Below are positions 1 to 64,000 of a stretch of 64,000 nt of DNA, piece by piece (positions within the stretch are counted from its first letter, which is position 1; every line of letters starts with the position of its first letter). The translations under genes and the position numbers were made by a program. The notes below the pieces were generated by a model, which saw only the letters and a list, made by a program, of their open reading frames with translations, ran no database searches and was not told the origin of the DNA. Origin of the DNA: Pseudomonadota bacterium (GTDB lineage: Bacteria > Pseudomonadota > Gammaproteobacteria > Burkholderiales > Burkholderiaceae_C); the NCBI GenBank assembly GCA_020161065.1, contig JAIUPH010000018.1:248001-312000 (forward strand), in the 5' to 3' direction.

Positions 1-902
1 TGATCGGCCTGAAGCCTTCGCGCGGGCTGATGCCGGTGGGCCCGCTGGCCGGCGAAGGCTGGGGCGGGCTGACCACCGACCACATGCTCACGCGCAGCGT
101 GCGCGACTGCGCGCGCGCGCTGTTCGTCGGCGCCGGTGCCGACGCCGGCGCGCCTTATGCCGCGCCGCCGCTGCCGGCCGACGGCCTGCTGACGCTGGAG
201 CAGCCGCCGCGCGGCCTGCGCATCGGCCTCGTCGACACCTTCTACGAAGGCGACCCGGTGCACCCCGAGGTGGCCGCCGCGGTGCGCCGCTTCGCCGCGC
301 AGCTGGAAGGCCTGGGCCACCAGGTGCAGCCGGTCCGCCTGGCGTTGCGCACGCTGGACGTGCTGCACCCGGTGATGCTGGCCGTAGCCACCGGCACCGC
401 GGTGCTGCTGGACGGCGTGGCCCAGGCGCGCGACCGCGCGATCGGCGCCGACGAGGTCGAGCCCGTGGTCTGGAGCGCCTACCAGACCGCGCGTTCGCTG
501 TCGGCCGCCGACTACCTGCGCGCGGTGGAGCGCTTCCACGCCTTCAGCCGCCACATGGCCGCCTTCCACCAGCAGCACGACTTGCTGCTGACGCCCACGC
601 TGGCCGAGCCGCCGGCGCCGCTGGGCCGCTGGGTGATGGACCTCGGCCGCAGCGCCGACTACATCGACTACCGCCTGGGCCCGCAGGGGCTGTGGCGCTA
701 CTCGCCGTTCTGCCCGCTGGCCAACGCCACCGGGGCGCCGGCGATCTCGCTGCCGGCCGGCCGCTCGGCGACCGGGCTGCCGATCGGCGCGATGCTGGCC
801 GCCGACTTCGGCCACGACCTGCTGCTGCTGCGCGTGGCCGCGCAGTGGGAAGCGGCGCACGGCCCGGCGCCGATGCCGTTCAACCGGGAGGACCGCTGGT
901 GA
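1..902 (+). CDS. Amidase, C-terminal part (5' end outside window)
   Basis: Amidase-signature hydrolase that would cleave a C-N amide bond. The frame is open from base 3, and its first residues, IGLKPSRGL, are the conserved strand that follows the catalytic Ser region in amidase-signature enzymes, so about half of the protein lies upstream. The 299 visible residues include the SVRDCARAL helix and the C-terminal GAPAISLPAG segment typical of the family. The catalytic Lys-cisSer-Ser triad is not visible. The stop overlaps the GTG start of the next gene in a GTGA junction, so the two are translationally coupled. A second amidase follows at 1379, so this looks like an amide-degrading operon. The substrate cannot be told. 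Confidence 0.88.
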   Translation, partial: IGLKPSRGLMPVGPLAGEGWGGLTTDHMLTRSVRDCARALFVGAGADAGAPYAAPPLPADGLLTLEQPPRGLRIGLVDTFYEGDPVHPEVAAAVRRFAAQLEGLGHQVQPVRLALRTLDVLHPVMLAVATGTAVLLDGVAQARDRAIGADEVEPVVWSAYQTARSLSAADYLRAVERFHAFSRHMAAFHQQHDLLLTPTLAEPPAPLGRWVMDLGRSADYIDYRLGPQGLWRYSPFCPLANATGAPAISLPAGRSATGLPIGAMLAADFGHDLLLLRVAAQWEAAHGPAPMPFNREDRW

Positions 903-1375
903 ACCGTCGATCTGCCTTGTTAGCTGCAGCCACCGCGCCCGGCGCCTTCGCGCTGGCCGGCTGCGCCGCGCCGCCGCCCGACCTGACCAGCGCCGCCGAG
1001 CAGGTGCGGGCCAGCGAGATCGCCTTCGCCGCCAGCATGGGCGCGCGCGACTTCAACGCCTTCGCGAGCTGGATCGCCGACGACGCCACCTTCGTCAACG
1101 GCGGCAAGCCGCTGCGCGGCAAGCCCGCGGTGCTGATGCACTGGGAGCGCTTCTTCCGCGGCCCCGCGGCGCCGTTCCTGTGGAAGCCCGAGATCATCGA
1201 GGTGCTGGCCAGCGGCAACCTGGCCTACTCCGAAGGCCCGGTGTCGCTGCCCGACGGCCGCGTGGTCTCGCGCTACGTGTCCACCTGGCGGCGCGAGCCC
1301 GCGGGCGGCTGGCGCGTCGTGCTCGACAACGGCTTCGACGCCTGCGACTGCAGCAACAACGGCAAGAAGAACTGA
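899..1375 (+). CDS. Lipoprotein with SnoaL/DUF4440-like domain
   Basis: Predicted 158-residue exported protein. GTG at 899 overlaps the amidase stop and gives an N-terminus VNRRSALLAAATAPGAFALAGC, a signal peptide ending in a lipobox (LAGC). The open frame runs further upstream only as amidase shadow. The mature part has the pattern of the NTF2-like SnoaL/DUF4440 group: A..F..SMGARDFNAFASWIADDATFVNGG followed by a run of beta strands (SRYVSTWRRE, GWRVVLDNGFD). Such domains bind small hydrophobic ligands or act as small enzymes. The C-terminus has a CDCSNN motif. It lies between two amidases, 3 bases before the second, so co-transcription is near certain. The function is unknown. Confidence 0.72.
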   Translation: MNRRSALLAAATAPGAFALAGCAAPPPDLTSAAEQVRASEIAFAASMGARDFNAFASWIADDATFVNGGKPLRGKPAVLMHWERFFRGPAAPFLWKPEIIEVLASGNLAYSEGPVSLPDGRVVSRYVSTWRREPAGGWRVVLDNGFDACDCSNNGKKN

Positions 1376-1378
1376 GCC

Positions 1379-2812
1379 ATGGACGACCTCACCGCCCTTG
1401 ACGCCAGCGCGCTGAGCGCCGCCATCCACGCCGGCCAGGTCTCCTGCCGCGAGGTGATGCAGGCCACGCTGCAGCGCATCCACGCGCTCAACCCGCGCGT
1501 CAACGCCATCGTCAGCCTGGCCGACGACGAGCAGCTCTTGAAACAGGCCGACGCGCACGACGCGCTGCTGGCGCGCGGCCAGTCGCTCGGCTGGATGCAC
1601 GGGCTGCCGCAGGCCATCAAGGACACCGGCAACGCGGTGGGTTTTGCCAGCACCTTCGGCTCGCCGCTGCTGGCCGACGTGATGCCCGCCGCCGACAGCC
1701 TGTTCGTGCAGCGCATGAAGGCGGCCGGCTGCATCGTCGTCGGCAAGACCAACATGCCCGAGTTCGGGCTCGGCTCGCACAGCTACAACCCCTTGTTCGG
1801 CACCACGCTCAACGCCTGGGACCCAGCCGTCAGCGCCGGCGGCAGCAGCGGCGGCGCCGCGGTGGCGCTGGCCTTGCGGCTGCTGCCGGTGGCCGACGGC
1901 TCGGACTTCATGGGTTCGCTGCGCAACCCGGCGGGCTGGAACCACGTGATCGGCCTGCGCCCCAGCCAGGGCCGCGTGCCCGGCTGGCCGCGGCCCGAGC
2001 TGTTCGTCAGCCAACTCGCCACCGACGGGCCGATGGGCCGCAGCGTGCGCGACGTGGCGCGGCTCTTGTCGACGCAGTCCGGCCACGACCCGCGCGTGCC
2101 GCTGTCGATCAGCGGCCCGGTGCCCGACTTCGTGCCGCCCCCCGACGCCGGCGCGCGCGGCCTGCGCATCGGCTGGCTGGGCGACCTGGGCGGCCACCTG
2201 GCGATGGAAGACGGCGTGCTCGCCGTCTGCGAACAGGCGCTGGCGCGGCTGCAAGGCGGCGGCGCCGCGGTCGAGCCGGCCGGCCTGGGCGTCGACCTCG
2301 ACGCGCTGTGGCAGGCCTGGCTGCTGTGGCGCCGCGCACTGGTGGCGCCGGTGGTCGGCGCCGCGCTGGCGCGGCCCGGCGCCACGCGCGAACGCGTCAA
2401 GCCCGAGGCGCTGTGGGAGCTGGACCAGGCCGCCGGCCTGAGCTGCAACGACTTCATGCGCGCCGCCGAGACGCGCACGCGCTTCTACGCCCAGATGTTG
2501 ACGCTGTTCCAGCGTTATGACGTGCTGGCGCTGCCGGTGGCGCAGACCTGGCCTTTCGCCGCCGGCGAGACCTGGCCGCGCACGGTGGCCGGCCGCGCGA
2601 TGGACACCTACCACCGCTGGATGGAGGTGACGATCTACGCCACCTTCGCCGGGCTGCCGGCCATCAGCCTGCCGGCCGGCTTCCACGCCAACGGGCGCTG
2701 GCCGATGGGCCTGCAGCTGATCGGCCCGCCGCAGGGCGACGCCGCTCTGCTGCACGCCGCCCAGGCCTACGAAAACCTGGCCGCCGAATTGATGGCACTG
2801 CGGCCGCAATAA
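1379..2812 (+). CDS. Amidase (amidase signature family)
   Basis: Complete 477-residue amidase-signature enzyme, normal length for the family. The triad is recognisable: Lys in LPQAIKDTG (about residue 80), the Gly/Ser-rich loop SAGGSSGGAAVAL carrying the cis-Ser (about 155-165), and the nucleophile Ser in the GSLRNPAG segment (about 180). That last segment reads ADGSDFMGSLRNPA, slightly unlike the usual DGGGSIRIPA. The HVIGLRPSQGRVP strand follows it. No signal peptide is present, so the protein is cytoplasmic. It starts 3 bases after the lipoprotein stop. Together with the truncated upstream amidase it makes a duplicated amidase locus. It may act on amides of aromatic or carboxylic acids, but no specificity motif is evident. 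Confidence 0.92.
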   Translation: MDDLTALDASALSAAIHAGQVSCREVMQATLQRIHALNPRVNAIVSLADDEQLLKQADAHDALLARGQSLGWMHGLPQAIKDTGNAVGFASTFGSPLLADVMPAADSLFVQRMKAAGCIVVGKTNMPEFGLGSHSYNPLFGTTLNAWDPAVSAGGSSGGAAVALALRLLPVADGSDFMGSLRNPAGWNHVIGLRPSQGRVPGWPRPELFVSQLATDGPMGRSVRDVARLLSTQSGHDPRVPLSISGPVPDFVPPPDAGARGLRIGWLGDLGGHLAMEDGVLAVCEQALARLQGGGAAVEPAGLGVDLDALWQAWLLWRRALVAPVVGAALARPGATRERVKPEALWELDQAAGLSCNDFMRAAETRTRFYAQMLTLFQRYDVLALPVAQTWPFAAGETWPRTVAGRAMDTYHRWMEVTIYATFAGLPAISLPAGFHANGRWPMGLQLIGPPQGDAALLHAAQAYENLAAELMALRPQ

Positions 2813-2819
2813 TCGCCCG

Positions 2820-3035
2820 ATGAAAGTCTTCTACTGGGTGATGGGCGTGCTGATCGTCGGCACCTTCGTGCCGTCGGTGCTGTGCCTGTTGCTCTACGTG
2901 ATCACCGGCGTCGACGTCTGGTCGAAGCGCGCGCGCGGCTTCTGGAACACGTCCAAGGTGCTGGCGATGTTCTCGCTGAACCTGCTGATCTGGGGCCACG
3001 TGGCCGTGGGGCTGTACCAGATCTGGTTCGGTTGA
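2820..3035 (+). CDS. Small two-helix inner membrane protein
   Basis: Unrecognised 71-residue protein, 7 bases after the amidase stop and on the same strand. It has two hydrophobic stretches, residues 4-29 (VFYWVMGVLIVGTFVPSVLC and on) and 47-66 (VLAMFSLNLLIWGHVAVGLY), joined by a basic loop WSKRARGF. Both ends are probably on the same side of the membrane. A GC hairpin repeat follows the stop codon. Length and topology resemble many uncharacterised Burkholderiales small membrane proteins. I cannot assign a function. Confidence 0.62.
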   Translation: MKVFYWVMGVLIVGTFVPSVLCLLLYVITGVDVWSKRARGFWNTSKVLAMFSLNLLIWGHVAVGLYQIWFG

Positions 3036-3055
3036 GCCGCCCGGTGAACCCCTTT

Positions 3056-3083
3056 GACGCTTCGCGTCGTCCCCCCGAGGGGG
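3056..3083. repeat. GC hairpin repeat, copy A (C6-N2-G5)
   Basis: Two adjacent hairpins lie in the 79-base gap between convergent genes: GACGC-ttc-GCGTC, then CCCCCC-GA-GGGGG at 3071-3083. The C6-N2-G5 core recurs at 24790-24802 and 50687-50699. Being between converging genes, it could work as a bidirectional transcription stop, although there is no U-tract. Confidence 0.55.
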
Positions 3084-3114
3084 AGCGAGGGCGACCGGCA
3101 GACCCGGATCGCGC

Positions 3115-4098
3115 TCACTCCGGCTCGATCTTCGCCGCCCGGATCACCGCGCCCCAACGTTTGATCTCGCTGGCCAGCAGCGCCTGCAATTCCGCCGGCG
3201 CGCCGGCCTGCAGGCGCACGCCCAGCGGCTGCAGCCGCTCCTGCGCGGCGCCGGAGGCCACCGCCTCGCGCAGCGCGCGGTTGAGCCGTTCCACCACCGC
3301 GGCCGGCGTGGCCGCTGGCGCGGCGATGGCGTTCCAGCTGGCCACGTCGTAGCCGGGAACGCCAGCCTGCTGCACCGTGGGCACCTGCGGCAGCGCCGGG
3401 CTGCGCCGGCCCGACGACACCGCCAGCGCGCGCACCACGCCGGCCTGCACCTGCGGCAGCATCGGACCCAGCACCTCGAAGGCCAGGTCGACCTCGCCGC
3501 TGCGCAGCGCCGTCAGCAGCGCCGGCGATCCCTTGTACGGCACCACCAGCGCCTCGATGCCGGCCACCGTCTCGAACAGCTTGGCGCTCAAGTGCTGGGT
3601 GCTGCCCGGCGTGATGGTGCCGATGTTGAGCTTGCCCGGCTGCGCGCGCGCGAAGGCCAGCGCATCGCCCAGCGTGGCGAAGCGCGAGCCGGCGGCCGTG
3701 AACAAGCCGATGTCGAAGCTGCCGATCAGCCCGACCGGCGCGAAGTCTTTCACCGGGTCGTACGGCAGCTTGCGGAACAGCCCCACGCTGACGGCGTTGG
3801 CATTGGTCATCAGCAGCAGCGTGTGGCCATCGGGCCGCGCCGTGGCCACCGCCTGGCTGGCGACGATGCTGCCGGCGCTCGGCCGGTTGTCCACCACCAT
3901 CGGCTGGCCGAGCGTGCGCGCCATCTGCTCGGCGACGGCGCGCGCCGTCAGGTCGGCAATGCCGCCGGGCGCGAAAGGCACGATCAGCGTGATCGCGCGT
4001 TCGGGGAACGCCGCCTGGGCGGGCAGCGTCAAAGCGGCCGCAGCCGCGGCTAACAGCCAATGACGGCGGCAGGCTTCGGGGGTCGACATGCGGCGCAT
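3115..4098 (-). CDS. Bug/TctC-family periplasmic solute-binding protein
   Basis: Extracytoplasmic receptor of the tripartite tricarboxylate transporter type (327 residues). Residues 1-29 form a signal peptide ending LTLPAQA, followed by the family start FPERAITLIVPFAPGGIADLTAR, the GQPMVVDNRPSAGSIVASQAVA loop and the central VVPYKGSPALLTALRSGEVDLAF motif. These proteins bind carboxylates such as aromatic acids, citrate or nicotinate. ATG at 4098 is used; ATG at 4089 (MSTPEA) is equally possible and neither has a clear Shine-Dalgarno. It is last in a sulfatase-Bug-Bug run on the minus strand. No TctA or TctB permease is present here, which is usual for the expanded Bug families of Burkholderiales. 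Confidence 0.92.
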   Translation of the reverse strand: MRRMSTPEACRRHWLLAAAAAALTLPAQAAFPERAITLIVPFAPGGIADLTARAVAEQMARTLGQPMVVDNRPSAGSIVASQAVATARPDGHTLLLMTNANAVSVGLFRKLPYDPVKDFAPVGLIGSFDIGLFTAAGSRFATLGDALAFARAQPGKLNIGTITPGSTQHLSAKLFETVAGIEALVVPYKGSPALLTALRSGEVDLAFEVLGPMLPQVQAGVVRALAVSSGRRSPALPQVPTVQQAGVPGYDVASWNAIAAPAATPAAVVERLNRALREAVASGAAQERLQPLGVRLQAGAPAELQALLASEIKRWGAVIRAAKIEPE

Positions 4099-4131
4099 GC
4101 TAGCGCCGCCCGCCGCCCGCCGCCCGCCGCC

Positions 4132-5109
4132 TCAATCGAGCTGCAGGCCGATCTTCTTGGCCACCGCGCCCCAGACCTTGCCATCGGCCTCCAGCCGCGC
4201 GGCGGCGGCCTCGGGCGTCGAGGCCACGACCTCCTGGTCGGACTGGCGCAGCCGCTCCACGACCTCGGGCTGCTTCAGCGCGGCGGCCAGCGCGGCGTTC
4301 ATCGCGTCGAGCGTGGCCTTGGGCACGCCGCGCGGCGCGTACAGCACCAGCGAGAACGTGGCGTCGAAGCCGGCGTAGCCGGCTTCGGCGACGGTGGGCA
4401 CCTCGGGCAGCAGCGGCGAGCGGCGCGCGCCCGAGACGGCCAGCGCCACCAGCTTGCCGGCGCGCACCATCGGCAGCACCGTGGGGCCGGCGAGGAAGCC
4501 GCAATCGACCTGGCCGCCGATGACGTCCTGCATCGCCGGCGCCGGGCCCTTGTAGGGCACGTGGCTCAGCTCGATGCCGGCCACCGATTTGAACAGCTCG
4601 GTGCTCAGGTGCCCCGGCGAGCCGGCGCCGCCCGAGGCATAACTTAGCGGCTTGGCGGCACTCGCCTTGGCCTTGGCAACCAGCTCCGGCACGCTCTTCA
4701 CGCCCACGCCGGGGTTGCACACCAGCGTCTGGCTGAAGGCGCTGGCGCGCATCACCGGCTGCAGGTCGGCCGGCTTGAAGTTGAGCTTGGGGTAGACGTG
4801 CGGATTGACGGTCAGCAGCGTGTCGGTGGTCCACAGCCAGGTGTAGCCGTCGGGCGCGGCGCGCGCGGCCTCGGCGGCGCCCAGGTTGCCGGCGGCGCCG
4901 GGCTTGTTGTCGATGACCAGCGGCTGCTTGAGCGTGGCCTGCATCTTCTCGGCGGCGCTGCGCAGCACGATGTCGCTGGGCCCGCCGGGCGGCAGCGGCA
5001 CGATCACGCGGATGGGCTTGTCGGGCCAGTGGCTTTGCGCCTGGGCGCTCAGGCCCGGCACGGCGGCGGCAGCGGCCGTGGCCGCCAGCAGCAGGGGACG
5101 GAAGTTCAA
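4132..5109 (-). CDS. Bug/TctC-family periplasmic solute-binding protein
   Basis: Second receptor of the same family (325 residues). The start is TTG at 5109, placed 7 bases after a GAGGAG Shine-Dalgarno; the frame stays open far upstream as a shadow of the sulfatase gene, so the ribosome site decides it. Signal peptide LNFRPLLLAATAAAAAVPGLSAQA, then WPDKPIRVIVPLPPGGPSDIVLR, the KQPLVIDNKPGAAGNLGA loop and HVPYKGPAPAMQDVIGGQVDCGF. It starts 23 bases after the sulfatase stop and is followed within 33 bases by another Bug protein. Two adjacent receptors with a sulfatase suggest uptake of an organic acid, perhaps one released from a sulfate ester. Confidence 0.9.
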   Translation of the reverse strand: MNFRPLLLAATAAAAAVPGLSAQAQSHWPDKPIRVIVPLPPGGPSDIVLRSAAEKMQATLKQPLVIDNKPGAAGNLGAAEAARAAPDGYTWLWTTDTLLTVNPHVYPKLNFKPADLQPVMRASAFSQTLVCNPGVGVKSVPELVAKAKASAAKPLSYASGGAGSPGHLSTELFKSVAGIELSHVPYKGPAPAMQDVIGGQVDCGFLAGPTVLPMVRAGKLVALAVSGARRSPLLPEVPTVAEAGYAGFDATFSLVLYAPRGVPKATLDAMNAALAAALKQPEVVERLRQSDQEVVASTPEAAAARLEADGKVWGAVAKKIGLQLD

Positions 5110-5132
5110 CGCGGCTCTCCTCGGGCTAACGA

Positions 5133-6449
5133 TTAGCGTTGGGGCATGTCGGCCACCGAATAGCCCAGGCTGACGGTGGCGTCGGCCGGGATCGGCGGCA
5201 TCGTCTCTTGCCAGTCGAGCCAGGCCTGGCGCAGCGCGGCCAGGCGCTCGGGCTCCAGCGGCGCGCGGTTGGCGCGCTCGCGCTCGTCGGCGTCGATGTC
5301 GAACAGGTACTCGTGGCCGTCGACCTGCAGGTACTTCCAGCGCCCGTCGCGCAGTGCGCGCTGACCGCGGTGGTTCATGCGCCAGTGCATCACGCGGCGG
5401 AACTCGCGCCCGCCCTGCAGCAGCGGCAGCAGCGAAACGCCGTCCAGCGGGTGCGTGGGCGCGGCGGCGACGCCGGCGGCATCCAGCACGGTGGCGCTCC
5501 AGTCCATCGTCAGGCAATGCTGGTCGCTGACGCGGCCGGGCGCGATCACGCGCGGCCAGTGCGCCACCCAGGGCACGCGGATGCCGCCTTCGGTGAGGTC
5601 CATCTTGCCGCCCACCAGCGGCCAGTTGTCGCTGAAGCGCTCGCCGCCGTTGTCGCTGGTGAAGACGACCAGCGTGTCGTCGGCCAGGCCGTGGCGGCCC
5701 AACGCCGCCATCACGCGGCCGATGCCTTCGTCCATGTGGTGGATCATGCGGCGGTAGGTGTGGATGTCGCCGCCGTGCAGGTGAAAGAGGTTGCTCTTCA
5801 CTTCGGCCGTGCGCCGCGCGTCGTCGCGCGTCTCCCAGGGCCAGTGCGGGGCGGTGTAGTGCAGGCTCAGGAAGAAGGGGCGGTCGGCGGCGCCGGCGGC
5901 CTCGTCGATCCAGCTCACGGCGCGGTCGGTGATCAGGTCGGTGAGGTAGCCGACGTCCTGCACTTCGTCTTCGCCGGCGAAGAGGTCGTGCGCGCCGTTG
6001 GTGCCGCAGTGGCTGAAGTAGTCCACGCCGCCCGACATCGGGCCGTAGAAGCTTTCGTAGCCCGAGCGCAGCGGGCCGAAGTGCGGCGGGTAGCCGAGGT
6101 GCCACTTGCCGATCAGCGCGGTGCGCCAGCCGGCGTCGCGCAGCAGCGAGGGCAGCGTGGGGTGCTCGGGCGGCAGGCCCAGCGTGGCGCTGCCGCGCGA
6201 GCGCGAGTTGATCGGCTCTTCGGCGGCGCCGCGCAGCCGGTACTGGTAGCGCCCGGTCATCAGCGCAAAGCGCGTCGGCGAGCACACCGGCGAATTGGCA
6301 TAGCCCTGCGTCAGCCGCAAGCCGCCGGCGGCCAGGCGGTCGATCTCGGGCGACACGGCGCCGAACACCGCCGGCCGGCCGCCGTAGCAGCCGAGGTCGG
6401 CGTAGCCCAGGTCGTCGGCGACGATGAAGACGAAGTTGGGTTTTTTCAT
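5133..6449 (-). CDS. Type I sulfatase (formylglycine-dependent)
   Basis: Arylsulfatase-family hydrolase of sulfate esters, 438 residues from ATG 6449 (a TTG 15 bases upstream would add five). The core signature CSPTR in NSPVCSPTRFALMTGRY (about residue 56) carries the Cys that is converted to formylglycine. Metal and sulfate ligands are present: ADDLG near the N-terminus, GKWHLGYPP, HYTAPHWPW and the FTSDNGGE loop. No signal peptide is evident, so either the enzyme is cytoplasmic or the start is wrong. No formylglycine-generating enzyme is seen in this window. It leads a minus-strand run with two Bug receptors 23 and 1034 bases downstream. Confidence 0.9.
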   Translation of the reverse strand: MKKPNFVFIVADDLGYADLGCYGGRPAVFGAVSPEIDRLAAGGLRLTQGYANSPVCSPTRFALMTGRYQYRLRGAAEEPINSRSRGSATLGLPPEHPTLPSLLRDAGWRTALIGKWHLGYPPHFGPLRSGYESFYGPMSGGVDYFSHCGTNGAHDLFAGEDEVQDVGYLTDLITDRAVSWIDEAAGAADRPFFLSLHYTAPHWPWETRDDARRTAEVKSNLFHLHGGDIHTYRRMIHHMDEGIGRVMAALGRHGLADDTLVVFTSDNGGERFSDNWPLVGGKMDLTEGGIRVPWVAHWPRVIAPGRVSDQHCLTMDWSATVLDAAGVAAAPTHPLDGVSLLPLLQGGREFRRVMHWRMNHRGQRALRDGRWKYLQVDGHEYLFDIDADERERANRAPLEPERLAALRQAWLDWQETMPPIPADATVSLGYSVADMPQR

Positions 6450-6508
6450 GACGGGGTTCGACAATGGGCCGCGAAAGCGGCGAGCTTAGACAGCGGCGGA
6501 CCCGTTGA

Positions 6509-7747
6509 TCAAACGAATCGGGACGCGGAGTTTCCCGCAGTCGGCAGCCGCCGCAGCACCCGCACCGGCGACGCGGCGATCACGCCGGCCTGCAGCACGA
6601 AGCCGGCCGCGGCCAGCCACAGGCAGGCCGGCGCGCCGTAGGCGGCGCCGATCCACGCGCCGATCAGCGATCCCACCGGCCTTGCGCCGGCGTTGACGGT
6701 GAGGAAGATCGCCCCCACCCGCCCCAGCAGCCCGGCCGGCGTGACGTGCTGGCGCAGCGTGGTGGAACTGATGGTCCAGATGATGGGCCCGGCGCCGAAC
6801 AGGAAGAACGACAGCCCGGCCAGCGCCGGCAGCGGCCAGCGCGTGCTGGCCGCCATCACGAAGGCCGCCAGCACCGAGACCAGCGGCCCCAGCAGCACCG
6901 CGTGGCCGTAGCGCAGCGCCGGGATCAGCCGCGGCGCCGCCAGCGCGCCCAGCACCATGCCGGCGCCGTAGCCGGCCAGCGTCAGGCCCACGCCGGCGGC
7001 CGACAGGCCCAGCCGGCTCATCGCATACGGCACGTAGGCCGCCTGCAGCACGCACCAGGCCAGGTTCCAGGCAACCGCCGTCAGCAGGATGGGCTTGAGC
7101 AGCGCATGCTGCCAGACGAAGCCGGCGCCCTGGCGGATGTCGGCCAGCGGATGGCGGCGCGGCCCCGGCACGCGCGTCGGCTCTCGCAAGCGCGCCAGCA
7201 GCGCCACCGCGGCCGCCGACAGCGCCGCCGCGGCGGCGAAGGCGCTGCCGGCGCCGGCCCAGGCCACCAGCGCGCCGGCCAGCGCCGGGCCGCCGGCATA
7301 GGCCAGGCTGCGCGCCAGCTCGATGCGGCCGTTGGCGGGCGCGAGGTGCTGGCGCGGCACCAGGTCGGGCAGCAGCGCCGGCGCCGCGACCGAGAAGCCC
7401 ACGGTGCCGAGCGCGCCGATGAAGCCCAGCACGGCCAGCGCCGGCAGCGTGACGCGGTCGGCGACGACCAGCAGCCACAAGGCCAGCAGCGTCAGCACGC
7501 GCAGCGCTTCGGCCGCCAGCATCAGCCGCCGGCGCGGCCAGCGGTCGGCCAGCAGGCCCAGCGGAATCGACAGCAGCAGGAAAGGCAGCGTCTGCGCGCT
7601 GGCCAGCGCGCCCACCGTGCCGGGCCCCGCCTGCAAGCTGAGCACGGCGACGATGGGCACGGCGGCCAGGCAGATCTGCTCGGCCGACTGCGCGGCGAGG
7701 TTGGACCAGGCCAGCGGCGCGAAAGCGCGACGGGTTTCGGGGGTCAT
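6509..7747 (-). CDS. MFS transporter (enterobactin-exporter-like, MFS_3)
   Basis: Twelve-helix major facilitator of 412 residues. Features seen: an N-terminal LAWSNLAAQSAEQICLAAVP segment like MFS_3 exporters, the loop 2-3 signature LGLLADRWPRRRLMLAAE (about 60-80), a basic central loop (REPTRVPGPRRHPLADIRQG, about 190-210) and a second half with PAGLLGRVGAIFLTVNAGARPVGSLIGA, which is typical of the MFS_3/EntS-like group. It probably exports a small molecule or drug by proton antiport. It ends 60 bases upstream of the sulfatase on the same strand and may or may not be co-transcribed. The substrate is unknown. Confidence 0.88.
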   Translation of the reverse strand: MTPETRRAFAPLAWSNLAAQSAEQICLAAVPIVAVLSLQAGPGTVGALASAQTLPFLLLSIPLGLLADRWPRRRLMLAAEALRVLTLLALWLLVVADRVTLPALAVLGFIGALGTVGFSVAAPALLPDLVPRQHLAPANGRIELARSLAYAGGPALAGALVAWAGAGSAFAAAAALSAAAVALLARLREPTRVPGPRRHPLADIRQGAGFVWQHALLKPILLTAVAWNLAWCVLQAAYVPYAMSRLGLSAAGVGLTLAGYGAGMVLGALAAPRLIPALRYGHAVLLGPLVSVLAAFVMAASTRWPLPALAGLSFFLFGAGPIIWTISSTTLRQHVTPAGLLGRVGAIFLTVNAGARPVGSLIGAWIGAAYGAPACLWLAAAGFVLQAGVIAASPVRVLRRLPTAGNSASRFV

Positions 7748-7933
7748 CGGGTTCGGGTGACGAGAAAACGCGGCAGGCGCCGATGATGCGGCGCGCGGCG
7801 GCGGCTGCCGGCCGCTTTCGGACCCGTTGCCGGCCGGCGTTGGCGGCGCCGCCGTGCCGGCACCATCGATCGAAGGCCGCGCGATCGGCGGCGGCCGGTG
7901 GACAATCGCGCGCTTCCCGCCCGTTCACCTGCC

Positions 7934-9238
7934 ATGTCCACCGAACCCCAGAACCCGCCTGCCGAGGCCGTCCAGGCCGCTGAAGCCGCTGAAGCCGCGG
8001 CGGCTGCCGAACCGGCTGCGCCGGCTGCACCGGTTGCACCGGCTGCACCGGCTGCACCGGCCGCACCGGCCGCACTGGCCGAATCAGCTGCGCCCGCCGA
8101 CGCGGCGGCAGCGCCCGCCGAGGCCGAAGCCGCGCCCGCCGCGGCAGCCGCCGTGCCGGCCGAAGCCCCGGCGCCGGCGCCCGCCGCCGAAGCGCCAGCC
8201 GCAGCATCGGCCCAAGGCCGCCCGGCCGGCCGCGCGCCGGTCGACATCGAAGCCTGTGCCAACGAGTTGAGAACCCGCTTCCCGGCGCTGTTCGGCGGGC
8301 CGGTCAAGCCGATCAAGCTGCGCATCCAGACGGACATCCAGCAGCGCGCGCCGGGCGTCTTCACGCGCCAGGCGCTGTCGGCCTTTCTGCGCCGCTACAC
8401 CGGCGGCAGCGCCTACCTGGTGGCGCTGGGCCAGGCCACGCAGCGCTTCGACCTCGACGGCCAGCCGGCCGGCGAGATCAGCGCCGAGCACCACGAGGCC
8501 GCCGCGCAGGAGCTGGCCCGCCGCCGCGCGCTGCGGCGCGAGCGCGAGCAGGCGATGCGCCAGGCCCAGCGCCCGCGCCCGGCGCCGCCGGCGGGCGTGG
8601 GGCCGCAGTCATCAGCTAACCCGTCATCTGAACGGCCTGCGGGCGGTGACCGGCCGCAGCGGCCTGATCGCCCACAGCGCCCACAGCGCCCGCAGCGCCC
8701 CGATCAGCCCAACCGTGCCGATCGCCCAGGACGTCCCGGCCACCCGGGTGGTTCCGGTGGTCCGGATCGCCGCGATCGCCCGGCGGGTCCCGATCGCCCA
8801 CCGCGCGCCCAGCGCCCGCAGGATCCGCGCCCCGAGCACCACGAGCGCCCCGAGCGACCCGAGCGCGCCGACGCGCAACGTCCGCCGAGGCCACCCGGCC
8901 CGCCACCGGCGGCCGCCGCGCCACGCCCCGCGCCGCCGCCCGCCAGCCCCGAGGACAGCGCCCGCCGCGAGCGCGCGCAACTGCTGCGCGCCTTCGACGG
9001 CAGCCCGCTGACCAAGGCCAATTTCTGCGCGCTGAAAGGCATGACGGTCGAGGCGCTCGACGCCGCGCTGGCGCAGGCCCGCCAGGAAGCCGCCGCCTGG
9101 GCCGCGGCGCATCCGCCGGCCAGGCCAGCGGAACGGGCACCCGCACGTGCACCGGACCGTGCAGCGGACCGCGCACCGGACCGCGCACCGGCCGGCGCAC
9201 GCGTCCAGCAGCCGCATCAGCCCAGGCGGCCGCGATGA
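7934..9238 (+). CDS. ProQ/FinO-domain RNA chaperone with long low-complexity arms
   Basis: 434-residue protein, much longer than E. coli ProQ (232). Residues 1 to about 105 are almost only Ala, Pro and Glu, built on 9-bp GCTGCACCG-like repeats near 8020-8080. The FinO/ProQ domain follows (about 105-205): ACANELRTRFPALFGG, KPIKLRIQTDIQQRAPG, FLRRYTGGSAYLVALGQ, FDLDGQPAGEI. A disordered RPQRP/DRP-rich linker comes next, then a short helical module SARRERAQLLRAFDGS (about 350-395) and an arginine-rich AERAPARAPDRA tail. ProQ proteins bind structured 3' ends and sRNAs. ATG 7934 is used; an in-frame ATG at 7898 exists. The last four bases overlap the dehydrogenase start. Confidence 0.86.
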   Translation: MSTEPQNPPAEAVQAAEAAEAAAAAEPAAPAAPVAPAAPAAPAAPAALAESAAPADAAAAPAEAEAAPAAAAAVPAEAPAPAPAAEAPAAASAQGRPAGRAPVDIEACANELRTRFPALFGGPVKPIKLRIQTDIQQRAPGVFTRQALSAFLRRYTGGSAYLVALGQATQRFDLDGQPAGEISAEHHEAAAQELARRRALRREREQAMRQAQRPRPAPPAGVGPQSSANPSSERPAGGDRPQRPDRPQRPQRPQRPDQPNRADRPGRPGHPGGSGGPDRRDRPAGPDRPPRAQRPQDPRPEHHERPERPERADAQRPPRPPGPPPAAAAPRPAPPPASPEDSARRERAQLLRAFDGSPLTKANFCALKGMTVEALDAALAQARQEAAAWAAAHPPARPAERAPARAPDRAADRAPDRAPAGARVQQPHQPRRPR

Positions 9239-10299
9239 GCAGCGCCGCCGCGCCGGTGATCATCCACGCCGAACCGCTCGGCCGCTTCGTGCAGGCCGTG
9301 GTCGCCGCCGGCGGCTCGGCCGCGGCCGAGGCCGAGGCCGTGGCGCACAACCTCGTCGAGGCCAACCTGACGGGGCACGACTCGCACGGCGTGGGCATGC
9401 TGCCGCGCTATGTCGACAACCTGCTGGCCGGCGGCCTGGTCGCCAACCAGCGCCTGCGCGTCGTTGCCGAGCAGGGCAGCCTGCTGACGCTGGACGGCCA
9501 GGCCGGCTACGGCCAGGTGATGGGCCGGCGTGCGATGGAGCGCGGCATCGCGCTGGCGCGCACGCACGGCGTCGCGGTGGTCGGGCTGGCCAACAGCCAC
9601 CACCTCGGCCGCATCGGCGCCTGGGCCGAGCAATGCCTGGCCGCCGGGCTGGTGTCGATCCACTTCGTCAACGTGATCAGCGAGCCCATCGTCGCACCTT
9701 TCGGCGGCAGCGACGGCCGCTTCGTCACCAACCCGATGTGCGTGGGCATCCCGATCGAAGGCCGCGAGCCGCTGGTGCTGGACTTCGCGACCAGCCGCGT
9801 CGCGATGGGCAAGGTGCGCGTCGCCCACAACAAGGGCGAGGCGCTGGCGCCGGGCATCCTGATCGACGAGCAGGGCCGGCCCAGCACCGACCCCGGCGTG
9901 ATGTTCCGCGACCCGCACGGCGCGCTGCTGCCCCTCGGCGAGCACAAGGGCTACGGCCTGGCCGTGGCCTGCGAGATCCTGGCCGGCGCGCTGGCCGGCG
10001 GCAGCACGCTGCACCACGCCAAGCCCTCGCCCGACAGCATCATCAACAACATGCTGAGCCTCATCGTCGACCCGGCGCGGCTGGGCACCGCGGCGCGGCT
10101 GGCGAGCGAAGCGCGCGCCTTTGCCGATTGGGTGACCGCCTCGCCGCCGGCACCGGGCCAGCGCGTGCTGCTGCCCGGCGACCCCGAACGCGCTTGGCGC
10201 CGGCAGCGGCAGGCCGACGGCATCCCCATCGACGCCACCACCTGGGCGCAGCTGGGCGCGGCGGCGGCCAAGCTCGGCGTCAGCGCGCCGGCCGCTTGA
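9235..10299 (+). CDS. Malate/L-lactate dehydrogenase family oxidoreductase (Ldh2/YbiC type)
   Basis: NAD(P)-dependent 2-hydroxyacid dehydrogenase of the Ldh2 family, 354 residues, standard length. Family hallmarks: NLTGHDSHGVGMLPRYV (catalytic HDSHG, about residues 42-58), GYGQVMGRRAM, the GLANSHHLGRIG loop, TNPMCVGIP, DFATSRVAMGKVRVA and GEHKGYGLAVACEIL. E. coli YbiC (HcxB) and ureidoglycolate dehydrogenase are relatives, so the substrate could be malate, lactate or another hydroxycarboxylate. ATG overlaps the ProQ-like stop (ATGA), so the two are translated together, although no functional link is known. It converges with the PEP-CTERM gene, 15 bases apart. Confidence 0.9.
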   Translation: MSSAAAPVIIHAEPLGRFVQAVVAAGGSAAAEAEAVAHNLVEANLTGHDSHGVGMLPRYVDNLLAGGLVANQRLRVVAEQGSLLTLDGQAGYGQVMGRRAMERGIALARTHGVAVVGLANSHHLGRIGAWAEQCLAAGLVSIHFVNVISEPIVAPFGGSDGRFVTNPMCVGIPIEGREPLVLDFATSRVAMGKVRVAHNKGEALAPGILIDEQGRPSTDPGVMFRDPHGALLPLGEHKGYGLAVACEILAGALAGGSTLHHAKPSPDSIINNMLSLIVDPARLGTAARLASEARAFADWVTASPPAPGQRVLLPGDPERAWRRQRQADGIPIDATTWAQLGAAAAKLGVSAPAA

Positions 10300-10314
10300 A
10301 CGCGGCCGTTTTGA

Positions 10315-10914
10315 TCAGGCGCCGCGGCGGCGGCGGTTGATGGCCGCCAAACCGATCAGGCCCAGGCCCAGCAGCGCCGGCACGCCGGGCAGCGGCACGG
10401 CGCTGGCGGCGGGTCCGTATTCGATGATGTAGGGCTGCGCATAGTCGGGGAACGACGGCAGGCCGATGTCGTTCCACAGCCCGGAGGCGACGAAGTTGAT
10501 GACGACGTCGTCCTCGCCGTCGCTGCAGCAATTGTTGGGTTCGCCGCTGCCCCAGTTGGTGAAGCTGAACGGCTGGCCGGCTTCGGGACCGTTCTGCCAG
10601 ACGAAGTCGCCTTCGACGGCGCGGTCGTTGCCGCCCAGCCAGGCCTCGGCCGAGAAGTTGCCGGCGATGAAGGCCTGTTCGCCGGCCGAGGTCACGGTGG
10701 CCATGTAGCCGGCCTGCCCCAGGTGGCTGCGGGTGGGGGCGTCGGCAAAGGCCTGGTCCCAGGTCATGCCGCCGCCGGTCGGCAGGTAGACGATGTCGTA
10801 CCAGTGGCCATTGCCACCGGAAGCGACGGTCCACTGCACCGGGGCCGCCTGGCTGGCCAGTGCGGCCGTCAGGGCCGCCGCGAGCGCGACCGATTTCCAC
10901 AACGTTCGAGCCAT
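10315..10914 (-). CDS. PEP-CTERM-type exported protein with C-type-lectin-like fold
   Basis: 199-residue secreted protein. ATG 10914 follows GGAGGAG by 4 bases. Signal peptide MARTLWKSVALAAALTAALASQAA. The body matches a C-type-lectin-like domain: GYMATVTSAGEQAFI, WLGGNDRAVEGDFVWQNG, FTNWGSGEPNN, EDDVVINF and GLWNDIG, the usual W-G-EPNN-WND series that forms the ligand site. The tail VPLPGVPALLGLGLIGLAAINRRRR is a sorting signal of the PEP-CTERM group (VPLP variant): motif, hydrophobic helix and Arg cluster. Such proteins are cut by an exosortase, none of which is in this window. Probably surface or extracellular-matrix associated. Confidence 0.85.
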   Translation of the reverse strand: MARTLWKSVALAAALTAALASQAAPVQWTVASGGNGHWYDIVYLPTGGGMTWDQAFADAPTRSHLGQAGYMATVTSAGEQAFIAGNFSAEAWLGGNDRAVEGDFVWQNGPEAGQPFSFTNWGSGEPNNCCSDGEDDVVINFVASGLWNDIGLPSFPDYAQPYIIEYGPAASAVPLPGVPALLGLGLIGLAAINRRRRGA

Positions 10915-11050
10915 GTCACTCCTCCGTCCCGTCGATGTCTTCGAGCGACGACGCCGCAAGCAAGCGCCGGGCCGGCGGCGACTGGCCGAGCCATTTCAAG
11001 GCTCTGGCCTCGTCCGCCGAAGTTTCCGGGTAGGCGCTGTCAAGCGGGCC

Positions 11051-11069
11051 GACGCCGCCTCGCGGCGTC
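11051..11069 (-). terminator. Terminator-like hairpin overlapping DUF3592 stop
   Basis: Perfect 8-bp stem GACGCCGC-ctc-GCGGCGTC. Its distal arm contains the DUF3592 stop codon. No T-run follows on the minus strand, so intrinsic termination is uncertain. Confidence 0.4.
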
Positions 11070-12252
11070 AAGTGAGGTCACGCGGTGCCGCTGTGCCCAT
11101 CGCCGCGCGCAGGTGCTCGCTCACGGCGCGCAGCCCCTGCGGCGCCGGGAGCGCTGGCGACAGGTCGAGCCGCCGGCCATCGGTGGTGGCGACGTACAGC
11201 GCGCGGTGCTCGACGGTGGGTCCGCCGCTGGTGCTTTGGGTGTAGACCAGCCGGTCGGCCAGGCGCTGGACCTCGGCGCGCGACAGCTGCCACTCGCGGC
11301 GGAGCAACCACGATCCGCGCGACACGTGCAGCGAGCCCTGGCGCACTTGCCAGGTCCAGCGGCTGCTCAGGCCGTGAACGGCCAGCAGCAGGCCCAGCGT
11401 GACGGCCAGCGCCGTGAGCCAGCGGGCGCCGCCCGCGTCGTCCGCCAGGGCGGCCAGCAGCCCCATCAGCGCCAGCACGCCGGCCAGCATGCCCAGCAGC
11501 AGCAGCCAGGTGCGCCGGAAGCGCAGCACGCCGCCGCCGTCGAGCCGGCCCGTCACCGAACGCGGCCAGACCGCCGGCCCCTGCGTTTCCGAAGCCGCAG
11601 CACCCGCAGCACCCGCGGCGGCCTGCCGCGGCGGCGATGCTGACGACGGCCGGGCCGACGACAGCCGCGGCCGCATGGTCGCGCGCCCCAGCAAGGCCCG
11701 GAAGAAGACGAAGGCCGCGCCGACGCCGACGGCGGTGAAGAAGATCGCGAACGGCAGCCGGAAGGCCAGCATGCCCCAGCGCAGCCGGCGCTCCAGCACC
11801 GCGCGCTGCGGCCGCTGCGGGTCGACCCAGGCGGCCACCGGCTGTTCGCGCGACCGGGCGTCGCTCAGCCGGTGATGCCAGTCTTCGTGCCAGGTGCCGA
11901 CGTTGTCGGCACCGCCCCAGTGGTCCAGGCCGACGCGCGTGGACTCGTAGTCGCGGCCGCCGTAGCGGTAGGCATAACGCGCATTCAAAACGTACATGCG
12001 GCTGCCCTTGCTGCCGCGCCGCTCTTCGATGCCGACGTCGATGACCTGGGCGCTGACCGGTTGCCAGTCGCGCACCACCCAGGCCATGCGCAGGTTGTCG
12101 AGGATCGGGATCAGGCCGAAAAAGAGGCCGCCGGCGCCGAAGCCCAGCATGAACACGCCGCTGAACAGCATCACCACGAGGCGGGCACCCCAGCCCAGGC
12201 GGGCCGCAGCGCCCGCCTTGCGCGTGCCGGCGCCGCCGCCCGTCTTGCTCAC
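11068..12252 (-). CDS. DUF3592-domain membrane protein
   Basis: 394-residue inner-membrane protein from GTG 12252, which overlaps the MFS stop (GTGA). Helix 1 lies at about 20-45 (LVVMLFSGVFMLGFGAGGLF). A soluble DUF3592 domain follows: AQVIDVGIEERRG, YVLNARYAYRYGGRDYES and AAWVDPQRPQRAVLE. Helix 2 comes next (AFRLPFAIFFTAVGVGAAFVF), then a low-complexity Ser/Ala linker and two further helices (LLLLGMLAGVLALMGLLA, LTALAVTLGLLLAVHGLS). The C-terminal soluble part (QGSLHVSRGSWLLRREWQLSR) resembles a PH-like fold. The function of the family is unknown. It is the last gene of a three-gene overlapping set. Confidence 0.82.
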   Translation of the reverse strand: MSKTGGGAGTRKAGAAARLGWGARLVVMLFSGVFMLGFGAGGLFFGLIPILDNLRMAWVVRDWQPVSAQVIDVGIEERRGSKGSRMYVLNARYAYRYGGRDYESTRVGLDHWGGADNVGTWHEDWHHRLSDARSREQPVAAWVDPQRPQRAVLERRLRWGMLAFRLPFAIFFTAVGVGAAFVFFRALLGRATMRPRLSSARPSSASPPRQAAAGAAGAAASETQGPAVWPRSVTGRLDGGGVLRFRRTWLLLLGMLAGVLALMGLLAALADDAGGARWLTALAVTLGLLLAVHGLSSRWTWQVRQGSLHVSRGSWLLRREWQLSRAEVQRLADRLVYTQSTSGGPTVEHRALYVATTDGRRLDLSPALPAPQGLRAVSEHLRAAMGTAAPRDLT

Positions 12253-13493
12253 GCCGGTTGCGCCGCGCGCAGCCGCAGCCCGCCCACGCGGCGCAGCAGG
12301 AACAGCGTGACCGAGAGGTTGATCAGGTTCCAGACGATGCCGTTGACGAAGGCCGCCTGGTAGCTGCCGGTGAGGTCGAACACCTTGCCCGACATCCAGC
12401 CGCCGAGCGCCATGCCGAACAGCGTGAACATCAGCACCGTGCCGACGCGCGCGCCGGCCTCGGCCGGCGGGAAATGCTCGCGCACGATGATCGCGTAGCT
12501 GGGCACGATGCCGCCCTGGAACAGCCCGAACAGCGCCGAGATCACGTACAGCGAGACCAGCCCGTCGAACGGCAGGAACAGCAGCAGCGCCACGCCCTGC
12601 AGGAAGCTGCCGAGCAGCAGCGTGCGCAAGCCGCCGATGCGGTCGCAGATGAGCCCCGAGACGACGCGGCTGACGATGCCGGCGGCCAGCATCAGGCTCA
12701 GCATCTCGGCGCCGCGGGCGGCACCGTAGCCGAGGTCGCCGCAGTAGGCGACGATGTGCACCTGCGGCATCGACATCGCCACGCAGCACGCGGTGCCGGC
12801 CAGGCACAGCAGCGCCTGCGCCTGGCCCATGCTCAGGCCGAAAGGCCGCGTCGATGGCTGCGCGCCGCGCAGCGCAGCGGCCGGCGGCGGCACCGTGGCG
12901 GCCGGCGGCCGCGGCCGCATCGCCTGCGCCAGCAGCGGCAGCGTCAGCGCGCAGAAGATGCCCAATCCCACGTAGGTGGCGCGCCAGCCGTGCTGGGCCA
13001 CGAAGTGCTGCACGATGGGCGGCCACAGCGCCCCCGCCACGTAGTTGCCGCTGGCGCAGATGGCCACCGCGATGCCGCGCCGGCACACGAACCACAGCGA
13101 GGTGTCGGCCACCAGCGGCGCGAAGGTGGCCGCCGAGCCGAAGAAGCCCAGCAGCAGCCCGTGCCACAAGCTGAAGGCGCCGATGCTGCCCGAAGCGCCG
13201 GCAGCGATGAAGCCGCTGCCCAGCCCGGCGGCGCCGATGAGCAGCGGGCGCACGACGCCGTGGCGGTCGGCCAGGCGGCCCATCCAGATGCCGCCGAGGC
13301 CGAAGCCGATCATCATCGCGGTGTAGGGCATCGAGGCGTCGGCGCGCGCCACGCCGAACTCGGCCTGCACCGCCGGCAGCACGACGGCGATGACGTACAT
13401 CGCGCCCGAGCCGATGGTCATCATCGCCAGCGTGACCATCAGCCGCAGCCACGCGTAGCGCGAATCGGGAAGATGCTGGGCGGCCGCCGTCAT
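12249..13493 (-). CDS. MFS transporter
   Basis: Twelve-helix major facilitator, 414 residues. Motif A is in the loop after helix 2: GLGGIWMGRLADRHGVVRPLLIG (about 63-85). A charged-poor Pro/Ala central loop (about 195-215) and a second motif-A-like segment SRVVSGLICDRIGGLRTLLLG (about 275-295) follow. The helix-1 text MVTLAMMTIGSGAMYVIAVVLPAVQAEFGV resembles oxalate/formate-antiporter-like (OFA) or monocarboxylate MFS carriers, so an organic acid is a fair guess. It is coupled to genes on both sides: ATGA with the EamA gene upstream, GTGA with DUF3592 downstream. Confidence 0.9.
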   Translation of the reverse strand: MTAAAQHLPDSRYAWLRLMVTLAMMTIGSGAMYVIAVVLPAVQAEFGVARADASMPYTAMMIGFGLGGIWMGRLADRHGVVRPLLIGAAGLGSGFIAAGASGSIGAFSLWHGLLLGFFGSAATFAPLVADTSLWFVCRRGIAVAICASGNYVAGALWPPIVQHFVAQHGWRATYVGLGIFCALTLPLLAQAMRPRPPAATVPPPAAALRGAQPSTRPFGLSMGQAQALLCLAGTACCVAMSMPQVHIVAYCGDLGYGAARGAEMLSLMLAAGIVSRVVSGLICDRIGGLRTLLLGSFLQGVALLLFLPFDGLVSLYVISALFGLFQGGIVPSYAIIVREHFPPAEAGARVGTVLMFTLFGMALGGWMSGKVFDLTGSYQAAFVNGIVWNLINLSVTLFLLRRVGGLRLRAAQPA

Positions 13494-14443
13494 GGCTCAT
13501 TGTCCATGCGCGACAGCGCGCGCGACTCGCGCCGCGCCAGCCACAGCGTGGCCAGGCTGATCAGCGCGCCGCCCAGCAGCGTGCTGGCGCTCGGCCAATC
13601 GGCGAACAGCAGCAGCCCCAGCAGCGACGCCCAGACGAGGTCGAGGAACTTCACCGACTGCGTGGCCGAGATGTCGGCGTGGCGGTACGAGCGCGTCAGG
13701 CAGTAGTGCCCCAGCGAGCCCAGCAGCCCGCACAGCGCGAAGCCGGCCCACTGCGCCGCCGTCGGCGGCAGCCACACCGGCGCCGCCAGCGGCACGCTGA
13801 ACAGCATGACCGTCAGCGCCTGCCAGAAGACGATGACCTCGGTGGACTCCACCCGCGTCAGCGCCTTGGTCAGCAGGTACGAGGCGGCGAACACCGGCGC
13901 CGAGGCCAGCATCAGCAGATGCCACCAGCCGCCGCTGCCCGAGAACGTGGGCCCCAGCACCACCAGCATGCCGGCGAAGCCGATGCCGGTGGCGGCCCAG
14001 CGCTCCCAGCGCATCGGCTCGCCGAGGAACAGCCAGGCGCCGATCATGATGAAGATCGGACCGGTGAAGCCGATGGCCGTCATGTCGGCCAGCGGGATGC
14101 GCGGCAGCGCCATGAACCACATCACCAGGCCCACGGTGTGCACGGCGCCGCGCAGGAACTGGCCGCCGATGCGCTGCGGCCGGTAGGCGCGCCAGCCGAA
14201 GCGCCACAGCAGCGGCAGCATCACCGCGACGCCGAACAGATAACGCAGGAACTGCGCCTGCATCGGGTGCAGGTGCTGGGTGAGCGCGCGCGCGATGCCG
14301 TTGACGCCGCTGAAGAACAGGCCGGCGCCGATGCTCCACAACAGCGCCCGCGTGACCGGGCTGAGGTGCGCGGTGCGCGCGTGCACCGCCTGCTGGATGC
14401 GCCGCGCCAGCGGCCACGGGCTGGGAGGAACCTGCGCTGACAT
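13490..14443 (-). CDS. EamA/DMT-family transporter
   Basis: Drug/metabolite-transporter superfamily permease, 317 residues from ATG 14443 (MSAQVPPSP). Two EamA repeats of five helices each are visible. The first covers about 45-180 with GVNGIARALTQHLHPMQAQFLRYLFG and the helix-4 text IPLADMTAIGFTGPIFIMIGAWLFLGE. The second covers about 190-310 with YRHADISATQSVKFLDLVWASLLGLLLFADWP. That ADI/ADM...F..P....  pattern is the family hallmark, found once in each half. These carriers usually export amino acids or metabolites. It heads the EamA-MFS-DUF3592 run. No signal peptide or regulator is adjacent. Confidence 0.9.
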   Translation of the reverse strand: MSAQVPPSPWPLARRIQQAVHARTAHLSPVTRALLWSIGAGLFFSGVNGIARALTQHLHPMQAQFLRYLFGVAVMLPLLWRFGWRAYRPQRIGGQFLRGAVHTVGLVMWFMALPRIPLADMTAIGFTGPIFIMIGAWLFLGEPMRWERWAATGIGFAGMLVVLGPTFSGSGGWWHLLMLASAPVFAASYLLTKALTRVESTEVIVFWQALTVMLFSVPLAAPVWLPPTAAQWAGFALCGLLGSLGHYCLTRSYRHADISATQSVKFLDLVWASLLGLLLFADWPSASTLLGGALISLATLWLARRESRALSRMDNEP

Positions 14444-14636
14444 GCCGCTTGACGATAGCACCGGCCCCGCGCCTGGCCGCCGCACGCGCCGCACCGCGCG
14501 CCACGGGCCTGGGCGGACGCAGACAAAGCCAGCGCATGCTCGCGGCCCGGGCTTCCGGACCGGGCCACGAGCACGGCCGCCTTGCTGCGCCCGCCCAGGC
14601 CCGCGGGCGACGCGTGGGCCAGGGGGGGCTGATGGT

Positions 14637-14672
14637 CCGGTGGGCCGGTGGACCGGTGGGCCGGCCGGCCGC
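14637..14672. repeat. Short GC tandem repeat after beta-propeller gene
   Basis: Three to four 9-bp units of the type CCGGTGGGC/CCGGTGGAC lie directly after the stop of the beta-propeller gene. The remaining 14444-14636 gap, between this gene's end and the EamA start, has no gene I can support. Confidence 0.45.
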
Positions 14673-16736
14673 TCACCAGTCCAGCGTCTGCAAGCCGTCG
14701 TCCTGCAACACGAACAGTTGCTCGCCCAGCGGCAGGCTGCGCACCGCGCCGATGTCGGCCCAGCCGCTGCCCAGTTCCACCACGGGTCTCTCGCTCAGGC
14801 GGCGCGTCGCGCGGTCGACCTCATAACGTCGCACCTGCTGCTGCGGCAACGAGGCGCCTTCGGTCACCAGCAGCATCGGCAAGGCGATGCGCACGCCGCC
14901 GGCCACCGCCTGCAGGCCGATGCCTTGCGCGCTGCTGTCCAGCGCCGTCAGGCTGCCGGCGCCGCCATGCGTGCGGCTGTCCAGCAGCCGCGGCTGCGCG
15001 GCGTCCTGCACGTCGAACAACGCCAGCTTGACGCCCAGCACGCGGCCGTCGGCGCTGGCGTCGCGGCCCACGCCGAACAGCAGGCCGCCGTCCAGCGGGT
15101 ACAGCCAGTCGGAGAAGCCGCTCACTTGCAACTCGCCGCCGACCCGCGGGTCGGCCGGGTCCGACAGGTCCAGCACGTACAGCGGGTCGGTGCGGCGGAA
15201 GGTGACGACGTAGGCCCGCTCGCCCGCGAAGCGCACGCCGTAGACCTGCTCGCCGGCCTTGCCGATGGCCGCCGGCCGCTGCGCGCTGGGCAGCGTGGCC
15301 AGCGGCTGCAGGCTGGCGTCGCTGGCGCCGCTGGTGCGCTCGCGCAGCACGGTCAGCGTGGCGGGCGATGCGGCGAGCGTGGCCGCGTCGTCGACGCTGG
15401 CCCAGCCCTCGCTGCCGGTGAAGCTGAGCACGCGCAGGTCGCCGTTGTGCTCGCTCAGGCGATAGGGCCGGCGCGCCGGGTCCCAGCCCAGGTGGCCGCC
15501 GACGCTGCCGCTGGCGCGGTAGGCGATGGCGCTGCCGTCGACGCCGAGCTTGTGCAGATCGGTGCGCGCCGTGGGCGCGAAGCGCAGGCGGCCGTCGCTC
15601 AGGGTCTGCACCTCGTCGCGCGTGGTGGCCAGGTAGAGGCTGCCGCCGGCGGCCAGGTAGATGGCCTCGGTGCCGCCGGCGAAGCAGCGGCTGCTGCGCG
15701 GCCAGGCCGGCGCGCCGAGGTCGATGGCCGTCACCGTGGTCAGCACCACCTGCTGCGAGGCGTTGGCGGTCTGCAGCCAGCAGTCGGTCTCGGCGACCAG
15801 CGGCACCGCCTCGCCGTCGTTGATGCTGATGCGCGGCAGCACCTCGGCCAGGGTCAGGCGCTGCAAGGCCTCGGCGCGCGCGGCGGCGCTGGCCGTCGGC
15901 GCCAGCTGGTCGTAGGCCAGCGCCGGCGTGTGCGAGGCCACCACGTAGAGCATGCGGCCGATCTGCCGCGCGCCGACGAGGCGGCCGTCGATGCTGATGC
16001 GATCGGGCTTGGGCAGCGCCGCCGGCTGGCTGGCGTCGAGCAATTGCAGATGGACCTTGGGCGCCACCGGCACGTAAGGCAGCAGCGTCGTCAGGCAGGC
16101 CGAGCCCGGCGGGCACGGCGAGCCGACGACGTTGGCATTGCTCTCGGCCACCACCGCCACGCGCGCCAGCCCATCGGCGAGCAGCAGGCCGCGGGTGGCG
16201 GTCCAGGCCGCGTCGCCGTTGACCAGCGTGGCGCTGCCGGCGGCTTGCGCGCGGCCGGCGGCGTCGCGGCGGTAGAGGTCCAATCGCGCGAAAGGCTGGC
16301 CGGCCGCGGCGCCGGCCATGGCGTGCAGCGCGTAGAAGCGCGTGCCGTCGGTCTTCAGCAGGTCGGCCTCGTCGACGCCGGCTTCCTGCACCACCGAGCC
16401 CGAGTTCGACACCACCGTGCCGCTGGCCGAGACCGCGCTGCTCAGCCACGCCGGGCCGGCCGACAGCACGAAGCCGCTGTTGTTGCCGGTGTTCGCGGCA
16501 TTGCCAACGCTGCCCAAGGGCCCGCGCGCTTGCAGCCGCGTCTTCACGTAGCCGAGCAACTCGCCGCTGCGCGCCGGGGCCAGCGCGGCGTCATTGCGCG
16601 CAGCCGGCGGCTCGGCCGCTGTCGTGGTGCCGCCGCCGCCACCGCAGCCGCCCAGCAGGGCGAGCAGCGCGGCCGCGAACGGCCGCTGCAACGGCAGCCG
16701 CCAGCGGAGCTTCGGACGGGACGGGAGCGGGAACAT
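14673..16736 (-). CDS. Secreted beta-propeller-domain lipoprotein
   Basis: 687-residue protein from ATG 16736. N-terminal signal RPFAAALLALLGGC ends in a lipobox followed by a Gly run. The body fits the family described as beta-propeller domain-containing protein (Pfam Beta_propel type): SVVQEAGVDEADLLKTDGTRFYAL near residue 95, a series of repeated VYGVRFAGERAYVVTFRRTDPLYVLDLSDP blades and the closing VLQDDGLQTLDW. The sequence VDEADLLKTDG is the most characteristic element. The role is unknown; it is presumably surface-exposed or periplasmic. It has its own strong sigma70-like promoter (16770-16798) and stands alone. Confidence 0.88.
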   Translation of the reverse strand: MFPLPSRPKLRWRLPLQRPFAAALLALLGGCGGGGGTTTAAEPPAARNDAALAPARSGELLGYVKTRLQARGPLGSVGNAANTGNNSGFVLSAGPAWLSSAVSASGTVVSNSGSVVQEAGVDEADLLKTDGTRFYALHAMAGAAAGQPFARLDLYRRDAAGRAQAAGSATLVNGDAAWTATRGLLLADGLARVAVVAESNANVVGSPCPPGSACLTTLLPYVPVAPKVHLQLLDASQPAALPKPDRISIDGRLVGARQIGRMLYVVASHTPALAYDQLAPTASAAARAEALQRLTLAEVLPRISINDGEAVPLVAETDCWLQTANASQQVVLTTVTAIDLGAPAWPRSSRCFAGGTEAIYLAAGGSLYLATTRDEVQTLSDGRLRFAPTARTDLHKLGVDGSAIAYRASGSVGGHLGWDPARRPYRLSEHNGDLRVLSFTGSEGWASVDDAATLAASPATLTVLRERTSGASDASLQPLATLPSAQRPAAIGKAGEQVYGVRFAGERAYVVTFRRTDPLYVLDLSDPADPRVGGELQVSGFSDWLYPLDGGLLFGVGRDASADGRVLGVKLALFDVQDAAQPRLLDSRTHGGAGSLTALDSSAQGIGLQAVAGGVRIALPMLLVTEGASLPQQQVRRYEVDRATRRLSERPVVELGSGWADIGAVRSLPLGEQLFVLQDDGLQTLDW

Positions 16737-16769
16737 CGCGGCGCTTGTCGGATTCGGTTCGATCGTGGG

Positions 16770-16798
16770 ACAATATTCCACGTTCTCTGAACTGTCAA
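16770..16798 (-). promoter_or_regulatory. Sigma70-like promoter of beta-propeller lipoprotein gene
   Basis: On the minus strand TTGACA (16793-16798), a 17-base spacer and TATTGT (16770-16775). The -35 is perfect and the -10 matches 4 of 6. The expected transcription start is near 16763, giving about a 27-base leader to ATG 16736. Confidence 0.62.
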
Positions 16799-16814
16799 CG
16801 CCCGGGAGTCGAGC

Positions 16815-17195
16815 TTGATCGAATTCGCAGACGGCGCCCACCGCCACGTCACGCTGGGCTGTGACGACCGCGGGCTGCAGCTGGACGTGCACGACCGCCC
16901 GCATGACCGCCCGCATGACCGCCCGCATGACCGCCCGCATGAGGGCCTGCGCTTCGTCGGCGACTGGGGCATCCGCGCCGAGGGCGATGCGCGCGTGTTC
17001 GGCCGCTGCACCCGCGGCGCCGGGTTGGCGGGGCAGGCCGCGTCGCTGCAATTGCAACCCGGGCCGGGCGGCATGGCCGGGCTGCGCGTCACGCTGCTGG
17101 CAGCCGACGGCCAGGTGGTGCTGGGGCCGCTGCTGCTGCGGCCGGTGCGGCCGGTGCGGCCCACGCAGCAGACACCCGCCGGCACGGTCGCATAG
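16815..17195 (+). CDS. Small hypothetical protein with HDRP repeat
   Basis: Unrecognised 126-residue protein. The proposed start is TTG 16815, six bases after GGGAG. Residues about 25-42 are a four-fold (D/H)RPH repeat encoded by four exact 12-bp units. The remainder looks globular and beta-rich: IEFADGAHRHVTLGCDDRGLQLDV before the repeat, then LRFVGDWGIRAEGDARVFGRC and ASLQLQPGPGGMAGLRVTLLAADGQVVLGPLLLRPVRPV. It has neither signal peptide nor transmembrane helix. It is divergent from the beta-propeller gene (78 bases) and ends 55 bases before tetR. Coding status rests on the frame and the plausible ribosome site. Confidence 0.5.
   Translation: MIEFADGAHRHVTLGCDDRGLQLDVHDRPHDRPHDRPHDRPHEGLRFVGDWGIRAEGDARVFGRCTRGAGLAGQAASLQLQPGPGGMAGLRVTLLAADGQVVLGPLLLRPVRPVRPTQQTPAGTVA
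16893..16940 (+). repeat. Four perfect 12-bp tandem units
   Basis: GACCGCCCGCAT repeated four times without mismatch, encoding the DRPH repeats of the small protein. The perfect copies point to recent slippage, so the copy number is likely to vary between strains. Confidence 0.85.
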
Positions 17196-17214
17196 CGCGC
17201 TATCCGCGGCCACC

Positions 17215-17250
17215 TTGCGGCGGCGTCGGGCGCTGCCCTAAACTGCCGCA
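17215..17250 (+). promoter_or_regulatory. Promoter of tetR gene, predicted leaderless
   Basis: TTGCGG (17215-17220), an 18-base spacer and TAAACT (17239-17244) stand only 6 bases before ATG 17251, with no Shine-Dalgarno. The transcript is expected to start at or next to the A of ATG. Confidence 0.45.
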
Positions 17251-17934
17251 ATGAACCAGACGGTACAAAAGGTCCAGAGAAGCGCCGCCAAAGCCGCCAA
17301 AGCCGCCAAGCCCGAGGCGCGCACCAACGACCCCGAGCGCACGATGGCCGACATCCTGGCCGTGGCGACGCGCGAGTTCGCCGAGAAAGGCCTGGCCGGC
17401 GCCCGCATCGACGACATCGCCGAGGCCATGCGCACCAGCAAGCGCATGATCTACTACTACTTCGGCAGCAAGGAAGGCTTGTACATCCGCGTGCTGGAGG
17501 AAGCCTACCGCCGCATCCGCGCGATCGAGTCCGACCTTCACCTAGAGGACCTGCCGCCCGAAGACGCGCTGCGCCGGCTGGTCGGCTTCACGGTCGACTA
17601 CCAGCGCGAGAACCCCGACTTCATCCGCCTGGTGATGAACGAGAACATCCACCGCGGCGAGTACCTGGCGCAGAGCCAGGCCATCCATGGCCTCAACGTG
17701 CCGGCCATCGAAGGGCTGCGCCGGGTCTACCAGCGCGGGCTGAAGGCCGGCGTGTTCCGCACCGGCATCGATGCGGTCGACCTGCACCAGTCGATCAGCG
17801 CCTTGAGCTTCTTCAACGTCGCCAACCGGCACACCTTCTCGCTGATCTTCCAGCGCGACCTGGAGTCGCCCGCGGCGCAGATCGCGCGGCGCGACAGCAT
17901 CATCGAGATGGTGGTGCGCTTCGTGCGGCGCTGA
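17251..17934 (+). CDS. TetR-family transcriptional regulator
   Basis: 227-residue repressor-type regulator. After a Lys/Ala-rich arm (KAAKAAKPEAR), the HTH lies at about 30-78: ERTMADILAVATREFAEKGLAGARIDDIAEAMRTSKRMIYYYFGSKEGLY, the canonical TetR_N text. The C-terminal ligand domain contains the FIRLVMNENIHRGEYLAQSQAI and SALSFFNVANRHTFSLIF segments seen in regulators near aromatic and shikimate-type genes. It lies 75 bases before the end of the tannase-like gene and about 2.6 kb from the TRAP operon. NNNAAC-NN-GTTCGT elements in front of both could be its operators; this is inference. The effector is unknown. Confidence 0.9.
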   Translation: MNQTVQKVQRSAAKAAKAAKPEARTNDPERTMADILAVATREFAEKGLAGARIDDIAEAMRTSKRMIYYYFGSKEGLYIRVLEEAYRRIRAIESDLHLEDLPPEDALRRLVGFTVDYQRENPDFIRLVMNENIHRGEYLAQSQAIHGLNVPAIEGLRRVYQRGLKAGVFRTGIDAVDLHQSISALSFFNVANRHTFSLIFQRDLESPAAQIARRDSIIEMVVRFVRR

Positions 17935-18008
17935 GGGGCCGGCGAAGTGCCGATCACGTGCCGATCACGTGCCGATGAAGCGCCGCCCGCCGGCGGCGCT
18001 GCGGGCGT

Positions 18009-19693
18009 TCACTGGCAGTTGAAGCTGGCCGCGTCCTCCAGGCTGCCGCTGCCGGCGTAACGTGCCACCTTGGGATACGGGCACAGTGGCCGCGTGCGCG
18101 TGGCCGACCAGCCGGCCGGCAGTTCGGCGTTGACGCCGCCGGCGTTGCCGGCGCCGCGCGCGGCGGCCGTCAGCCGCTGCGGCGCCGTGCCTTGCTCGAC
18201 CCAGGCCACCAGCGCGCTCAAGGCGTCGAACTGGTCGGTCGCCGGGCCGCCGGCGCAATGCCCCATGCCGGGCACGCGGAACAGCCGCGCGTAGTCCGAC
18301 GGGTCGCCGCCGCGCTCGCGCAGGCGGTCGATGTAGGCGGCGCTGTCGTTGACCGAGAAGATCGGGTCGCTGACGCCGTGGTAGATCAGCAGCTTGCCGC
18401 CGCGGTTCTTCAGCGTCGACAGGTCCGACGGGTCGGGCGGCGTCATGAAGCTCATCGCCGACTCGGTGTAGACGGTGTTGGTCGCGTTGATCTGCGCCAC
18501 CATGCTGTCGATCGAGGTCGTCAGCGCCCATTGCGGGCCGTTGAAGCTGGCGGCCTCCGGCGGCACCTTGAAGATCAGGCCGACGGCGCCCGAGTCCAGC
18601 GCCAGCGGCGCCGTGAACTCCCAGAACGCGATGCCGCCGGCGCCGAGGCCGGCGTCGTACGGGAAGCTGGCATAGACGGCCGCGCCGCTGCTGGTGACGG
18701 CGCCGCTGAAGATCGGCGCGATGGCCGTCTTCTGCGCCGCGCTGAGGCAACTGCCGTCGCGCGCGCCGCTGCAGGTGGGCACGTCGGTCTGCAGGTTGAA
18801 GCTGCGCTGGCAGGCTTCCACGTCCTGCACCAGGCCATCGGTGGCGCCGTCCAGCGCATCGCACTTGGCCAGCACGGCGGCGGCCACGGTGGCGCGCTCG
18901 GCGGCGGTGAAGGCGCTGGACAGGTCGGCCGAGTTGCTGGCCACGCTGGCATAGCGCTGCGCGCCGAAGATGTTGGCCACCGCCGCCTTGGGCAGGTTGT
19001 AGCCCGGCGCGCCGGCCAGGATGCCGTCGTAGTCCGCGGCGTAGCGCGACGCCGCCACCAGCGCGTGGCGGCCGCCGTTGGAGCAGCCGCCGAAGTACGA
19101 GCGGTCGGGCCCCTTGCCGTAGGTGGCCTGGATCACGCCCTTGGCCATCGGCGTGAGCTTGCCGACGGCCTGGTAGCCGTAGTCCAGCCGCGCCTGCGGG
19201 TCGATGCCGAAGGCCGGGCCCTGCGCCGCGGTGTGGCCGGCGTCGGAACTCAGCACCGCGAAGCCCTGCGCCAGCGCGTGCGTCAGCGGCCCGCCGCCGA
19301 AGGCGCCGGTGGCGGCGACCACGTTGCCGTCGATGCCGCCGTTGCCTTGGTGCAGGAAGCGGCCGTTCCAGTTGCGCGGCAGGCGGATCTCGAAGCCGAT
19401 GGCATAGGCCTGGCCGTCGACGCTGCTGGTGCGCTCGTGCATCTTGCCGCTCACCAGGCAATGCTCGGGCACCGCCTGGCCGGCCACCGTCAGCGTGCCG
19501 GCGGCCACGGTGGTGACGGCGCTGATGCGGGTGTTGGCCGGCGTGCCGATGCGCCCCGCAGGTCAGCGCAACTACCGTTGTAGCTGGCCGGCGTCGCCGC
19601 GCCCAGCACCGGCAGCGAATCGCCGCCGCAGCCGGCCAGCAGCAGCGCGGCGGCCAGCGCCGGCACGCGGCCGGCATCGGGGAATCTTGGCAT
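18009..19693 (-). CDS. Tannase/feruloyl-esterase-family secreted esterase, apparent 1-nt frameshift near N-terminus
   Basis: Serine esterase of the tannase/feruloyl esterase family, which splits ester bonds of gallate or hydroxycinnamate conjugates. The long open part is 18009-19508. The CS-D-HC signature is intact: GGCSNGGRHAL, YHGVSDPIFS and VPGMGHCAGGP. The signal peptide is in another frame: ATG 19693 after GGAG gives MPRFPDAGRVPALAAALLLAGC, a lipobox, then NGSCADLRG. Restoring one base in the GGGG run at 19554-19557 joins this to RIGTPANTRISAVTTVAAG of the main frame. So either the gene is a recent pseudogene or the sequence has an error. Its neighbours (MarR, TRAP, shikimate-type enzymes) suggest a chlorogenate- or gallate-ester substrate. 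Confidence 0.82.
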
Positions 19694-19754
19694 GAGGTCT
19701 CCTCGGGGTGGCGCCCATCCGCGGCCGGCAACACGCCGCCGCGTCGGACGGGTC

Positions 19755-19777
19755 GTTAATGTGATTAACTTGTTCGT
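19755..19777 (-). promoter_or_regulatory. Operator-like palindromes upstream of tannase gene
   Basis: GTTAAT-GTG-ATTAAC (19755-19769) is a perfect 6-bp inverted repeat about 62 bases before the tannase ATG. Overlapping it is ATTAAC-TT-GTTCGT (19764-19777), which shares TAAC-NN-GTTCGT with a site in front of the TRAP operon (20492-20505). Both are good candidate sites for the TetR or MarR regulator nearby. Confidence 0.5.
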
Positions 19778-19823
19778 CACCTGCGATCGGTGTTGTCCCT
19801 AGGATGGAGCTACAAATTCAGTT

Positions 19824-19868
19824 TTCATTTGATATGAATTGGCAACCGATCGGCCGGCGGCCGACAAT
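19824..19868 (+). promoter_or_regulatory. marR promoter with abutting palindrome
   Basis: TTGGCA (19839-19844), an 18-base spacer and GACAAT (19863-19868) lie 7 bases before ATG 19876. A palindrome TTCAT-TTGAT-ATGAA (19824-19838) touches the -35 box, as expected for MarR autoregulation. There is no Shine-Dalgarno, so the mRNA is probably leaderless. Confidence 0.5.
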
Positions 19869-19875
19869 GCGGCCC

Positions 19876-20352
19876 ATGAAGCCGACGCCCCCCGAGCAGA
19901 CCCCTTTCGGCCGCCTCGACGAAGGCGCCCTCGCCCAGGTGCTGGGCTACCAGATCGTGCAGGCCAACCTGGCCACGCTGCAGCTCTTCGCCTCGGCGGT
20001 GGGCCGCGTTTTCGATCTGCGCCCGGTCGAGTTCACCGTGCTGGCGCTGGTCGACCAGAACCCCGGCCTGGCGGCCACGCAACTGGCCAAGGCGCTGGCG
20101 ATGACGCCGCCCAACGCCAAGCAATGGATCGACCGCCTGCAGGCGCGCGGCCTGCTGCAGCGCGAGCCGCACGCCACCGACGGCCGCGCGCTGCACATCC
20201 GCGCCACCAAGGCCGGCAGCGCGCTGTGCCGCAAGGCCGTGCAGGCGGTGACCGAGGCCGAGCGCCAAGGCCTGCCGGGCTTGAGCGCCGGCGAGCACGC
20301 CATCCTGCTGGAGCTGCTGCACAAGGTGGCGCGCAACCGCACCTCGCGCTGA
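19876..20352 (+). CDS. MarR-family transcriptional regulator
   Basis: 158-residue winged-helix regulator starting at ATG 19876 (MKPTPPEQTPFGRLDEG). Earlier in-frame ATGs fall inside the predicted promoter and operator. The wHTH is clear: FDLRPVEFTVLALVDQNPGLAATQLAKALAMTPPNAKQWIDRLQARGLLQREPHATDGRALHIRATKAG (about 45-118), including the D-x-R-A wing. Helical dimer arms flank it. MarR proteins often sense phenolic acids and repress genes for aromatic uptake or degradation, which suits its place between the tannase-like esterase (divergent) and the TRAP/shikimate run (same strand, 228 bases downstream). Confidence 0.88.
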   Translation: MKPTPPEQTPFGRLDEGALAQVLGYQIVQANLATLQLFASAVGRVFDLRPVEFTVLALVDQNPGLAATQLAKALAMTPPNAKQWIDRLQARGLLQREPHATDGRALHIRATKAGSALCRKAVQAVTEAERQGLPGLSAGEHAILLELLHKVARNRTSR

Positions 20353-20383
20353 GCGGCGCGCGGCAGCGGCAGCGGCAAGCGAC

Positions 20384-20418
20384 AGCAGCGAGCAGCGAGC
20401 AGCGAGCAGCAAGCGGCA
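20384..20418 (+). repeat. Five 7-bp tandem units (AGCAGCG)
   Basis: Three exact AGCAGCG copies are followed by AGCAGCA and AGCGGCA, in the untranslated gap between marR and the TRAP operon. The rest of that gap (20353-20580) holds an operator-like site at 20492 and no gene. Confidence 0.7.
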
Positions 20419-20491
20419 AGCCGTCACCGGCCGCCGCGCGACGGGCCCGCCGCGGCCGTCGCGCGGCCCTCGGGTTTTCCCGATATTCAAA

Positions 20492-20510
20492 ACTAACCAG
20501 TTCGTACATT
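20492..20510 (+). promoter_or_regulatory. Operator-like site in TRAP operon promoter
   Basis: ACTAAC-CA-GTTCGT (20492-20505) is a near-palindrome running into TACATT (20505-20510), a plausible -10 hexamer 70 bases before the dctQ start. It shares TAAC-NN-GTTCGT with the site upstream of the tannase gene, so one repressor may cover both. Confidence 0.45.
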
Positions 20511-20580
20511 CTTCGGCCCCACGCACCGGCTCGACGCCGGACAACGCCCACGACGACGCCCACGAACCGAAGGAGACGAG

Positions 20581-21192
20581 GTGACCGCAACTGCCGCTGC
20601 ACCGCCGCCCAGCTCGCTGCTCGACCGCTTCTGCCGCCTGCTGGACCTGGCCTCCGCGCTGGCGCTGGCGCTGATGGCCCTCATGGTCTTCGGCAACGTC
20701 GTGCTGCGCTATGCCTTCAACTCCGGCATCGCCGTCAGCGAGGAACTGTCGCGCTGGCTGTTCGTGTGGATGACCTTCCTCGGCGCGATGGTGGCGCTGA
20801 AGGAAAACGGCCACCTGGGCACCGACATGCTGGTGGCGCGCCTGGGCCGCACCGGCAAGCGCGTGTGCATGGTCCTGAGCCAGTTGCTGATGCTGGGCTG
20901 CACGCTGCTGCTGCTGCAAGGCAGCCTGGCGCAGGTGAAGATCAACTGGGACGTCGAGGCGCCGGTCACCGGCTGGTCGATGGCCATCGTCTACGCCGCC
21001 GGCGTGGCGTTCGCGGTGCCGGCCACGCTGCTGCTGCTGCGCCAGCTGTGGCGCACGCTGAGCAACCGCCTGGCCGACGACGAGCTGGTGATGGTGCAGG
21101 AGTCGGAAGACCTGGCCGCGCTGTCCCACGACAAGGGCCAGCACGACAAGAGCCAGCAGGACAAGGGCCAGAGCGAAGGAGCGCCGCGATGA
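20581..21192 (+). CDS. TRAP transporter small permease (DctQ)
   Basis: Four-helix small subunit of a tripartite ATP-independent periplasmic transporter, 203 residues from GTG 20581 (AGGAG five bases upstream). Helices run at about 22-42, 58-78, 98-118 and 138-160. The family texts ALALALMALMVFGNVVLRY and SEELSRWLFVWMTFLGAMVALKENGHLGTDML are diagnostic. The C-terminus carries a repeated DKGQ/DKSQ tail. DctQ pairs with DctM in the membrane to drive sodium-coupled uptake of organic acids. Its stop overlaps the dctM ATG. The operon context suggests quinate/shikimate-like substrates. Confidence 0.92.
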   Translation: MTATAAAPPPSSLLDRFCRLLDLASALALALMALMVFGNVVLRYAFNSGIAVSEELSRWLFVWMTFLGAMVALKENGHLGTDMLVARLGRTGKRVCMVLSQLLMLGCTLLLLQGSLAQVKINWDVEAPVTGWSMAIVYAAGVAFAVPATLLLLRQLWRTLSNRLADDELVMVQESEDLAALSHDKGQHDKSQQDKGQSEGAPR

Positions 21193-22466
21193 CCGTCGCC
21201 GTCTTCCTGGGCGCGCTGCTCGGCGCGATGGCGCTGGGCATGCCCATCGCGTATGCGCTGCTCGTCTGCGGCGTCGCGCTGATGGCCTACCTGAACATGT
21301 TCGACGCGCAGATCCTGGCGCAGAACCTGATCGGCGGCGCCGACAGCTTCCCGCTGCTGGCCGTGCCCTTCTTCATGCTGGCCGGCGAGATCATGAACGT
21401 CGGCGGCCTGTCGCGGCGCATCGTCAACCTGGCGCTGACGCTGGTGGGCCACGTGCGCGGCGGCCTCGGCTACGTGACCATCCTGGCCGCGGTGCTGATG
21501 GCGGCGCTGTCGGGCTCGGCGGTGGCCGACACCGCGGCGCTGGCCGCGCTGCTGCTGCCGATGATGAAGGCCGCCGGCCACAACGAAGGCCGCGCCGGCG
21601 GGCTGATCGCCTCGGCCGGCATCATCGCGCCGGTGATCCCGCCGTCGATCGGCTTCGTGATCTTCGGCGTCGCCGCCAACGTGTCGATCGGCAAGCTGTT
21701 CATCGCCGGCATCGTGCCCGGCATCCTGCTGGGCGTGGGCATCGCCATCACCTGGTGGTGGGTGGCGCGCAACGAGAACGTGACGCCGCCGCCCAAGGCC
21801 AGCCGCGCCGAACGGATGACGGCCTTCCGCTCGTCGCTGTGGGCGCTGTTCCTGCCGGTCATCGTGCTGGTGGGGCTGAAGATGGGCGTCTTCACGCCGA
21901 CCGAGGCCGCCGTGGTGGCCGCCGCCTACGCCTTCTTCGTGGCCACCTTCGTCTACCGCGAACTGTCGTTCAAGCAGCTGGTGCCGGTGTTCGTCAGCGC
22001 CGCCAAGACGACCGCGGTGATCATGTTCCTGGTCGCCGCGGCCATGGTCTCGGCCTGGCTGATCACGGTGGCCAACCTGCCGGCCGAGTTGACGGCGCTG
22101 CTGCAGCCGCTGATCGACCAGCCGACGCTGCTGCTGATCGTCATCATGATCATCACGATGGTGGTCGGCACCGCGATGGACATGACGCCCACCATCCTGA
22201 TCCTGACGCCGGTGCTGATGCCGGTGGTCAAGGCCGCCGGCATCGACCCGGTGTACTTCGGCGTGCTGTTCATCATCAACAACGCGATCGGCCTGATCAC
22301 GCCGCCGGTGGGCACCGTGCTGAACGTGGTGGCCGGCGTCGGCCGCATGAAGATGGACACCGTCACCGTCGGCGTGCTGCCCTTCATGCTGGCGCAGTTC
22401 GCGGTGATGTTCCTGCTGGTGATCTTCCCCCAGCTCGTGCTGGTCCCCATGAAGTGGTTCTACTGA
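21189..22466 (+). CDS. TRAP transporter large permease (DctM)
   Basis: Channel-forming large subunit, 425 residues, normal length. Typical texts: LGMPIAYALLVCGVALM, the loop LLAVPFFMLAGEIMNVGGLSRRIVNLA, GSAVADTAALAALLLPMMKAAGHN, SAGIIAPVIPPSIGFVIFGVAANVSIGKLFIAGIVPGILLG, and late in the protein NNAIGLITPPVGTVLNVVAGVG. These are the two pseudo-repeats of the elevator transporter, with conserved SGS and P-P-S/G motifs near the sodium and substrate sites. Start ATG 21189 overlaps the dctQ stop. It is followed 24 bases later by the binding protein. Confidence 0.94.
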   Translation: MTVAVFLGALLGAMALGMPIAYALLVCGVALMAYLNMFDAQILAQNLIGGADSFPLLAVPFFMLAGEIMNVGGLSRRIVNLALTLVGHVRGGLGYVTILAAVLMAALSGSAVADTAALAALLLPMMKAAGHNEGRAGGLIASAGIIAPVIPPSIGFVIFGVAANVSIGKLFIAGIVPGILLGVGIAITWWWVARNENVTPPPKASRAERMTAFRSSLWALFLPVIVLVGLKMGVFTPTEAAVVAAAYAFFVATFVYRELSFKQLVPVFVSAAKTTAVIMFLVAAAMVSAWLITVANLPAELTALLQPLIDQPTLLLIVIMIITMVVGTAMDMTPTILILTPVLMPVVKAAGIDPVYFGVLFIINNAIGLITPPVGTVLNVVAGVGRMKMDTVTVGVLPFMLAQFAVMFLLVIFPQLVLVPMKWFY

Positions 22467-22489
22467 CTTTCGACCCGAGGAGATAGACG

Positions 22490-23494
22490 ATGGACAAGCG
22501 TTCGATGATCAAGCCGCTGCTGGCGCTGGCCGCGCTGGCCGTGTTCGGGGGCGCCAGCGCCCAGGTGCAGGAGCGCAGCTTCAAGTTCGCGCTGCAAAAC
22601 CCCAAGGGCCATCCGCTGGAGATGGGCGCCACCAAGTTCGCCGAGCTGGTGGCCGCCAAGTCGGGCGGCAAGATCAAGGTCAACGTCTTCCCCGGCGGCA
22701 CGCTGGGCGGCGACGCGCAAACCGTCTCGGCGCTGCAGGGCGGCACGGTGGAGATCACGGCGCTCAACAGCGGCATCCTGGCCAGCCAGGTGAAGGACTT
22801 CGCGGTCTACGACTTCCCCTTCATGTTCGCCAACGCGAAAGAGGCCGACACCGTGGTCGACGGCCCCTTCGGCCAGAAGCTGCACGCCAAGCTGGCCGAG
22901 AAAGGCATCGTGGGCCTCGGCTACTGGGAGCTGGGCTTTCGCAACCTGACCAACGGCCGCAAGGCGATCAACACGGTGGACGACATCGCCGGCCTCAAGC
23001 TGCGCGTGATCCCCAACGCGATCAACGTCGACTGGGTCAAGGCGCTCGGCGCCAACCCCACGCCGATGGCCTTCCCCGAGGTCTACGCCGGGCTGGAGAG
23101 CAAGGCCATCGACGGCCAGGAGAACCCGCTGTCGGTGATCCTCGCCAACAAGTTCTACGAGGTGCAGAAGTACCTGGCGCTGACCAACCACCAGTACAAC
23201 CCGCAGTCGCTGATCTTCAGCAAGAAGGTGTGGGACGGGCTGTCGGCCGACGAGAAGAAGATCGTCCAGGACGCAGCCACCGAAGCCGGGCGTTATCAAC
23301 GCCAGGTCAACCGCGAGGCGGCGGCCGGCCAGCTTGAACAGCTCAAGAAGTCGGGCATGCAGGTGACCGAGTTCAACGCCGCCGAGCAGGCCAAGCTGCG
23401 CGCCAAGCTGGCCCCGGTGATCGAAAAGCACGGCGCGCCCATCGCTGCCACCGTGGCCGATCTGCAGGCCGAGCTGGCCAAGCTCCGCAAGTGA
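22490..23494 (+). CDS. TRAP transporter periplasmic binding protein (DctP)
   Basis: Periplasmic receptor of 334 residues with a signal peptide (KPLLALAALAVFGGASAQ). DctP-family texts: HPLEMGATKFAELVAAKSGGKIKVNVFPGGTLGGDAQTVSALQGGTVEI, YDFPFMFANAKEADTVVDGPFGQKL, GYWELGFRNLTNGRK and the substrate-clamp Arg region GLKLRVIPNAINVDWVKALGANPTPMAFPEVYAGLESKAIDGQENPL. The conserved Arg in LRVI normally salt-bridges the carboxylate of the ligand, so the cargo is an organic acid. GAGGAGATAG precedes the ATG. Its stop overlaps the GTG of the dehydrogenase, tying transporter to enzyme. Confidence 0.93.
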   Translation: MDKRSMIKPLLALAALAVFGGASAQVQERSFKFALQNPKGHPLEMGATKFAELVAAKSGGKIKVNVFPGGTLGGDAQTVSALQGGTVEITALNSGILASQVKDFAVYDFPFMFANAKEADTVVDGPFGQKLHAKLAEKGIVGLGYWELGFRNLTNGRKAINTVDDIAGLKLRVIPNAINVDWVKALGANPTPMAFPEVYAGLESKAIDGQENPLSVILANKFYEVQKYLALTNHQYNPQSLIFSKKVWDGLSADEKKIVQDAATEAGRYQRQVNREAAAGQLEQLKKSGMQVTEFNAAEQAKLRAKLAPVIEKHGAPIAATVADLQAELAKLRK

Positions 23495-24351
23495 ACGCCA
23501 AGCCGCTCATCGGCCTGATCGGCGCCGGCATCCAGCGTTCGCTGACGCCGGCGCTGCACGAGGCCGAGGGCCAGGCCCAGGGCCTGCGCCTGCACTACCA
23601 GTTGATCGATCTCGACCGTCGCCAGCTCGGCCCCGAGGCGCTGCCCGCGCTGCTGGATGCGATGCGCACCATCGGCTTCGCCGGCTTCAACGTCACCTAC
23701 CCCTGCAAGCAGGCGGTGATCGAGTGGCTCGACGAGCTGTCCGACGAGGCGCGGGCGATGGGCGCGGTCAACACCGTGGTGCTGCGCGAGGGCCGGCTGG
23801 TCGGCCACAACACCGACGGCTCGGGCTGGCGCTGGGGCTTCGAGCGGCTGCTGCCCGGTGCCGACACGCGCTGCGTGGCGCTGCTGGGCGCCGGCGGCGC
23901 CGGCTCGGCGATCGCCCATGCCCTGCTGCGCCTGGGCGCCGCCGAGCTGCGCGTGGTCGACAGCGACGGCGCGCGCGCCGAAGCGCTGGCCGACGCGCTG
24001 AACCGCCAGTACCCGGGCCGCCGCACACACGGCGGCAGCGACGCCGCGGCCGCGCTGCAAGGCGCCAGCGGTCTGGTGCACGCCACGCCCACCGGCATGG
24101 ACAAGCTGCCCGGGCTGCCGCTGCCGGCAGCGTTGCTGCACGACGGGCTGTGGGTCAGCGAGATCGTCTACTTTCCACTGGATACCGCGTTACTTGTTGA
24201 GGCCCGCGCGCGCGGCTGCCGCGTGGCCGACGGCGGCGGCATGGCGGTGGGCCAGGCGGTGGGCGCCTTCGAGCACTTCACCGGCCTGAAGCCCGACGCG
24301 ACGCGGATGGACGCGCATTTCCGCCGGCTCGTCGCGCCACGGAGGATTTGA
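23491..24351 (+). CDS. Shikimate/quinate dehydrogenase-like oxidoreductase (AroE/YdiB family)
   Basis: 286-residue dehydrogenase of the AroE superfamily, GTG start inside the dctP stop. The substrate site is intact: IQRSLTPALHE (Ser-x-Thr), FAGFNVTYPCKQAVI with the catalytic Lys, GAVNTVV and HNTDGSGW with the catalytic Asp. The Rossmann loop is LLGAGGAGSAIAHALL. After the second strand it has RVVDSDGAR rather than the NRTxxR of NADP enzymes, which favours NAD and a catabolic quinate/shikimate role. Linked to a TRAP transporter and dehydratase-like genes, it should oxidise imported quinate or shikimate, not work in aromatic amino acid synthesis. Confidence 0.88.
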   Translation: MNAKPLIGLIGAGIQRSLTPALHEAEGQAQGLRLHYQLIDLDRRQLGPEALPALLDAMRTIGFAGFNVTYPCKQAVIEWLDELSDEARAMGAVNTVVLREGRLVGHNTDGSGWRWGFERLLPGADTRCVALLGAGGAGSAIAHALLRLGAAELRVVDSDGARAEALADALNRQYPGRRTHGGSDAAAALQGASGLVHATPTGMDKLPGLPLPAALLHDGLWVSEIVYFPLDTALLVEARARGCRVADGGGMAVGQAVGAFEHFTGLKPDATRMDAHFRRLVAPRRI

Positions 24352-25295
24352 TGACGCCCACGCTGGACCGCGAAGCGGTGATCGACGCCCCCAACCCGCT
24401 GGGGCTGGCGGGCATCGAGTTCGTCGAATACACCACCCCGCGCCCGCAGGCGCTGGGCCAGGTGCTGGAGCAGATGGGCTTCCGCCCGGTGGCGCGCCAC
24501 CGCTCGCGCGAGGTCACGCGCTACCGCCAGGGCGACATGAACGTGATCGTCAACGCCCACGGCCTGCCGCCGGGCACCGACGAGGCGCCGCAGCTCGCCG
24601 CGTTGTGCCTGCGCGTGCGCGACGCGGCGGCCGCCTGGCGCCGCGTGGTCGGCCTCGGCGCCTGGCCGGTGCCGGTGAACGTGCAGCCGATGGAGCTGCA
24701 CATTCCCGGCATCCACGGCGTGGGTTCGAGCCGCATCTTCTTCGTCGACCGCTGGAACGAGGCCCCCAAGACGGCGCCAGCGCCGTCGGCCCCCCAAGGG
24801 GGCGCTCCCGCGCTTGAGGCGGCTCGGCGCGCGGGCGACTTTTGCATCTACGACGTCGACTTCATCCCCATCCCCACCGTCGACCCCGAGGTGCCGGCCA
24901 CCGAGGGCCTGCACTGGTTCGGCGTCGTGCAGTACGTGGGCGTCGGCCGCATCGCCGACTGGTGCGAGTTCTACGGCGCCTTGTTCGGCTTTGCGGCGCT
25001 GCCCGACGAGCAGCGCTTCGGCATCCTGCCGGCCGGGCGCGTGCTGCGCTCGCCCTGCGGCAGCTTCTACCTGCAGTTGATCGAGCCGCCGCCCGACGTG
25101 GACGATGCCGGCAGCGAGCAGTTGCAGCGCCTGGCCTTCGGCGCCGCCGACGTGCCGGCCGCGGTGCGCGCGCTGCGCGCGCGCGGCGTCGAGTTCGTCG
25201 ACGCCGCCGCGCTGCACCCCGACGCCCGCGGCGCGCTGACGCAAGCGCTGTTCGGCGGCGTGAGGTTCGAGCTGGTCCACCACGTGCAAGGCTGA
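24351..25295 (+). CDS. VOC/4-hydroxyphenylpyruvate-dioxygenase-like protein, possible half of QuiC-type dehydratase
   Basis: 314 residues from ATG 24351, five bases after GGAGG; the A of the upstream TGA stop is shared. Two VOC modules resemble HPPD: GIEFVEYTTPRPQALGQVLEQMGFRPVARHRSREVTRYRQGDMNVIVN at the start, then YDVDFIPIPT, LHWFGVVQYVGVGRIADWCEFYGALFGF and a closing GGVRFELVHHVQG with His and Glu positions suitable for metal. In pseudomonads a domain of this kind is fused to the C-terminus of the 3-dehydroshikimate dehydratase QuiC. Here it is separate and precedes the TIM-barrel partner. Residues about 141-166 (PKTAPAPSAPQGGAPALEAA) look inserted and coincide with a GC hairpin repeat. 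Confidence 0.8.
   Translation: MTPTLDREAVIDAPNPLGLAGIEFVEYTTPRPQALGQVLEQMGFRPVARHRSREVTRYRQGDMNVIVNAHGLPPGTDEAPQLAALCLRVRDAAAAWRRVVGLGAWPVPVNVQPMELHIPGIHGVGSSRIFFVDRWNEAPKTAPAPSAPQGGAPALEAARRAGDFCIYDVDFIPIPTVDPEVPATEGLHWFGVVQYVGVGRIADWCEFYGALFGFAALPDEQRFGILPAGRVLRSPCGSFYLQLIEPPPDVDDAGSEQLQRLAFGAADVPAAVRALRARGVEFVDAAALHPDARGALTQALFGGVRFELVHHVQG
24790..24802 (+). repeat. GC hairpin repeat, copy B, inside a coding gene
   Basis: CCCCCC-AA-GGGGG, flanked by G and C to make a 6-bp stem, sits in frame within the HPPD-like gene. It encodes part of a Pro/Ala/Gly-rich insert. It has the same C6-N2-G5 architecture as intergenic copies at 3071 and 50687. Confidence 0.55.
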
Positions 25296-25297
25296 GC

Positions 25298-26203
25298 ATG
25301 GCGCACCGCCACATCGCCGATTTCGGCATGGACACCATCTCGCTGGCCGGCCCGCTGGCGGCCAAGCTGGCGGCCATCCGCGAGGCTGGCTTCGGCCAGG
25401 TGATGCTGGCCGCGCGCGACCTCGTCGGCCACGCCGGCGGCTGGCGCGCCGCGGTGCAGGAGGTGCGCGACAGCGGCTTGCGCGTGACGGGATTCCAGGT
25501 GCTGCGCGACTTCGAAGGCCTGTCGGGCCATTTGCACGACTACAAGGTCGAGATCGCGCGCTCGATGCTGCAGATGTGCGCCGCGCTCGGCAGCCCGGTG
25601 CTGCTGGCCTGCTCGTCGACCAGCCCGCACGCCAGCGCCGACCGCGACGCCATCGCGCGCGACCTGCGCAAGCTGGCGATGATGGCGCTGCCGCTGGACA
25701 TCAAGGTCGCGTTCGAGGGCCTGAGCTGGGGCCGCCACCTCAACGACCTGGTCGGCGCCTGGGACGTGGTGCGCCGCGCCGACTGCCCCAACCTCGGCGT
25801 CGGCATCGACAGCTACCACTCGTTTGCCACCGAGACGCCGCTGGACGCGCTGGCCGAGGTCGATGCCGAGCGCATCTTCCTGGTCCAGCTGTCCGACTTC
25901 ATGTGGGCGCGCGTGCCCACGCCCGAAGAACGCAAGGAGACGGCGCGCACCTTCCGCGTCTTTCCCGGCGAGGGCGTGCACAGCGAGGCGCTGCAGCGGC
26001 TGGTGATCGCGCTGGCCGCCAAGGGCTACCGCGGCGACTACAGCTTCGAGGTCTTCAACGACGACTACGTGCAACTGCCGCTGGAGACGGTGGCCGAGCG
26101 CGCCCGCCGCTCGGCCGCCTGGCTGGCCGAGGACGTGCTGCGCCGCGCCGTGCCGCTGCCCGGTCAGGCGTTCATGACGGCGACGGCGCGCACGTTGAGG
26201 TAG
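25298..26203 (+). CDS. TIM-barrel sugar-phosphate isomerase/epimerase-like protein, candidate 3-dehydroshikimate dehydratase
   Basis: 301-residue AP-endonuclease-2-fold TIM barrel starting 2 bases after the HPPD-like stop. Strand ends carry likely metal ligands: [17 protein letters not shown] (Glu), [12 protein letters not shown] (Asp, His), [12 protein letters not shown] (Gln) and YSFEVFNDD (Glu). The FRVFPGEG loop is typical of the fold. This matches the N-terminal half of QuiC-type and AsbF-type 3-dehydroshikimate dehydratases, which make protocatechuate. Position after TRAP and quinate/shikimate dehydrogenase genes supports that role. The last 40 bases overlap the convergent aldehyde dehydrogenase gene. 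Confidence 0.83.
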
Positions 26204-27603
26204 GCCTCCAGCGCCTCGGGCCCGCCTTCGGAGCCGTAGCCCGAGTCCTTGATGCCGCCGAAGGGCATCTCGGCCGAGGGCATCGCCGGCATGTTGATCC
26301 ACAGCATGCCGACCTCCAAGCGCCGCGCCAGCAGGTCGGCGTTCTTCAGCGATCGCGTGAACGCGTAGCTCGCCAGCCCATACGGCAGGCGGTTGGCTTC
26401 GGCGATGGCTTCGTCGAGCGTGTCGAACGCGCGGATCGCCGCCATCGGCCCGAAGGGTTCGTCGTTGAACACCTGGGCGTCGAGCGGCACGTCGGCCAGC
26501 AGCGTGGGCTCGAAGAAGTTGCCGCTGCTGCCGATGCGCTTGCCGCCGGTCAGCAGCGCGGCGCCGCGCGCCACCGCGTCTTCGGTGAAAGCCGCCATCG
26601 CGGCCAGCCGGCGCGGGTTGGCCAGCGGGCCCATCTGCGTGCCGGCGGCCAGGCCGTCGCCCACCTGCAGCCGGCGCGCGTGCGCGGTGAAGGCGTCGAC
26701 GAAATCCTGGCGCACGCTGCGCTGCACCAGAAAACGCGTCGGCGAGATGCACACCTGCCCGGCGTTGCGGAACTTGGCGGCGCCGGCGGTCTTCACGGCC
26801 AGCGCGATGTCGGCGTCGTCGCAGACGATCACCGGCGCATGCCCGCCGAGTTCCATCGTCACGCGCTTCATGTGCTGGCCGGCCATCGCGGCCAGTTGCT
26901 TGCCCACCGGCGTGGAGCCGGTGAAGGTGACCTTGCGGATCACCGGGTGCGGGATCAGGTAGCTCGAAATCTCCGCCGGATTGCCGTAGACCAGGCCCAG
27001 CACGCCCGGCGGCAGCCCGGCGTCGGCAAAGGCGCGCACCAGCGCGGCCGGCGCCGCCGGCGTTTCTTCCGGCGCCTTGACGATCATCGAGCAGCCGGCC
27101 GCCAACGCCGCGCTGACCTTGCGCACCACCTGGTTGATCGGAAAGTTCCAAGGCGTGAAAGCCGCCACCGGGCCGACCGGGTCGCGCAGCACCATCTGGC
27201 GCAGCGCCAGGCTGCCGCGCGAGGGCACGATGCGGCCGTAGATGCGAAAGCCCTCCTCGGCGAACCATTCGATGATGTCGGCCGCGCTCAGCGTCTCGGC
27301 CTTGGCCTCGGCCAGCGGCTTGCCCTGCTCTTGCGTCAGCACGGCCGCGATGGCTTCGGCGCGCTCGCGCATCAGGCCGGCGGCCTTGCGCATGATCTTG
27401 CTGCGCTCGGCCGCCGTCAGGTCGCGCCAGGTGGCGAAGCCTTTTTGCGTGGCGGCCAGCGCGGCGTCGAGGTCGGCGCGGCCGGCGTGGGCGACGCGGC
27501 CGATCGGTTGGCCGGTGGCCGGGTTGTGGACCGCCAGCGTGCGGCCGTCGGCGGCGTCGCACCAGGTGCCGTCGATGAAGAGTTGGGTGTCGGGGTAGCT
27601 CAT
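26164..27603 (-). CDS. NAD(P)-dependent aldehyde dehydrogenase (succinate-semialdehyde type)
   Basis: 479-residue ALDH superfamily enzyme; ATG 27603 follows AAGGAG by 4 bases. Signatures: N-terminal [58 protein letters not shown] (cofactor), [22 protein letters not shown] with the general-base Glu (about 250) and [12 protein letters not shown] with the nucleophilic Cys (about 284). The closing [16 protein letters not shown] is typical of GabD-like enzymes. It oxidises an aldehyde such as succinate semialdehyde to the acid. It converges on the TIM-barrel gene with a 40-base overlap and starts 26 bases after the VapC-like gene on the same strand. Confidence 0.93.
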
Positions 27604-27629
27604 GTCGCTCCTTGCAAGGTGGAGGGGGT

Positions 27630-28154
27630 TCACAGCGCCAGCAGGTGCCGCCGCGCCGCGCCGCGCACGGCCGCCAGTGGCACCGCGGCATCGAACGAGG
27701 CCAGCGCGCCGCCGCGGCGCACGGCCAGCGCCAGCAGGTAGGCATCGGTGATCTGCCGGTGGCCGTGCAGGCGGCTGAAGTCGACCAGCGATTCGTCGAG
27801 CAGCGAGACCTCGTCGGCCCAGAAGGCGTGGTCCAGCCCTTCGGCCAGCGCCTTCAGCCCGTCGGCCACCTGTTCGGGCGAGGCGCGGTGCGTGGCCGAG
27901 TAGGCCGGCGCGCTCATGATGCGGATGACGCCGTTCTCGACGATGGGGCAGGTGGCGATGCGCCGCGGCGCGGCGTCCAGCCACTCGTTGGCGCGGCGCG
28001 AGAAGACATGCGCATCGTCGAGCAGCGCGATCAGCACGTTGACGTCGAGCAGCGTGCGCGTGGCGGCAGCGTTAGCCGCGTTGGCGACGGCGACGGCGGC
28101 GGCCGGCGCCGTGGCCGGCGCCGTCGCCGCAGATGCCTTCGGCATCCTGCTCAC
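27630..28154 (-). CDS. PIN-domain toxin (VapC family)
   Basis: 174-residue PIN ribonuclease-type toxin. GTG 28154 overlaps the antitoxin stop. The N-terminal 30 residues are Ala-rich and low complexity. The PIN domain then has all four acidic positions: [19 protein letters not shown] (Asp), [10 protein letters not shown] (Glu), [13 protein letters not shown] (Asp) and ALASFDAAV (Asp). Members cleave RNA when freed from the antitoxin. A 16-bp direct repeat spans the toxin start. A start further in, near TRTLLDV, would give a more usual length of about 140 residues. Confidence 0.85.
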
Positions 28155-28172
28155 ACGCCTTCGGCATCCTGC
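28135..28172. repeat. 16-bp direct repeat across the vapB/vapC junction
   Basis: GCCTTCGGCATCCTGC occurs at 28135-28150 and 28157-28172, 22 bases apart. The pair duplicates the antitoxin C-terminal codons into the first codons of the toxin. Confidence 0.75.
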
Positions 28173-28399
28173 AGCCGCCGCACGTGCTCGGTCGTCACCA
28201 CCTCGTCGCGCTGCGGCAGCACCGCGAAGCGGCCGCCGCGGCGCGCCGCGCGCTGGCGCGGCGCGGCCGTCGCCGCCGGGCGGCGCAGCGTTTCGCGCGC
28301 CAGGCTGGAGATCACCGCGCCGAGCGAGCGGCGCTCGCGCGCGGCGTGCTCGCGCGCGGCGAGCAGGATGTCTTCGTCGATGTCGAGCGTGGTGCGCAT
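28151..28399 (-). CDS. Ribbon-helix-helix antitoxin (VapB type)
   Basis: 82-residue antitoxin. MRTTLDIDEDILLAAREHAARERRSLGAVISSLARETLRR is a classic Arc/CopG-type ribbon-helix-helix start: a beta strand that pairs in the dimer, then two helices. The remaining Arg-rich tail ([35 protein letters not shown]) should wrap the toxin. It is directly upstream of, and overlaps, the PIN toxin. The dimer probably binds its own promoter in the 66 bases before the ATG, where the AT-richer text gcatcatagcatcac is a possible site. Confidence 0.86.
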   Translation of the reverse strand: MRTTLDIDEDILLAAREHAARERRSLGAVISSLARETLRRPAATAAPRQRAARRGGRFAVLPQRDEVVTTEHVRRLQDAEGV

Positions 28400-28465
28400 G
28401 GGATGATGCCTTGATGCGTGCGCATCATAGCATCACGCCGCCCTCCCCTCGCCGGCTTCGCCTGT

Positions 28466-28969
28466 TCACGCCGCCGGCGGCCCCGCCCGCTGCACCTTCT
28501 TCAGCGCTTTCAGCAGCGCCGCGCGGTCGGGCATCGGCGCGCCGCAGGAGGTGCGCTTGTCGATCGCCAGGTCCAGCGCCTGCTCGGCGCCGTGGCGCTC
28601 CACCGAAAAGCGCGTGCTGCTGGGCCGGCCGTTGCGCGCGCGCCAGGTGGCCACGACGTAGAGCACGGTCGACAGCGCGAAGCGCGTCCACTCGAAGCGC
28701 ACGCCGGCGGCCGGCGTGCGGCTGGTGGACAGCAGCCGCCCGGGGCGGCTGCCGCCGCGCTTGCGCGTCTTGGGCAGGCCCATTTCGCGCGCGGCGCGGC
28801 GGGCGGCGCGCAAGGCCTTGTCGGAGCCGCCGAGCTTGCGCGCGGCGAAGAACTTCGACATGCCCGGCCCGCCGCCGTTGATGCGCAGCTGGTAGCCCTC
28901 GATCACCCCCTGGCGGCGGATGGTGACGATGTGCGCGGAGGTGGCTTCGACGGCGGCGGCTGTGCTCAC
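28466..28969 (-). CDS. Hypothetical protein with two AP2-like modules
   Basis: 167 residues from GTG 28969, six bases after AAGGAGG. Two segments share a plan of two or three strands and a helix. The first is HIVTIRRQGVIEGYQLRING...FFAARKLGGSDKALRAARRAAREMG (about 13-63); the second is YVVATWRARNGRPSSTRFSVERHGAEQALDLAIDKR (about 103-138). The F/S-A-...G...AL..A...R pattern resembles the AP2/ERF-like DNA-binding domain known from bacterial HNH endonucleases and phage proteins. A basic linker (LPKTRKRGGSRPGRL) joins them. A DNA-binding role is an inference by eye. It stands alone, 47 bases after cueR's end, on the same strand. Confidence 0.7.
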   Translation of the reverse strand: MSTAAAVEATSAHIVTIRRQGVIEGYQLRINGGGPGMSKFFAARKLGGSDKALRAARRAAREMGLPKTRKRGGSRPGRLLSTSRTPAAGVRFEWTRFALSTVLYVVATWRARNGRPSSTRFSVERHGAEQALDLAIDKRTSCGAPMPDRAALLKALKKVQRAGPPAA

Positions 28970-29016
28970 GGTGGGCCTCCTTGAAAAGGGGCGGGGACAG
29001 GAGCGGCCCGCGCCGG

Positions 29017-29423
29017 TCAGGCGCGGGCCGCGGTGGCCGCGGGCGCGGCCAGTTCGTCGAGGATGGGGCAGTCAGGTCGGTCGTTGCCCTGGCAGCAGGC
29101 GGCCAGGGTCTGGATGGCGCGGCGCATGCCGGCCATCTCGGCGATGCGGCGGTCGAGGTCGGCCACGTGCTGCAGCGCGATGCGCTTGACGTCGGCGCTG
29201 GCCCGGCGCCGGTTCTGCCACAGCTTGAGCAGTTCAGCGATCTCTTTCATCGAGAAGCCCAACTCCCGCGCACGCCGGATGAAACGCAAGGTATGCACCT
29301 CGGCCGGCCCGTACTGGCGGTAGCCCGCGTCGCTGCGCGCCACCTTGGTCAGCAGGCCCAGGCCTTCGTAGTGTCGCACCATCTTGGCCGAAACGCCCGA
29401 TTGCGCCGCCGCTTCGCCGATGT

Positions 29424-29427
<4 letters not shown>
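29017..29427 (-). CDS. cueR: CueR, copper-responsive MerR-family activator
   Basis: 136-residue MerR regulator. The N-terminal wHTH is [26 protein letters not shown], with [36 protein letters not shown]. The metal loop is [13 protein letters not shown]. Its Cys112 and Cys120 fall at the same numbers as the Cu(I) ligands of E. coli CueR, and the Ser/Ala-type residue expected for a +1 metal sensor ([11 protein letters not shown]) is present. It twists promoters with an overlong spacer; two such promoters with 19-bp spacers are at 31879-31998. ATG overlaps the copA stop, so it is the second gene of a copA-cueR operon and under its own control. Confidence 0.9.
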
Positions 29428-31871
<2,444 letters not shown>

Positions 31872-31878
31872 GACGGGC

Positions 31879-31909
31879 AGCATCATCCCTGACACCATGG
31901 CAAGGTCAA
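31879..31909 (-). promoter_or_regulatory. CueR-type promoter of copA
   Basis: Minus strand: TTGACC (31904-31909), a 19-base spacer and GATGCT (31879-31884). The long spacer is the MerR/CueR hallmark and holds an imperfect dyad CCTTGCC...GTCAGG. The -10 ends 7 bases before ATG 31871. Confidence 0.65.
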
Positions 31910-31937
31910 GGGTCGGGGTCTTTCGCGCCTTTGCAAG

Positions 31938-31958
31938 GCCGGCGGCAAGACCGCCGGC
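31938..31958. terminator. Perfect 8-bp hairpin between the divergent cop promoters
   Basis: GCCGGCGG-caaga-CCGCCGGC separates the two CueR-type promoters. It sits upstream of both, so it could act as an insulator or stop stray transcripts; there is no U-tract. Confidence 0.35.
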
Positions 31959-31967
31959 ACGACCGAC

Positions 31968-31998
31968 TTGACCTTGCCACGATGGCAAGCTTCAGCAT
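31968..31998 (+). promoter_or_regulatory. CueR-type promoter of copZ
   Basis: TTGACC (31968-31973), a 19-base spacer and CAGCAT (31993-31998). The spacer carries a near-perfect CueR box ACCTTGCC-ACGAT-GGCAAGCT, with the inner arms CTTGCC/GGCAAG (31973-31989) exactly inverted. Confidence 0.72.
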
Positions 31999-32034
31999 CG
32001 GCGGCATCATCCATCCTGCAAACGGAGAACCGTC

Positions 32035-32259
32035 ATGCTCGAATTCGACATCGCCGCCCTGTCCTGCGGCCACTGCGCCCGCGCCGTCACCGAAGCCGTG
32101 CAGGCGCTGGACCCCGCCGCGCGGGTGGACGTGGACCTCGGCCGCAAGCACGTGAGCATCGACACCCGGGCCGCGCCCGAGCAGGTGGCGGCGGCGCTGG
32201 TCGAGGCGGGATACCCGCCTGCAGCACCCGCCGCACCCGCGGCGCCGGCCGCGGCCTGA
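32035..32259 (+). CDS. copZ: CopZ-like copper chaperone (HMA domain)
   Basis: 74-residue single heavy-metal-associated domain, the cytosolic Cu(I) carrier that should hand copper to CopA. Fold order beta-alpha-beta-beta-alpha-beta: MLEFDIAALSCGHCARAVTEAVQALDPAARVDVDLGRKHVSIDT...VAAALVEAGYPP. The metal motif is LSCGHCAR (Cys11/Cys14) in place of the more usual MTCxxC; SCGHC with His is common in chaperones of this kind. A short Ala-Pro tail ends the protein. GGAG lies 8 bases before ATG. It is divergent from copA and has its own CueR-type promoter, so both are induced by copper. Confidence 0.85.
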   Translation: MLEFDIAALSCGHCARAVTEAVQALDPAARVDVDLGRKHVSIDTRAAPEQVAAALVEAGYPPAAPAAPAAPAAA

Positions 32260-32415
32260 GCCGCACAGGAGCCGCACGGCGCCTGGCCGCGGCCTGGGCG
32301 GCACGGCCCCCGGCCGCACGGGCGTCGCCGCGGCGCGACGCCTGGGACATCTGTCAGGTGCGCAAGCGCGCGCATTGGGCGACGATCGTCGTTGACGCTA
32401 CTGACGGACCTCCGC

Positions 32416-33906
32416 ATGAAAGTCGTCATCGCCCAGATGAAGCACGAGACGAACACCTTCTCGCCCGTGCCCACGCCGCTGGCCCGTTTCGCCGGCGACG
32501 CCGAGGTGCCGCCCGAGGGCGGCGACGCCTACCAGGCCTACAAGGGCACGGGCTCGGCGATCGCCGCCTTCATCGAGCTGGCCGAGGAAGCCGGCGCGCA
32601 GATCGTGCTGCCGGTGGCGGCCAGCGCCTGGCCCAGCGGCCCGGTGGAGGACAGCGCCTTCGAGTACATCTGCAAGCGCATCTGCGCCGCGGTGGCCGAG
32701 GGCTGTGACGCGGTGCTGCTGGACCTGCACGGCGCGATGGTCACGCGCAGCCACGACGACGGCGAAGGCGAACTGCTGCGCCGGCTGCGCGCCATCGCGC
32801 CCGCGGTGCCGATCGGCGTGGCGCTGGACATGCACACCAACCTGTTCCCGGCGATGGTCGACCAGTCCACCGTCATCGCCGGCTACCAGACCTACCCGCA
32901 CGTCGACGTCTTCGAGACCGGGCTGCGCGCCGGCCGCGCCGTCTTCGCGCTGCTGGCGGGTCGCGCGCAGCCGGCCATGGCCTGGGGCCAGCGGCCGATG
33001 CTGCCGCACGTCATGCGCCAGGGCAGCGACGACAGCCCCAACAAGGAACTGCAGGCGCGCTGCCGCGAGATGGAGCTGCAAGGCGCGCTCGCCGCCTCGG
33101 TCTTCGTCGGCTTCCCGAATGCCGACGTTGCGCAGGCCGGCTTGTCGGCCGTGGTGGTGACCGACAACGACCCCGCGCGCGCCCGCGCCTGGTGCGACGA
33201 GCTGCTCGACCGCGCCTGGGCCGCGCGCGCCGCCTTCGTCTACAAGCCCGAGCCGCTGGCCACCAGCCTGCAGCGCGCGCAGGCCATTCGCGCCAGCCTG
33301 CCCGAAGACGCCGGCCCCGTGGTGCTGCTGGACCACTGCGACAACTGCGCCTCCGGCGGCACGATGGACACGATGACGGTGCTCGGCGGCATCCTCGACG
33401 CCGGGCTCGACGGCGTGGCCGCCTTCGCCGTCTTCGACCCCGGCGCCGTGCAGCAGATGATGCACGCCGGCGTCGGCGCCGAGGTCAGCCTGTCGCTGGG
33501 CGGCAAGCTCGACATGCCGGCCATCGGGCTGAAAGGCCAGCCGCGCCAGGTGCGCGGCCGCGTGCGCCTGATCTGCGACGGCCGCTACCGCAACCGCGGG
33601 CCGATGGGCCGCGGCGAGCTGAACCACATGGGCCCCACCGCGGTGCTGGACACCGGCAAGGTGGAGATCGTGGTCATCTCGCAGCATGTGGAGCCACACG
33701 ACCTGGCGGCCTTCCAGGCGGTGGGCATCGACCCCGCGTCCAAGCGCTACCTGATGCTCAAGAGCCGCGTGCACTGGCGCGCCGGCCTGCGCGCACTGGC
33801 CGGCGCCGTCGTCGAATGCGACGGCAGCGGCGTGTGCACTTCCGACTACGCCCGGCTGCCGTTCCGCCAGGTGCGGCGGCCGATCTATCCGCTCGACGAG
33901 TCGTAG
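32416..33906 (+). CDS. MlrC-like M81-family metallopeptidase
   Basis: 496-residue protein of the MlrC (microcystin-degradation) family, start ATG 32416 (MKVVIAQMKHETNTFSP). Family texts: KHETNTFSPVPTPLARF, GDAVLLDLHGAMVTRSHDDGEGELLRRLR, ALDMHTNLFPAMVDQSTVIAGYQTYPHVDVFETG, VVLLDHCDNCASGGTMDTMTVLGGILDAGLDGVAAFAVFDPGAV and NRGPMGRGELNHMGPTAVLD. The D-H-G and D-M-H positions are the expected zinc ligands. MlrC of sphingomonads opens linear microcystin products, but most homologues occur in other contexts with unknown substrates. It stands alone, so I do not infer toxin degradation. Confidence 0.9.
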   Translation: MKVVIAQMKHETNTFSPVPTPLARFAGDAEVPPEGGDAYQAYKGTGSAIAAFIELAEEAGAQIVLPVAASAWPSGPVEDSAFEYICKRICAAVAEGCDAVLLDLHGAMVTRSHDDGEGELLRRLRAIAPAVPIGVALDMHTNLFPAMVDQSTVIAGYQTYPHVDVFETGLRAGRAVFALLAGRAQPAMAWGQRPMLPHVMRQGSDDSPNKELQARCREMELQGALAASVFVGFPNADVAQAGLSAVVVTDNDPARARAWCDELLDRAWAARAAFVYKPEPLATSLQRAQAIRASLPEDAGPVVLLDHCDNCASGGTMDTMTVLGGILDAGLDGVAAFAVFDPGAVQQMMHAGVGAEVSLSLGGKLDMPAIGLKGQPRQVRGRVRLICDGRYRNRGPMGRGELNHMGPTAVLDTGKVEIVVISQHVEPHDLAAFQAVGIDPASKRYLMLKSRVHWRAGLRALAGAVVECDGSGVCTSDYARLPFRQVRRPIYPLDES

Positions 33907-33993
33907 CCGCACCGCGCCCGATCGCCGGGACTGGCCGGCCGCCACCCGCCATTTCCGGCCATCGCCGGCGCGCCGGCGGCGCTGCAATCGGCC

Positions 33994-35979
33994 ATGCTGC
34001 CCGCATCGTCTCCCGCTCTGCCCTTCTGCCGCGGCGAGCCGTATGCCACGTATTTCGGCCGTTTGGCGCAGGCCGGCGACGCCGCGGCCGCGCTGCGCCG
34101 GCTGGTGCCGCAGCTCGACGCCGCGCTCGACGGTGCCGACCGCCTGGCGCTGTGGCAGGCCTTGCACGCCCTGTGGCAGCGCGCCGATGAAGCCCAGCGC
34201 CAAGCCGCCGCCGCGCTGCTGGACGGCCGCCACGGCGCCGCGCTGGCGGCGCTGCACCGCCACTGGGCCGACCCCGCGCTGATCGAACACCTGGCCCGCC
34301 AGGGCCCGGCCGCGGCGCAGGCCGCCCTGGTGCCCGCGCTGCTGGCCCACCACGGGCTGGACCCGCTGGCCACCTTCGAGGCCGCCCCCGAGGCCGCCGC
34401 GCCGGGGCTGCTGCTGGCGGCGGCGCAGGCCGCCGTCACCACCGCCGTGGCGGCCCACCACCGGCTGGACGACGGCCGCATCGACCGCCTGCGCCAGGCC
34501 ACGCTGGGCGCCTGCGAGCGCAAGCCGGCGCTGGTGCCGCCGGGCCTGGCGCTGCTGTTCGAACTGGCGCTGCAGGCGCGCGATGCCCGCAGCGCCACCG
34601 GCGTGCTGGCCGAGTTGCTGGCGCACGGCCACGCCGCGCTGCTGCCGGCCGCGCGCGTGCGCGCTTGGCTCGACGGCACCGCCTTCGACGACGACGCCGA
34701 CCGCCAGCGCCCGCTGGCCTTGAGCCCCGCCTGGCAACCGCAATGGCTGCAGCCGGCGCGCTGGCTGCAGCCCGGCGTGCTGGCCGACCTGCGCGCCGCG
34801 CTGCGCCGCCCCGGCCCGCGCGGCCGGCTGCAGGAACTGGCGGTGCTGCTGCAGCAGCCGGCGCTCGACGCGCATGGCGCGCCGCCGCGGCGCGAGGTGC
34901 TGCAGATCCTGGCCGCGCTCGACCGCGCCTACGAGTCGATCGACCGCGGCGGCGACGCCAGCGCCGACATCCAAGCGCTGCTCAGCCGCCAATGCCTGGC
35001 GCCCGCCGCGACGGCCGCGCTGCAGCGCCCCGGTGCCGCCGGCGGCGGCGCGTCTTCACCGTTGCCGCAAGCGCACACCGACGGCGAAGACCATCGCTGG
35101 ATCGAATGCCCCGGCGCGCAGGCGGTGACCATCGTCTTCTCGTCCGCCGCCACCGACGACGGGAACCACGCGCTGGCCGGCCGGCTGCCGGGGCAGCACC
35201 TGCTGTTCGTGCGCAGCCGCGACGACGACGGCTGCTGCGACGCCGCCTTCGAGCGCGTGCACGCGCTGCTGGCCGGCACCGTGGCGGCTCGCTTCGCGCC
35301 CGAGGCCGTCACCTGCTGGGACGGCGGCCTGGGTGGCCCGGGCGCCCTGGGCGGCCACGCCGCGCTGAAGTTCGCGCTGGCCTTCGGCTGGCGCGCCGCG
35401 GTCTTCAACCCGCCGGTCGACCTCGACCTCTGGGCCGCCTTCCGCCCGCGCGAGCGCGCGCTGCTGTGGCGCGCCCGAGCACACCGCGAGCTTGGCGGCA
35501 GCGCCGCGGCCTGGGCGCGCGTGCCGGCGTACATCGCCTGCGGCAGCGCCACGGCCGACCGCGAAGCCTTGTCGCTGCTGATCGCGCAGTGGCAGCAATG
35601 CCACCAGCTCAGCCTGATCGTCGAGAAGTTCGACGACGCCAGCCACGCCGGGCTGATGCCGCGCATTGCCGGCGGGCCGCCGCACGCGGCGCTGGCGCGC
35701 ATCACCGGCCGGCTGCGCGCGCTGCAGCAGCTGAGGGCCGCCGAGCCGGTGGCCGCCGGCGCCGCCGCGGCGGCGTTCTGGCAGCAGCTCGACGAGGCGC
35801 GCGCGTGCAAGCTGGAGATCACCGTGCGCGAAGGTCGGCTGCGCTGGCAGCCCTCGCGCGGCTGCACGCCGGGGCTTCAGGCGGCGGCCACGCCTTCGCC
35901 GCGGCCGTCGCCGCCGTCCTTGCGGCCTTCGGGCGTGGTCACCGGGCCCTTGCCGCTGAAGCGGTCCAGCGTCAGGTAG
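33994..35979 (+). CDS. Large hypothetical protein with alpha/beta-hydrolase-like C-terminal part
   Basis: 661 residues, unrecognised. Residues 1 to about 370 are Ala/Leu-rich and helical, like solenoid repeats (RLVPQLDAALDGADRLALWQALHALWQ, ALPARVRAWL-type segments). From about 375 to 610 an alpha/beta fold appears: QAVTIVFSSAATDDGNHALAGRLPG, QHLLFVRSRDDDGCC, VTCWDGGLGGPGALGGHAALKFALAFGWRAAVFNPPVDL. The GGLGG and GGHAAL turns replace the G-x-S-x-G elbow, so no nucleophile Ser is seen. There is no signal peptide. The last 103 bases overlap the convergent RND gene. A distant relation to polysaccharide or glycan-export accessory proteins is possible but unproved. Confidence 0.72.
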   Translation: MLPASSPALPFCRGEPYATYFGRLAQAGDAAAALRRLVPQLDAALDGADRLALWQALHALWQRADEAQRQAAAALLDGRHGAALAALHRHWADPALIEHLARQGPAAAQAALVPALLAHHGLDPLATFEAAPEAAAPGLLLAAAQAAVTTAVAAHHRLDDGRIDRLRQATLGACERKPALVPPGLALLFELALQARDARSATGVLAELLAHGHAALLPAARVRAWLDGTAFDDDADRQRPLALSPAWQPQWLQPARWLQPGVLADLRAALRRPGPRGRLQELAVLLQQPALDAHGAPPRREVLQILAALDRAYESIDRGGDASADIQALLSRQCLAPAATAALQRPGAAGGGASSPLPQAHTDGEDHRWIECPGAQAVTIVFSSAATDDGNHALAGRLPGQHLLFVRSRDDDGCCDAAFERVHALLAGTVAARFAPEAVTCWDGGLGGPGALGGHAALKFALAFGWRAAVFNPPVDLDLWAAFRPRERALLWRARAHRELGGSAAAWARVPAYIACGSATADREALSLLIAQWQQCHQLSLIVEKFDDASHAGLMPRIAGGPPHAALARITGRLRALQQLRAAEPVAAGAAAAAFWQQLDEARACKLEITVREGRLRWQPSRGCTPGLQAAATPSPRPSPPSLRPSGVVTGPLPLKRSSVR

Positions 35980-38900
35980 ATCACCGGCGTGATGTACAGC
36001 GTGATGGCCTGCGAGAACAGCAGCCCGCCCACCACCGCCAGGCCCAAAGGCTGACGCAACTCGGCGCCGGCGCCGATGCCCAGCGCGATCGGCAGCGCGC
36101 CCATCAGCGCCGCCAGCGTCGTCATCATGATCGGCCGAAAGCGCAGCACGCAGGCCTCGCGGATTGCCTGCGGCGGCGTCAGGTGCTGGTGGCGCTGGGC
36201 GTCGAGCGCGAAGTCGATCATCATGATCGCGTTCTTCTTGACGATGCCGATCAGCAGCAGGATGCCGATGGTGGCGATCAGCGTCAGGTCCATGTCGAAC
36301 AGCATCAGCGTGGCCAGCGCGCCCACCGCCGCCGAGGGCAGCCCGGCGAGGATGGTGATCGGGTGGATGTAGCTCTCGTACAGCACGCCCAGCAGCACGT
36401 AGATGACGATCAGCGCGCCGACGATCAGCACCACCTGGCTGCCCTGCGAGCTTTGGAAGACCTTGGCGTCGCCGCCCCAGGTGCTGATGATGGACGCCGG
36501 CACGCGCAGGTCCTGGCGCACCTGGTCGATGCGCTTGGTGGCGTCGCCCAGCGCGGCGCCCGGCGCGAGGTTGAACGACACCGTCACCGCCTGCAGCTGG
36601 CCGGCGTGGTTGATCGCGGTGGGCCCCACGGTGCGCTGCACGGTGGCGAAGCTGGTCAGGGGCACCAGCGCGCCGGTGCTGGCACGCACGTAGATGCCGT
36701 TGAAGGCGCTCTCGTCGGCGCGCTCGGCGGGCGCGGCTTCCATGATCACCTGGTAGCTGTCCACCGCGGTGAAGATGGTCGAGACCTGGCGCTCGCCGAA
36801 GGCGCTGAACAGCGCCGAGCGGATCGCGTCGATCGGCACGCCCAGGGCGTTGGCGCGCTCGCGGTCGATCTTCAGGCTGGCCTGCAGGCCGCGCATCTGC
36901 GCGTCGGAGGTGACGTCGCGGAACAGCGGGTCGCCGCGCAGCTTGTCCTGCAGCTTCTGCGCCCAGTCGTAGAGGTCGCCGGCCTGCACGCTTTGCAGGA
37001 TGTACTGGTACTGCGCCTTGCTCTGGCGGCCGCCGAGCCGCAGGTTCTGCACCGGCTGCATGTAGACGGCGATGCCGGGCACCTCGCGCAGCTTGCGGCG
37101 CAGGCCGTCCAGCAGGTCTTTCATCGCCGGCCGCTCGCTGCGCGCCTTCAGGTTGATGAACAAGCGCCCCGAGTTCTGCGCGCCGGTGCCGCCGTTGAAG
37201 CTGCTGACGGTGGCCACCGCGGGGTCGGCGCGGAAGATCGCGGCCACGCGGTCCTGCAGCGCCACCATCTGCTCGAAGCTCACGTCCTCGGCGGCCTCGG
37301 TGCTGACCTGGATCTGGCCGATGTCCTCCTGCGGGAAGAAGCCCTTGGGGATGACGTAGAACATCCAGCCGGTGGCCACGAAGGTGGCCAGCGCCACCAG
37401 CAGCACCAGCTTGCGGTGGCGCAGGGCGCCGTCCAGGCTGCGCGCGTACAGCGCCAGCGTGCGGTCGAAGCCGCGCTCGAACCAGCGCACCAGCATGCCG
37501 GGCGGCTTCTTGTGCGCCTCGTCGGTGAGGAAGCGGCTGGCCATCATCGGCACCAGCGTCAGCGAGACGAAGGCCGAGGCGACGATGGCCAGCGAGACGA
37601 TGACCGCGAACTCGTGGAACAGCAGCCCGATCACGCCGGGCATGAAGAAGATCGGGATGAACACCGCGATCAGCGACGAGCTGATCGACAGGATGGTGAA
37701 GCCCACCTCGCGGCTGCCGCGCAGCGCGGCCTGGAACGGCGGCTCGCCGTGCTCGACGTGGCGGATCACGTTTTCCAGCATCACGATGGCGTCGTCGACC
37801 ACCAGGCCGACGGCCAGCGTCAGCCCGAGCAGCGAGATGTTGTCGATGGTGTAGCCCAGCGCCCACAGCAGCGCCACCGCGCCGAGCAGCGAGACCGGCA
37901 GGCTCAGGGTGGGGATCACCGTCGCGATGAAACGGCGCAGGAACAGGAAGATCACCAGCACCACCAGCACGATGGTGCCGAACATGGTCAGCGTGACGTC
38001 GTGCAGCGCGTCGCGGATCGAGATCGAGCGGTCGTTGTTGATCGTCATGCGCACCGACTGCGGCAGCTGCGCCTGGAAGGCCGGCATCTGCGCCTTGACG
38101 GCGTCGACCACGGCCACCGTGTTGGCGTCGGGCTGGCGCAGGATGGCCAGCGAGATCGCCGTCTCGCCGTTGAAGTTGGCCGAGGTCTTGATCTGCTCGA
38201 AGCTGTCTTCGACCATCGCCACGTCGCGCAGCCGCACCGGGTTGCCGCCCTTGACGCTGACGATCAACTCGGCGTACTCGGCGGCGTTGGTCAGCTGCTT
38301 GTTGGCGGTGAGCGTCAGCGTCTGCCGCGGCCCTTCCAGCGTGCCCAGCGGCGAGTTGGCGTTGGCCGCGGCCAGCGCGGTGCGCAGCTCGTCCATCGTC
38401 AGGTTGCGCGCCGCCAGCGCCGAAGGAATCACGCGCACCCGCACCGCGAAGCGCTTGGCGCCGAACACGTTGACCTGCGCCACGCCGGGCAGCGTGGACA
38501 GCGTCGGCGAGATCAGGTGCTCGGCGTAGTCCTGCAGGTCGCTGATGTTCATCGACGGCGAGGTCAGCGCGATGAACAGCACCGGCGCGTCGGCCGGGTT
38601 GACCTTGCGATAACTGGGCAGCTGCGTCATCTCCGGCGGCAGCGCGCGCTGCGCGCGCAGCAGCGCGGCCTGCACGTCCACCGCCGCAGCGTCGATGTTG
38701 CGCGCCTCGTCGAACTCCAGCGTCACGCTGGTGCTGCCCAGCGTGCTGGTACTGCTGATGACGTCCAGCCCGGGGATGGTCTGGAACTGCTTTTCCAGCG
38801 GCAGCGCCACCGCGGTGGCCATGTTCTCGGGGCTGGCGCCGGGCAGCGAGGCGTTGACGTTGATGACCGGCGTGTTGTAGCTGGGCAGCGCCGCCACCGG

Positions 38901-38996
38901 GATGCGGCTGTAGGCGATCAGGCCGGCGGCGATGATGGCCAGGTTCAGCAGCACCGTCATCACGGGCCGGCGGATGAACAGTTCGGAGAGGTTCAT
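35877..38996 (-). CDS. RND multidrug efflux permease (MdtB/MdtC-like)
   Basis: 1039-residue inner-membrane pump of the hydrophobe/amphiphile RND group, start ATG 38996 ([18 protein letters not shown]). Both halves carry the large periplasmic loops. The proton relay is intact: Asp pair in [15 protein letters not shown] (helix 4) and Lys in [15 protein letters not shown] (helix 10). [31 protein letters not shown] and the [14 protein letters not shown] end are like MdtC/MdtB. It uses proton motive force to expel drugs or other amphiphiles through the periplasmic adaptor and an outer-membrane channel not seen here. It follows the adaptor gene by 22 bases. Its C-terminal codons are overlapped by the convergent gene. 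Confidence 0.94.
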
Positions 38997-39018
38997 GCGA
39001 CTGGTCTTTCCGCGCGCT

Positions 39019-40353
39019 TCAGGGCGAGGGCGCGCGCGAGGCGGCGGCAGCGGGGGCCGACGCGCCGTCGCCGGGTGCCGAGGCGCCGCCGCCGCGGCGC
39101 CCGCCACGGCCGCCGCCGCTGGCGCCTTCGGCCGCGCGCTCGACCACGCGGCTGCCCGGGCGCAGGTTCTGGCGGCCGTCCAGCACCACCTTCTCGCCGG
39201 GCTTCACGCCGCTGACGGCGGCGTCGCTGCCCAGCGCCTGCAGCAGCTTCACCGGGCGGCTGGCGGCCAGGCCCTGCTCGTCGATCACGAACAACGAGTG
39301 CCCGCGCGCGCCCTGCACGATGGCCGCCTGCGGCACCACCACCGCGCCGGGCAGCGCCTGCAGCGACAGGCTGACGTTGACGTAGGCGCCGGGCCACAGC
39401 GCCTGGTCCTTGTTGGCGAACAAGGCCTTGACCTTGACCGTGCCCGAGGCCGGGTCGACCAGGCTGTCGACGAAGTCCAGCCGGCCGATGCGCTGGCCGC
39501 GCGCATCGGGCAGCAGCGCCAGCACCTGGCCCGGCGGCAGCACCACCGGCAAGGCCGCGCTGGCGACGCCCGACGCCGGCACCGCCGCCGGCAGCGCGCC
39601 GCGGCCGGCCTCGGCCAGCGCCTTCAGCGCGTCGGGCAGGTTGCGCTGCGGCAGGTTGAAGCTCACGCTGATCGGGTCGAGCTGGGTGATGCTGACCATC
39701 GCCGCGCCGCCGGGCGCGACCGAACTGCCGGCGAACACCGCGATCTGCCCGACGCGGCCGCTGCTGGGCGCCGCGATGCGGCTGTACGAGACGGTCACGC
39801 GCGCCGCGTCGGCCGCCGCGCGGTCGGCCACCACCAGCGCGCGCTGCGCGTCGACGGTGGACTGCGCGGTGTCCACCGCGCCCTGCGAGACGAAGCCCTG
39901 CGCCACCAGGTCGCGCGCGCGCGCCAGCTGGCGCTGCGCATCGGCCAGCGTCGCCTGGTCGCGCAGCGTCTGCGCCTCGGCCTTGGCCAGGTTGGCGGCA
40001 TCGGCGCGGCCGTCCAGCGTGAACAGCAGCTGGCCCTTGGTGACGAACTGGCCGTCCTTGACGTGCACCGCGGTGACCACGCTGCTGATCTGCGGCTTGA
40101 TGTCCACCGTGGCCAGCGCCGCCACGGTGCCGGTGGCTTCCACCTGCACCGCCACGTCGCGCCGCTGCGCGCGCACCACGCTGACGCTGACCGGCGGCCC
40201 CGATGCCGCCGCCGCCGCGGCCGGCGCCGCGGCGCCCGAAGCCGCGGAAGCCGCCGCCGCCGGCGCGGCCGCGCCGGCAGGCTCCGTCGACTTGCCGCCG
40301 CAGGCGGCCAGCAGGCCGCACAGCGCGGCCAGGGAAAGCGATCGACGGATCAT
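39019..40353 (-). CDS. RND efflux membrane-fusion adaptor lipoprotein
   Basis: 444-residue periplasmic adaptor, ATG 40353. Lipoprotein signal [18 protein letters not shown] followed by a long Ala/Pro linker. The lipoyl halves are [42 protein letters not shown] and [28 protein letters not shown]. Between them is the coiled-coil hairpin [44 protein letters not shown]. The beta-barrel and membrane-proximal domains follow, ending in a [11 protein letters not shown] tail. It bridges the RND permease to an outer-membrane channel. It is the first gene of the adaptor-permease operon; the 162 bases upstream are shared with the divergent CoA-transferase gene. Confidence 0.93.
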
Positions 40354-40515
40354 CAGCTCATTCTTGGCGTGGGCGGGCACAGCGCGCCGCGGCGGCAGCA
40401 TAGCGAATCGGCTGCCGGCACTGATGTCCGCCTTGCAAAGCGGCCCCGCGGTCAGGGTGGGGGGTGCTGGGGGCGGCCCCAGAATCGACGGGCCCGCCGA
40501 GGGGGAGAGAACGCC

Positions 40516-42432
40516 ATGCACCTGCACCCGCAACACGCCACCGCCGCGGCCGCGCGGCCCGACAAGATCAGCAGCGCCGCCGAGGCGGTGCGCCTGATCC
40601 ACGACGGCGACACCGTGGCCACCGGCGGCTTCGTCGGCATCGGCTTCGCCGAAGGCATTGCGGTGGCGCTGGAAGAGCGCTTCCTGGCCACGCGCGCCGA
40701 AACCGGCGCCGGCTCGCCGCGCGACCTGACGCTGGTCTACGCGGCCGGCCAGGGCGACGGCCGCGGCCGCGGGTTGGACCATTGGGCGCACCCGGGGTTG
40801 CTGCGCCGCGTGATCGGCGGCCACTGGGGCCTGTGCCCGGCGCTGCAGGCGCTGGCGGTTGCCGACCAGATCGAGGCCTGGAACCTGCCGCAGGGCGTGA
40901 TCTCGCACCTGTTCCGCGACATCGCCGCCGGCAAGCCCGGCACGCTGACGCGCGTGGGCCTGGGCACCTTCGTCGATCCGCGCCACGGCGGCGGCCGCAT
41001 CAACGCGCGCACCACCGACGAGCTGGTGCGGCTGCTGCCCATCGACGGCGAGGACTACCTGTTCTACAAGGCCTTCCCGATCCACGTGGGCATCATCCGC
41101 GCCACCACCGCCGACCCCGACGGCAACCTGACGATGGAGCGCGAGGCGCTCACGCTGGAGGCGCTGGCCATCGCGATGGCGGCGCACAACAGCGGCGGCA
41201 TCGTCATCGCGCAGGTCGAGCGCATCGCCGAGCGCGGCTCGCTCAACCCGCGCCAGGTCAAGGTGCCGGGCGTGCTGGTGAGCTGCGTGGTGCCCGCCGC
41301 GCGGCCCGAGTACCACCCGCAGACCTTTGCCACCGCGTACAGCGCGGCGTTCGCCGGCGAGATCCGCGTGCCGGTCGACCAGCTGCCGCCGATGGCGCTG
41401 AACGAGCGCAAGGTGATCGCCCGCCGCGCGGCGCTGGAGCTGCCGCGCCACGCCGTCGTCAACCTGGGCATCGGCATGCCCGAGGGCGTGGCCGAGGTGG
41501 CGGCCGAGGAGCACATCATCGACCTCGTGACGCTGACCGCCGAGCCCGGCGTGATCGGCGGCATCCCGGCCAGCGGGCTGAACTTCGGCGCCGCCGTCAA
41601 CACGCAGGCGGTGATCGACCAGCCCAGCCAGTTCGACTTCTACGACGGCGGCGGCCTCGACCTCGCCGTGCTGGGCCTGGCGCAGGCCGACGCCGAAGGC
41701 AACCTCAACGTCAGCCGCTTCGGCACGCGGCTGGCCGGCGCCGGCGGCTTCATCAACATCAGCCAGGCGGCCAAGGCGGTGGTCTTCGTCGGCACCTTCA
41801 CCGCCGGCGGGCTGGAGCTGCGCGTCGCCGGCGGACGGCTGGAGATCCTGCGCGAAGGCAGCCTGCGCAAGTTCGTGCAGCGCGTGGAGCAGCGCACCTT
41901 CAGCGGCGCGGTGGCCGCCGCGCAAGGGCGGCGCGTGCTCTACGTCACCGAGCGCTGCGTGTTCAGGCTGGCGCCGGGCGGGCTGGAACTCATCGAGATC
42001 GCCCCCGGCGTCGATTTGCAGCGCCACATCCTGGCGCAGATGGACTTCGTGCCCGCCATCAGCCCCGAACTGCGCAGCATGGACCCGCGCCTCTTCGCCG
42101 ACGAGCCGCTGGGCCTGCGCCAGCGGCTGCTGCAGGTGCCGCTGGCCGAGCGCGTGGAGCTCGATGCCGAAGGCCGGCTGCTGTTCATCAACTTCGAGGG
42201 CCTGCGCGTCGACGACGCCGCCGACATCGACGAGATCGAGCGCGCGGTGCAGGCCTGCCTGGCGCCGCTCGGCCACAAGGTCGACGTGGTGGTCAACTAC
42301 GACCACTTCAGCATCCGCCCCGAACTGCTGGACGCCTACGGCGCGATGGTGCAGCGCCTGCAGCAGCGCTGGTACGTCCGGGTCACGCGTTATGCGGCCA
42401 GCGGCTTCCTGAAGGCGCGGCTGCGGGGGTGA
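40516..42432 (+). CDS. Fused acetate/acyl CoA-transferase (YdiF/propionate CoA-transferase family)
   Basis: 638-residue class I CoA-transferase with both subunits in one chain. ATG 40516 follows GGGGGAGAG. The alpha half is [41 protein letters not shown], with the glycine loop GGFVGIG. The beta half is [44 protein letters not shown], whose Glu in AEPG is the expected catalytic residue. The family (E. coli YdiF is about 530 residues) moves CoA between acetate and short acyl groups. Here a C-terminal extension of about 100 residues ([28 protein letters not shown]) is added, as in COG4670-type proteins. It is divergent from the RND operon and 26 bases before the YecA-like gene. Confidence 0.9.
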
Positions 42433-42457
42433 AGCGGCCTCGCCGACAATCGCCGCC

Positions 42458-43090
42458 GTGCAATACCCCGACTACCAACCCGCGCTCGACAGCCCGCCGC
42501 TGTCCGACGACGAACTGCAAGTGCTCGACGAGTGGCTGGCCGCGCTGCCCGGCGACGCGGCGATGAACGTCGAGATGCTCGACGGCTACCTGACCGCGCT
42601 GCTGCTGGCGCCGCAGCCGGTGGCCGGCCGCCGCGGCGCCGACTGGCTGCCCGCGGTGTGGGGCGGCGACGGCAGCGGCGACGCGCCGTTCGGCAGCGGC
42701 AAGCAAAAGAAGCGCGTCATCGTGGCGGTGCTGCGCCACCTGCACGCCATCGACCAGGCGCTGCGCCGCGACCCCGAGCAATGGGAGCCGGTGTTCAGCG
42801 TCGCCGAAGACGCCGACGGCCGCGAATGGGCCGACGCCGAAGACTGGTGCATCGGCTTCCTTTACGCCACCGCGCAAGACGCCGAAGGCTGGGGCCGCCT
42901 GTTCGACGATCCCGAACTTGGGCCGCTGCTGACGCCGATCGGCCTGCTCGGCGGCGCCGACGGCGATGCGACTGAGGATACGGACCGCACGGTCGACCGC
43001 GCGGCTGACGACGACCCCGAGCCGCGCGACGCGCTCAGCCGCGCCGTGCCCGATGCCGTGCTGGCGCTGGCGGCGCGGCGCCAAGCGTGA
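42458..43090 (+). CDS. YecA/UPF0149 family protein
   Basis: 210-residue UPF0149 protein, start GTG 42458. Hallmarks: LSDDELQVLDEWLAALPGDAAMNVEMLDGYLTALLLAP (the DGYL motif) and WADAEDWCIGFLYATAQDAEGW. E. coli YecA and YgfB belong to the group. YecA usually has a C-terminal SEC-C zinc motif; here the C-terminus is acidic (DGDATEDTDRTVDRAADDDPEPRD) with no Cys cluster, so it is the short type. The molecular role is not settled. GACAAT lies 7 bases before the start with no Shine-Dalgarno, which suggests a leaderless transcript. Confidence 0.88.
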   Translation: MQYPDYQPALDSPPLSDDELQVLDEWLAALPGDAAMNVEMLDGYLTALLLAPQPVAGRRGADWLPAVWGGDGSGDAPFGSGKQKKRVIVAVLRHLHAIDQALRRDPEQWEPVFSVAEDADGREWADAEDWCIGFLYATAQDAEGWGRLFDDPELGPLLTPIGLLGGADGDATEDTDRTVDRAADDDPEPRDALSRAVPDAVLALAARRQA

Positions 43091-43193
43091 TGGATGCGGC
43101 AGATCGCCGCGGCGCGCTCGTCCGGCATCCTTGACGGCCGCTGGCCTTGCGCGGCCGGCCTGCCGATACACAGGGCAGCTTTGCGGCGGCCCC

Positions 43194-43892
43194 ATGCAAC
43201 TCGCGATCTTCGACCTCGACGGCACCCTGCTGGGCGGCGACAGCGACGCGCTGTGGTGCCGCTTCCTGATCGACCACGCGATGCTCGACCCCGCGCTGGC
43301 GCGGCGCAGCGACGTGCTGGCCGCGCACTACGCCGGCGGCACCGTGGTGCCCGAGGAGTACGCGCGCTTCCAGGCCGCGCTGCTGACCGGCCACACGCTG
43401 GCCGGGCTGCTGCCGCTGCGCGAGCGCTTCCTGCACGACGAGATCGTGCCGCGCATCCCCGCCGCGGCGCGCGCGCTGCTGCAGCGCCACCGCCGCGACG
43501 GCGACACGCTGCTGCTGACCACCGCCACCAACCGCGTCGTCAGCGAGCTGACGGCGCAGCACCTCGGCGTCGACGTCTACCAGTGCACCGAACTGGAAAG
43601 CCAGCACGGCCGCTTCACCGGCCGCCTGGCCAGCGCGCCCAACATGCGCATCGGCAAGCTCGAACGGCTGCGCAACTGGCTGGCCGCCCAGGGCGAAGGC
43701 GCCGCGGCGCTGAAGCGCGCCAGCTTCTACAGCGACTCGATCAACGACCTCGCGCTGCTCAGCGTGGTCGGCCACCCCGTCGTCGTCGACCCCGACCGCC
43801 GCCTGGCCGCCACCGCGCTGCGCAAAGGCTGGACGCAGATCGAGCTGCACGGCAGCCGGCGCGCGGTGGAGGCGGCGGTGGTGATCACCTGA
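43194..43892 (+). CDS. HAD-IB family phosphatase (SerB-like)
   Basis: 232-residue haloacid-dehalogenase phosphatase from ATG 43194. Motif I is FDLDGTLLGGDSD (nucleophile Asp and acid/base Asp), motif II the Thr in LLLTTATNRVV, motif III Lys in NMRIGKLERLRNWL, and motif IV YSDSINDLALLSVVG. The alpha-helical cap between motifs I and II (about 20-90) is of the C1 type found in SerB and related HAD-IB enzymes. Proteobacterial homologues are annotated HAD-IB hydrolase. The substrate is probably a small phosphate ester such as phosphoserine or a phospholipid headgroup. It stands alone and converges with the ParE-type gene 9 bases away. Confidence 0.92.
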   Translation: MQLAIFDLDGTLLGGDSDALWCRFLIDHAMLDPALARRSDVLAAHYAGGTVVPEEYARFQAALLTGHTLAGLLPLRERFLHDEIVPRIPAAARALLQRHRRDGDTLLLTTATNRVVSELTAQHLGVDVYQCTELESQHGRFTGRLASAPNMRIGKLERLRNWLAAQGEGAAALKRASFYSDSINDLALLSVVGHPVVVDPDRRLAATALRKGWTQIELHGSRRAVEAAVVIT

Positions 43893-43901
43893 GGACCGGC
43901 A

Positions 43902-44195
43902 TCACCGGCGGCCGCGCCAATAAGTCGGCCGGCGGCGAAAGTGGGCAACGGCAAAGACGACGATCTCGTCGGGTTCGATGCGATAGACGAGCGCGAACTT
44001 GAAGCCCTTTGCAAAGACCCGGCGCGTCCCCAGCTTCCAGGGGGAACCCAGCTTGGGATGCGTGGCCACCAGCGTGGTTGCGGCCAATACGGCGAGGCGA
44101 AACCGCTCGCCCAGGCCCTTCTCCCGCTGCTCGTAGAAGTCGACCTGTTCGAGGAACTCTGCCTGGGCTTCTTCGAGAAACCGGACCGGCGTCAC
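43902..44195 (-). CDS. RelE/ParE-family toxin
   Basis: 97-residue toxin of the ParE branch. VRFLEEAQAEFLEQVDFYEQREKGLGERFRLAVLAATTLVATHPKLGSPWKLGTRRVFAKGFKFALVYRIEPDEIVVFAVAHFRRRPTYW follows the family helix-helix-sheet plan. The central R-x2-x-F-x-Y and closing AVAHFRRRP-x-YW are diagnostic. ParE members poison gyrase, RelE members cut mRNA; the text is nearer ParE. ATG overlaps the antitoxin stop. The toxin follows the antitoxin, the usual order. Confidence 0.9.
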   Translation of the reverse strand: MTPVRFLEEAQAEFLEQVDFYEQREKGLGERFRLAVLAATTLVATHPKLGSPWKLGTRRVFAKGFKFALVYRIEPDEIVVFAVAHFRRRPTYWRGRR

Positions 44196-44422
44196 CGAGT
44201 CAAGCGCCGGGCGGCCTCGAAGACATCGGCGGCGGCGATCAGCTTGGCTTCACCGCGCTCGTACTTCGCCATGCGCGTGGCGATCTCGCCCTCCCAGGCC
44301 GCTTGCACCTCCGGATCGGATTCCCGTTCGACCGACGCCAGAAGCTCCTGCGCGAGCTGCGCGCGCTCTTCGAGCGCCAGATCCTGCGCCTTCCTTGACA
44401 GTTCATCGAGCAGTGCGGACAT
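44192..44422 (-). CDS. Addiction-module antitoxin component
   Basis: 76 residues from ATG 44422, six bases after GGGGA; ATG 44428 would add two residues but has no spacing for the ribosome site. MSALLDELSRKAQDLALEERAQLAQELLASVERESDPEVQAAWEGEIATRMAKYERGEAKLIAADVFEA-type text matches the putative addiction module component family (an all-helical small protein with the ...EIATRMAKYERGE... segment). It pairs with the overlapping ParE-type toxin. It lies 100 bases after the GNAT gene on the same strand, and that gap (44423-44522) should hold its promoter. Confidence 0.87.
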   Translation of the reverse strand: MSALLDELSRKAQDLALEERAQLAQELLASVERESDPEVQAAWEGEIATRMAKYERGEAKLIAAADVFEAARRLTR

Positions 44423-44522
44423 CGTCATTCCCCAAAGCGGCCTGCCACATCTTATTCCCGGCAAGGCTGCACCATTGCGGTCCAAGATGGGGCTGCGGCC
44501 GCCGGCCCGCAAACCACTGGCG

Positions 44523-45092
44523 TTACGGTTGGCCCTGCAGGTCGGCCGCCCGCCACTCGGCCGCCAGCAGCGACAGTTGCAGCAGGTCGTGATGCCGGCC
44601 GCCCCAGTAGGCCACCTCGCGAAGGCGGCCTTCCTGCACGAAGCCGAGCTTGGCCAGCAAGGCCAGCGATGGCGCATTGTTCGCGTGCACCTGGGCTTCG
44701 ATGCGGTTCAAGGCCATCTCGCGCAAGCCCCAGGCGATGATGGCCGCCAAGGACTCGCGCATCAGGCCGGCGCCCAGCGCCTCGGGCGCCAGCTCGTAGC
44801 CGATGGCGCACTTGCGCCAGTTGCGGTTCCAGGCGAACAGGCCGCAGCTGCCGATGAGCCCGGGCCTGGACTTCCATTCGATGCCCCAGCGCGTACCGGG
44901 ATTGGGCTGCTGCCGCCAGCCCGCGAACAGCTTGACCAGGGCACGCGCGGCGTCCAGATCGGCCGGCGGGTCGGCGCCGAACCACTTCATGTGCTCGGCG
45001 TTGGCGTGGATGGCGAACAGCGCCGCGGCGTCGTCGTCGGTGATCTCGCGCAGTCGCAGGCGCGGGGTTTCGAGCGTGGGGAAGTCAGGCAT
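44523..45092 (-). CDS. GNAT-family N-acetyltransferase (RimJ/RimL-like)
   Basis: 189-residue acetyltransferase, ATG 45092 (MPDFPTLETPRLRLREITDDDA), the usual start of the RimJ/RimL group that acetylates N-termini or amines with acetyl-CoA. The acetyl-CoA site is in GYELAPEALGAGLMRESLAAIIAWGLREM (the usual Q/RxxGxG/A position reads EALGAGL). It is followed by ALNRIEAQVHANNAPSLALLAKLGFVQEGRLREVAYWGGRHHDLLQLSLLAAEW. It is cytoplasmic. The substrate is unknown, and there is no link to neighbours beyond strand. Confidence 0.9.
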   Translation of the reverse strand: MPDFPTLETPRLRLREITDDDAAALFAIHANAEHMKWFGADPPADLDAARALVKLFAGWRQQPNPGTRWGIEWKSRPGLIGSCGLFAWNRNWRKCAIGYELAPEALGAGLMRESLAAIIAWGLREMALNRIEAQVHANNAPSLALLAKLGFVQEGRLREVAYWGGRHHDLLQLSLLAAEWRAADLQGQP

Positions 45093-45148
45093 GTCGGCTG
45101 GCGGGGCTTGAGCTTGAAGTGACCGGCGCCGGCGGCGCGCCTTGACTT

Positions 45149-45793
45149 TTACCGCCGCGCCGCCTGCGCCCGCAGCGTGTGTTCGAGGTCCATGCGGTCG
45201 ATGTCGTCGATCGACATGATGGGCGCGTACATCACGTCCTGCGGCTGGCTGCTGCGCTTCCAGCCCAGCCGCATCTCGCCGACGATGCGCACCAGCATCT
45301 TCAGGGCGCGCAGGCCGATCACTTCGGCGTCGGCGCGCGATCCGTCGGCGTTGTGGACGAGGCGCGCGATCGACAACACCGAGGTGTTCTGCATCGGGCC
45401 GTGCAGCGAATACTGGAAGCGGAAGTTCTGCGACCGCGAGTTGATGTCGCGGTCGGTGACGACGATGAAGTAGGTGCGCGGCGACACGTCGCGCAGCGTG
45501 CGCGCCAGCCGCGCGCCGATCGGCAGGTAGTCCTCGGCCGGGTACTGGTTGCTGCCGGGGAATGGTTCGTTGACGTCCGATGGCGTCCACGCCGTCGCCT
45601 TGACGAGCAGCTTGAAGGCCTTGGTCAGCGTGCGCGCGATGCCGGCCACCGCGTTCTCGCCGATGCCATCGGTCGGCACCACGTAGAAGGCGACGGCGTC
45701 GACGGGGCTCGTCTTGTCAAGGTCGAGGTTCTGCGCCGCTGCCGCCAGCGGCAGCGCGATCGGGAGCGTGAACAAAAGATGGCGGCGGTGCAT
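45149..45793 (-). CDS. Exported archaemetzincin-like protein lacking the zinc motif
   Basis: 214 residues from ATG 45793 with a signal peptide MHRRHLLFTLPIALPLAAAAQ. The core reads TYFIVVTDRDINSRSQNFRFQYSLHGPMQNTSVLSIARL, which lines up with the archaemetzincin pattern (LGVTDxDL...NFVFGxA...VISxxRL). Where these enzymes have HExxHxxGxxH, the text is LVRIVGEMRLGWKRSSQPQDVM, so the histidines are missing while Met and Asp of the region downstream (YAPIMSIDDIDRM) remain. I infer a catalytically dead metzincin-like fold; it could also be an unrelated protein. It stands alone. Confidence 0.62.
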   Translation of the reverse strand: MHRRHLLFTLPIALPLAAAAQNLDLDKTSPVDAVAFYVVPTDGIGENAVAGIARTLTKAFKLLVKATAWTPSDVNEPFPGSNQYPAEDYLPIGARLARTLRDVSPRTYFIVVTDRDINSRSQNFRFQYSLHGPMQNTSVLSIARLVHNADGSRADAEVIGLRALKMLVRIVGEMRLGWKRSSQPQDVMYAPIMSIDDIDRMDLEHTLRAQAARR

Positions 45794-45901
45794 GGGCTGC
45801 GGGTGCGCGGGACACGGGACATGAATCAAAGCGCCCGATGTTAGGGCCGCGCGGTCGCATGCCGCTCAAATCCGCCGTCAGGCGGCCGGGCGATCAGGGG
45901 A

Positions 45902-48301
45902 TCAGGCGGCCAGCGCCGGCATGCGCGGCGCCGCGGCCGGCCGATGTTGTTCGGCCCAGGCCTCGATGAAGGCGCCCACCTGCGCCGCCGGCAGCGGCTG
46001 GCTGATCAGGAAGCCCTGCAGGCGCTGGCAGCCGCGTTCGCGCAGCATCTGCGCCTCGACGCGGCTTTCCACGCCTTCGGCGACGGTGGTCATGCCGAGC
46101 GCGCGCGACATCGCCAGGATGGTGTCGACGATGACCTGCGCCTCGCCGTCGTGCGACAAGTCGCGCACGAAGCTGCGGTCGATCTTCAGCGTGTCGAAGG
46201 CGAAGCGGCGCAGGTAGCCCAGCGCCGAATAGCCGGTGCCGAAGTCGTCCAGCGCGGTGCGAAAGCCCAGCGCGCGCAGCGCCTGCAGCGTGGCCACGGC
46301 GCCCTCGGTGTCCTCGATCAGCGCCGATTCGGTGATCTCCAGCTCCAGCTGCTGCGGCCGCAGCCCGGCGGCCGCCGCGAGCACGCGCGCCGGCAGGCCC
46401 GGCGCCGCCAGCTGCGAGGCCGAGACGTTGATCGACACCGACACGTTCGCCGGCCAGCGCGCGGCGTGGCGGCAGGCCTCGGCCAGCACCCAGTCGCCGA
46501 TGGCCGGCATCAGGCCGCTGCTTTCGGCGATGGCGATGAACTCGGCCGGCCCGACCTCGCCGTGCTCGGGGTGGCGCCAGCGCAGCAGCGCCTCGAAGCC
46601 GCACAGCCGGCTGACCTGGCTGTCCACCTGGGGCTGGAACTCCAGCCGGAATTCGCCACGCGCGGCGGCGCCTTCCAGCGCCTGCGCCAGCGCGCTGCGG
46701 CGGCGGCCGACCTCGGCCAGCTCGGCGTGGAAGACGCAGTGCCGGTGGCCGCCGTCGCGCTTGGCGGCGTACATCGCGATGTCGGCGTGGTTGAGCAGCG
46801 TGTCGACGTCGTCGCCGTGCTGCGGCGCGATGGCCACGCCGATGCTGGCGCGCAGCGACAGCGGCGGCGCGCCGGCCGCTTCGCCGGGCTGCGACAGCGC
46901 GGCGTGCAGCCGCTCCAGCAGCGGCTGCAGCGCCGCCGCATCGCTGGCGCCGCGCACCAGCATCGCGAACTCGTCGCCGCCCAGCCGCGCCACGGTGTCG
47001 CTGCGCCGCGCCACCGACAGCAGCTGGCGGCCGAAGGTCTGCAGCAGCAGGTCGCCGGCGGCGTGGCCGCGCGTGTCGTTGACCTGCTTGAAGCCGTCGA
47101 GGTCGAGCGTGATCACGGCCAGCGCCGGCGGCGCGCCGCTGCCGGGCTGCAGCAGCGCCTGCAGCAGCTCGCGGAACTGCGCGCGGTTGACCAGCCCGGT
47201 CAACGCGTCGTTGTGCGCCAGCCAGCTCAGGCGGCGGTGCGCCAGCTGGCGGTCGGTGACGTCGGTGGCCACGCCGCGCCAGCCGAGGAAGGCGCCGCCG
47301 TCGCCGACCAGCGGCCGCGCGCTGAGCGACCACCATTGCAGCGCGCGGCCGGCGCGCAGGCACAGCAGGTGGTCGCGGAACGCCGTGCGCCGGCGCAGCA
47401 GGCTGCGCAGCCCGGCCCAGTGGCTGCGCGCGTCGTCGCTGTCGTGCACCGCGCGCGCCAGCAGGCCGAAGGCGCGCAGCCGGCGCAGGCGCGCCGGCGG
47501 CTGGCCCAGCACGGTGGCCAGGCGCTGCGCCACGTGGGCGAAGCGGCCCTCGGCGTCGGTCTCCCACAGCAGGTCGCTGGCGTGGTCTTCGAAGTCGCGC
47601 AGCAGCAGGCCGATCACCTCGTGCTGGTGGTCGGCGCGCGCCTCGGCCATCAGCCGCGCGCCCAGCGTGCGCGCATAGGTCCACACCGAATGGATGACGA
47701 TCAGCGTGTACAGCGCCAGCACCAGCGCCAGCGGCAGCCCGGTGCCCGGCGGCCCCTGCAGCAATCCGGCCGCGCCGCCGGTGACCAGCGCCAGCACGTA
47801 CAGCGTGGCGGCCACCGGCAGGCTGGACAAGGCAAAGCCGCCGGCGCAGATCATGCCGGTGGTGACGATGCCGATGAAGAACTGCGACGGCGCATCCACC
47901 CGTGCATAGAACAGCGCCGGCAGCAGCCCCCAGACGGCGCCCAGCACGCCGGCGTTGACGGCGGCGCGGTTCAGCACGCGCGGCGGCATCGTGGCCGTCG
48001 TGCGGCGCCGGCGCTGGCGCAGCCAGCCGCGCAGGCTGAGCAGCGCCAGCACGCACACCGCGGCGGCCCACAGCGCGACCAGCGGCTGCACGCTCTGGCG
48101 GCGCAGCGCCCAGACGATGAACAGCGAATTGAGGATGTTGACCGCCATGCCCAGCCGCGTGAAGCGCATCACCGCCTGCACCTGGCGCGCGCGGAAGCGG
48201 CCGGCGTCGCGCTCGTCGGCCTCGTAGGCGCGGAACAGGGCCGGCAGCCGGTGCAGCGCGCCGTGCACGCGCGCAAGGGGGCGGCGCAGCGCCTCAGGCA
48301 T
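45902..48301 (-). CDS. Membrane-bound PAS-GGDEF-EAL protein (cyclic-di-GMP turnover)
   Basis: 799 residues. Five or six N-terminal helices (about 50-210) form a membrane sensor. A PAS-like domain follows (about 235-350), ending WRGVATDVTDRQ. GGDEF is intact at 441-445 (RLGGDEF) with the inhibitory site RRSD four residues before the RLGG turn. EAL is intact at about 570 (FEALLRWRHPEHG), with ITESALIED, LDDFGTGYSALGYLRRF, LKIDRSFV and AEGVES. Both synthase and phosphodiesterase activities are therefore possible. It shares an 8-base overlap with the second GGDEF-EAL gene upstream, so the two are coexpressed. Confidence 0.93.
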   Translation of the reverse strand: MPEALRRPLARVHGALHRLPALFRAYEADERDAGRFRARQVQAVMRFTRLGMAVNILNSLFIVWALRRQSVQPLVALWAAAVCVLALLSLRGWLRQRRRRTTATMPPRVLNRAAVNAGVLGAVWGLLPALFYARVDAPSQFFIGIVTTGMICAGGFALSSLPVAATLYVLALVTGGAAGLLQGPPGTGLPLALVLALYTLIVIHSVWTYARTLGARLMAEARADHQHEVIGLLLRDFEDHASDLLWETDAEGRFAHVAQRLATVLGQPPARLRRLRAFGLLARAVHDSDDARSHWAGLRSLLRRRTAFRDHLLCLRAGRALQWWSLSARPLVGDGGAFLGWRGVATDVTDRQLAHRRLSWLAHNDALTGLVNRAQFRELLQALLQPGSGAPPALAVITLDLDGFKQVNDTRGHAAGDLLLQTFGRQLLSVARRSDTVARLGGDEFAMLVRGASDAAALQPLLERLHAALSQPGEAAGAPPLSLRASIGVAIAPQHGDDVDTLLNHADIAMYAAKRDGGHRHCVFHAELAEVGRRRSALAQALEGAAARGEFRLEFQPQVDSQVSRLCGFEALLRWRHPEHGEVGPAEFIAIAESSGLMPAIGDWVLAEACRHAARWPANVSVSINVSASQLAAPGLPARVLAAAAGLRPQQLELEITESALIEDTEGAVATLQALRALGFRTALDDFGTGYSALGYLRRFAFDTLKIDRSFVRDLSHDGEAQVIVDTILAMSRALGMTTVAEGVESRVEAQMLRERGCQRLQGFLISQPLPAAQVGAFIEAWAEQHRPAAAPRMPALAA

Positions 48302-50222
48302 TGCGCGGCTCGGTCAGCGGCATGCGATCCGTCAGCGGCATGCGGTCGGTCGCTGGCGCTCGATCGGCCAGCGGCATGCGGTCGGTCGCCGGCGCGCGAT
48401 CCGGCAACGGCGCCGGGCGCTGCACGGCATGGCCCTGCGCGAAGTCGACGCCCAGCGCGCGCAGCTCGGCGATCACCGCGTCGGACTCGGCGTACTCGCC
48501 CACCGTGTGCAGGCCCATCAGGTGGCCGATGCGGTTGATGGTCTCGACCATCGCGCGGTCGACCATGTCGCGCGCGATGTTGCGCACGAAGCTGCCGTCG
48601 ATCTTGAGCACATCCACCGGCAGCGTCTTCAGGTAGGCGAACGAGCTGGCGCCGACGCCGAAGTCGTCCAGCGCGAACAGAAAGCCCTGCTGGCGCAGCT
48701 CGCGCAGCAGCAGCCGGGTGCGGCTGATGTTGTTGACGGCGGCCGTCTCGGTGATCTCGAAGCACACGCTGCCGGCCGGCAGGCGGTGCTGGTGCGCCTG
48801 CTCCAGGATGTGCTCCAGCAGCCCGTCGGCGTTGAGCGTGGTGCCCGACAGGTTGATCGCGCAGACCAGCCCCTGGCCGAGCTGCGCCGCCAGCGCGTGG
48901 TAGCGGCTGAAGACCTGCTCGATGACCCAGCGGTCGATGCGCGGCATCAGGTTGAAGCGCTCGGCCGCCGGCAAGAAGGTGCCCGGCGCCACGAGGCGGC
49001 CTTCCTCGTCGATCAGGCGCAGCAGGATCTCGATGTGCGGCTTGTCGGCCAGCGCCGCCGTCAACGCGCGGTAGGGCTGGTGGTACAGCGTCAGCCGCCC
49101 CTGCTCCAGCGCATGCGTCACGCGCGCGGCCCAGCCCATTTCCTGGCGGCGCTGCACCAGCTCGTCGTCGCTGCTCTGGTGCACGCACACGCGGTTGCGG
49201 CCCTGGTCCTTGGCCCAGTAGCAGGCGGCGTCGGCGGCGCTGAAGATCTCGGCGGTGTTGACGCTCATGTCGTCCACCGCGGCCAGCCCGATGCTGGCGC
49301 CGACGCTGAACACGCGCCCCTCCCACGCGAAGCGGTAGCCGCGCAGCGCGCGCAGCATCTGCTCGGCGGCCAGTTGCGCGCGCGACAGGCAGCAGTCTTC
49401 CAGCAGCACGCCGAACTCGTCGCCGCCCAGGCGGGCCAGCACGTCGCCCTTGCGAAGCTGCTGCTGCAGCACGCCGGTCAGCGCGCGCAGCAGCGCGTCG
49501 CCGGCGGCGTGGCCGCTGGTGTCGTTGACCAGCTTGAACTGGTCGAGGTCGATGAAGCACACCGCGTGGCGGCGGCCGGTACTACGCGCGTTCTGCAGCG
49601 CGGCTTCGGTGCTGGACTCGAACTCGCGGCGGTTGAGCAGGCCGGTCAGCGCGTCGTGCGCGGCGGCCCAGCGGATGCGCTGCGCCATGCGACGCAGCGT
49701 GGAGACGTCGCGCAGCACCAGCGCGGCGCCGATGGCGCGGCCCTCGGCGTCGTGCAGCCGCGAGGCCGCCACCTCCACCGCCACCAACTCGCCGCTGCCG
49801 CCGCGGCGGCGCAGCGCCAGCGCATCGCCTTCGCGGCGCGAGCTGGCCTGCTCGCGCAGCAGCTCGTGCAGCGGATCGGCCAGCGGCACGCCGTCGTTCT
49901 CGTCGATGAGCGGACAGATCTCGGCCAGCGGCCGGCCGCGCGCCTGCTCGGCCAGCCAGCCGGTCAGCCGTTCGGCGCTGGGGTTCATCGACTCGACGAC
50001 GCCGCCCGAGCCGGTGGTGACGACGGCGTCGCTGATCGAGGCCAGCGTCACGCGGGCGTGCTCGCGCTGCGAGCGCGCCTCGGCCTGCAGCAGCCGCGAG
50101 CGCGTGCGCAGCCGCCGCCGCCCGAAGCCCAGCCCGAGGGCGGTGGCCAGCGCCAGCAGCAACAGCAGCGCGCCGACCGTGGCCGGGCTGCTGAGGAGGG
50201 GCTGGAGGGCGTCAGGAGTCAT
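48294..50222 (-). CDS. PAS-GGDEF-EAL protein with variant EAL motif
   Basis: 642 residues from ATG 50222. One helix (SPATVGALLLLLALATALGLGFG, about 12-36) anchors it. A PAS domain follows (VTLASISDAVVTTGSGGVVESMNPSAERLTGWL), then GGDEF with RLGGDEF and inhibitory-site RKGD. The EAL domain starts with EILLRLIDEEG in place of EALLRW, keeps ITETAAVNN, LDDFGVGASSFAYLKTLPVDVLKIDGSFV, but has VGEYAES where AEGVE is usual. The ExLxR frame is kept, so phosphodiesterase activity is possible. A Met-Pro-Leu repeat tail (ATDRMPLADRAPATDRMPL) ends the protein. It is divergent from the ferredoxin gene. Confidence 0.92.
   Translation of the reverse strand: MTPDALQPLLSSPATVGALLLLLALATALGLGFGRRRLRTRSRLLQAEARSQREHARVTLASISDAVVTTGSGGVVESMNPSAERLTGWLAEQARGRPLAEICPLIDENDGVPLADPLHELLREQASSRREGDALALRRRGGSGELVAVEVAASRLHDAEGRAIGAALVLRDVSTLRRMAQRIRWAAAHDALTGLLNRREFESSTEAALQNARSTGRRHAVCFIDLDQFKLVNDTSGHAAGDALLRALTGVLQQQLRKGDVLARLGGDEFGVLLEDCCLSRAQLAAEQMLRALRGYRFAWEGRVFSVGASIGLAAVDDMSVNTAEIFSAADAACYWAKDQGRNRVCVHQSSDDELVQRRQEMGWAARVTHALEQGRLTLYHQPYRALTAALADKPHIEILLRLIDEEGRLVAPGTFLPAAERFNLMPRIDRWVIEQVFSRYHALAAQLGQGLVCAINLSGTTLNADGLLEHILEQAHQHRLPAGSVCFEITETAAVNNISRTRLLLRELRQQGFLFALDDFGVGASSFAYLKTLPVDVLKIDGSFVRNIARDMVDRAMVETINRIGHLMGLHTVGEYAESDAVIAELRALGVDFAQGHAVQRPAPLPDRAPATDRMPLADRAPATDRMPLTDRMPLTEPRNA
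48305..48420. repeat. Tandem repeat in the tail of the GGDEF-EAL gene
   Basis: Imperfect units of about 36 bases based on GTCAGCGGCATGCGGTCG encode the DRMPL(A/T)DRAPAT tail. The last unit runs up to the junction with the next gene, so copy-number change would only alter the tail. Confidence 0.7.
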
Positions 50223-50329
50223 CGAGGCGCAAAGCCGGCGGCCGCCGGCAGCGGTCACCGGGCCGTCGTCGGGCGTTGTGATCCGTCGTATCGGCGGCCG
50301 CCGGCCGAACTTGAGGCAACATCGCTGCC

Positions 50330-50653
50330 ATGCCCGACATCGTCTTCGTCCACCCCGACGGCCGTGAAGAAGGCTTCGAAGCGCCCGATGGCGTCAGCCT
50401 GATGCAGGCGGCCACCAGCTACGGCATCGACGGCATCGTCGCCGAGTGCGGCGGCTCGGGCATCTGTGCCACCTGTCACGTCTACGTCGACCCCGCCTGG
50501 GCCGACCGGCTGCCGCCGCCCGAGCCGCACGAGCGCGACATGCTGGAAGTCACGGCAGCCGTTCGGCGGCCAACCAGCCGGCTGTCGTGCCAGATCCGGC
50601 TGGACCGGCAATTGCAGGGCCTGCGCGTCGAGATCCCCGACCGGCAGTACTGA
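50330..50653 (+). CDS. [2Fe-2S] ferredoxin, adrenodoxin/isc type
   Basis: 107-residue electron carrier. Cluster ligands are in AECGGSGICATCHVYV (C-x5-C-x2-C, about residues 40-49) and in the fourth Cys of SRLSCQIRLDRQLQGLRVEIP (about 86), the arrangement of putidaredoxin/adrenodoxin-type proteins, with the acidic helix ERDMLEVTAAV between. It would pass electrons to a P450 or ring-hydroxylating oxygenase or serve cluster assembly; no partner is beside it. CAACAT stands 7 bases before ATG with no Shine-Dalgarno. A strong hairpin follows the stop. Confidence 0.92.
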   Translation: MPDIVFVHPDGREEGFEAPDGVSLMQAATSYGIDGIVAECGGSGICATCHVYVDPAWADRLPPPEPHERDMLEVTAAVRRPTSRLSCQIRLDRQLQGLRVEIPDRQY

Positions 50654-50686
50654 GCACCCCCAGGTCCGGGCCGGGGGCCCGTCCCG

Positions 50687-50732
50687 CCCCCCGCGGGGGA
50701 TCAAGTTGCCCGGCGGAGCCGGATCAACTTGA
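50687..50732. terminator. Hairpins between convergent genes (repeat copy C)
   Basis: C6-GC-G5 (50687-50699) is followed by a long stem TCAAGTTG...CAACTTGA (50701-50708 with 50725-50732) with an inner CCGGC/GCCGG. It lies between the ferredoxin and protease genes, which converge, so it probably stops both. No U-tract. Confidence 0.55.
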
Positions 50733-50753
50733 GAGCGCGGGAGCGCCGACCGG

Positions 50754-51611
50754 TCAGGCCGGGTACATGCGCTTGATCATCGCGCGGTCGGTGGCCGACA
50801 GCGTGCTGTTCTCGTTGGTCGGCCCCAGGCCGTCGCTGAACAGCGCGGCGTCGAAGGCGTAGAGCATGATCGACTGCGGGTCGAAGCTGGTCGCCGACAA
50901 GCCCTTGGCCGAGTATTTCTCCAGCACGTTGTGGCGGATGGCGTCGGCGTCCCAATAGTTGGGCGGGCCCTGGAAGTAGCGCATCACCGCCTTCTCGTTC
51001 CACTTGCGGTCGAACTTCGGCGACTGGTGCTCGTGCACGCAGCCCAGCGCGTGGCCGAACTCGTGCAGCACGACGGCGCGGTCTTCCACCGCGTCGGAGT
51101 CGTCGCGCACCCAGCCGAAGTTCATGGTCGGCTGGGTGATCGGAAAGTAGGCCGTGTTCAGCGCATCGCGGCCGACGGCCGACCACGAACCGGCGTCGGC
51201 GTAGAACGAGATGCGGATCTCGGCCGCGCCCTTGGACACGAACTTCAGCTTGACGTTGGCCACCTTCTCCCAGCCGGCGGCCAGCGTGCGCACCTTGCGC
51301 TGCATCTTGGCGCTGCCGTCGAGGAAGCGGCAGCGCAGCGTGCTGCCGGCCGGCCACTTCTTGGAGTTGACCAGCGCCATGCGGGTGGTGCCGGCCACCG
51401 CGTCCGGGTCGAGCTTGCGGCCGCCGGCGGCGCTGGCCGCGGTGTCCAGCATCTGCTGGCGCAAGGCGCGGCGCACCGCGCGCTCGGGGTCCAGTTCGTC
51501 GGGGATGATGCGTTCGAAGCAGATGCGCGGCGCGCGCTGCTGCAGCGCCTGCTGCAACGGCTTGCCGTCATCAGCCGACGTCTTTGCAGCCGGTTTCGGG
51601 GACTTGGCCAT
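50754..51611 (-). CDS. Astacin-like (M12A) zinc protease without signal peptide
   Basis: 285 residues; ATG 51611 after AGGAG. The zinc site is complete: VVLHEFGHALGCVHEHQSP matches HExxHxxGxxHE of astacins, and the Met-turn is SIMLYAFD. The pro-part (about 1-75) begins MAKSPKPAAKTSADDGK, basic and not a signal peptide, so the protein appears cytosolic or leaves by another route (a type I or type VI cargo?). WPAGSTLRCRFLDGSAKMQRKVRTLAAGWEKVANVKLKFV is the usual astacin-like N-subdomain. It would cut proteins. It lies 89 bases after the prolyl oligopeptidase gene, same strand. Confidence 0.88.
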   Translation of the reverse strand: MAKSPKPAAKTSADDGKPLQQALQQRAPRICFERIIPDELDPERAVRRALRQQMLDTAASAAGGRKLDPDAVAGTTRMALVNSKKWPAGSTLRCRFLDGSAKMQRKVRTLAAGWEKVANVKLKFVSKGAAEIRISFYADAGSWSAVGRDALNTAYFPITQPTMNFGWVRDDSDAVEDRAVVLHEFGHALGCVHEHQSPKFDRKWNEKAVMRYFQGPPNYWDADAIRHNVLEKYSAKGLSATSFDPQSIMLYAFDAALFSDGLGPTNENSTLSATDRAMIKRMYPA

Positions 51612-51700
51612 GGAAGCTCCTGTGGTGAGGCCCGGGGTGCGCGATCTTGCGGCCGGCGCGGCGGCGCCGCCATCCTGTGCCGTAGGGAAGCGGCCCGGCG

Positions 51701-53872
51701 CTAGGGCTTCAGCCCCGCCCGCCCGAACTGCCACAGCAGAAACGCCCACTCGTCGGCCTGCATCGCGTGGCGCTGCTGCGCGGTGCTGCCGATGCCGTGG
51801 CCGGCCTGGGCGTCCAGGCGCAGCAGGATCGGCTTGCCGCTGCTGCTGGCCTGCTGCAGCCGCGCCGCGGCCTTGGCGCTGTGCCAGACGTCGACGCGCG
51901 GGTCGTTGAGGCCATGCACCAGCAGCACCGCGGGGTAGGCGGTGCCGTCCTTGATCTGGTGGTAGGTGCTCATCTCCAGCAGCGCCTTGAACTCGGGCTC
52001 GACGGCCACGCTGCCGAACTCGCTGGTGTTGGTGGCGCCGTTGGCCGTGGTCTCGAAGCGCACGGCGTCCATCACCGGCACGTTGAAGATCGCCGCGGCG
52101 AACAGCTCGGGCGCCGCGGTCACCGCGCGGCCGACGAAGACGCCGCCGGCGCTGCCGCCTTCCACGCCCAGCGTGGCCGGCGTCGCATAGCCCTGCTCGA
52201 TCAGCCAGCGCGCCGCGGCGATGCCGTCCTTCCAGGTGTTGGGCTTGGTGGCCTTGAAGCCGGCGCGGTGCCAGTCGTCGCCATAGGCGCCGCTGCCGCG
52301 CGGGTTGACGAAGGCGAGCACGCCGCCGCGCTCGAACCAGGCATAACGCCTGGGGTCGTACCACGCCTGGGTGGTGAAGCCGTAGGCGCCGTAGCCGTCC
52401 AGCAGCGTGGGGTTGCGGCCGTCGAGCGCCAGGCCTTTGCGGTGAACCACCGCCAGCGGCACTTTCACGCCGTCGTGGCTGGGCACTTCGACTTCCAGCG
52501 CTTCCAGCTCCGGCACGCCGGCGGCCGGCGGGTTGCGGCGCAGCCCGGTGTCGCGCAGGTGCCCGCCGGCGGAGGACAGGATGCGCGCCGGCGCGGTCCA
52601 GCTGCTGGTGTCCAGCCACAGCTCGTCGGCGCCGGCGCCGGGGTCGACGATCGCGTAGGTCGAGCCCTGCAGGCCGGGCGCCACGTCGACGCCGGCGGCG
52701 GCGGGGCGCGCCGGGTCGTGGCGCTGCACGCGCACCGAGAAGCCTTGTTGCAGTTCGACGTAGATCGCGCGGCGGCCGGGCACGAAGGATTCCAGCACGC
52801 CGCGCTCGGGCTGCGGCACCACCACGCGGGCATCGGCCAGCGACGCGGCCGGCAGCGGCAGCGCCAGCACTTCGCCGCGCGGCGCGGCCTTGTAGCTGCG
52901 CAGCAGCAGCTCGCGGCCACGCAGCTGCACGTCGGTGACCTTGTCGGCGGCGGTGGACAGCAGCCGCCAGCGCGGCGGCCGCGGCGCGTCCAGCTCGGCC
53001 AGCGGCGCGACGAAGACCTTGCCTTCGGGCACCGTGGTGTCGGTCGCGCGCAGCACCGCCCAGGAACTGCCGGGCGCGAACAGGATGCCGCCGACGTCCA
53101 GCCGGTCCAGCCGCAGCTCGGGGTTGACGAGCGGGCCGAACACCGCGCGCGGCGCCCGCCGCGGCTGGCGCGCGTCGATCAGCAGCACGGCCGAGTCGAG
53201 ATAGAACTCCGACTCCGGCGCCCCGGCCGGCAGCGCGCGCAGCTGGTTGAAGCCCAGCCAGCGGTCGCCGGGGCTCCAGGCCAGGTGCGGCTCCACCACG
53301 CGCGGCACCGGCGCGCGCAGCTCGCGGCCGCTGGCGACGTCGATCAGGTGCAGCTCGGCCTGCTCGGAGCCGCCGGCCGAGACGCCGTAGGCCAGCAGCT
53401 TGCCGTTCCACGACGGCGCGAAGTAGTTCACCGCATGCGGCACGCCGCCGCTGCGCGCGGCCAACTGCTCGGGGTCGACCAGCACGCGCTCGGCGCCGCC
53501 CAGGCCCTGGCGCATGACCAGCTTGAACTGGCCCTCGCCGGCGCGCCGCTTCAGGTAGAAGAGCCGCCCGCCGGCGCGGCGCGTGACTTCGCGCACCACG
53601 TCGCCGCCGGCATCGGCCAAGGCGTCGATGCGTTGCAGCAGCGCGTCGCGGCCTTCGATGCGCGAGAGCGTCTGCGTGGCGGCCTCGCCCTGCGCCAGCA
53701 GCCATTGCTTGACGGCGGGGTCCTTCAAGTCCTCCAGGTTGCGAAAGGGGTCGGGCACGGCGACGCCGAAATGCGTGTCCACGGCCGGCACGCTGGGTGC
53801 CGTGGTGGCCGCGCCCAGCGCCGCGCAGTACAACAGCGAGCCGGCCGATGCGGCCTGGCGAAGAAGATCCAT
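51701..53872 (-). CDS. Prolyl oligopeptidase family serine peptidase (S9A)
   Basis: 723-residue peptidase, start ATG 53872 (MDLLRQAASAGSLLYCAALGAA), with a hydrophobic N-terminus that may be a signal peptide. N-terminal beta-propeller (about 70-430). The catalytic domain then has LLDGYGAYGFTTQAWYDP, FVNPRGSGAYGDDWHRAG, the nucleophile Ser in GVEGGSAGGVFVGRAV, the Asp in LLVHGLNDPRVDVWHSAK and the His in LDAQAGHGIGST. These match S9A enzymes that cut after Pro in short peptides. It is divergent from the SAF-domain oxidoreductase (66 bases) and probably a single unit with the astacin-like gene downstream. Confidence 0.92.
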   Translation of the reverse strand: MDLLRQAASAGSLLYCAALGAATTAPSVPAVDTHFGVAVPDPFRNLEDLKDPAVKQWLLAQGEAATQTLSRIEGRDALLQRIDALADAGGDVVREVTRRAGGRLFYLKRRAGEGQFKLVMRQGLGGAERVLVDPEQLAARSGGVPHAVNYFAPSWNGKLLAYGVSAGGSEQAELHLIDVASGRELRAPVPRVVEPHLAWSPGDRWLGFNQLRALPAGAPESEFYLDSAVLLIDARQPRRAPRAVFGPLVNPELRLDRLDVGGILFAPGSSWAVLRATDTTVPEGKVFVAPLAELDAPRPPRWRLLSTAADKVTDVQLRGRELLLRSYKAAPRGEVLALPLPAASLADARVVVPQPERGVLESFVPGRRAIYVELQQGFSVRVQRHDPARPAAAGVDVAPGLQGSTYAIVDPGAGADELWLDTSSWTAPARILSSAGGHLRDTGLRRNPPAAGVPELEALEVEVPSHDGVKVPLAVVHRKGLALDGRNPTLLDGYGAYGFTTQAWYDPRRYAWFERGGVLAFVNPRGSGAYGDDWHRAGFKATKPNTWKDGIAAARWLIEQGYATPATLGVEGGSAGGVFVGRAVTAAPELFAAAIFNVPVMDAVRFETTANGATNTSEFGSVAVEPEFKALLEMSTYHQIKDGTAYPAVLLVHGLNDPRVDVWHSAKAAARLQQASSSGKPILLRLDAQAGHGIGSTAQQRHAMQADEWAFLLWQFGRAGLKP

Positions 53873-53938
53873 GCTCGATGCTCCCCGATGCAAAACGGCG
53901 ATGCTAGTGACATTGCCCCCTCCTGAAAGCCCCCCACG

Positions 53939-55315
53939 ATGAGCCTGCACCGCCAACTGCAACAACGCGCCGCCGAGGGCCGGCCGATCCGCGTGGCGCT
54001 GATCGGCGCCGGCAAGTTCGGCTCGATGTACCTGTCGCAGATTCCGCGCACGCCGGGCGTGCACCTGCTGGGCGTGGCCGATCTCTCGCCCGAGGCCGCC
54101 TGCCGCAACCTGGCGCGCGTGGGCTGGGAGGCGCAGCGCGTGCAGGCGGCGAGCCTGGAAGCCGCGCTGCGCGACGGCAACACGCACGTCGGCGACGACT
54201 GGCTCGCGCTGGTGCGCCACCCCGCGGTGGACGTGGTCGTCGAATGCACCGGCCACCCGATCGCCGCGGTGGACCATTGCCTGGAGGCCTTCGCCCACGG
54301 CAGGCACGTGGTCAACGTGACGGTGGAGGCCGACGCCTTCTGCGGCCCGCTGCTGGCCCGGAAGGCCGAAGCAGCCGGCGTGCTCTACAGCCTGGCCTTC
54401 GGCGACCAGCCGGCGCTGATCTGCGACCTGGTGGACTGGGCGCGCACCTGCGGCTTTCCGGTGGTGGCCGCCGGCCGCGGCCACAAGTGGCTGCCGCATT
54501 TCGCGCAGAGCACGCCCGAGACGGTGTGGGGCTACTACGGCCTGAGCCCCGAGCAGGCCGAGCGCGGCGGCCTCAACCCGAAGATGTTCAACAGCTTCCT
54601 CGACGGCAGCAAGCCGTCGATCGAAAGCAGCGCCGTCGCCAACGCCACCGGGCTGGACGTGCCGAGCAGCGGCCTGCTCTACCCGCCGGCCAGCATCGCC
54701 GACATCCCCTTCGTGACGCGGCCGCGCGCCGAAGGCGGCGTGCTGGAGAAGAAGGGCATGGTGGAAGTGATCTCCTCGCTGGAGACCGACGGCCGCACGA
54801 TCCCCTACGACATCCGCATGGGCGTGTGGGTCACGGTGGAAGGCGAGACCGAGTACATCCGCAACTGCTTCGAGGAATACAACGCCCACACCGACCCCAG
54901 CGGCCGCTACTTCACGCTGTACAAGCGCTGGCATCTGATCGGGCTGGAAGTCGGCTACTCGGTGGCCAGCCTGGCGCTGCGGCGCGAGCCCACCGGCGTG
55001 GCCGCCGGCTGGCAGGCCGACGTGGTGGCCACCGCCAAGCGCGACCTGCAGCCCGGCGAGGTGCTGGACGGCGAAGGCGGCTACACCGTGTGGGGCAAGC
55101 TGACGCCGGCGGCCGCCTCGCTGCGGGCCGGCGGCCTGCCGCTGGGGCTGGCGCACGGCATCCAACTGCGGCGGCCCGTGAAGCAGGGCGCCAGCCTGTG
55201 CTGGGACGACGTGGCGGTGGACACCGGCACCCGCGCCTACCGCCTGCGGCGCGAGATGGAGGCTGCTTTCGCGCGGCACTTGTTGGCGCCGACTGCCGCC
55301 GCGTACCCTGACTAA
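53939..55315 (+). CDS. Homoserine-dehydrogenase-like oxidoreductase with SAF domain
   Basis: 458 residues. An N-terminal Rossmann fold is clear: RPIRVALIGAGKFGSMYLSQIPRTPGVHLLGVADLSPEAA. A strand with VDVVVECTGHPIAAVDHCLEAFAHGRHVVNVTVEADA follows. The middle (PHFAQSTPETVWGYYGLS...GLNPKMFNSFLDGSKPSIES) is typical of the predicted homoserine-dehydrogenase-like group. The C-terminus is an SAF domain (VATAKRDLQPGEVLDGEGGYTVWGKL...LPLGLAHGIQLRRPVKQGASLCWDDV). Such proteins occur in sugar-acid catabolism in several bacteria; the reaction here is unknown. It stands alone, divergent from the prolyl oligopeptidase. Confidence 0.88.
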   Translation: MSLHRQLQQRAAEGRPIRVALIGAGKFGSMYLSQIPRTPGVHLLGVADLSPEAACRNLARVGWEAQRVQAASLEAALRDGNTHVGDDWLALVRHPAVDVVVECTGHPIAAVDHCLEAFAHGRHVVNVTVEADAFCGPLLARKAEAAGVLYSLAFGDQPALICDLVDWARTCGFPVVAAGRGHKWLPHFAQSTPETVWGYYGLSPEQAERGGLNPKMFNSFLDGSKPSIESSAVANATGLDVPSSGLLYPPASIADIPFVTRPRAEGGVLEKKGMVEVISSLETDGRTIPYDIRMGVWVTVEGETEYIRNCFEEYNAHTDPSGRYFTLYKRWHLIGLEVGYSVASLALRREPTGVAAGWQADVVATAKRDLQPGEVLDGEGGYTVWGKLTPAAASLRAGGLPLGLAHGIQLRRPVKQGASLCWDDVAVDTGTRAYRLRREMEAAFARHLLAPTAAAYPD

Positions 55316-55408
55316 AGCGCCGCGGCGGCATTCGGACCTCAGGCCGGCTCGGCCGCGTGCCGAGGTTGCGCTGGCAGACCGCGCCGCGCGCGCGGCCCGC
55401 GCCTTGCC

Positions 55409-56305
55409 ATGCCTGCCGACGACACCCCCGCCCCCGCCTTCCCCTCGCCGCTGGCCGTGGTGTGCCACGACGCTGGCGCGCTGCGGCTGATGCTGCCGTG
55501 GCTGGCGGCGCGGCCCACGCTGCGGCTGCGCGCCTGCCTGGGCGGCCCGGCGCTGGCGCTGTGGGCGCGGCGCTGGGGCGGCCGCCACCAGGTGAGCACG
55601 CTGCCGCAGGCGCTGGACGGCGCCGCCATGCTGCTGAGCGGCAGCAGCCCGACCGCCGACCTGGAGCACGAGGCGCGGCGGCAGGCCGCCGCGCGCGGCC
55701 TGCACTCGGTGGCGGTGCTCGACCACTGGATCGGCTACGCCGCGCGCTTCCAGCGCCACGGCGCGCGGCGGCTGCCCGACGAGATCTGGGTCTGCGACGC
55801 CGAGGCCTATGCGCTGGCGCGCGCCGCCTTCCCCGGCCAGGACCTGCGGCTGCAGCCCAACGACGCGCTGCGCGAGCTGGTGGCGCGGCTGGCGCCCTGC
55901 CCCGACCCGCAGCGCCACCCCACCATGCTGCTGCTGGCCGAGCCGGCCGGCCCGGCCGCGGCCGATGAGCAGGGCTTCGACTTCCTGGTGGCCAACGCCG
56001 CCCGCCTGGGCCTGCCCGAGAGCTTGAGCCTGCACCTGCGGCCGCACGCCGGCGACGCCCCAGGGCGCTGGAACGCCTGGATCGACGCGCGCCGCGCCGA
56101 AGGGCACGAGGTGCGCTTCGACACCGCGCCGACGCTGCTGGACGCCATCGACCGCGTGGCCTGGGTGGGTGGTTTCGAATCTAGCGCGCTGGTGCTGGCG
56201 CATGCCGCCGGGCGCCGCGCCGTGTGCCTGCAGCCGCCATGGCTGCCGCGCTCGCGGCTGCCGCAACGTGGACTGATTCACCTGCGCGACCTGCCGGCGC
56301 GTTGA
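55409..56305 (+). CDS. Hypothetical protein
   Basis: 298 residues, not recognised. It looks like a two-domain Rossmann-type fold: FPSPLAVVCHDAGALRLMLPWLAARPTLRLRACLGGPALALW at the start, then VAVLDHWIGYAARFQRHGARRLPDEIWVCDAEAYALARAAFPGQDLRL, then TMLLLAEPAGPAAADEQGFDFLVANAARLGLPESLSLHLRPHAGD and [29 protein letters not shown]. The last text resembles the nucleotide-sugar-binding half of GT-B glycosyltransferases or polysaccharide-modifying enzymes, but key motifs are not decisive. The last 125 bases overlap the histidine kinase gene in antisense. Confidence 0.72.
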   Translation: MPADDTPAPAFPSPLAVVCHDAGALRLMLPWLAARPTLRLRACLGGPALALWARRWGGRHQVSTLPQALDGAAMLLSGSSPTADLEHEARRQAAARGLHSVAVLDHWIGYAARFQRHGARRLPDEIWVCDAEAYALARAAFPGQDLRLQPNDALRELVARLAPCPDPQRHPTMLLLAEPAGPAAADEQGFDFLVANAARLGLPESLSLHLRPHAGDAPGRWNAWIDARRAEGHEVRFDTAPTLLDAIDRVAWVGGFESSALVLAHAAGRRAVCLQPPWLPRSRLPQRGLIHLRDLPAR

Positions 56306-58427
56306 CGCCGGGCCGGCGCGTGCGCGCGGCGCGCGGCCGCCCCGCCGGCGGCCTGGCCGCGCCGGCCGCCCGCTCGGCCGGCGGCGCCAGCGCGTCGCCG
56401 GGGCGCAGCGGCAGCGTCAGCCAGAAGCAGCTGCCCTGCCCTTCGACGCTGTGCACGCCGATCTGGCCGCCCATCAGCGCCACCAGGCTGCGGCACAGCG
56501 CCAGGCCGAGGCCGGTGCCGCGTTGCTGGTCTTCGATGTTGACCTGGCTGAACTCCTTGAACAGCCGCTCCTGGCCCTGCGCCGAGATGCCGACGCCGGT
56601 GTCGCGCACCTCGATGCGCAGCGTGCCCGTGGCATCGCGCTCGGCCGGCGCCGCGGTGGCGGCGGCCGCGGCCGCCGCCGAATCCGCCGAATCCGCCGAA
56701 TTCGCCAGTGCGGCCGGCGCCGACCACACCGCCTCGACCTCGATGCGGCCCTTGCGCGTGAACTTCACCGCGTTGCTCAGCAGGTTCAGCAGCACCTGCT
56801 GCAGGCGCAGCCGGTCGGTCAGCAGCGTGTCGGGCAGCGTGGGGTCCACCTGCACGGCCAGCGTCACCGGGCGGCCCTGCAGCAGCGGCTGCATGACGGC
56901 GGCGGCCTCGGCCATCAGCGCCGCCACCGCCACCGGCTGCAGGCTCAGCTCGAAGCGGCCGGCGTCGATCTTGGCGAGGTCGAGCACGTCGTTGCACAGC
57001 GCCAGCAGCATCTGCGCCGAGCTTTGCGCCAGGCTCAGGTAGCGGCGCTGGCGCTCGTCGAGGTCGGACATCATCAGCAGCGAGGTCATGCCCAGCACGC
57101 CGTTGAGCGGGTTGCGCATCTCGTGCGTGACGTGCGAGAGAAAGCGCTGCTGGCGGGCGACGCGGATGTCGGCCTCTTCGCCGAGGCGGCGCGCCTCGGC
57201 CACCGCCGCGTTGACGGCGGCGGTGCGCTGCAACTGCTGCTCGGCCAGGCCGTGTTGCGCGCCGGCGTGCAGCACGTCCAGCCGCGCCTGCATGGCGCTG
57301 CCCACCCAGCTGAAGCAATGCGCCTGCGAAGCCTTCAGCGCCTGCAGCGCGGCGCCCACGTCGCCGAGCGCCTCGCAGGCCTCGCTGCGCACGCGGTGCA
57401 GTTGGGTCGCGTTCATCGGCGTGATGGCGGCATGGCGCTCGGCCAGCCGGGCCAGGCAGCCCTCGACCTCGTCGCGCGCGGCCTGCGCGCGGCCGTGCAG
57501 CAGGTGCACCGTGGCCCGCACCCAGGCGCGGTTGGCCAGCACCGCGGGGTATTTGGACACCCAGTCGGGCAGCGGCCAGTCGAGCAGGCGGTCGGCCTCG
57601 TCGCGCCGGCCCTGGCGGGCCAGCACCAGCGCCAGCAGGTCGGCCAGCACCGGCGCGCCGTCGAGCGCCACCGGCTCCAGCAGCCAGCGGTCCTGCGCCA
57701 CCAGCGTGGCGGCCTCGTCGTTGCGCCCGGCCAGCAGCAGGCACAGCAGCAGGTCGTAGCCGCTGCGCGCCGAGCGGTAGTCCAGCCGCCGCCAGGCGAC
57801 GACGTTGGCGTGCAGCGGCTCGTACGCGGCCTCGACATCGCCAACGCTGAGGAAGACGTAGCCCAGCGTGCCGCGGAACAGCGCCAGCAGCGCGTCGCCG
57901 CCGGGGTCGTGCAGCAGCGGCTGCATCTTCAGGCTGCATTGCAGCGCGCCGTCGAAATCGCCGCTGAAGGCGTGCAGCGCGAACTCGACGAGTTGCACGC
58001 AAAAGCGCTCGACCGTGCTGGCCGGCGGCTGCCCGGGGTCTTGCGCTTCCTCAAGCTGGCGCGCCGCCAGCTCGGCCACCTGCGCCAGCGCGCGGCGCTG
58101 GGCCTCGGTACCGGCATAGACCTGCAGGTAGGCGCCGGCGGCCTCGCCCAGCCGCTGCGCGCGCCGGCAGGGCGCGGCCCGCACCGTGGCCAGCAGCGCC
58201 TGCAGGCGCGCCGAGCGCTCGGGCGTCGGCAACTCCACCAGCGCCAGCCGCACCGCGCCGAAGGCCTGCGTCATGGCCTCCACCTCGAGGTCGCCGCGCG
58301 AGCGCGCGGCCAGCAGCAGCGGCTGCGCATGGGCCCAGGCGTCGTCCCAATCGCGGCGGCGGTCGAACCACAGCGCCGCCAGCGTGGCGACGTCGCGTTC
58401 GAAAAGGTCCTGGGCCGTGCCGGGCAT
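56181..58427 (-). CDS. Soluble histidine kinase with TPR-like N-terminus
   Basis: 748 residues from ATG 58427. About 1-400 is a helical TPR-like repeat region ([54 protein letters not shown]) with no membrane helix, so it is cytosolic. HisKA is [25 protein letters not shown], with the phospho-His. The ATPase has [11 protein letters not shown] (N box), [14 protein letters not shown] (G1) and [21 protein letters not shown] (G2). An Ala-rich insert ([18 protein letters not shown]) precedes the G1 box. No response regulator is beside it. The basic C-terminal tail ([10 protein letters not shown]...[11 protein letters not shown]) is encoded where the gene overlaps the opposite-strand hypothetical. 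Confidence 0.88.
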
Positions 58428-58500
58428 AGCCTTCGAGTTTAGAGGCAGCCCATGGCGCGCCGGCCCCACACTTGAGGACCCGACGATCCGAGAGCGCGCC

Positions 58501-59577
58501 ATGATCTTCCGCCAGCTGTTCGACCCCGTGTCTTCCACCTACACCTACCTGCTGGCCGACGAGGCCAGCCGCGAGGCGCTGCTGATCGACCCCGTGTTCG
58601 AGCAGGCGCGGCGCGACCTGGCGCTGCTGCGCGAGCTGGACCTCAAGCTGGTGGCCACGCTGGAGACCCACGTCCACGCCGACCACGTGACCGGCGCCTG
58701 GCTGCTGCAGCAGCGCAGCGGCAGCCGCATCCTGAGCCCGGCCGCCGGCGGCGCGCAAGGCGCCGACCGGCTGCTGCGCCACGGCGACCGCATCGACTTC
58801 GGCGGCCGCCACCTCAGCGTGCGCGCCACGCCCGGCCATACCGACGGCTGCCTCAGTTATGTGCTCGACGACCAGTCGATGGCCTTCACCGGCGACGCGC
58901 TGCTGATCCGCGGCTGCGGCCGCACCGACTTCCAGCAAGGCAGCGCCGAGCGCCTGTACCGCAGCGTGCACGAGCAACTGTTCAGCCTGCCCGACGGCTG
59001 CCTGCTGTACCCCGCGCACGACTACCGCGGCCTGACGGCCACCAGCGTGGCCGAGGAACGGCGCTGGAACCCGCGCTTCGGCGGCCGCAGCGACCTCGGC
59101 GACTTCGTCGGCTACATGGCCCACCTGAACCTGCCGCACCCCAAGCAGATGGCCGTGGCGGTGCCCGCCAACCTGCAAAGCGGCCGCCCTGCGGGCGAGC
59201 TGGCGCCGCCGGCCGAGCCGGGCTGGGCGCCGCTGCAATGGGCTTTTGCCGGGCTGTGGGAGATCGAGCCCGCGGCGCTGCTGGAGCACCGCGCCGGCGT
59301 GCAGCTCGTCGACGTGCGTGAAGCGTTGGAGTTCGACGGCCCGCTCGGCCACATCGAAGGCGCCCGACTGCTGCCGCTGGGCGAGCTGGCCGCGCGCGCC
59401 GACGAACTGGACCGCACGCGCCCGGTGGTCGCCATCTGCCGCTCGGGCACCCGTTCCGCGCAGGCGGCGCTGCAGTTGCAGAAGGCCGGCTTCGCCGACG
59501 TGGCCAACCTCGCCGGCGGCATGCTGCGCTGGAACGGCGAGCGGCTGCCGGTGGTGGGGGTGGGCCGGGCGCCCTGA
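58501..59577 (+). CDS. Persulfide dioxygenase-rhodanese fusion (MBL fold + sulfurtransferase)
   Basis: 358 residues. The metallo-beta-lactamase half (about 1-235) has the iron site [38 protein letters not shown] and YPAHDYRG, as in ETHE1-type glutathione persulfide dioxygenases. The rhodanese half (about 250-358) has [30 protein letters not shown] and the catalytic loop [11 protein letters not shown] with Cys. The fused enzyme oxidises persulfide to sulfite and passes sulfane sulfur on, as in Burkholderiales PRF proteins. Divergent from the histidine kinase, 73 bases apart. Confidence 0.92.
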
Positions 59578-59612
59578 GCGCGATCAGCGCGGAGCTTGCC
59601 GGCTGCGCGCCG

Positions 59613-60842
59613 TCAGACGACGCCCTGCGCGCGCAGCGCCGCGATCTCGGCGGCGTCCAGGCCCAGCAGCTCGCGCAGGAGTTCGTCGCTGTGCTGGCCC
59701 AGCACCGGCGGCGCCATCGGCGCGCGGTCGGCGACGCCGGTAAAGCGGATCGGGTTGCCGACGAAGCGCGTCGGCCCGGCCTGCGCGTGCTCGGCGGTGA
59801 TCGTCAGGCCGCGGTGCCGCACCTGCGGGTCGGCGAAGACCTCGGGGTAGGCGTTGACCGGGCCGCTGGGGATGCCGGCGCGTTGCAGCGCGGCCAGCAG
59901 CTCGGCGGCGGGCCATTGCGCGGTCAGCGCGCCGAAGGTCTCGGCCAACTCGCGCCGGTGCTGCAGGCGCAAGGCGTTGCTGGCGAAGCGTGGGTCGTCG
60001 GCCAGTTCGGGGCGATGCAGCACGCGGCAGAAGTCGCGGTACTGGTCTTCGCTGCCGCAGATCACGATGATGCTGCGATCGAGGCAGGCGAAGGCCTGCG
60101 ACGGCAGGCCGCCGTTGCCTTCGGTGCCGCGGCGCGGCGGCACGGTGTGGGTGGCGAGGTAGGTGGCCACGGAGTGCGTCTGCGCGGCGATGGTGCTGTC
60201 GAGCAGCGCGATGTCGATGTGCGCGCCTTCGCCGGAGCCGGTGTCGCGCTCGTACAGCGCGGCCAGGATGCCGGCGGTGGCGTACTGGCCGGCGATGAAG
60301 TCGGCCAGGCTGGGGCCGGTCTTCATCGGCCCGCCGCCGGGCACGCCGTCGGGCAGGCCGGTCACGCTCATCAGCCCGCTCATCGCCTGGAACACGGTGT
60401 CATAACCGGGCAGTTGGCTGTAAGGCCCGGTCTGGCCGAAGCCGGTGACCGAGCAGTAGACCAGGCGCGGGTTGACGCGGCGCAGCGCCTCGTAGTCCAG
60501 CCCGTAGCGCAGAAGGTCGCCGACCTTGTAGTTCTCGATCAGCACGTCGCTGACCGCCGCCAGGCGGCGCACGAGGTCCTGGCCTTCGGGGCGCGAGAGG
60601 TCGATCGTGATCGAGCGCTTGTTGCGGTTGGCGCACAGGTACATCGGCGATTCGCGCGTGTCGCGGCCTTCGCGGTCCTTCAGGAACGGCGGTCCCCAGC
60701 GCCGCGCCTCGTCGCCGCGGCCGGGGCGCTCGACCTTGACGACCTCGGCGCCCAGGTCGCCCAGCGACTGCGCGGCCAGCGGCGCGGCCAGGATGCGGCT
60801 GAGGTCCAGCACACGGATGCCGGCCAGCGGCAGCCGCTTCAT
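59613..60842 (-). CDS. CaiB/BaiF-family CoA-transferase
   Basis: 409-residue class III CoA-transferase. ATG 60842 overlaps the acyl-CoA dehydrogenase stop. Hallmarks: PLAGIRVLDLSRILAAPLAAQSLGDLGAEVVKVERPGRGDEARRWGPPF (with the conserved LDL.R..A.P...Q.L.DLGA), KRSITIDLSRPEGQDLVRRL, VYCSVTGFGQTGPY and GYDTVFQAMSGLMSVTG. The catalytic Asp region is SLADFIAGQYATAGILAALYERDTGSGEGAHIDIALLD. It moves CoA between acids, charging the substrate of this operon. Last gene of the CoA-linked operon; it converges with the persulfide dioxygenase gene. Confidence 0.93.
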   Translation of the reverse strand: MKRLPLAGIRVLDLSRILAAPLAAQSLGDLGAEVVKVERPGRGDEARRWGPPFLKDREGRDTRESPMYLCANRNKRSITIDLSRPEGQDLVRRLAAVSDVLIENYKVGDLLRYGLDYEALRRVNPRLVYCSVTGFGQTGPYSQLPGYDTVFQAMSGLMSVTGLPDGVPGGGPMKTGPSLADFIAGQYATAGILAALYERDTGSGEGAHIDIALLDSTIAAQTHSVATYLATHTVPPRRGTEGNGGLPSQAFACLDRSIIVICGSEDQYRDFCRVLHRPELADDPRFASNALRLQHRRELAETFGALTAQWPAAELLAALQRAGIPSGPVNAYPEVFADPQVRHRGLTITAEHAQAGPTRFVGNPIRFTGVADRAPMAPPVLGQHSDELLRELLGLDAAEIAALRAQGVV

Positions 60843-61762
60843 CGCGCGCCCTCCGGTGCCGGATCCGGCCAGGCGGCAGCGGCCGCGGCCGCGAACTGCC
60901 GCTCGGCGCCGCCCAGCTCGGCCTGCAGCCGCTTGGCGCGGTAGGTCCAGCGGTGCAGCGGGTGCTCCAGCGTCAGCCCCATCGCGCCCATGAACTGGTG
61001 CAGGTCGTAGCAGACCGGCCGCACCGCCTGCTGCGCCTGCGCCGCGGCCAGCGCCGGCGCCACCTGGCCGGCGGCCGCGGCCAGGGCCAGCCAGCGCGCG
61101 CCTTCGATCCGCGTGGCGCAACCGGCCAGGCGGTGCTGCACCGCCTGCAGGCTGCCGAGCGGGCGGCCGAACTGGCGCCGGTCCTTGACGTGCGCGAGCA
61201 CGCTGTCCAGCGCCGCCGCAAGGCAGCCGACGGTCTCGGCCGCGAGCGCGCTGCGCCAGAGGTCCAGCGCCTCGTCGCGGCCGATCGCCGCCGGCTGCCA
61301 GGCCAGCGCCTCGGGCGCCGCCAGCACGCCCATCGGATAGGCGAACAGGCTGTCGACGTGCCGGGCGTCGCCGTCGCGCAGCGCCGCGTGGAACACGCCG
61401 TCGGGCCCGATCGCGACCACGCTGCGCGCCTGCGGCAGGAAGCGCGCCGGCGCGCCGCGGTCGGCCTCCAGCACCGCGCAAGGCCGCGGCAGGCCGAGCC
61501 GCGGCGCCAGCAGCGCCGAGGCGGCGATCTCGGCGCAGGCCGGCAGTTGCGCCAGTTCGATCAGCATCGCCGCGGCAGCCGGCGGGCCCAGGCCGTCGGT
61601 GAGCACGGCGTCGAAGTAGCCGCCGGCTTCGAGGTCGCGCGCCAGCGCCGTCGAATACTCGAAGCGCACGCCGCCGGCCAGCGGCAGCGCGCGGTGCACG
61701 GCCGCCACCGCGCCCACGGCGTCGAGCAAGGCGCGCTGGTCGTCGTCGAACTCGAGCCTCAT
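60839..61762 (-). CDS. Acyl-CoA dehydrogenase, small-type subunit
   Basis: 307-residue ACAD-family flavoprotein, shorter than the usual 380. The C-terminal FAD domain is clear: LAHVKDRRQFGRPLGSLQAVQHRLAGCATRIEGARWLALAAAAG and CYDLHQFMGAMGLTLEHPLHRWTYRAKRLQAELG. The N-terminal part is brief and its catalytic Glu is not obvious. The neighbour gene encodes a different ACAD with a 4-base overlap; such unequal pairs form alpha2-beta2 enzymes in steroid and cyclic-isoprenoid degradation. I infer a heteromeric dehydrogenase here. Confidence 0.88.
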   Translation of the reverse strand: MRLEFDDDQRALLDAVGAVAAVHRALPLAGGVRFEYSTALARDLEAGGYFDAVLTDGLGPPAAAAMLIELAQLPACAEIAASALLAPRLGLPRPCAVLEADRGAPARFLPQARSVVAIGPDGVFHAALRDGDARHVDSLFAYPMGVLAAPEALAWQPAAIGRDEALDLWRSALAAETVGCLAAALDSVLAHVKDRRQFGRPLGSLQAVQHRLAGCATRIEGARWLALAAAAGQVAPALAAAQAQQAVRPVCYDLHQFMGAMGLTLEHPLHRWTYRAKRLQAELGGAERQFAAAAAAAWPDPAPEGAR

Positions 61763-62910
61763 GCGCGTTCCCCGCGCGGCAGCTGCAGCCGTTGCTGCGC
61801 CACCAGGTTGAGCTGGATCTCGGCCGCCCCCGACGCGATGCCGGCGGCGATCGCGCGCTCGTGGTGCTGCAGGTGCAGCGGAAAGTCGCTGCCGCAGTAG
61901 CTGTCGGGCAGGAAGGCGAGGCCGAAGTCCGACACCGCATGGTCGGCCGCCACCACCGCCACGCGCGCCAGGTTGGTGTCGGCGCTGGGCGGCAGGCCGC
62001 GGGCGCGCTGGTCGATGACGCGGTAGACCAGCCAGCGCGCCGCCTCGCAGGCCGCCAGCGCCTGGCCGGCGCGCGCGCGCACCAGCGCATCGTCGAAGCG
62101 GCCCTGCGCCTGCAGCCGGCGCACCAGGCCGTCGAGCACGCGGCGCGAGAAGGCATAACGCGCAATGCCTACGCGTTCGTGCGACAGCGCCCAGCCGATG
62201 ATCGGCCAGGCCTGGCCCTCGGCGCCGAGGCGGCAGTCGGCAGGCACCTCCGCGTCGTCGAAGAAGACCTCGTGGATGTCGCCCTCGCCCACCAGCGACG
62301 GAATCGCACGCACGCGGATGCCCGGCGTGGCCATGTCGACCAGGAAGATGCAGATGCCCTCGCGCCCGCTGCCGCCGGTGCGCGCGAGCAGCAGGCAGTG
62401 CTGCGCGAGGCCGGCGTACGAGGTCCAGACCTTGGCGCCGTTGATGCGGTAGCGCTCCCCGACGCGCTCGGCGCGCGTGCGCAGCGACGCCAGGTCCGAG
62501 CCGGCCGAGGGCTCAGAGAAGCCCTGGCACCAGATCGCACGGCCGGCGGCCATCGGCGGCAGCAGCCGGCGCTGCTGCTCGGCCGTGCCGAAGCGGATCA
62601 GCGTCTGGCCGATGAAGTTGACGTTCATGTACTGCGGCCCGCGCGGCTCGCCGGCGGCCCACAGCTCCTCGCCGATGATGAAGTGGTGCCAGGGCGGGCT
62701 GTCGCTGCCGCCGTGCGCCGCCGGCCAGTGCGGCACCAGCAGCCCCGCTTCCGCCAGCCGGGGGCAGAACTGCAGCGAGAACGCGGTCTGCTCGCGGCTG
62801 CCGGGGCCATGGCGGCTGATGCGCTCCCAGTCGGCCGGCAGCTCGCGCTTGAGCAAGGCGCGCACGCGCTCGCGCAAGGCCTGCTGCTCGTCGCTCCAGG
62901 TGAAGTCCAT
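61759..62910 (-). CDS. Acyl-CoA dehydrogenase, large-type subunit
   Basis: 383-residue ACAD from ATG 62910 (MDFTWSDEQQALRERVRALLKRELP). The FAD-binding loop is IWCQGFSEPSAGSDLASLRTRAERVGERYRINGAKVWTSYAGLAQHCLLLART and substrate-side texts include GEGDIHEVFFDDAEVPADCRLG and RVGIARYAFSRRVLDGLVRRL. It has full length and all three domains. Its stop overlaps the next ACAD start. With the smaller partner it probably makes one heteromeric enzyme that puts a double bond into an acyl-CoA. The gene follows the SDR by 2 bases. Confidence 0.92.
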   Translation of the reverse strand: MDFTWSDEQQALRERVRALLKRELPADWERISRHGPGSREQTAFSLQFCPRLAEAGLLVPHWPAAHGGSDSPPWHHFIIGEELWAAGEPRGPQYMNVNFIGQTLIRFGTAEQQRRLLPPMAAGRAIWCQGFSEPSAGSDLASLRTRAERVGERYRINGAKVWTSYAGLAQHCLLLARTGGSGREGICIFLVDMATPGIRVRAIPSLVGEGDIHEVFFDDAEVPADCRLGAEGQAWPIIGWALSHERVGIARYAFSRRVLDGLVRRLQAQGRFDDALVRARAGQALAACEAARWLVYRVIDQRARGLPPSADTNLARVAVVAADHAVSDFGLAFLPDSYCGSDFPLHLQHHERAIAAGIASGAAEIQLNLVAQQRLQLPRGERA

Positions 62911-62912
62911 CG

Positions 62913-63710
62913 TCAACCCGTCCGCCGCACCTGGTGCAGGTAGCTCAGGTAGCCCAGCGGCACGAAGCTGCCGCCGTTGACGCCGATCACCGCGCCGCTG
63001 GTCCACGAGGCTTCGTCGCCGACGAGGTAGGCGCACAGCGGGCCGATGTCCTCGGGCCGGCCCAGGCGCTGCAGCGGCACGGTGTCGACCTGGCGGCGGA
63101 TGCGGCTTTCGCTGTCCAGCGTCTTGGCCAGCTCTTGCGTCATCACCACGCCCGGCGCGACCGCGTTGACGCGGATGCCGCGGTGCCCCCACTCGGCGGC
63201 CATCGTGCGCGTGAGGTTCTCCAGCGCCGCCTTGGCCGCGCCATAGTGGCCGGTGCCGGGGTTGGGGTGCGAGGCGCTGCGCGAGGTGATGTTGACGATG
63301 GCGCCGCCGCGCGTCATCGCGCGCGCCGCGGCCTGGGCGGCGAAGAACGCGGCCTTCAGGTTGAGGTCGAGCACGCGCTCCCATTGCGCCTCGCCGATGC
63401 CGTCCAGCGGGCCGACGTCGGCCGGGCTCGCGCTGCCGGCGTTGTTGACCCAGCCGTCGACGTAGCCGAAGCGCTGCAGCGCCGCGGCCAGCAGCGCCTG
63501 GCGGTCATCGGCGCGGGTGATGTCGCCAGGCACCGCCAGCGCCTGCGCGCCCAACGATCGAAGTGCGTCGGCCGCGGTCGCCAGCGCCGCGGCGTCGCGG
63601 CCGCCGATCACGACGTTGGCGCCGCATCGCGCCATCGCCTCGGCGATGCCGCGGCCGATGCCCTTGCCGCCGCCGGTGACGACGACGGTCTTGCCCTGCA
63701 GCGAGAACAC
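62913..63710 (-). CDS. Short-chain dehydrogenase/reductase
   Basis: 265 residues from GTG 63710 (VFSLQGKTVVVTGGGKGIGRGIAEAM). SDR landmarks: TGGGKGIG cofactor loop, NNAGSASPADVG, the Ser in NITSRSASH and the YGAAK catalytic pair. Late text NAVAPGVVMTQELAKTL and LVGDEASWTSGAVIGVNGG follow the classical SDR type. The cofactor side (GGRDAAAL, Arg after strand 2) suggests NADP. It would act on a 3-hydroxy or keto group in the same CoA pathway. Start 5 bases after the Bug stop; an upstream in-frame ATG would lie within the Bug gene. Confidence 0.9.
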   Translation of the reverse strand: MFSLQGKTVVVTGGGKGIGRGIAEAMARCGANVVIGGRDAAALATAADALRSLGAQALAVPGDITRADDRQALLAAALQRFGYVDGWVNNAGSASPADVGPLDGIGEAQWERVLDLNLKAAFFAAQAAARAMTRGGAIVNITSRSASHPNPGTGHYGAAKAALENLTRTMAAEWGHRGIRVNAVAPGVVMTQELAKTLDSESRIRRQVDTVPLQRLGRPEDIGPLCAYLVGDEASWTSGAVIGVNGGSFVPLGYLSYLHQVRRTG

Positions 63711-63715
63711 GGCGC

Positions 63716-64000
63716 CTATTCGGGCTTGTAGCCGATCTGCCTGGCGGCCTGCGCCCACATCGCCTGCTCGCCGGCAACCTGGCGCGCGTGCACGCCGGCC
63801 TCGCCGCCGACCGGGATCACGCCGGCCTGCGCCAGGCGCTGGCGGATGTCGGCGTCCTTCAGCACCTCGTTGAACGCAGCGTTGAGCTTGTGCACCACCG
63901 GCTCCGGCGTCGCCGCCGGCACCCAGATGCCGTACGAGAACGCGAACACGAGGTCGCTCACGCCCACCTCGGCCAGCGTCGGCACCTCGGGCAGCGAGGG
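63716..64000 (-). CDS. Bug/TctC-family binding protein, C-terminal part (5' end outside window)
   Basis: C-terminal 94 or so residues of a third tripartite-tricarboxylate receptor. SLPEVPTLAEVGVSDLVFAFSYGIWVPAATPEPVVHKLNAAFNEVLKDADIRQRLAQAGVIPVGG is the characteristic end of the family (EVPTLAEVG and the closing helix). The gene runs off the window on its 5' side. Being first in the visible part of a tight operon with SDR, acyl-CoA dehydrogenases and CoA-transferase, it probably binds the organic acid that those enzymes degrade. Confidence 0.88.
   Translation of the reverse strand, partial: PSLPEVPTLAEVGVSDLVFAFSYGIWVPAATPEPVVHKLNAAFNEVLKDADIRQRLAQAGVIPVGGEAGVHARQVAGEQAMWAQAARQIGYKPE

Follow-up and report, generated by a model that had tools for sequence, protein, structure and literature searches.

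A candidate quinate utilization unit with a TRAP transporter and a split 3-dehydroshikimate dehydratase in a member of the Burkholderiales

Genes at the locus and in its relatives

A stretch of 64,000 nucleotides, here called the window, from a bacterium probably related to Rubrivivax was analyzed around a cluster of transporter, enzyme and regulator genes (Table 1). These genes had been named in a preceding sequence-only reading; their positions were confirmed, each gene fits its family in profile searches, and the TRAP transporter is complete, as claimed, with DctQ, DctM and DctP all matching their families. The TetR gene had been counted within a cluster spanning 18009..26203; it is present and conserved, but lies outside that interval. 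Junctions in the transporter-enzyme run had been described as mostly overlapping. Three of them overlap (DctQ/DctM and DctP/AroE by 4 nt each, AroE/HPPD-like by 1 nt in the string TGATG), but short gaps separate DctM from DctP (23 nt) and the HPPD-like gene from the dehydratase gene (2 nt).

Table 1. Positions of genes and other features at the locus, numbered from the first nucleotide of the window
Feature	Position	Strand	Remark
TetR-family regulator (TetR_N + TetR_C_29)	17251..17934	+	presumed local repressor
Tannase/feruloyl-esterase-family catalytic body	18009..19508	-	outside the conserved unit
Lipoprotein-like signal stretch, frame differs from the tannase body	19509..19693	-	
MarR-family regulator	19804..20352	+	no counterpart in 80 named relatives
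16-bp palindrome AACTAACCAGTTCGTA, pattern WACNAACNNGTTNGTW, presumed operator	20491..20506		~75 bp before dctQ
DctQ, TRAP small permease	20581..21192	+	PF04290, 101.8 bits
DctM, TRAP large permease	21189..22466	+	PF06808, 417 bits
DctP, solute-binding protein of the TRAP, presumed to bind quinate	22490..23494	+	
Quinate/shikimate dehydrogenase-like AroE	23491..24351	+	Shikimate_dh_N
HPPD-like (VOC) protein, presumed structural partner of the dehydratase	24351..25295	+	HPPD N-terminal (Glyoxalase_5)
Stand-alone 3-dehydroshikimate dehydratase, relative of the QuiC N-terminal domain	25298..26203	+	xylose-isomerase-like TIM barrel

Eighty named relative loci were compared; they are the best 80 of 477 and are therefore biased to close kin. 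Synteny was counted in those 66 of them that span 14 kb or more. A TRAP transporter of the window type was present in 47 of these, accompanied by AroE in all 47 and by TetR in 46; given these counts (47/66, 47/47 and 46/47), the gene arrangement is far beyond chance. The TRAP of the window type was absent from 19 of the 66 loci; some loci of this kind carry another TRAP, and one carries a branched-chain-type ABC transporter. Furthermore, the HPPD-like gene was separate from and upstream of the dehydratase gene in all 80 named relatives. The sequence-only reading had staked itself on conservation of both the esterase and the dehydratase with the transporter, which holds for the dehydratase but fails for the esterase.

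Transport and oxidation of quinate

TRAP transport is sodium-driven, and the known quinate/shikimate carriers QuiX and ShiA are of the MFS type; they share their substrates with the window system, the carrier of which is a TRAP. According to PMC3454389, the Sinorhizobium meliloti protein SMb20036 binds D-quinate with a Kd of 5.9 nM and shikimate at about 1e-4 M. Quinate induces the gene of this protein 8.7-fold, and the AroE protein SMb20037 shares the locus. TetR, DctQ, DctM, DctP and AroE of the window are 52, 49, 66, 54 and 59% identical to their counterparts at this locus (SMb20034-37), the DctM value referring to pSymB and the TetR value being 51.6% for the regulator beside the quinate TRAP genes. 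In S. meliloti 1021, DctQ and DctM precede the match of the window DctP (54%), which is directly followed by the sole AroE match of that record at E 1e-20 (59%), and a TetR match (52%) is nearby.

Back-searches with SMb20037 returned the window AroE as best match (318 bits, 48 for the next), and SMb20036 returned the window DctP with 365 bits as compared to 352 for a paralogue on contig C35. Because this margin is small, the DctP assignment leans on the tree. In a tree of 82 rows, the window DctP and SMb20036 fell into a 60-row clade with a support of 100/98, which also holds the syntenic relatives of the window; all 14 DctP paralogues found in the own genome lie outside. Only four columns (N93, G142, L148 and Q239) are almost invariant within the clade while differing from all three nearest own paralogues, and they carry no weight in the assignment. 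With a DctP of the SMb20036 clade and adjacent DctQ, DctM and AroE, the predicted TRAP-AroE unit of the window corresponds to the quinate TRAP locus of S. meliloti, which supports the proposal that quinate is imported by a TRAP and not an MFS carrier. Judged from these relationships, the plant acid quinate is most likely the substrate.

The two loci differ in that no dehydratase lies beside the TRAP genes in S. meliloti, where a QuiC relative is found about 133 kb away round the circle (record NZ_CP065022), whereas the window adds a split dehydratase pair and the palindrome. A cluster on pAB510c of Azospirillum sp. B510 (AZL_RS25360-25390) contains AroE, TRAP and TetR counterparts at 51-69% to the window, but has a fused QuiC, a dedicated aroQ and no palindrome match.

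The window AroE reached 410.8 bits with the shikimate dehydrogenase profile NF009201 (cut-off 235). Its best solved match is C. glutamicum QsuD (PDB 3jyo), with 132 of 281 aligned columns identical, and S17, T19, T69, K73, N94, D110 and D158 of QsuD, which we take to be substrate/cofactor positions, are all kept. It differs from QsuD in scoring no more than 247.4 bits with NF010631, the equivalog profile for NAD quinate/shikimate dehydrogenase (cut-off 515). Its SDH fold combines catalytic Lys and Asp residues with an acidic loop of the NAD type, roles presumably filled by K73, D109 and D157. These features support the NAD-type quinate/shikimate dehydrogenase step that had been proposed. The genome encodes another AroE at C31:91643.

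No 3-dehydroquinate dehydratase is encoded in the window cluster, a point absent from the sequence-only reading, and the genome contains one AroQ, encoded elsewhere, and no type I enzyme. This would suit shikimate as the main substrate, imported by the TRAP and converted by AroE to 3-dehydroshikimate in one step, so that dehydroquinate dehydratase would be unneeded; 28 of the 47 TRAP-bearing loci counted above likewise have no such gene in the locus. Its absence from the window, when 19 of the 47 loci have one, is also a counterpoint to a quinate unit. These 19 loci argue against shikimate, as do five loci in which aroQ is preceded by a palindrome of its own (L082, L084, L089, L091 and L107). 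Moreover, the S. meliloti TRAP-AroE locus itself has no adjacent aroQ among the ORFs listed (by eye), and for SMb20036, which belongs to the same DctP clade, the preference for quinate over shikimate exceeds 15,000-fold (PMC3454389). Because of these binding data, shikimate as sole substrate of a cluster lacking AroQ was demoted to a rival explanation, and we consider it unlikely that shikimate is the main substrate.

Tannase-family gene, regulators and palindrome

The tannase body matched PF07519 with 450.4 bits (cut-off 29.8) and contains GCSNGG, D and HC motifs (by eye). It had been proposed that chlorogenate or galloyl-quinate is cleaved by a secreted esterase to yield quinate, making the whole cluster one ester-to-protocatechuate system. 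Consistent with this idea, the tannase and MarR are located between TetR and dctQ, the loci L113, L130 and L134 have tannase-family genes close to the operon (before TetR in the first, after the dehydratase in the other two), and a second tannase-family member adjoins a LigA/LigB pair elsewhere in the genome. However, these are the only 3 of the 80 named relatives with such a gene nearby, at 24-56% identity. The lipoprotein-like signal starts at a minus-strand ATG (19693), and the reading frame opened there ends in a stop codon; no export signal in frame with the tannase domain was found, the frame being interrupted before the body, and the secretion claimed for the enzyme was not confirmed. 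The gene is located on the strand opposite to the dctQ-dehydratase run and has no palindrome copy.

Among 32 whole genomes with the dehydratase, 19 contain a tannase-family member over the cut-off, but the window's own genome is the sole case in which such a gene lies no more than 20 kb from the dehydratase (coordinates by eye); a few tannase neighbours could be missed, since part of the assemblies consist of short contigs. Repeated recruitment of tannase beside the operon, suggested by the 3 of 80 named loci, was dropped as an explanation with this count of 1/32. The ester-to-protocatechuate chain thus appears improbable, and the tannase, assigned to the system earlier, is probably not part of it.

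MarR and TetR had both been put forward as regulators. A counterpart of MarR was found in none of the 80 named relatives (E 1e-8); L067, outside the 80, has a 33% MarR match near its TetR. The tannase and MarR look lineage-specific from this distribution, and the position of MarR suggests that it probably goes with the divergent tannase. The conserved regulator of the predicted unit is TetR, not MarR.

The palindrome occurred at 51 sites in 2.03 Mb of related loci, all before dctQ, aroQ, aroE or tetR, and at 0 sites in ten Markov controls. In the own genome, a single near match was obtained, the site before the window dctQ. Of 55 regions upstream of dctQ, 12 lack the palindrome, as do the S. 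meliloti and Azospirillum loci. In L073 and in Vitreoscilla L153 it is present and TetR was not seen in the stretch covered, hence the link between TetR and palindrome is a correlation. Among the titles and abstract openings listed from the open-licence literature, none concerned a TetR regulator of quinate genes, and three spellings of the palindrome gave no paper.

The split dehydratase and the proposed pathway

QuiC1 active-site residues (R64, L97, E134, L136, D165, H168, Q191, S206, R210 and E239) were mapped onto PDB 5hmq, the chain numbering of which is shifted by 2; all ten published letters then appear. The window dehydratase keeps nine of the ten, with S206 replaced by A, which supports the proposed formation of protocatechuate by a QuiC-like enzyme. 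Alanine occupies this position in 103 of 105 rows of the stand-alone class and in 3 of 12 rows of the fused class. Four of the 105 stand-alone rows (L047, L054, L055 and L060) have other residues in place of the metal ligands E134 and E239, so not every member of this class can be a dehydratase; L060 has TRAP and AroE despite the replaced ligands. At E 0.001, the only PDB matches of the dehydratase were 5hmq, 1i60 and 3u0h.

QuiC1 (PDB 5hmq) and QsuB, the latter as described in PMC7442255, share with the window the TIM-barrel dehydratase, the nine active-site residues and an HPPD-like module. They are single polypeptides with the TIM barrel first, whereas the window has two genes with the HPPD-like part first. 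Furthermore, the window dehydratase is only about 34% identical (91/271 aligned columns) and forms a long separate branch, and the HPPD-like part has lost two iron ligands. With the two-domain DSD profile NF042435 (cut-off 1200 bits), the two window genes scored 162.5 and 63.2 bits. Judged from the PDB matches and the partner gene in 80/80 named loci, the pair is probably also distinct from the single-domain DSDs of the AsbF-like or fungal (Qa-4) type.

We take positions 161, 240 and 322 of 1cjx to be the two His and one Glu iron ligands of HPPD. In 17 aligned proteins, the first site lacks a His, being G192 or a gap, the second is R261, and E308 is kept. The HPPD-like protein scored 68.8 bits with the 4-hydroxyphenylpyruvate dioxygenase profile TIGR01263 (cut-off 277). 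A fold search with a predicted model recovered the HPPD fold, with TM values of about 0.71 for HPPDs and 0.67 for 5hmq; it does not inform on function.

In total, the HPPD-like gene was the upstream one in 102 split pairs, and 11 fused proteins began with the TIM barrel; a fused polypeptide in reversed order was sought and not found among them. In L048, L050, L051 and L056, an AroE-like gene lies between the two genes. No HPPD-like match was found for L057, L061 (41% copy) and L068; the partner in L068 may be too distant from the query for detection. In Massilia putida, an MFS gene and a porin gene adjoin split and fused dehydratases.

In its split form, the predicted dehydratase with its HPPD-like partner fits none of the four published dehydratase classes, and no split QuiC or quinate TRAP in Burkholderiales was seen among the titles and abstract openings listed from the open-licence literature. 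Whether the pair at 24351-26203 would go further is evenly balanced, namely being a fifth, two-subunit kind of DSD common in Burkholderiales, with an iron-site-less former dioxygenase as obligate scaffold or product sensor, in a single-target TetR/palindrome unit responsive to quinate or an intermediate.

It is very improbable that the TRAP imports another polyhydroxy acid on which the AroE-like and dehydratase-like enzymes act: the second-best solved relative of DctP, 7bbr, presumably a sugar-acid binder, belongs to the same broad group, some enzymes of the AroE fold act on different substrates (7cok, a 5-ketofructose reductase matched with 117 bits) and a few distant dehydratase-class members lack metal ligands, but three assignments (the DctP clade, QsuD as best solved match of AroE and the active site of the dehydratase) all point to the quinate route, and in Azospirillum the same TRAP-AroE unit has a fused QuiC and an aroQ beside it.

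A search for pca genes elsewhere in the genome had been suggested. The best PcaH (3,4-cleavage) match reached 60.7 bits (TIGR02422, cut-off 296.4); instead, a LigA/LigB pair for protocatechuate 4,5-cleavage at L038 on contig C31 scored 231.7 bits with TIGR02792 (cut-off 108.6) and 574.5 bits with NF009903 (cut-off 317). Protocatechuate is probably passed to this pmd-type 4,5-cleavage operon.

Taken together, we propose with a probability of about 0.77 that 17251-26203, minus tannase and MarR, is a unit for utilization of quinate and probably also shikimate, working as follows; substrate, complex formation and regulation are inferred. DctP would capture quinate in the periplasm and DctQM would import it. 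AroE would oxidize quinate with NAD to 3-dehydroquinate, which the single AroQ encoded elsewhere would convert to 3-dehydroshikimate; shikimate would enter the route directly. The dehydratase, with the HPPD-like protein as a non-catalytic oligomerizing or stabilizing subunit, would form protocatechuate, to be cleaved by the pmd-type 4,5-dioxygenase of contig C31. TetR would repress the genes from dctQ on by binding the palindrome, and the presence of quinate or an intermediate would relieve this repression.

The dehydratase pair carries generic labels: on Vitreoscilla pVF1, it is annotated as '4-hydroxyphenylpyruvate dioxygenase' and 'sugar phosphate isomerase/epimerase family protein'. Thus, a quinate route recurring in Comamonadaceae and Rubrivivax relatives stays hidden. 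The palindrome is a possible target for a quinate biosensor. A protocatechuate-cleaving role was suggested for the HPPD-like half of QuiC, as quoted in PMC7442255; the loss of residues needed by a dioxygenase from the HPPD-like half speaks against it. In the split form, the halves can be expressed apart, so that the role of the HPPD-like half of QuiC becomes testable.

Gene run, transporter and substrate

Family searches recovered all genes listed by the sequence-only reading, each fitting its family. The run from dctQ to the dehydratase gene is tightly packed, with three overlaps and gaps of 23 and 2 nt, and is a real operon. An aldehyde dehydrogenase ORF (26164-27597, minus strand, PF00171), whose best NCBIfam match is the succinate-semialdehyde type, under cut-off, lies tail-to-tail with the dehydratase gene and shares 40 nt with the 3' end of that gene.

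Features of the operon and its control region in the window
Feature	Position	Remark
TetR	17251-17934	just upstream of the interval covered by the sequence-only reading
16-bp palindrome	20491-20506	about 75 bp before dctQ
DctQ	20581-21192	family match
DctM	21189-22466	family match
DctP	22490-23494	family match
AroE	23491-24351	family match
HPPD-like	24351-25295	family match
Dehydratase	25298-26203	family match

In Sinorhizobium meliloti, a TRAP transporter is encoded by SMb20034-6 and an AroE by SMb20037. The binding protein of this TRAP, SMb20036, binds D-quinate with a Kd of 5.9 nM and shikimate with one of about 1e-4 M, and quinate induces the SMb20036 gene 8.7-fold (PMC3454389). The window DctP matched positions 46712-47656 of strain 1021 pSymB (54%); the sole AroE match in that record follows at 47778-48611 (59%). 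As genes are unnamed in this part of the record, we equate the pair with SMb20036-37 on the strength of its ORFs and of the gene order given in the literature. Likeness of this locus to the window is 49% for DctQ, 66% for DctM and 52% for TetR. Back-searches of the own genome (GCA_020161065.1) returned the window DctP as top match of SMb20036 (365 bits), closely followed by a paralogue on contig C35 (352 bits), and the window AroE for SMb20037 with 318 bits versus 48 for the next. A DctP tree with 82 rows placed 60 of them in one group (support 100/98) containing the window, the syntenic TRAP-locus proteins, SMb20036, Azospirillum and Vitreoscilla; outside it were the 14 own-genome paralogues from the back-search and the unlike DctPs of relatives L055, L092, L115, L146 and L147. 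This grouping and the S. meliloti match make quinate the best-supported candidate substrate of the window TRAP, on grounds of orthology. A stretch of C35 (206001-226000) encodes three more TRAP binding proteins within about 13 kb, 38-48% identical to SMb20036. PDB 4p47, a TRAP binding protein solved under a generic name, scored 595 bits against SMb20036 and probably belongs to the quinate group.

A scan for the dehydratase, using one genome per species in 84,980 species, yielded 477 related stretches, and the best 80 were retained; judged by title, most of these come from Burkholderiales genera or unplaced Pseudomonadota. Among the 66 loci that span 14 kb or more, 47 have the TRAP, accompanied by AroE in 47/47, TetR in 46/47 and dehydroquinate dehydratase in 19/47; the other 19 of the 66 lack this TRAP, a few having a different one close by. 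In Limnohabitans sp. JirII-31 (L097, 4498-9066) the HPPD-like and dehydratase gene pair follows a branched-chain-type ABC transporter in place of TRAP. Two loci filed as Chitinophaga pinensis (L089) and Singulisphaera (L104) likely lie on mis-binned contigs, because their operons closely resemble those of Malikia and Limnohabitans in trees.

The closest solved protein to the window AroE is Corynebacterium glutamicum QsuD (132/281 aligned columns identical). The positions compared, which we take to be the catalytic, substrate and NAD residues of QsuD, are retained. Two alternative AroE types, about 34% alike, occupy this slot, that of the window and that of locus L040, and they occurred together in 0/47 TRAP-bearing named loci of at least 14 kb; the L040 type cleared no cut-off among the NCBIfam matches listed. 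The core of the sequence-only reading, namely TRAP import, a quinate/shikimate dehydrogenase and a QuiC-like dehydratase, was right.

Ester release and the fate of quinate

A secreted esterase had been proposed to free quinate outside the cell. Export is not evident: the lipoprotein-like signal starting at 19693 on the minus strand is out of frame with the catalytic body of the tannase (18009-19508) and, read in its own frame, runs into a stop. The break may be an assembly error or a sign of gene decay; alternatively, translation may begin at an internal start that lacks a signal. The ester-release step is not supported. A tannase-family gene occurred in 3/47 TRAP-bearing named loci of at least 14 kb, and the window tannase gene has no copy of the palindrome. 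MarR was found in 0 of the best 80 of 477 relatives.

The own genome encodes one AroQ, on contig C31, and no type I dehydroquinate dehydratase; therefore, quinate-derived 3-dehydroquinate must pass through the C31 AroQ. Entry as shikimate would need no AroQ. A PcaH search of this genome gave nothing over cut-off. C31 carries a LigA/LigB pair above cut-off, near a Gfo/Idh-type dehydrogenase, an amidohydrolase-like, an RraA-like, a LysR and a second tannase-family gene, presumably the make-up of a pmd/lig protocatechuate 4,5-cleavage operon. This second tannase-family protein (L038, 10042-11739; PF07519, 454 bits) adjoins LigA/LigB; another LigA/LigB pair lies on contig C27.

A dehydratase with its HPPD-like partner as a separate gene

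The form found in the window, two genes with the HPPD-like one first, fits into none of four published classes of dehydratase. Among the best 80 of 477 stretches, which are close kin and whose counts hold for that group only, the HPPD-like gene was separate and upstream in 80/80. It came first in 102/102 split pairs, four of them with an AroE-like gene between, whereas 11 fused proteins show the reverse order, TIM barrel first. In the dehydratase tree the two kinds are parted by a long branch that SH-aLRT supports fully. A dehydratase match was found in 32/399 genomes of the order, own genome counted; by identity, 23 of the 35 rows belong to the stand-alone kind (at least 41%) and the other 12 (33-39%) to the QuiC kind, and three genomes hold both. 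Fused and split kinds lie a few kb apart in genomes G192, G367 and G058, and Massilia putida plasmid unnamed2 (L154) combines a split pair and a fused QuiC in a cluster that also includes genes for a porin, an MFS protein, AroQ and two AroE proteins.

The window dehydratase retains nine of the ten active-site residues given for QuiC1 in PMC7442255. The tenth, S206, is alanine in 103/105 stand-alone-class and 3/12 fused-class rows. Metal ligands E134 and E239 are replaced in 4/105 stand-alone rows (L047, L054, L055, L060) and in 0/80 named rows, which counts against one uniform function for the class; these four homologues are perhaps inactive or changed enzymes, and L060 still stands with TRAP and AroE.

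The partner is modelled with an HPPD fold (pLDDT 82), and its top PDB matches are HPPD, then QuiC1. Across 17 proteins, the first iron site has no histidine, being an invariant glycine or gap, and the second has an invariant arginine, while the glutamate ligand is kept; QuiC1 and two fused relatives, inspected by eye, instead retain the motifs DH and HH at the corresponding positions. For QsuB, PMC7442255 reports that dioxygenase activity was not detected and that an oligomerisation role was proposed for the HPPD-like domain. The split form is in line with this, and we infer that the HPPD-like protein and the dehydratase bind each other.

A palindrome before dctQ and its likely regulator

The pattern WACNAACNNGTTNGTW was found in 43/55 dctQ upstream regions. 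Over 111 loci (2.03 Mb) it occurred 51 times, 43 before dctQ, 5 before aroQ, 2 before aroE, 1 before tetR and 0 elsewhere, a site being assigned to a gene if within 400 bp of the matched gene's start; ten same-size Markov controls gave 0 occurrences. Both aroE-linked sites (L078, L137) are in loci without this TRAP. A stricter form, allowing at most one mismatch, occurred once in the own genome (6.29 Mb), at the pre-dctQ site, and the reversed pattern 0 times.

TetR was present in 41/42 named loci with the palindrome; 29 loci had neither and 9 had TetR without it. In the Vitreoscilla locus (L153) the palindrome is present and TetR was not found in the stretch covered. Because the two co-occur across loci, the TetR product is the likely binder. 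Neither the S. meliloti nor the Azospirillum locus contains the pattern, so either the pairing is peculiar to the group of bacteria studied here or the sites have drifted apart. TetR and dctQ have the same direction and lie at most 265 bp apart in 43/47 named loci with both placed; in the window they are 2.6 kb apart, with the tannase and MarR genes between. Other ORFs occupy this gap in L072 (1349-4923), L077 (2833-3885) and L146 (3098-4039), so it seems open to insertions, the palindrome remaining beside dctQ.

The dehydratase form and the palindrome go beyond what had been read from the sequence. We give roughly a one-in-two chance to the joint reading that the operon encodes a dehydratase made of two subunits, one of them a former dioxygenase, under a single-target TetR/palindrome switch.
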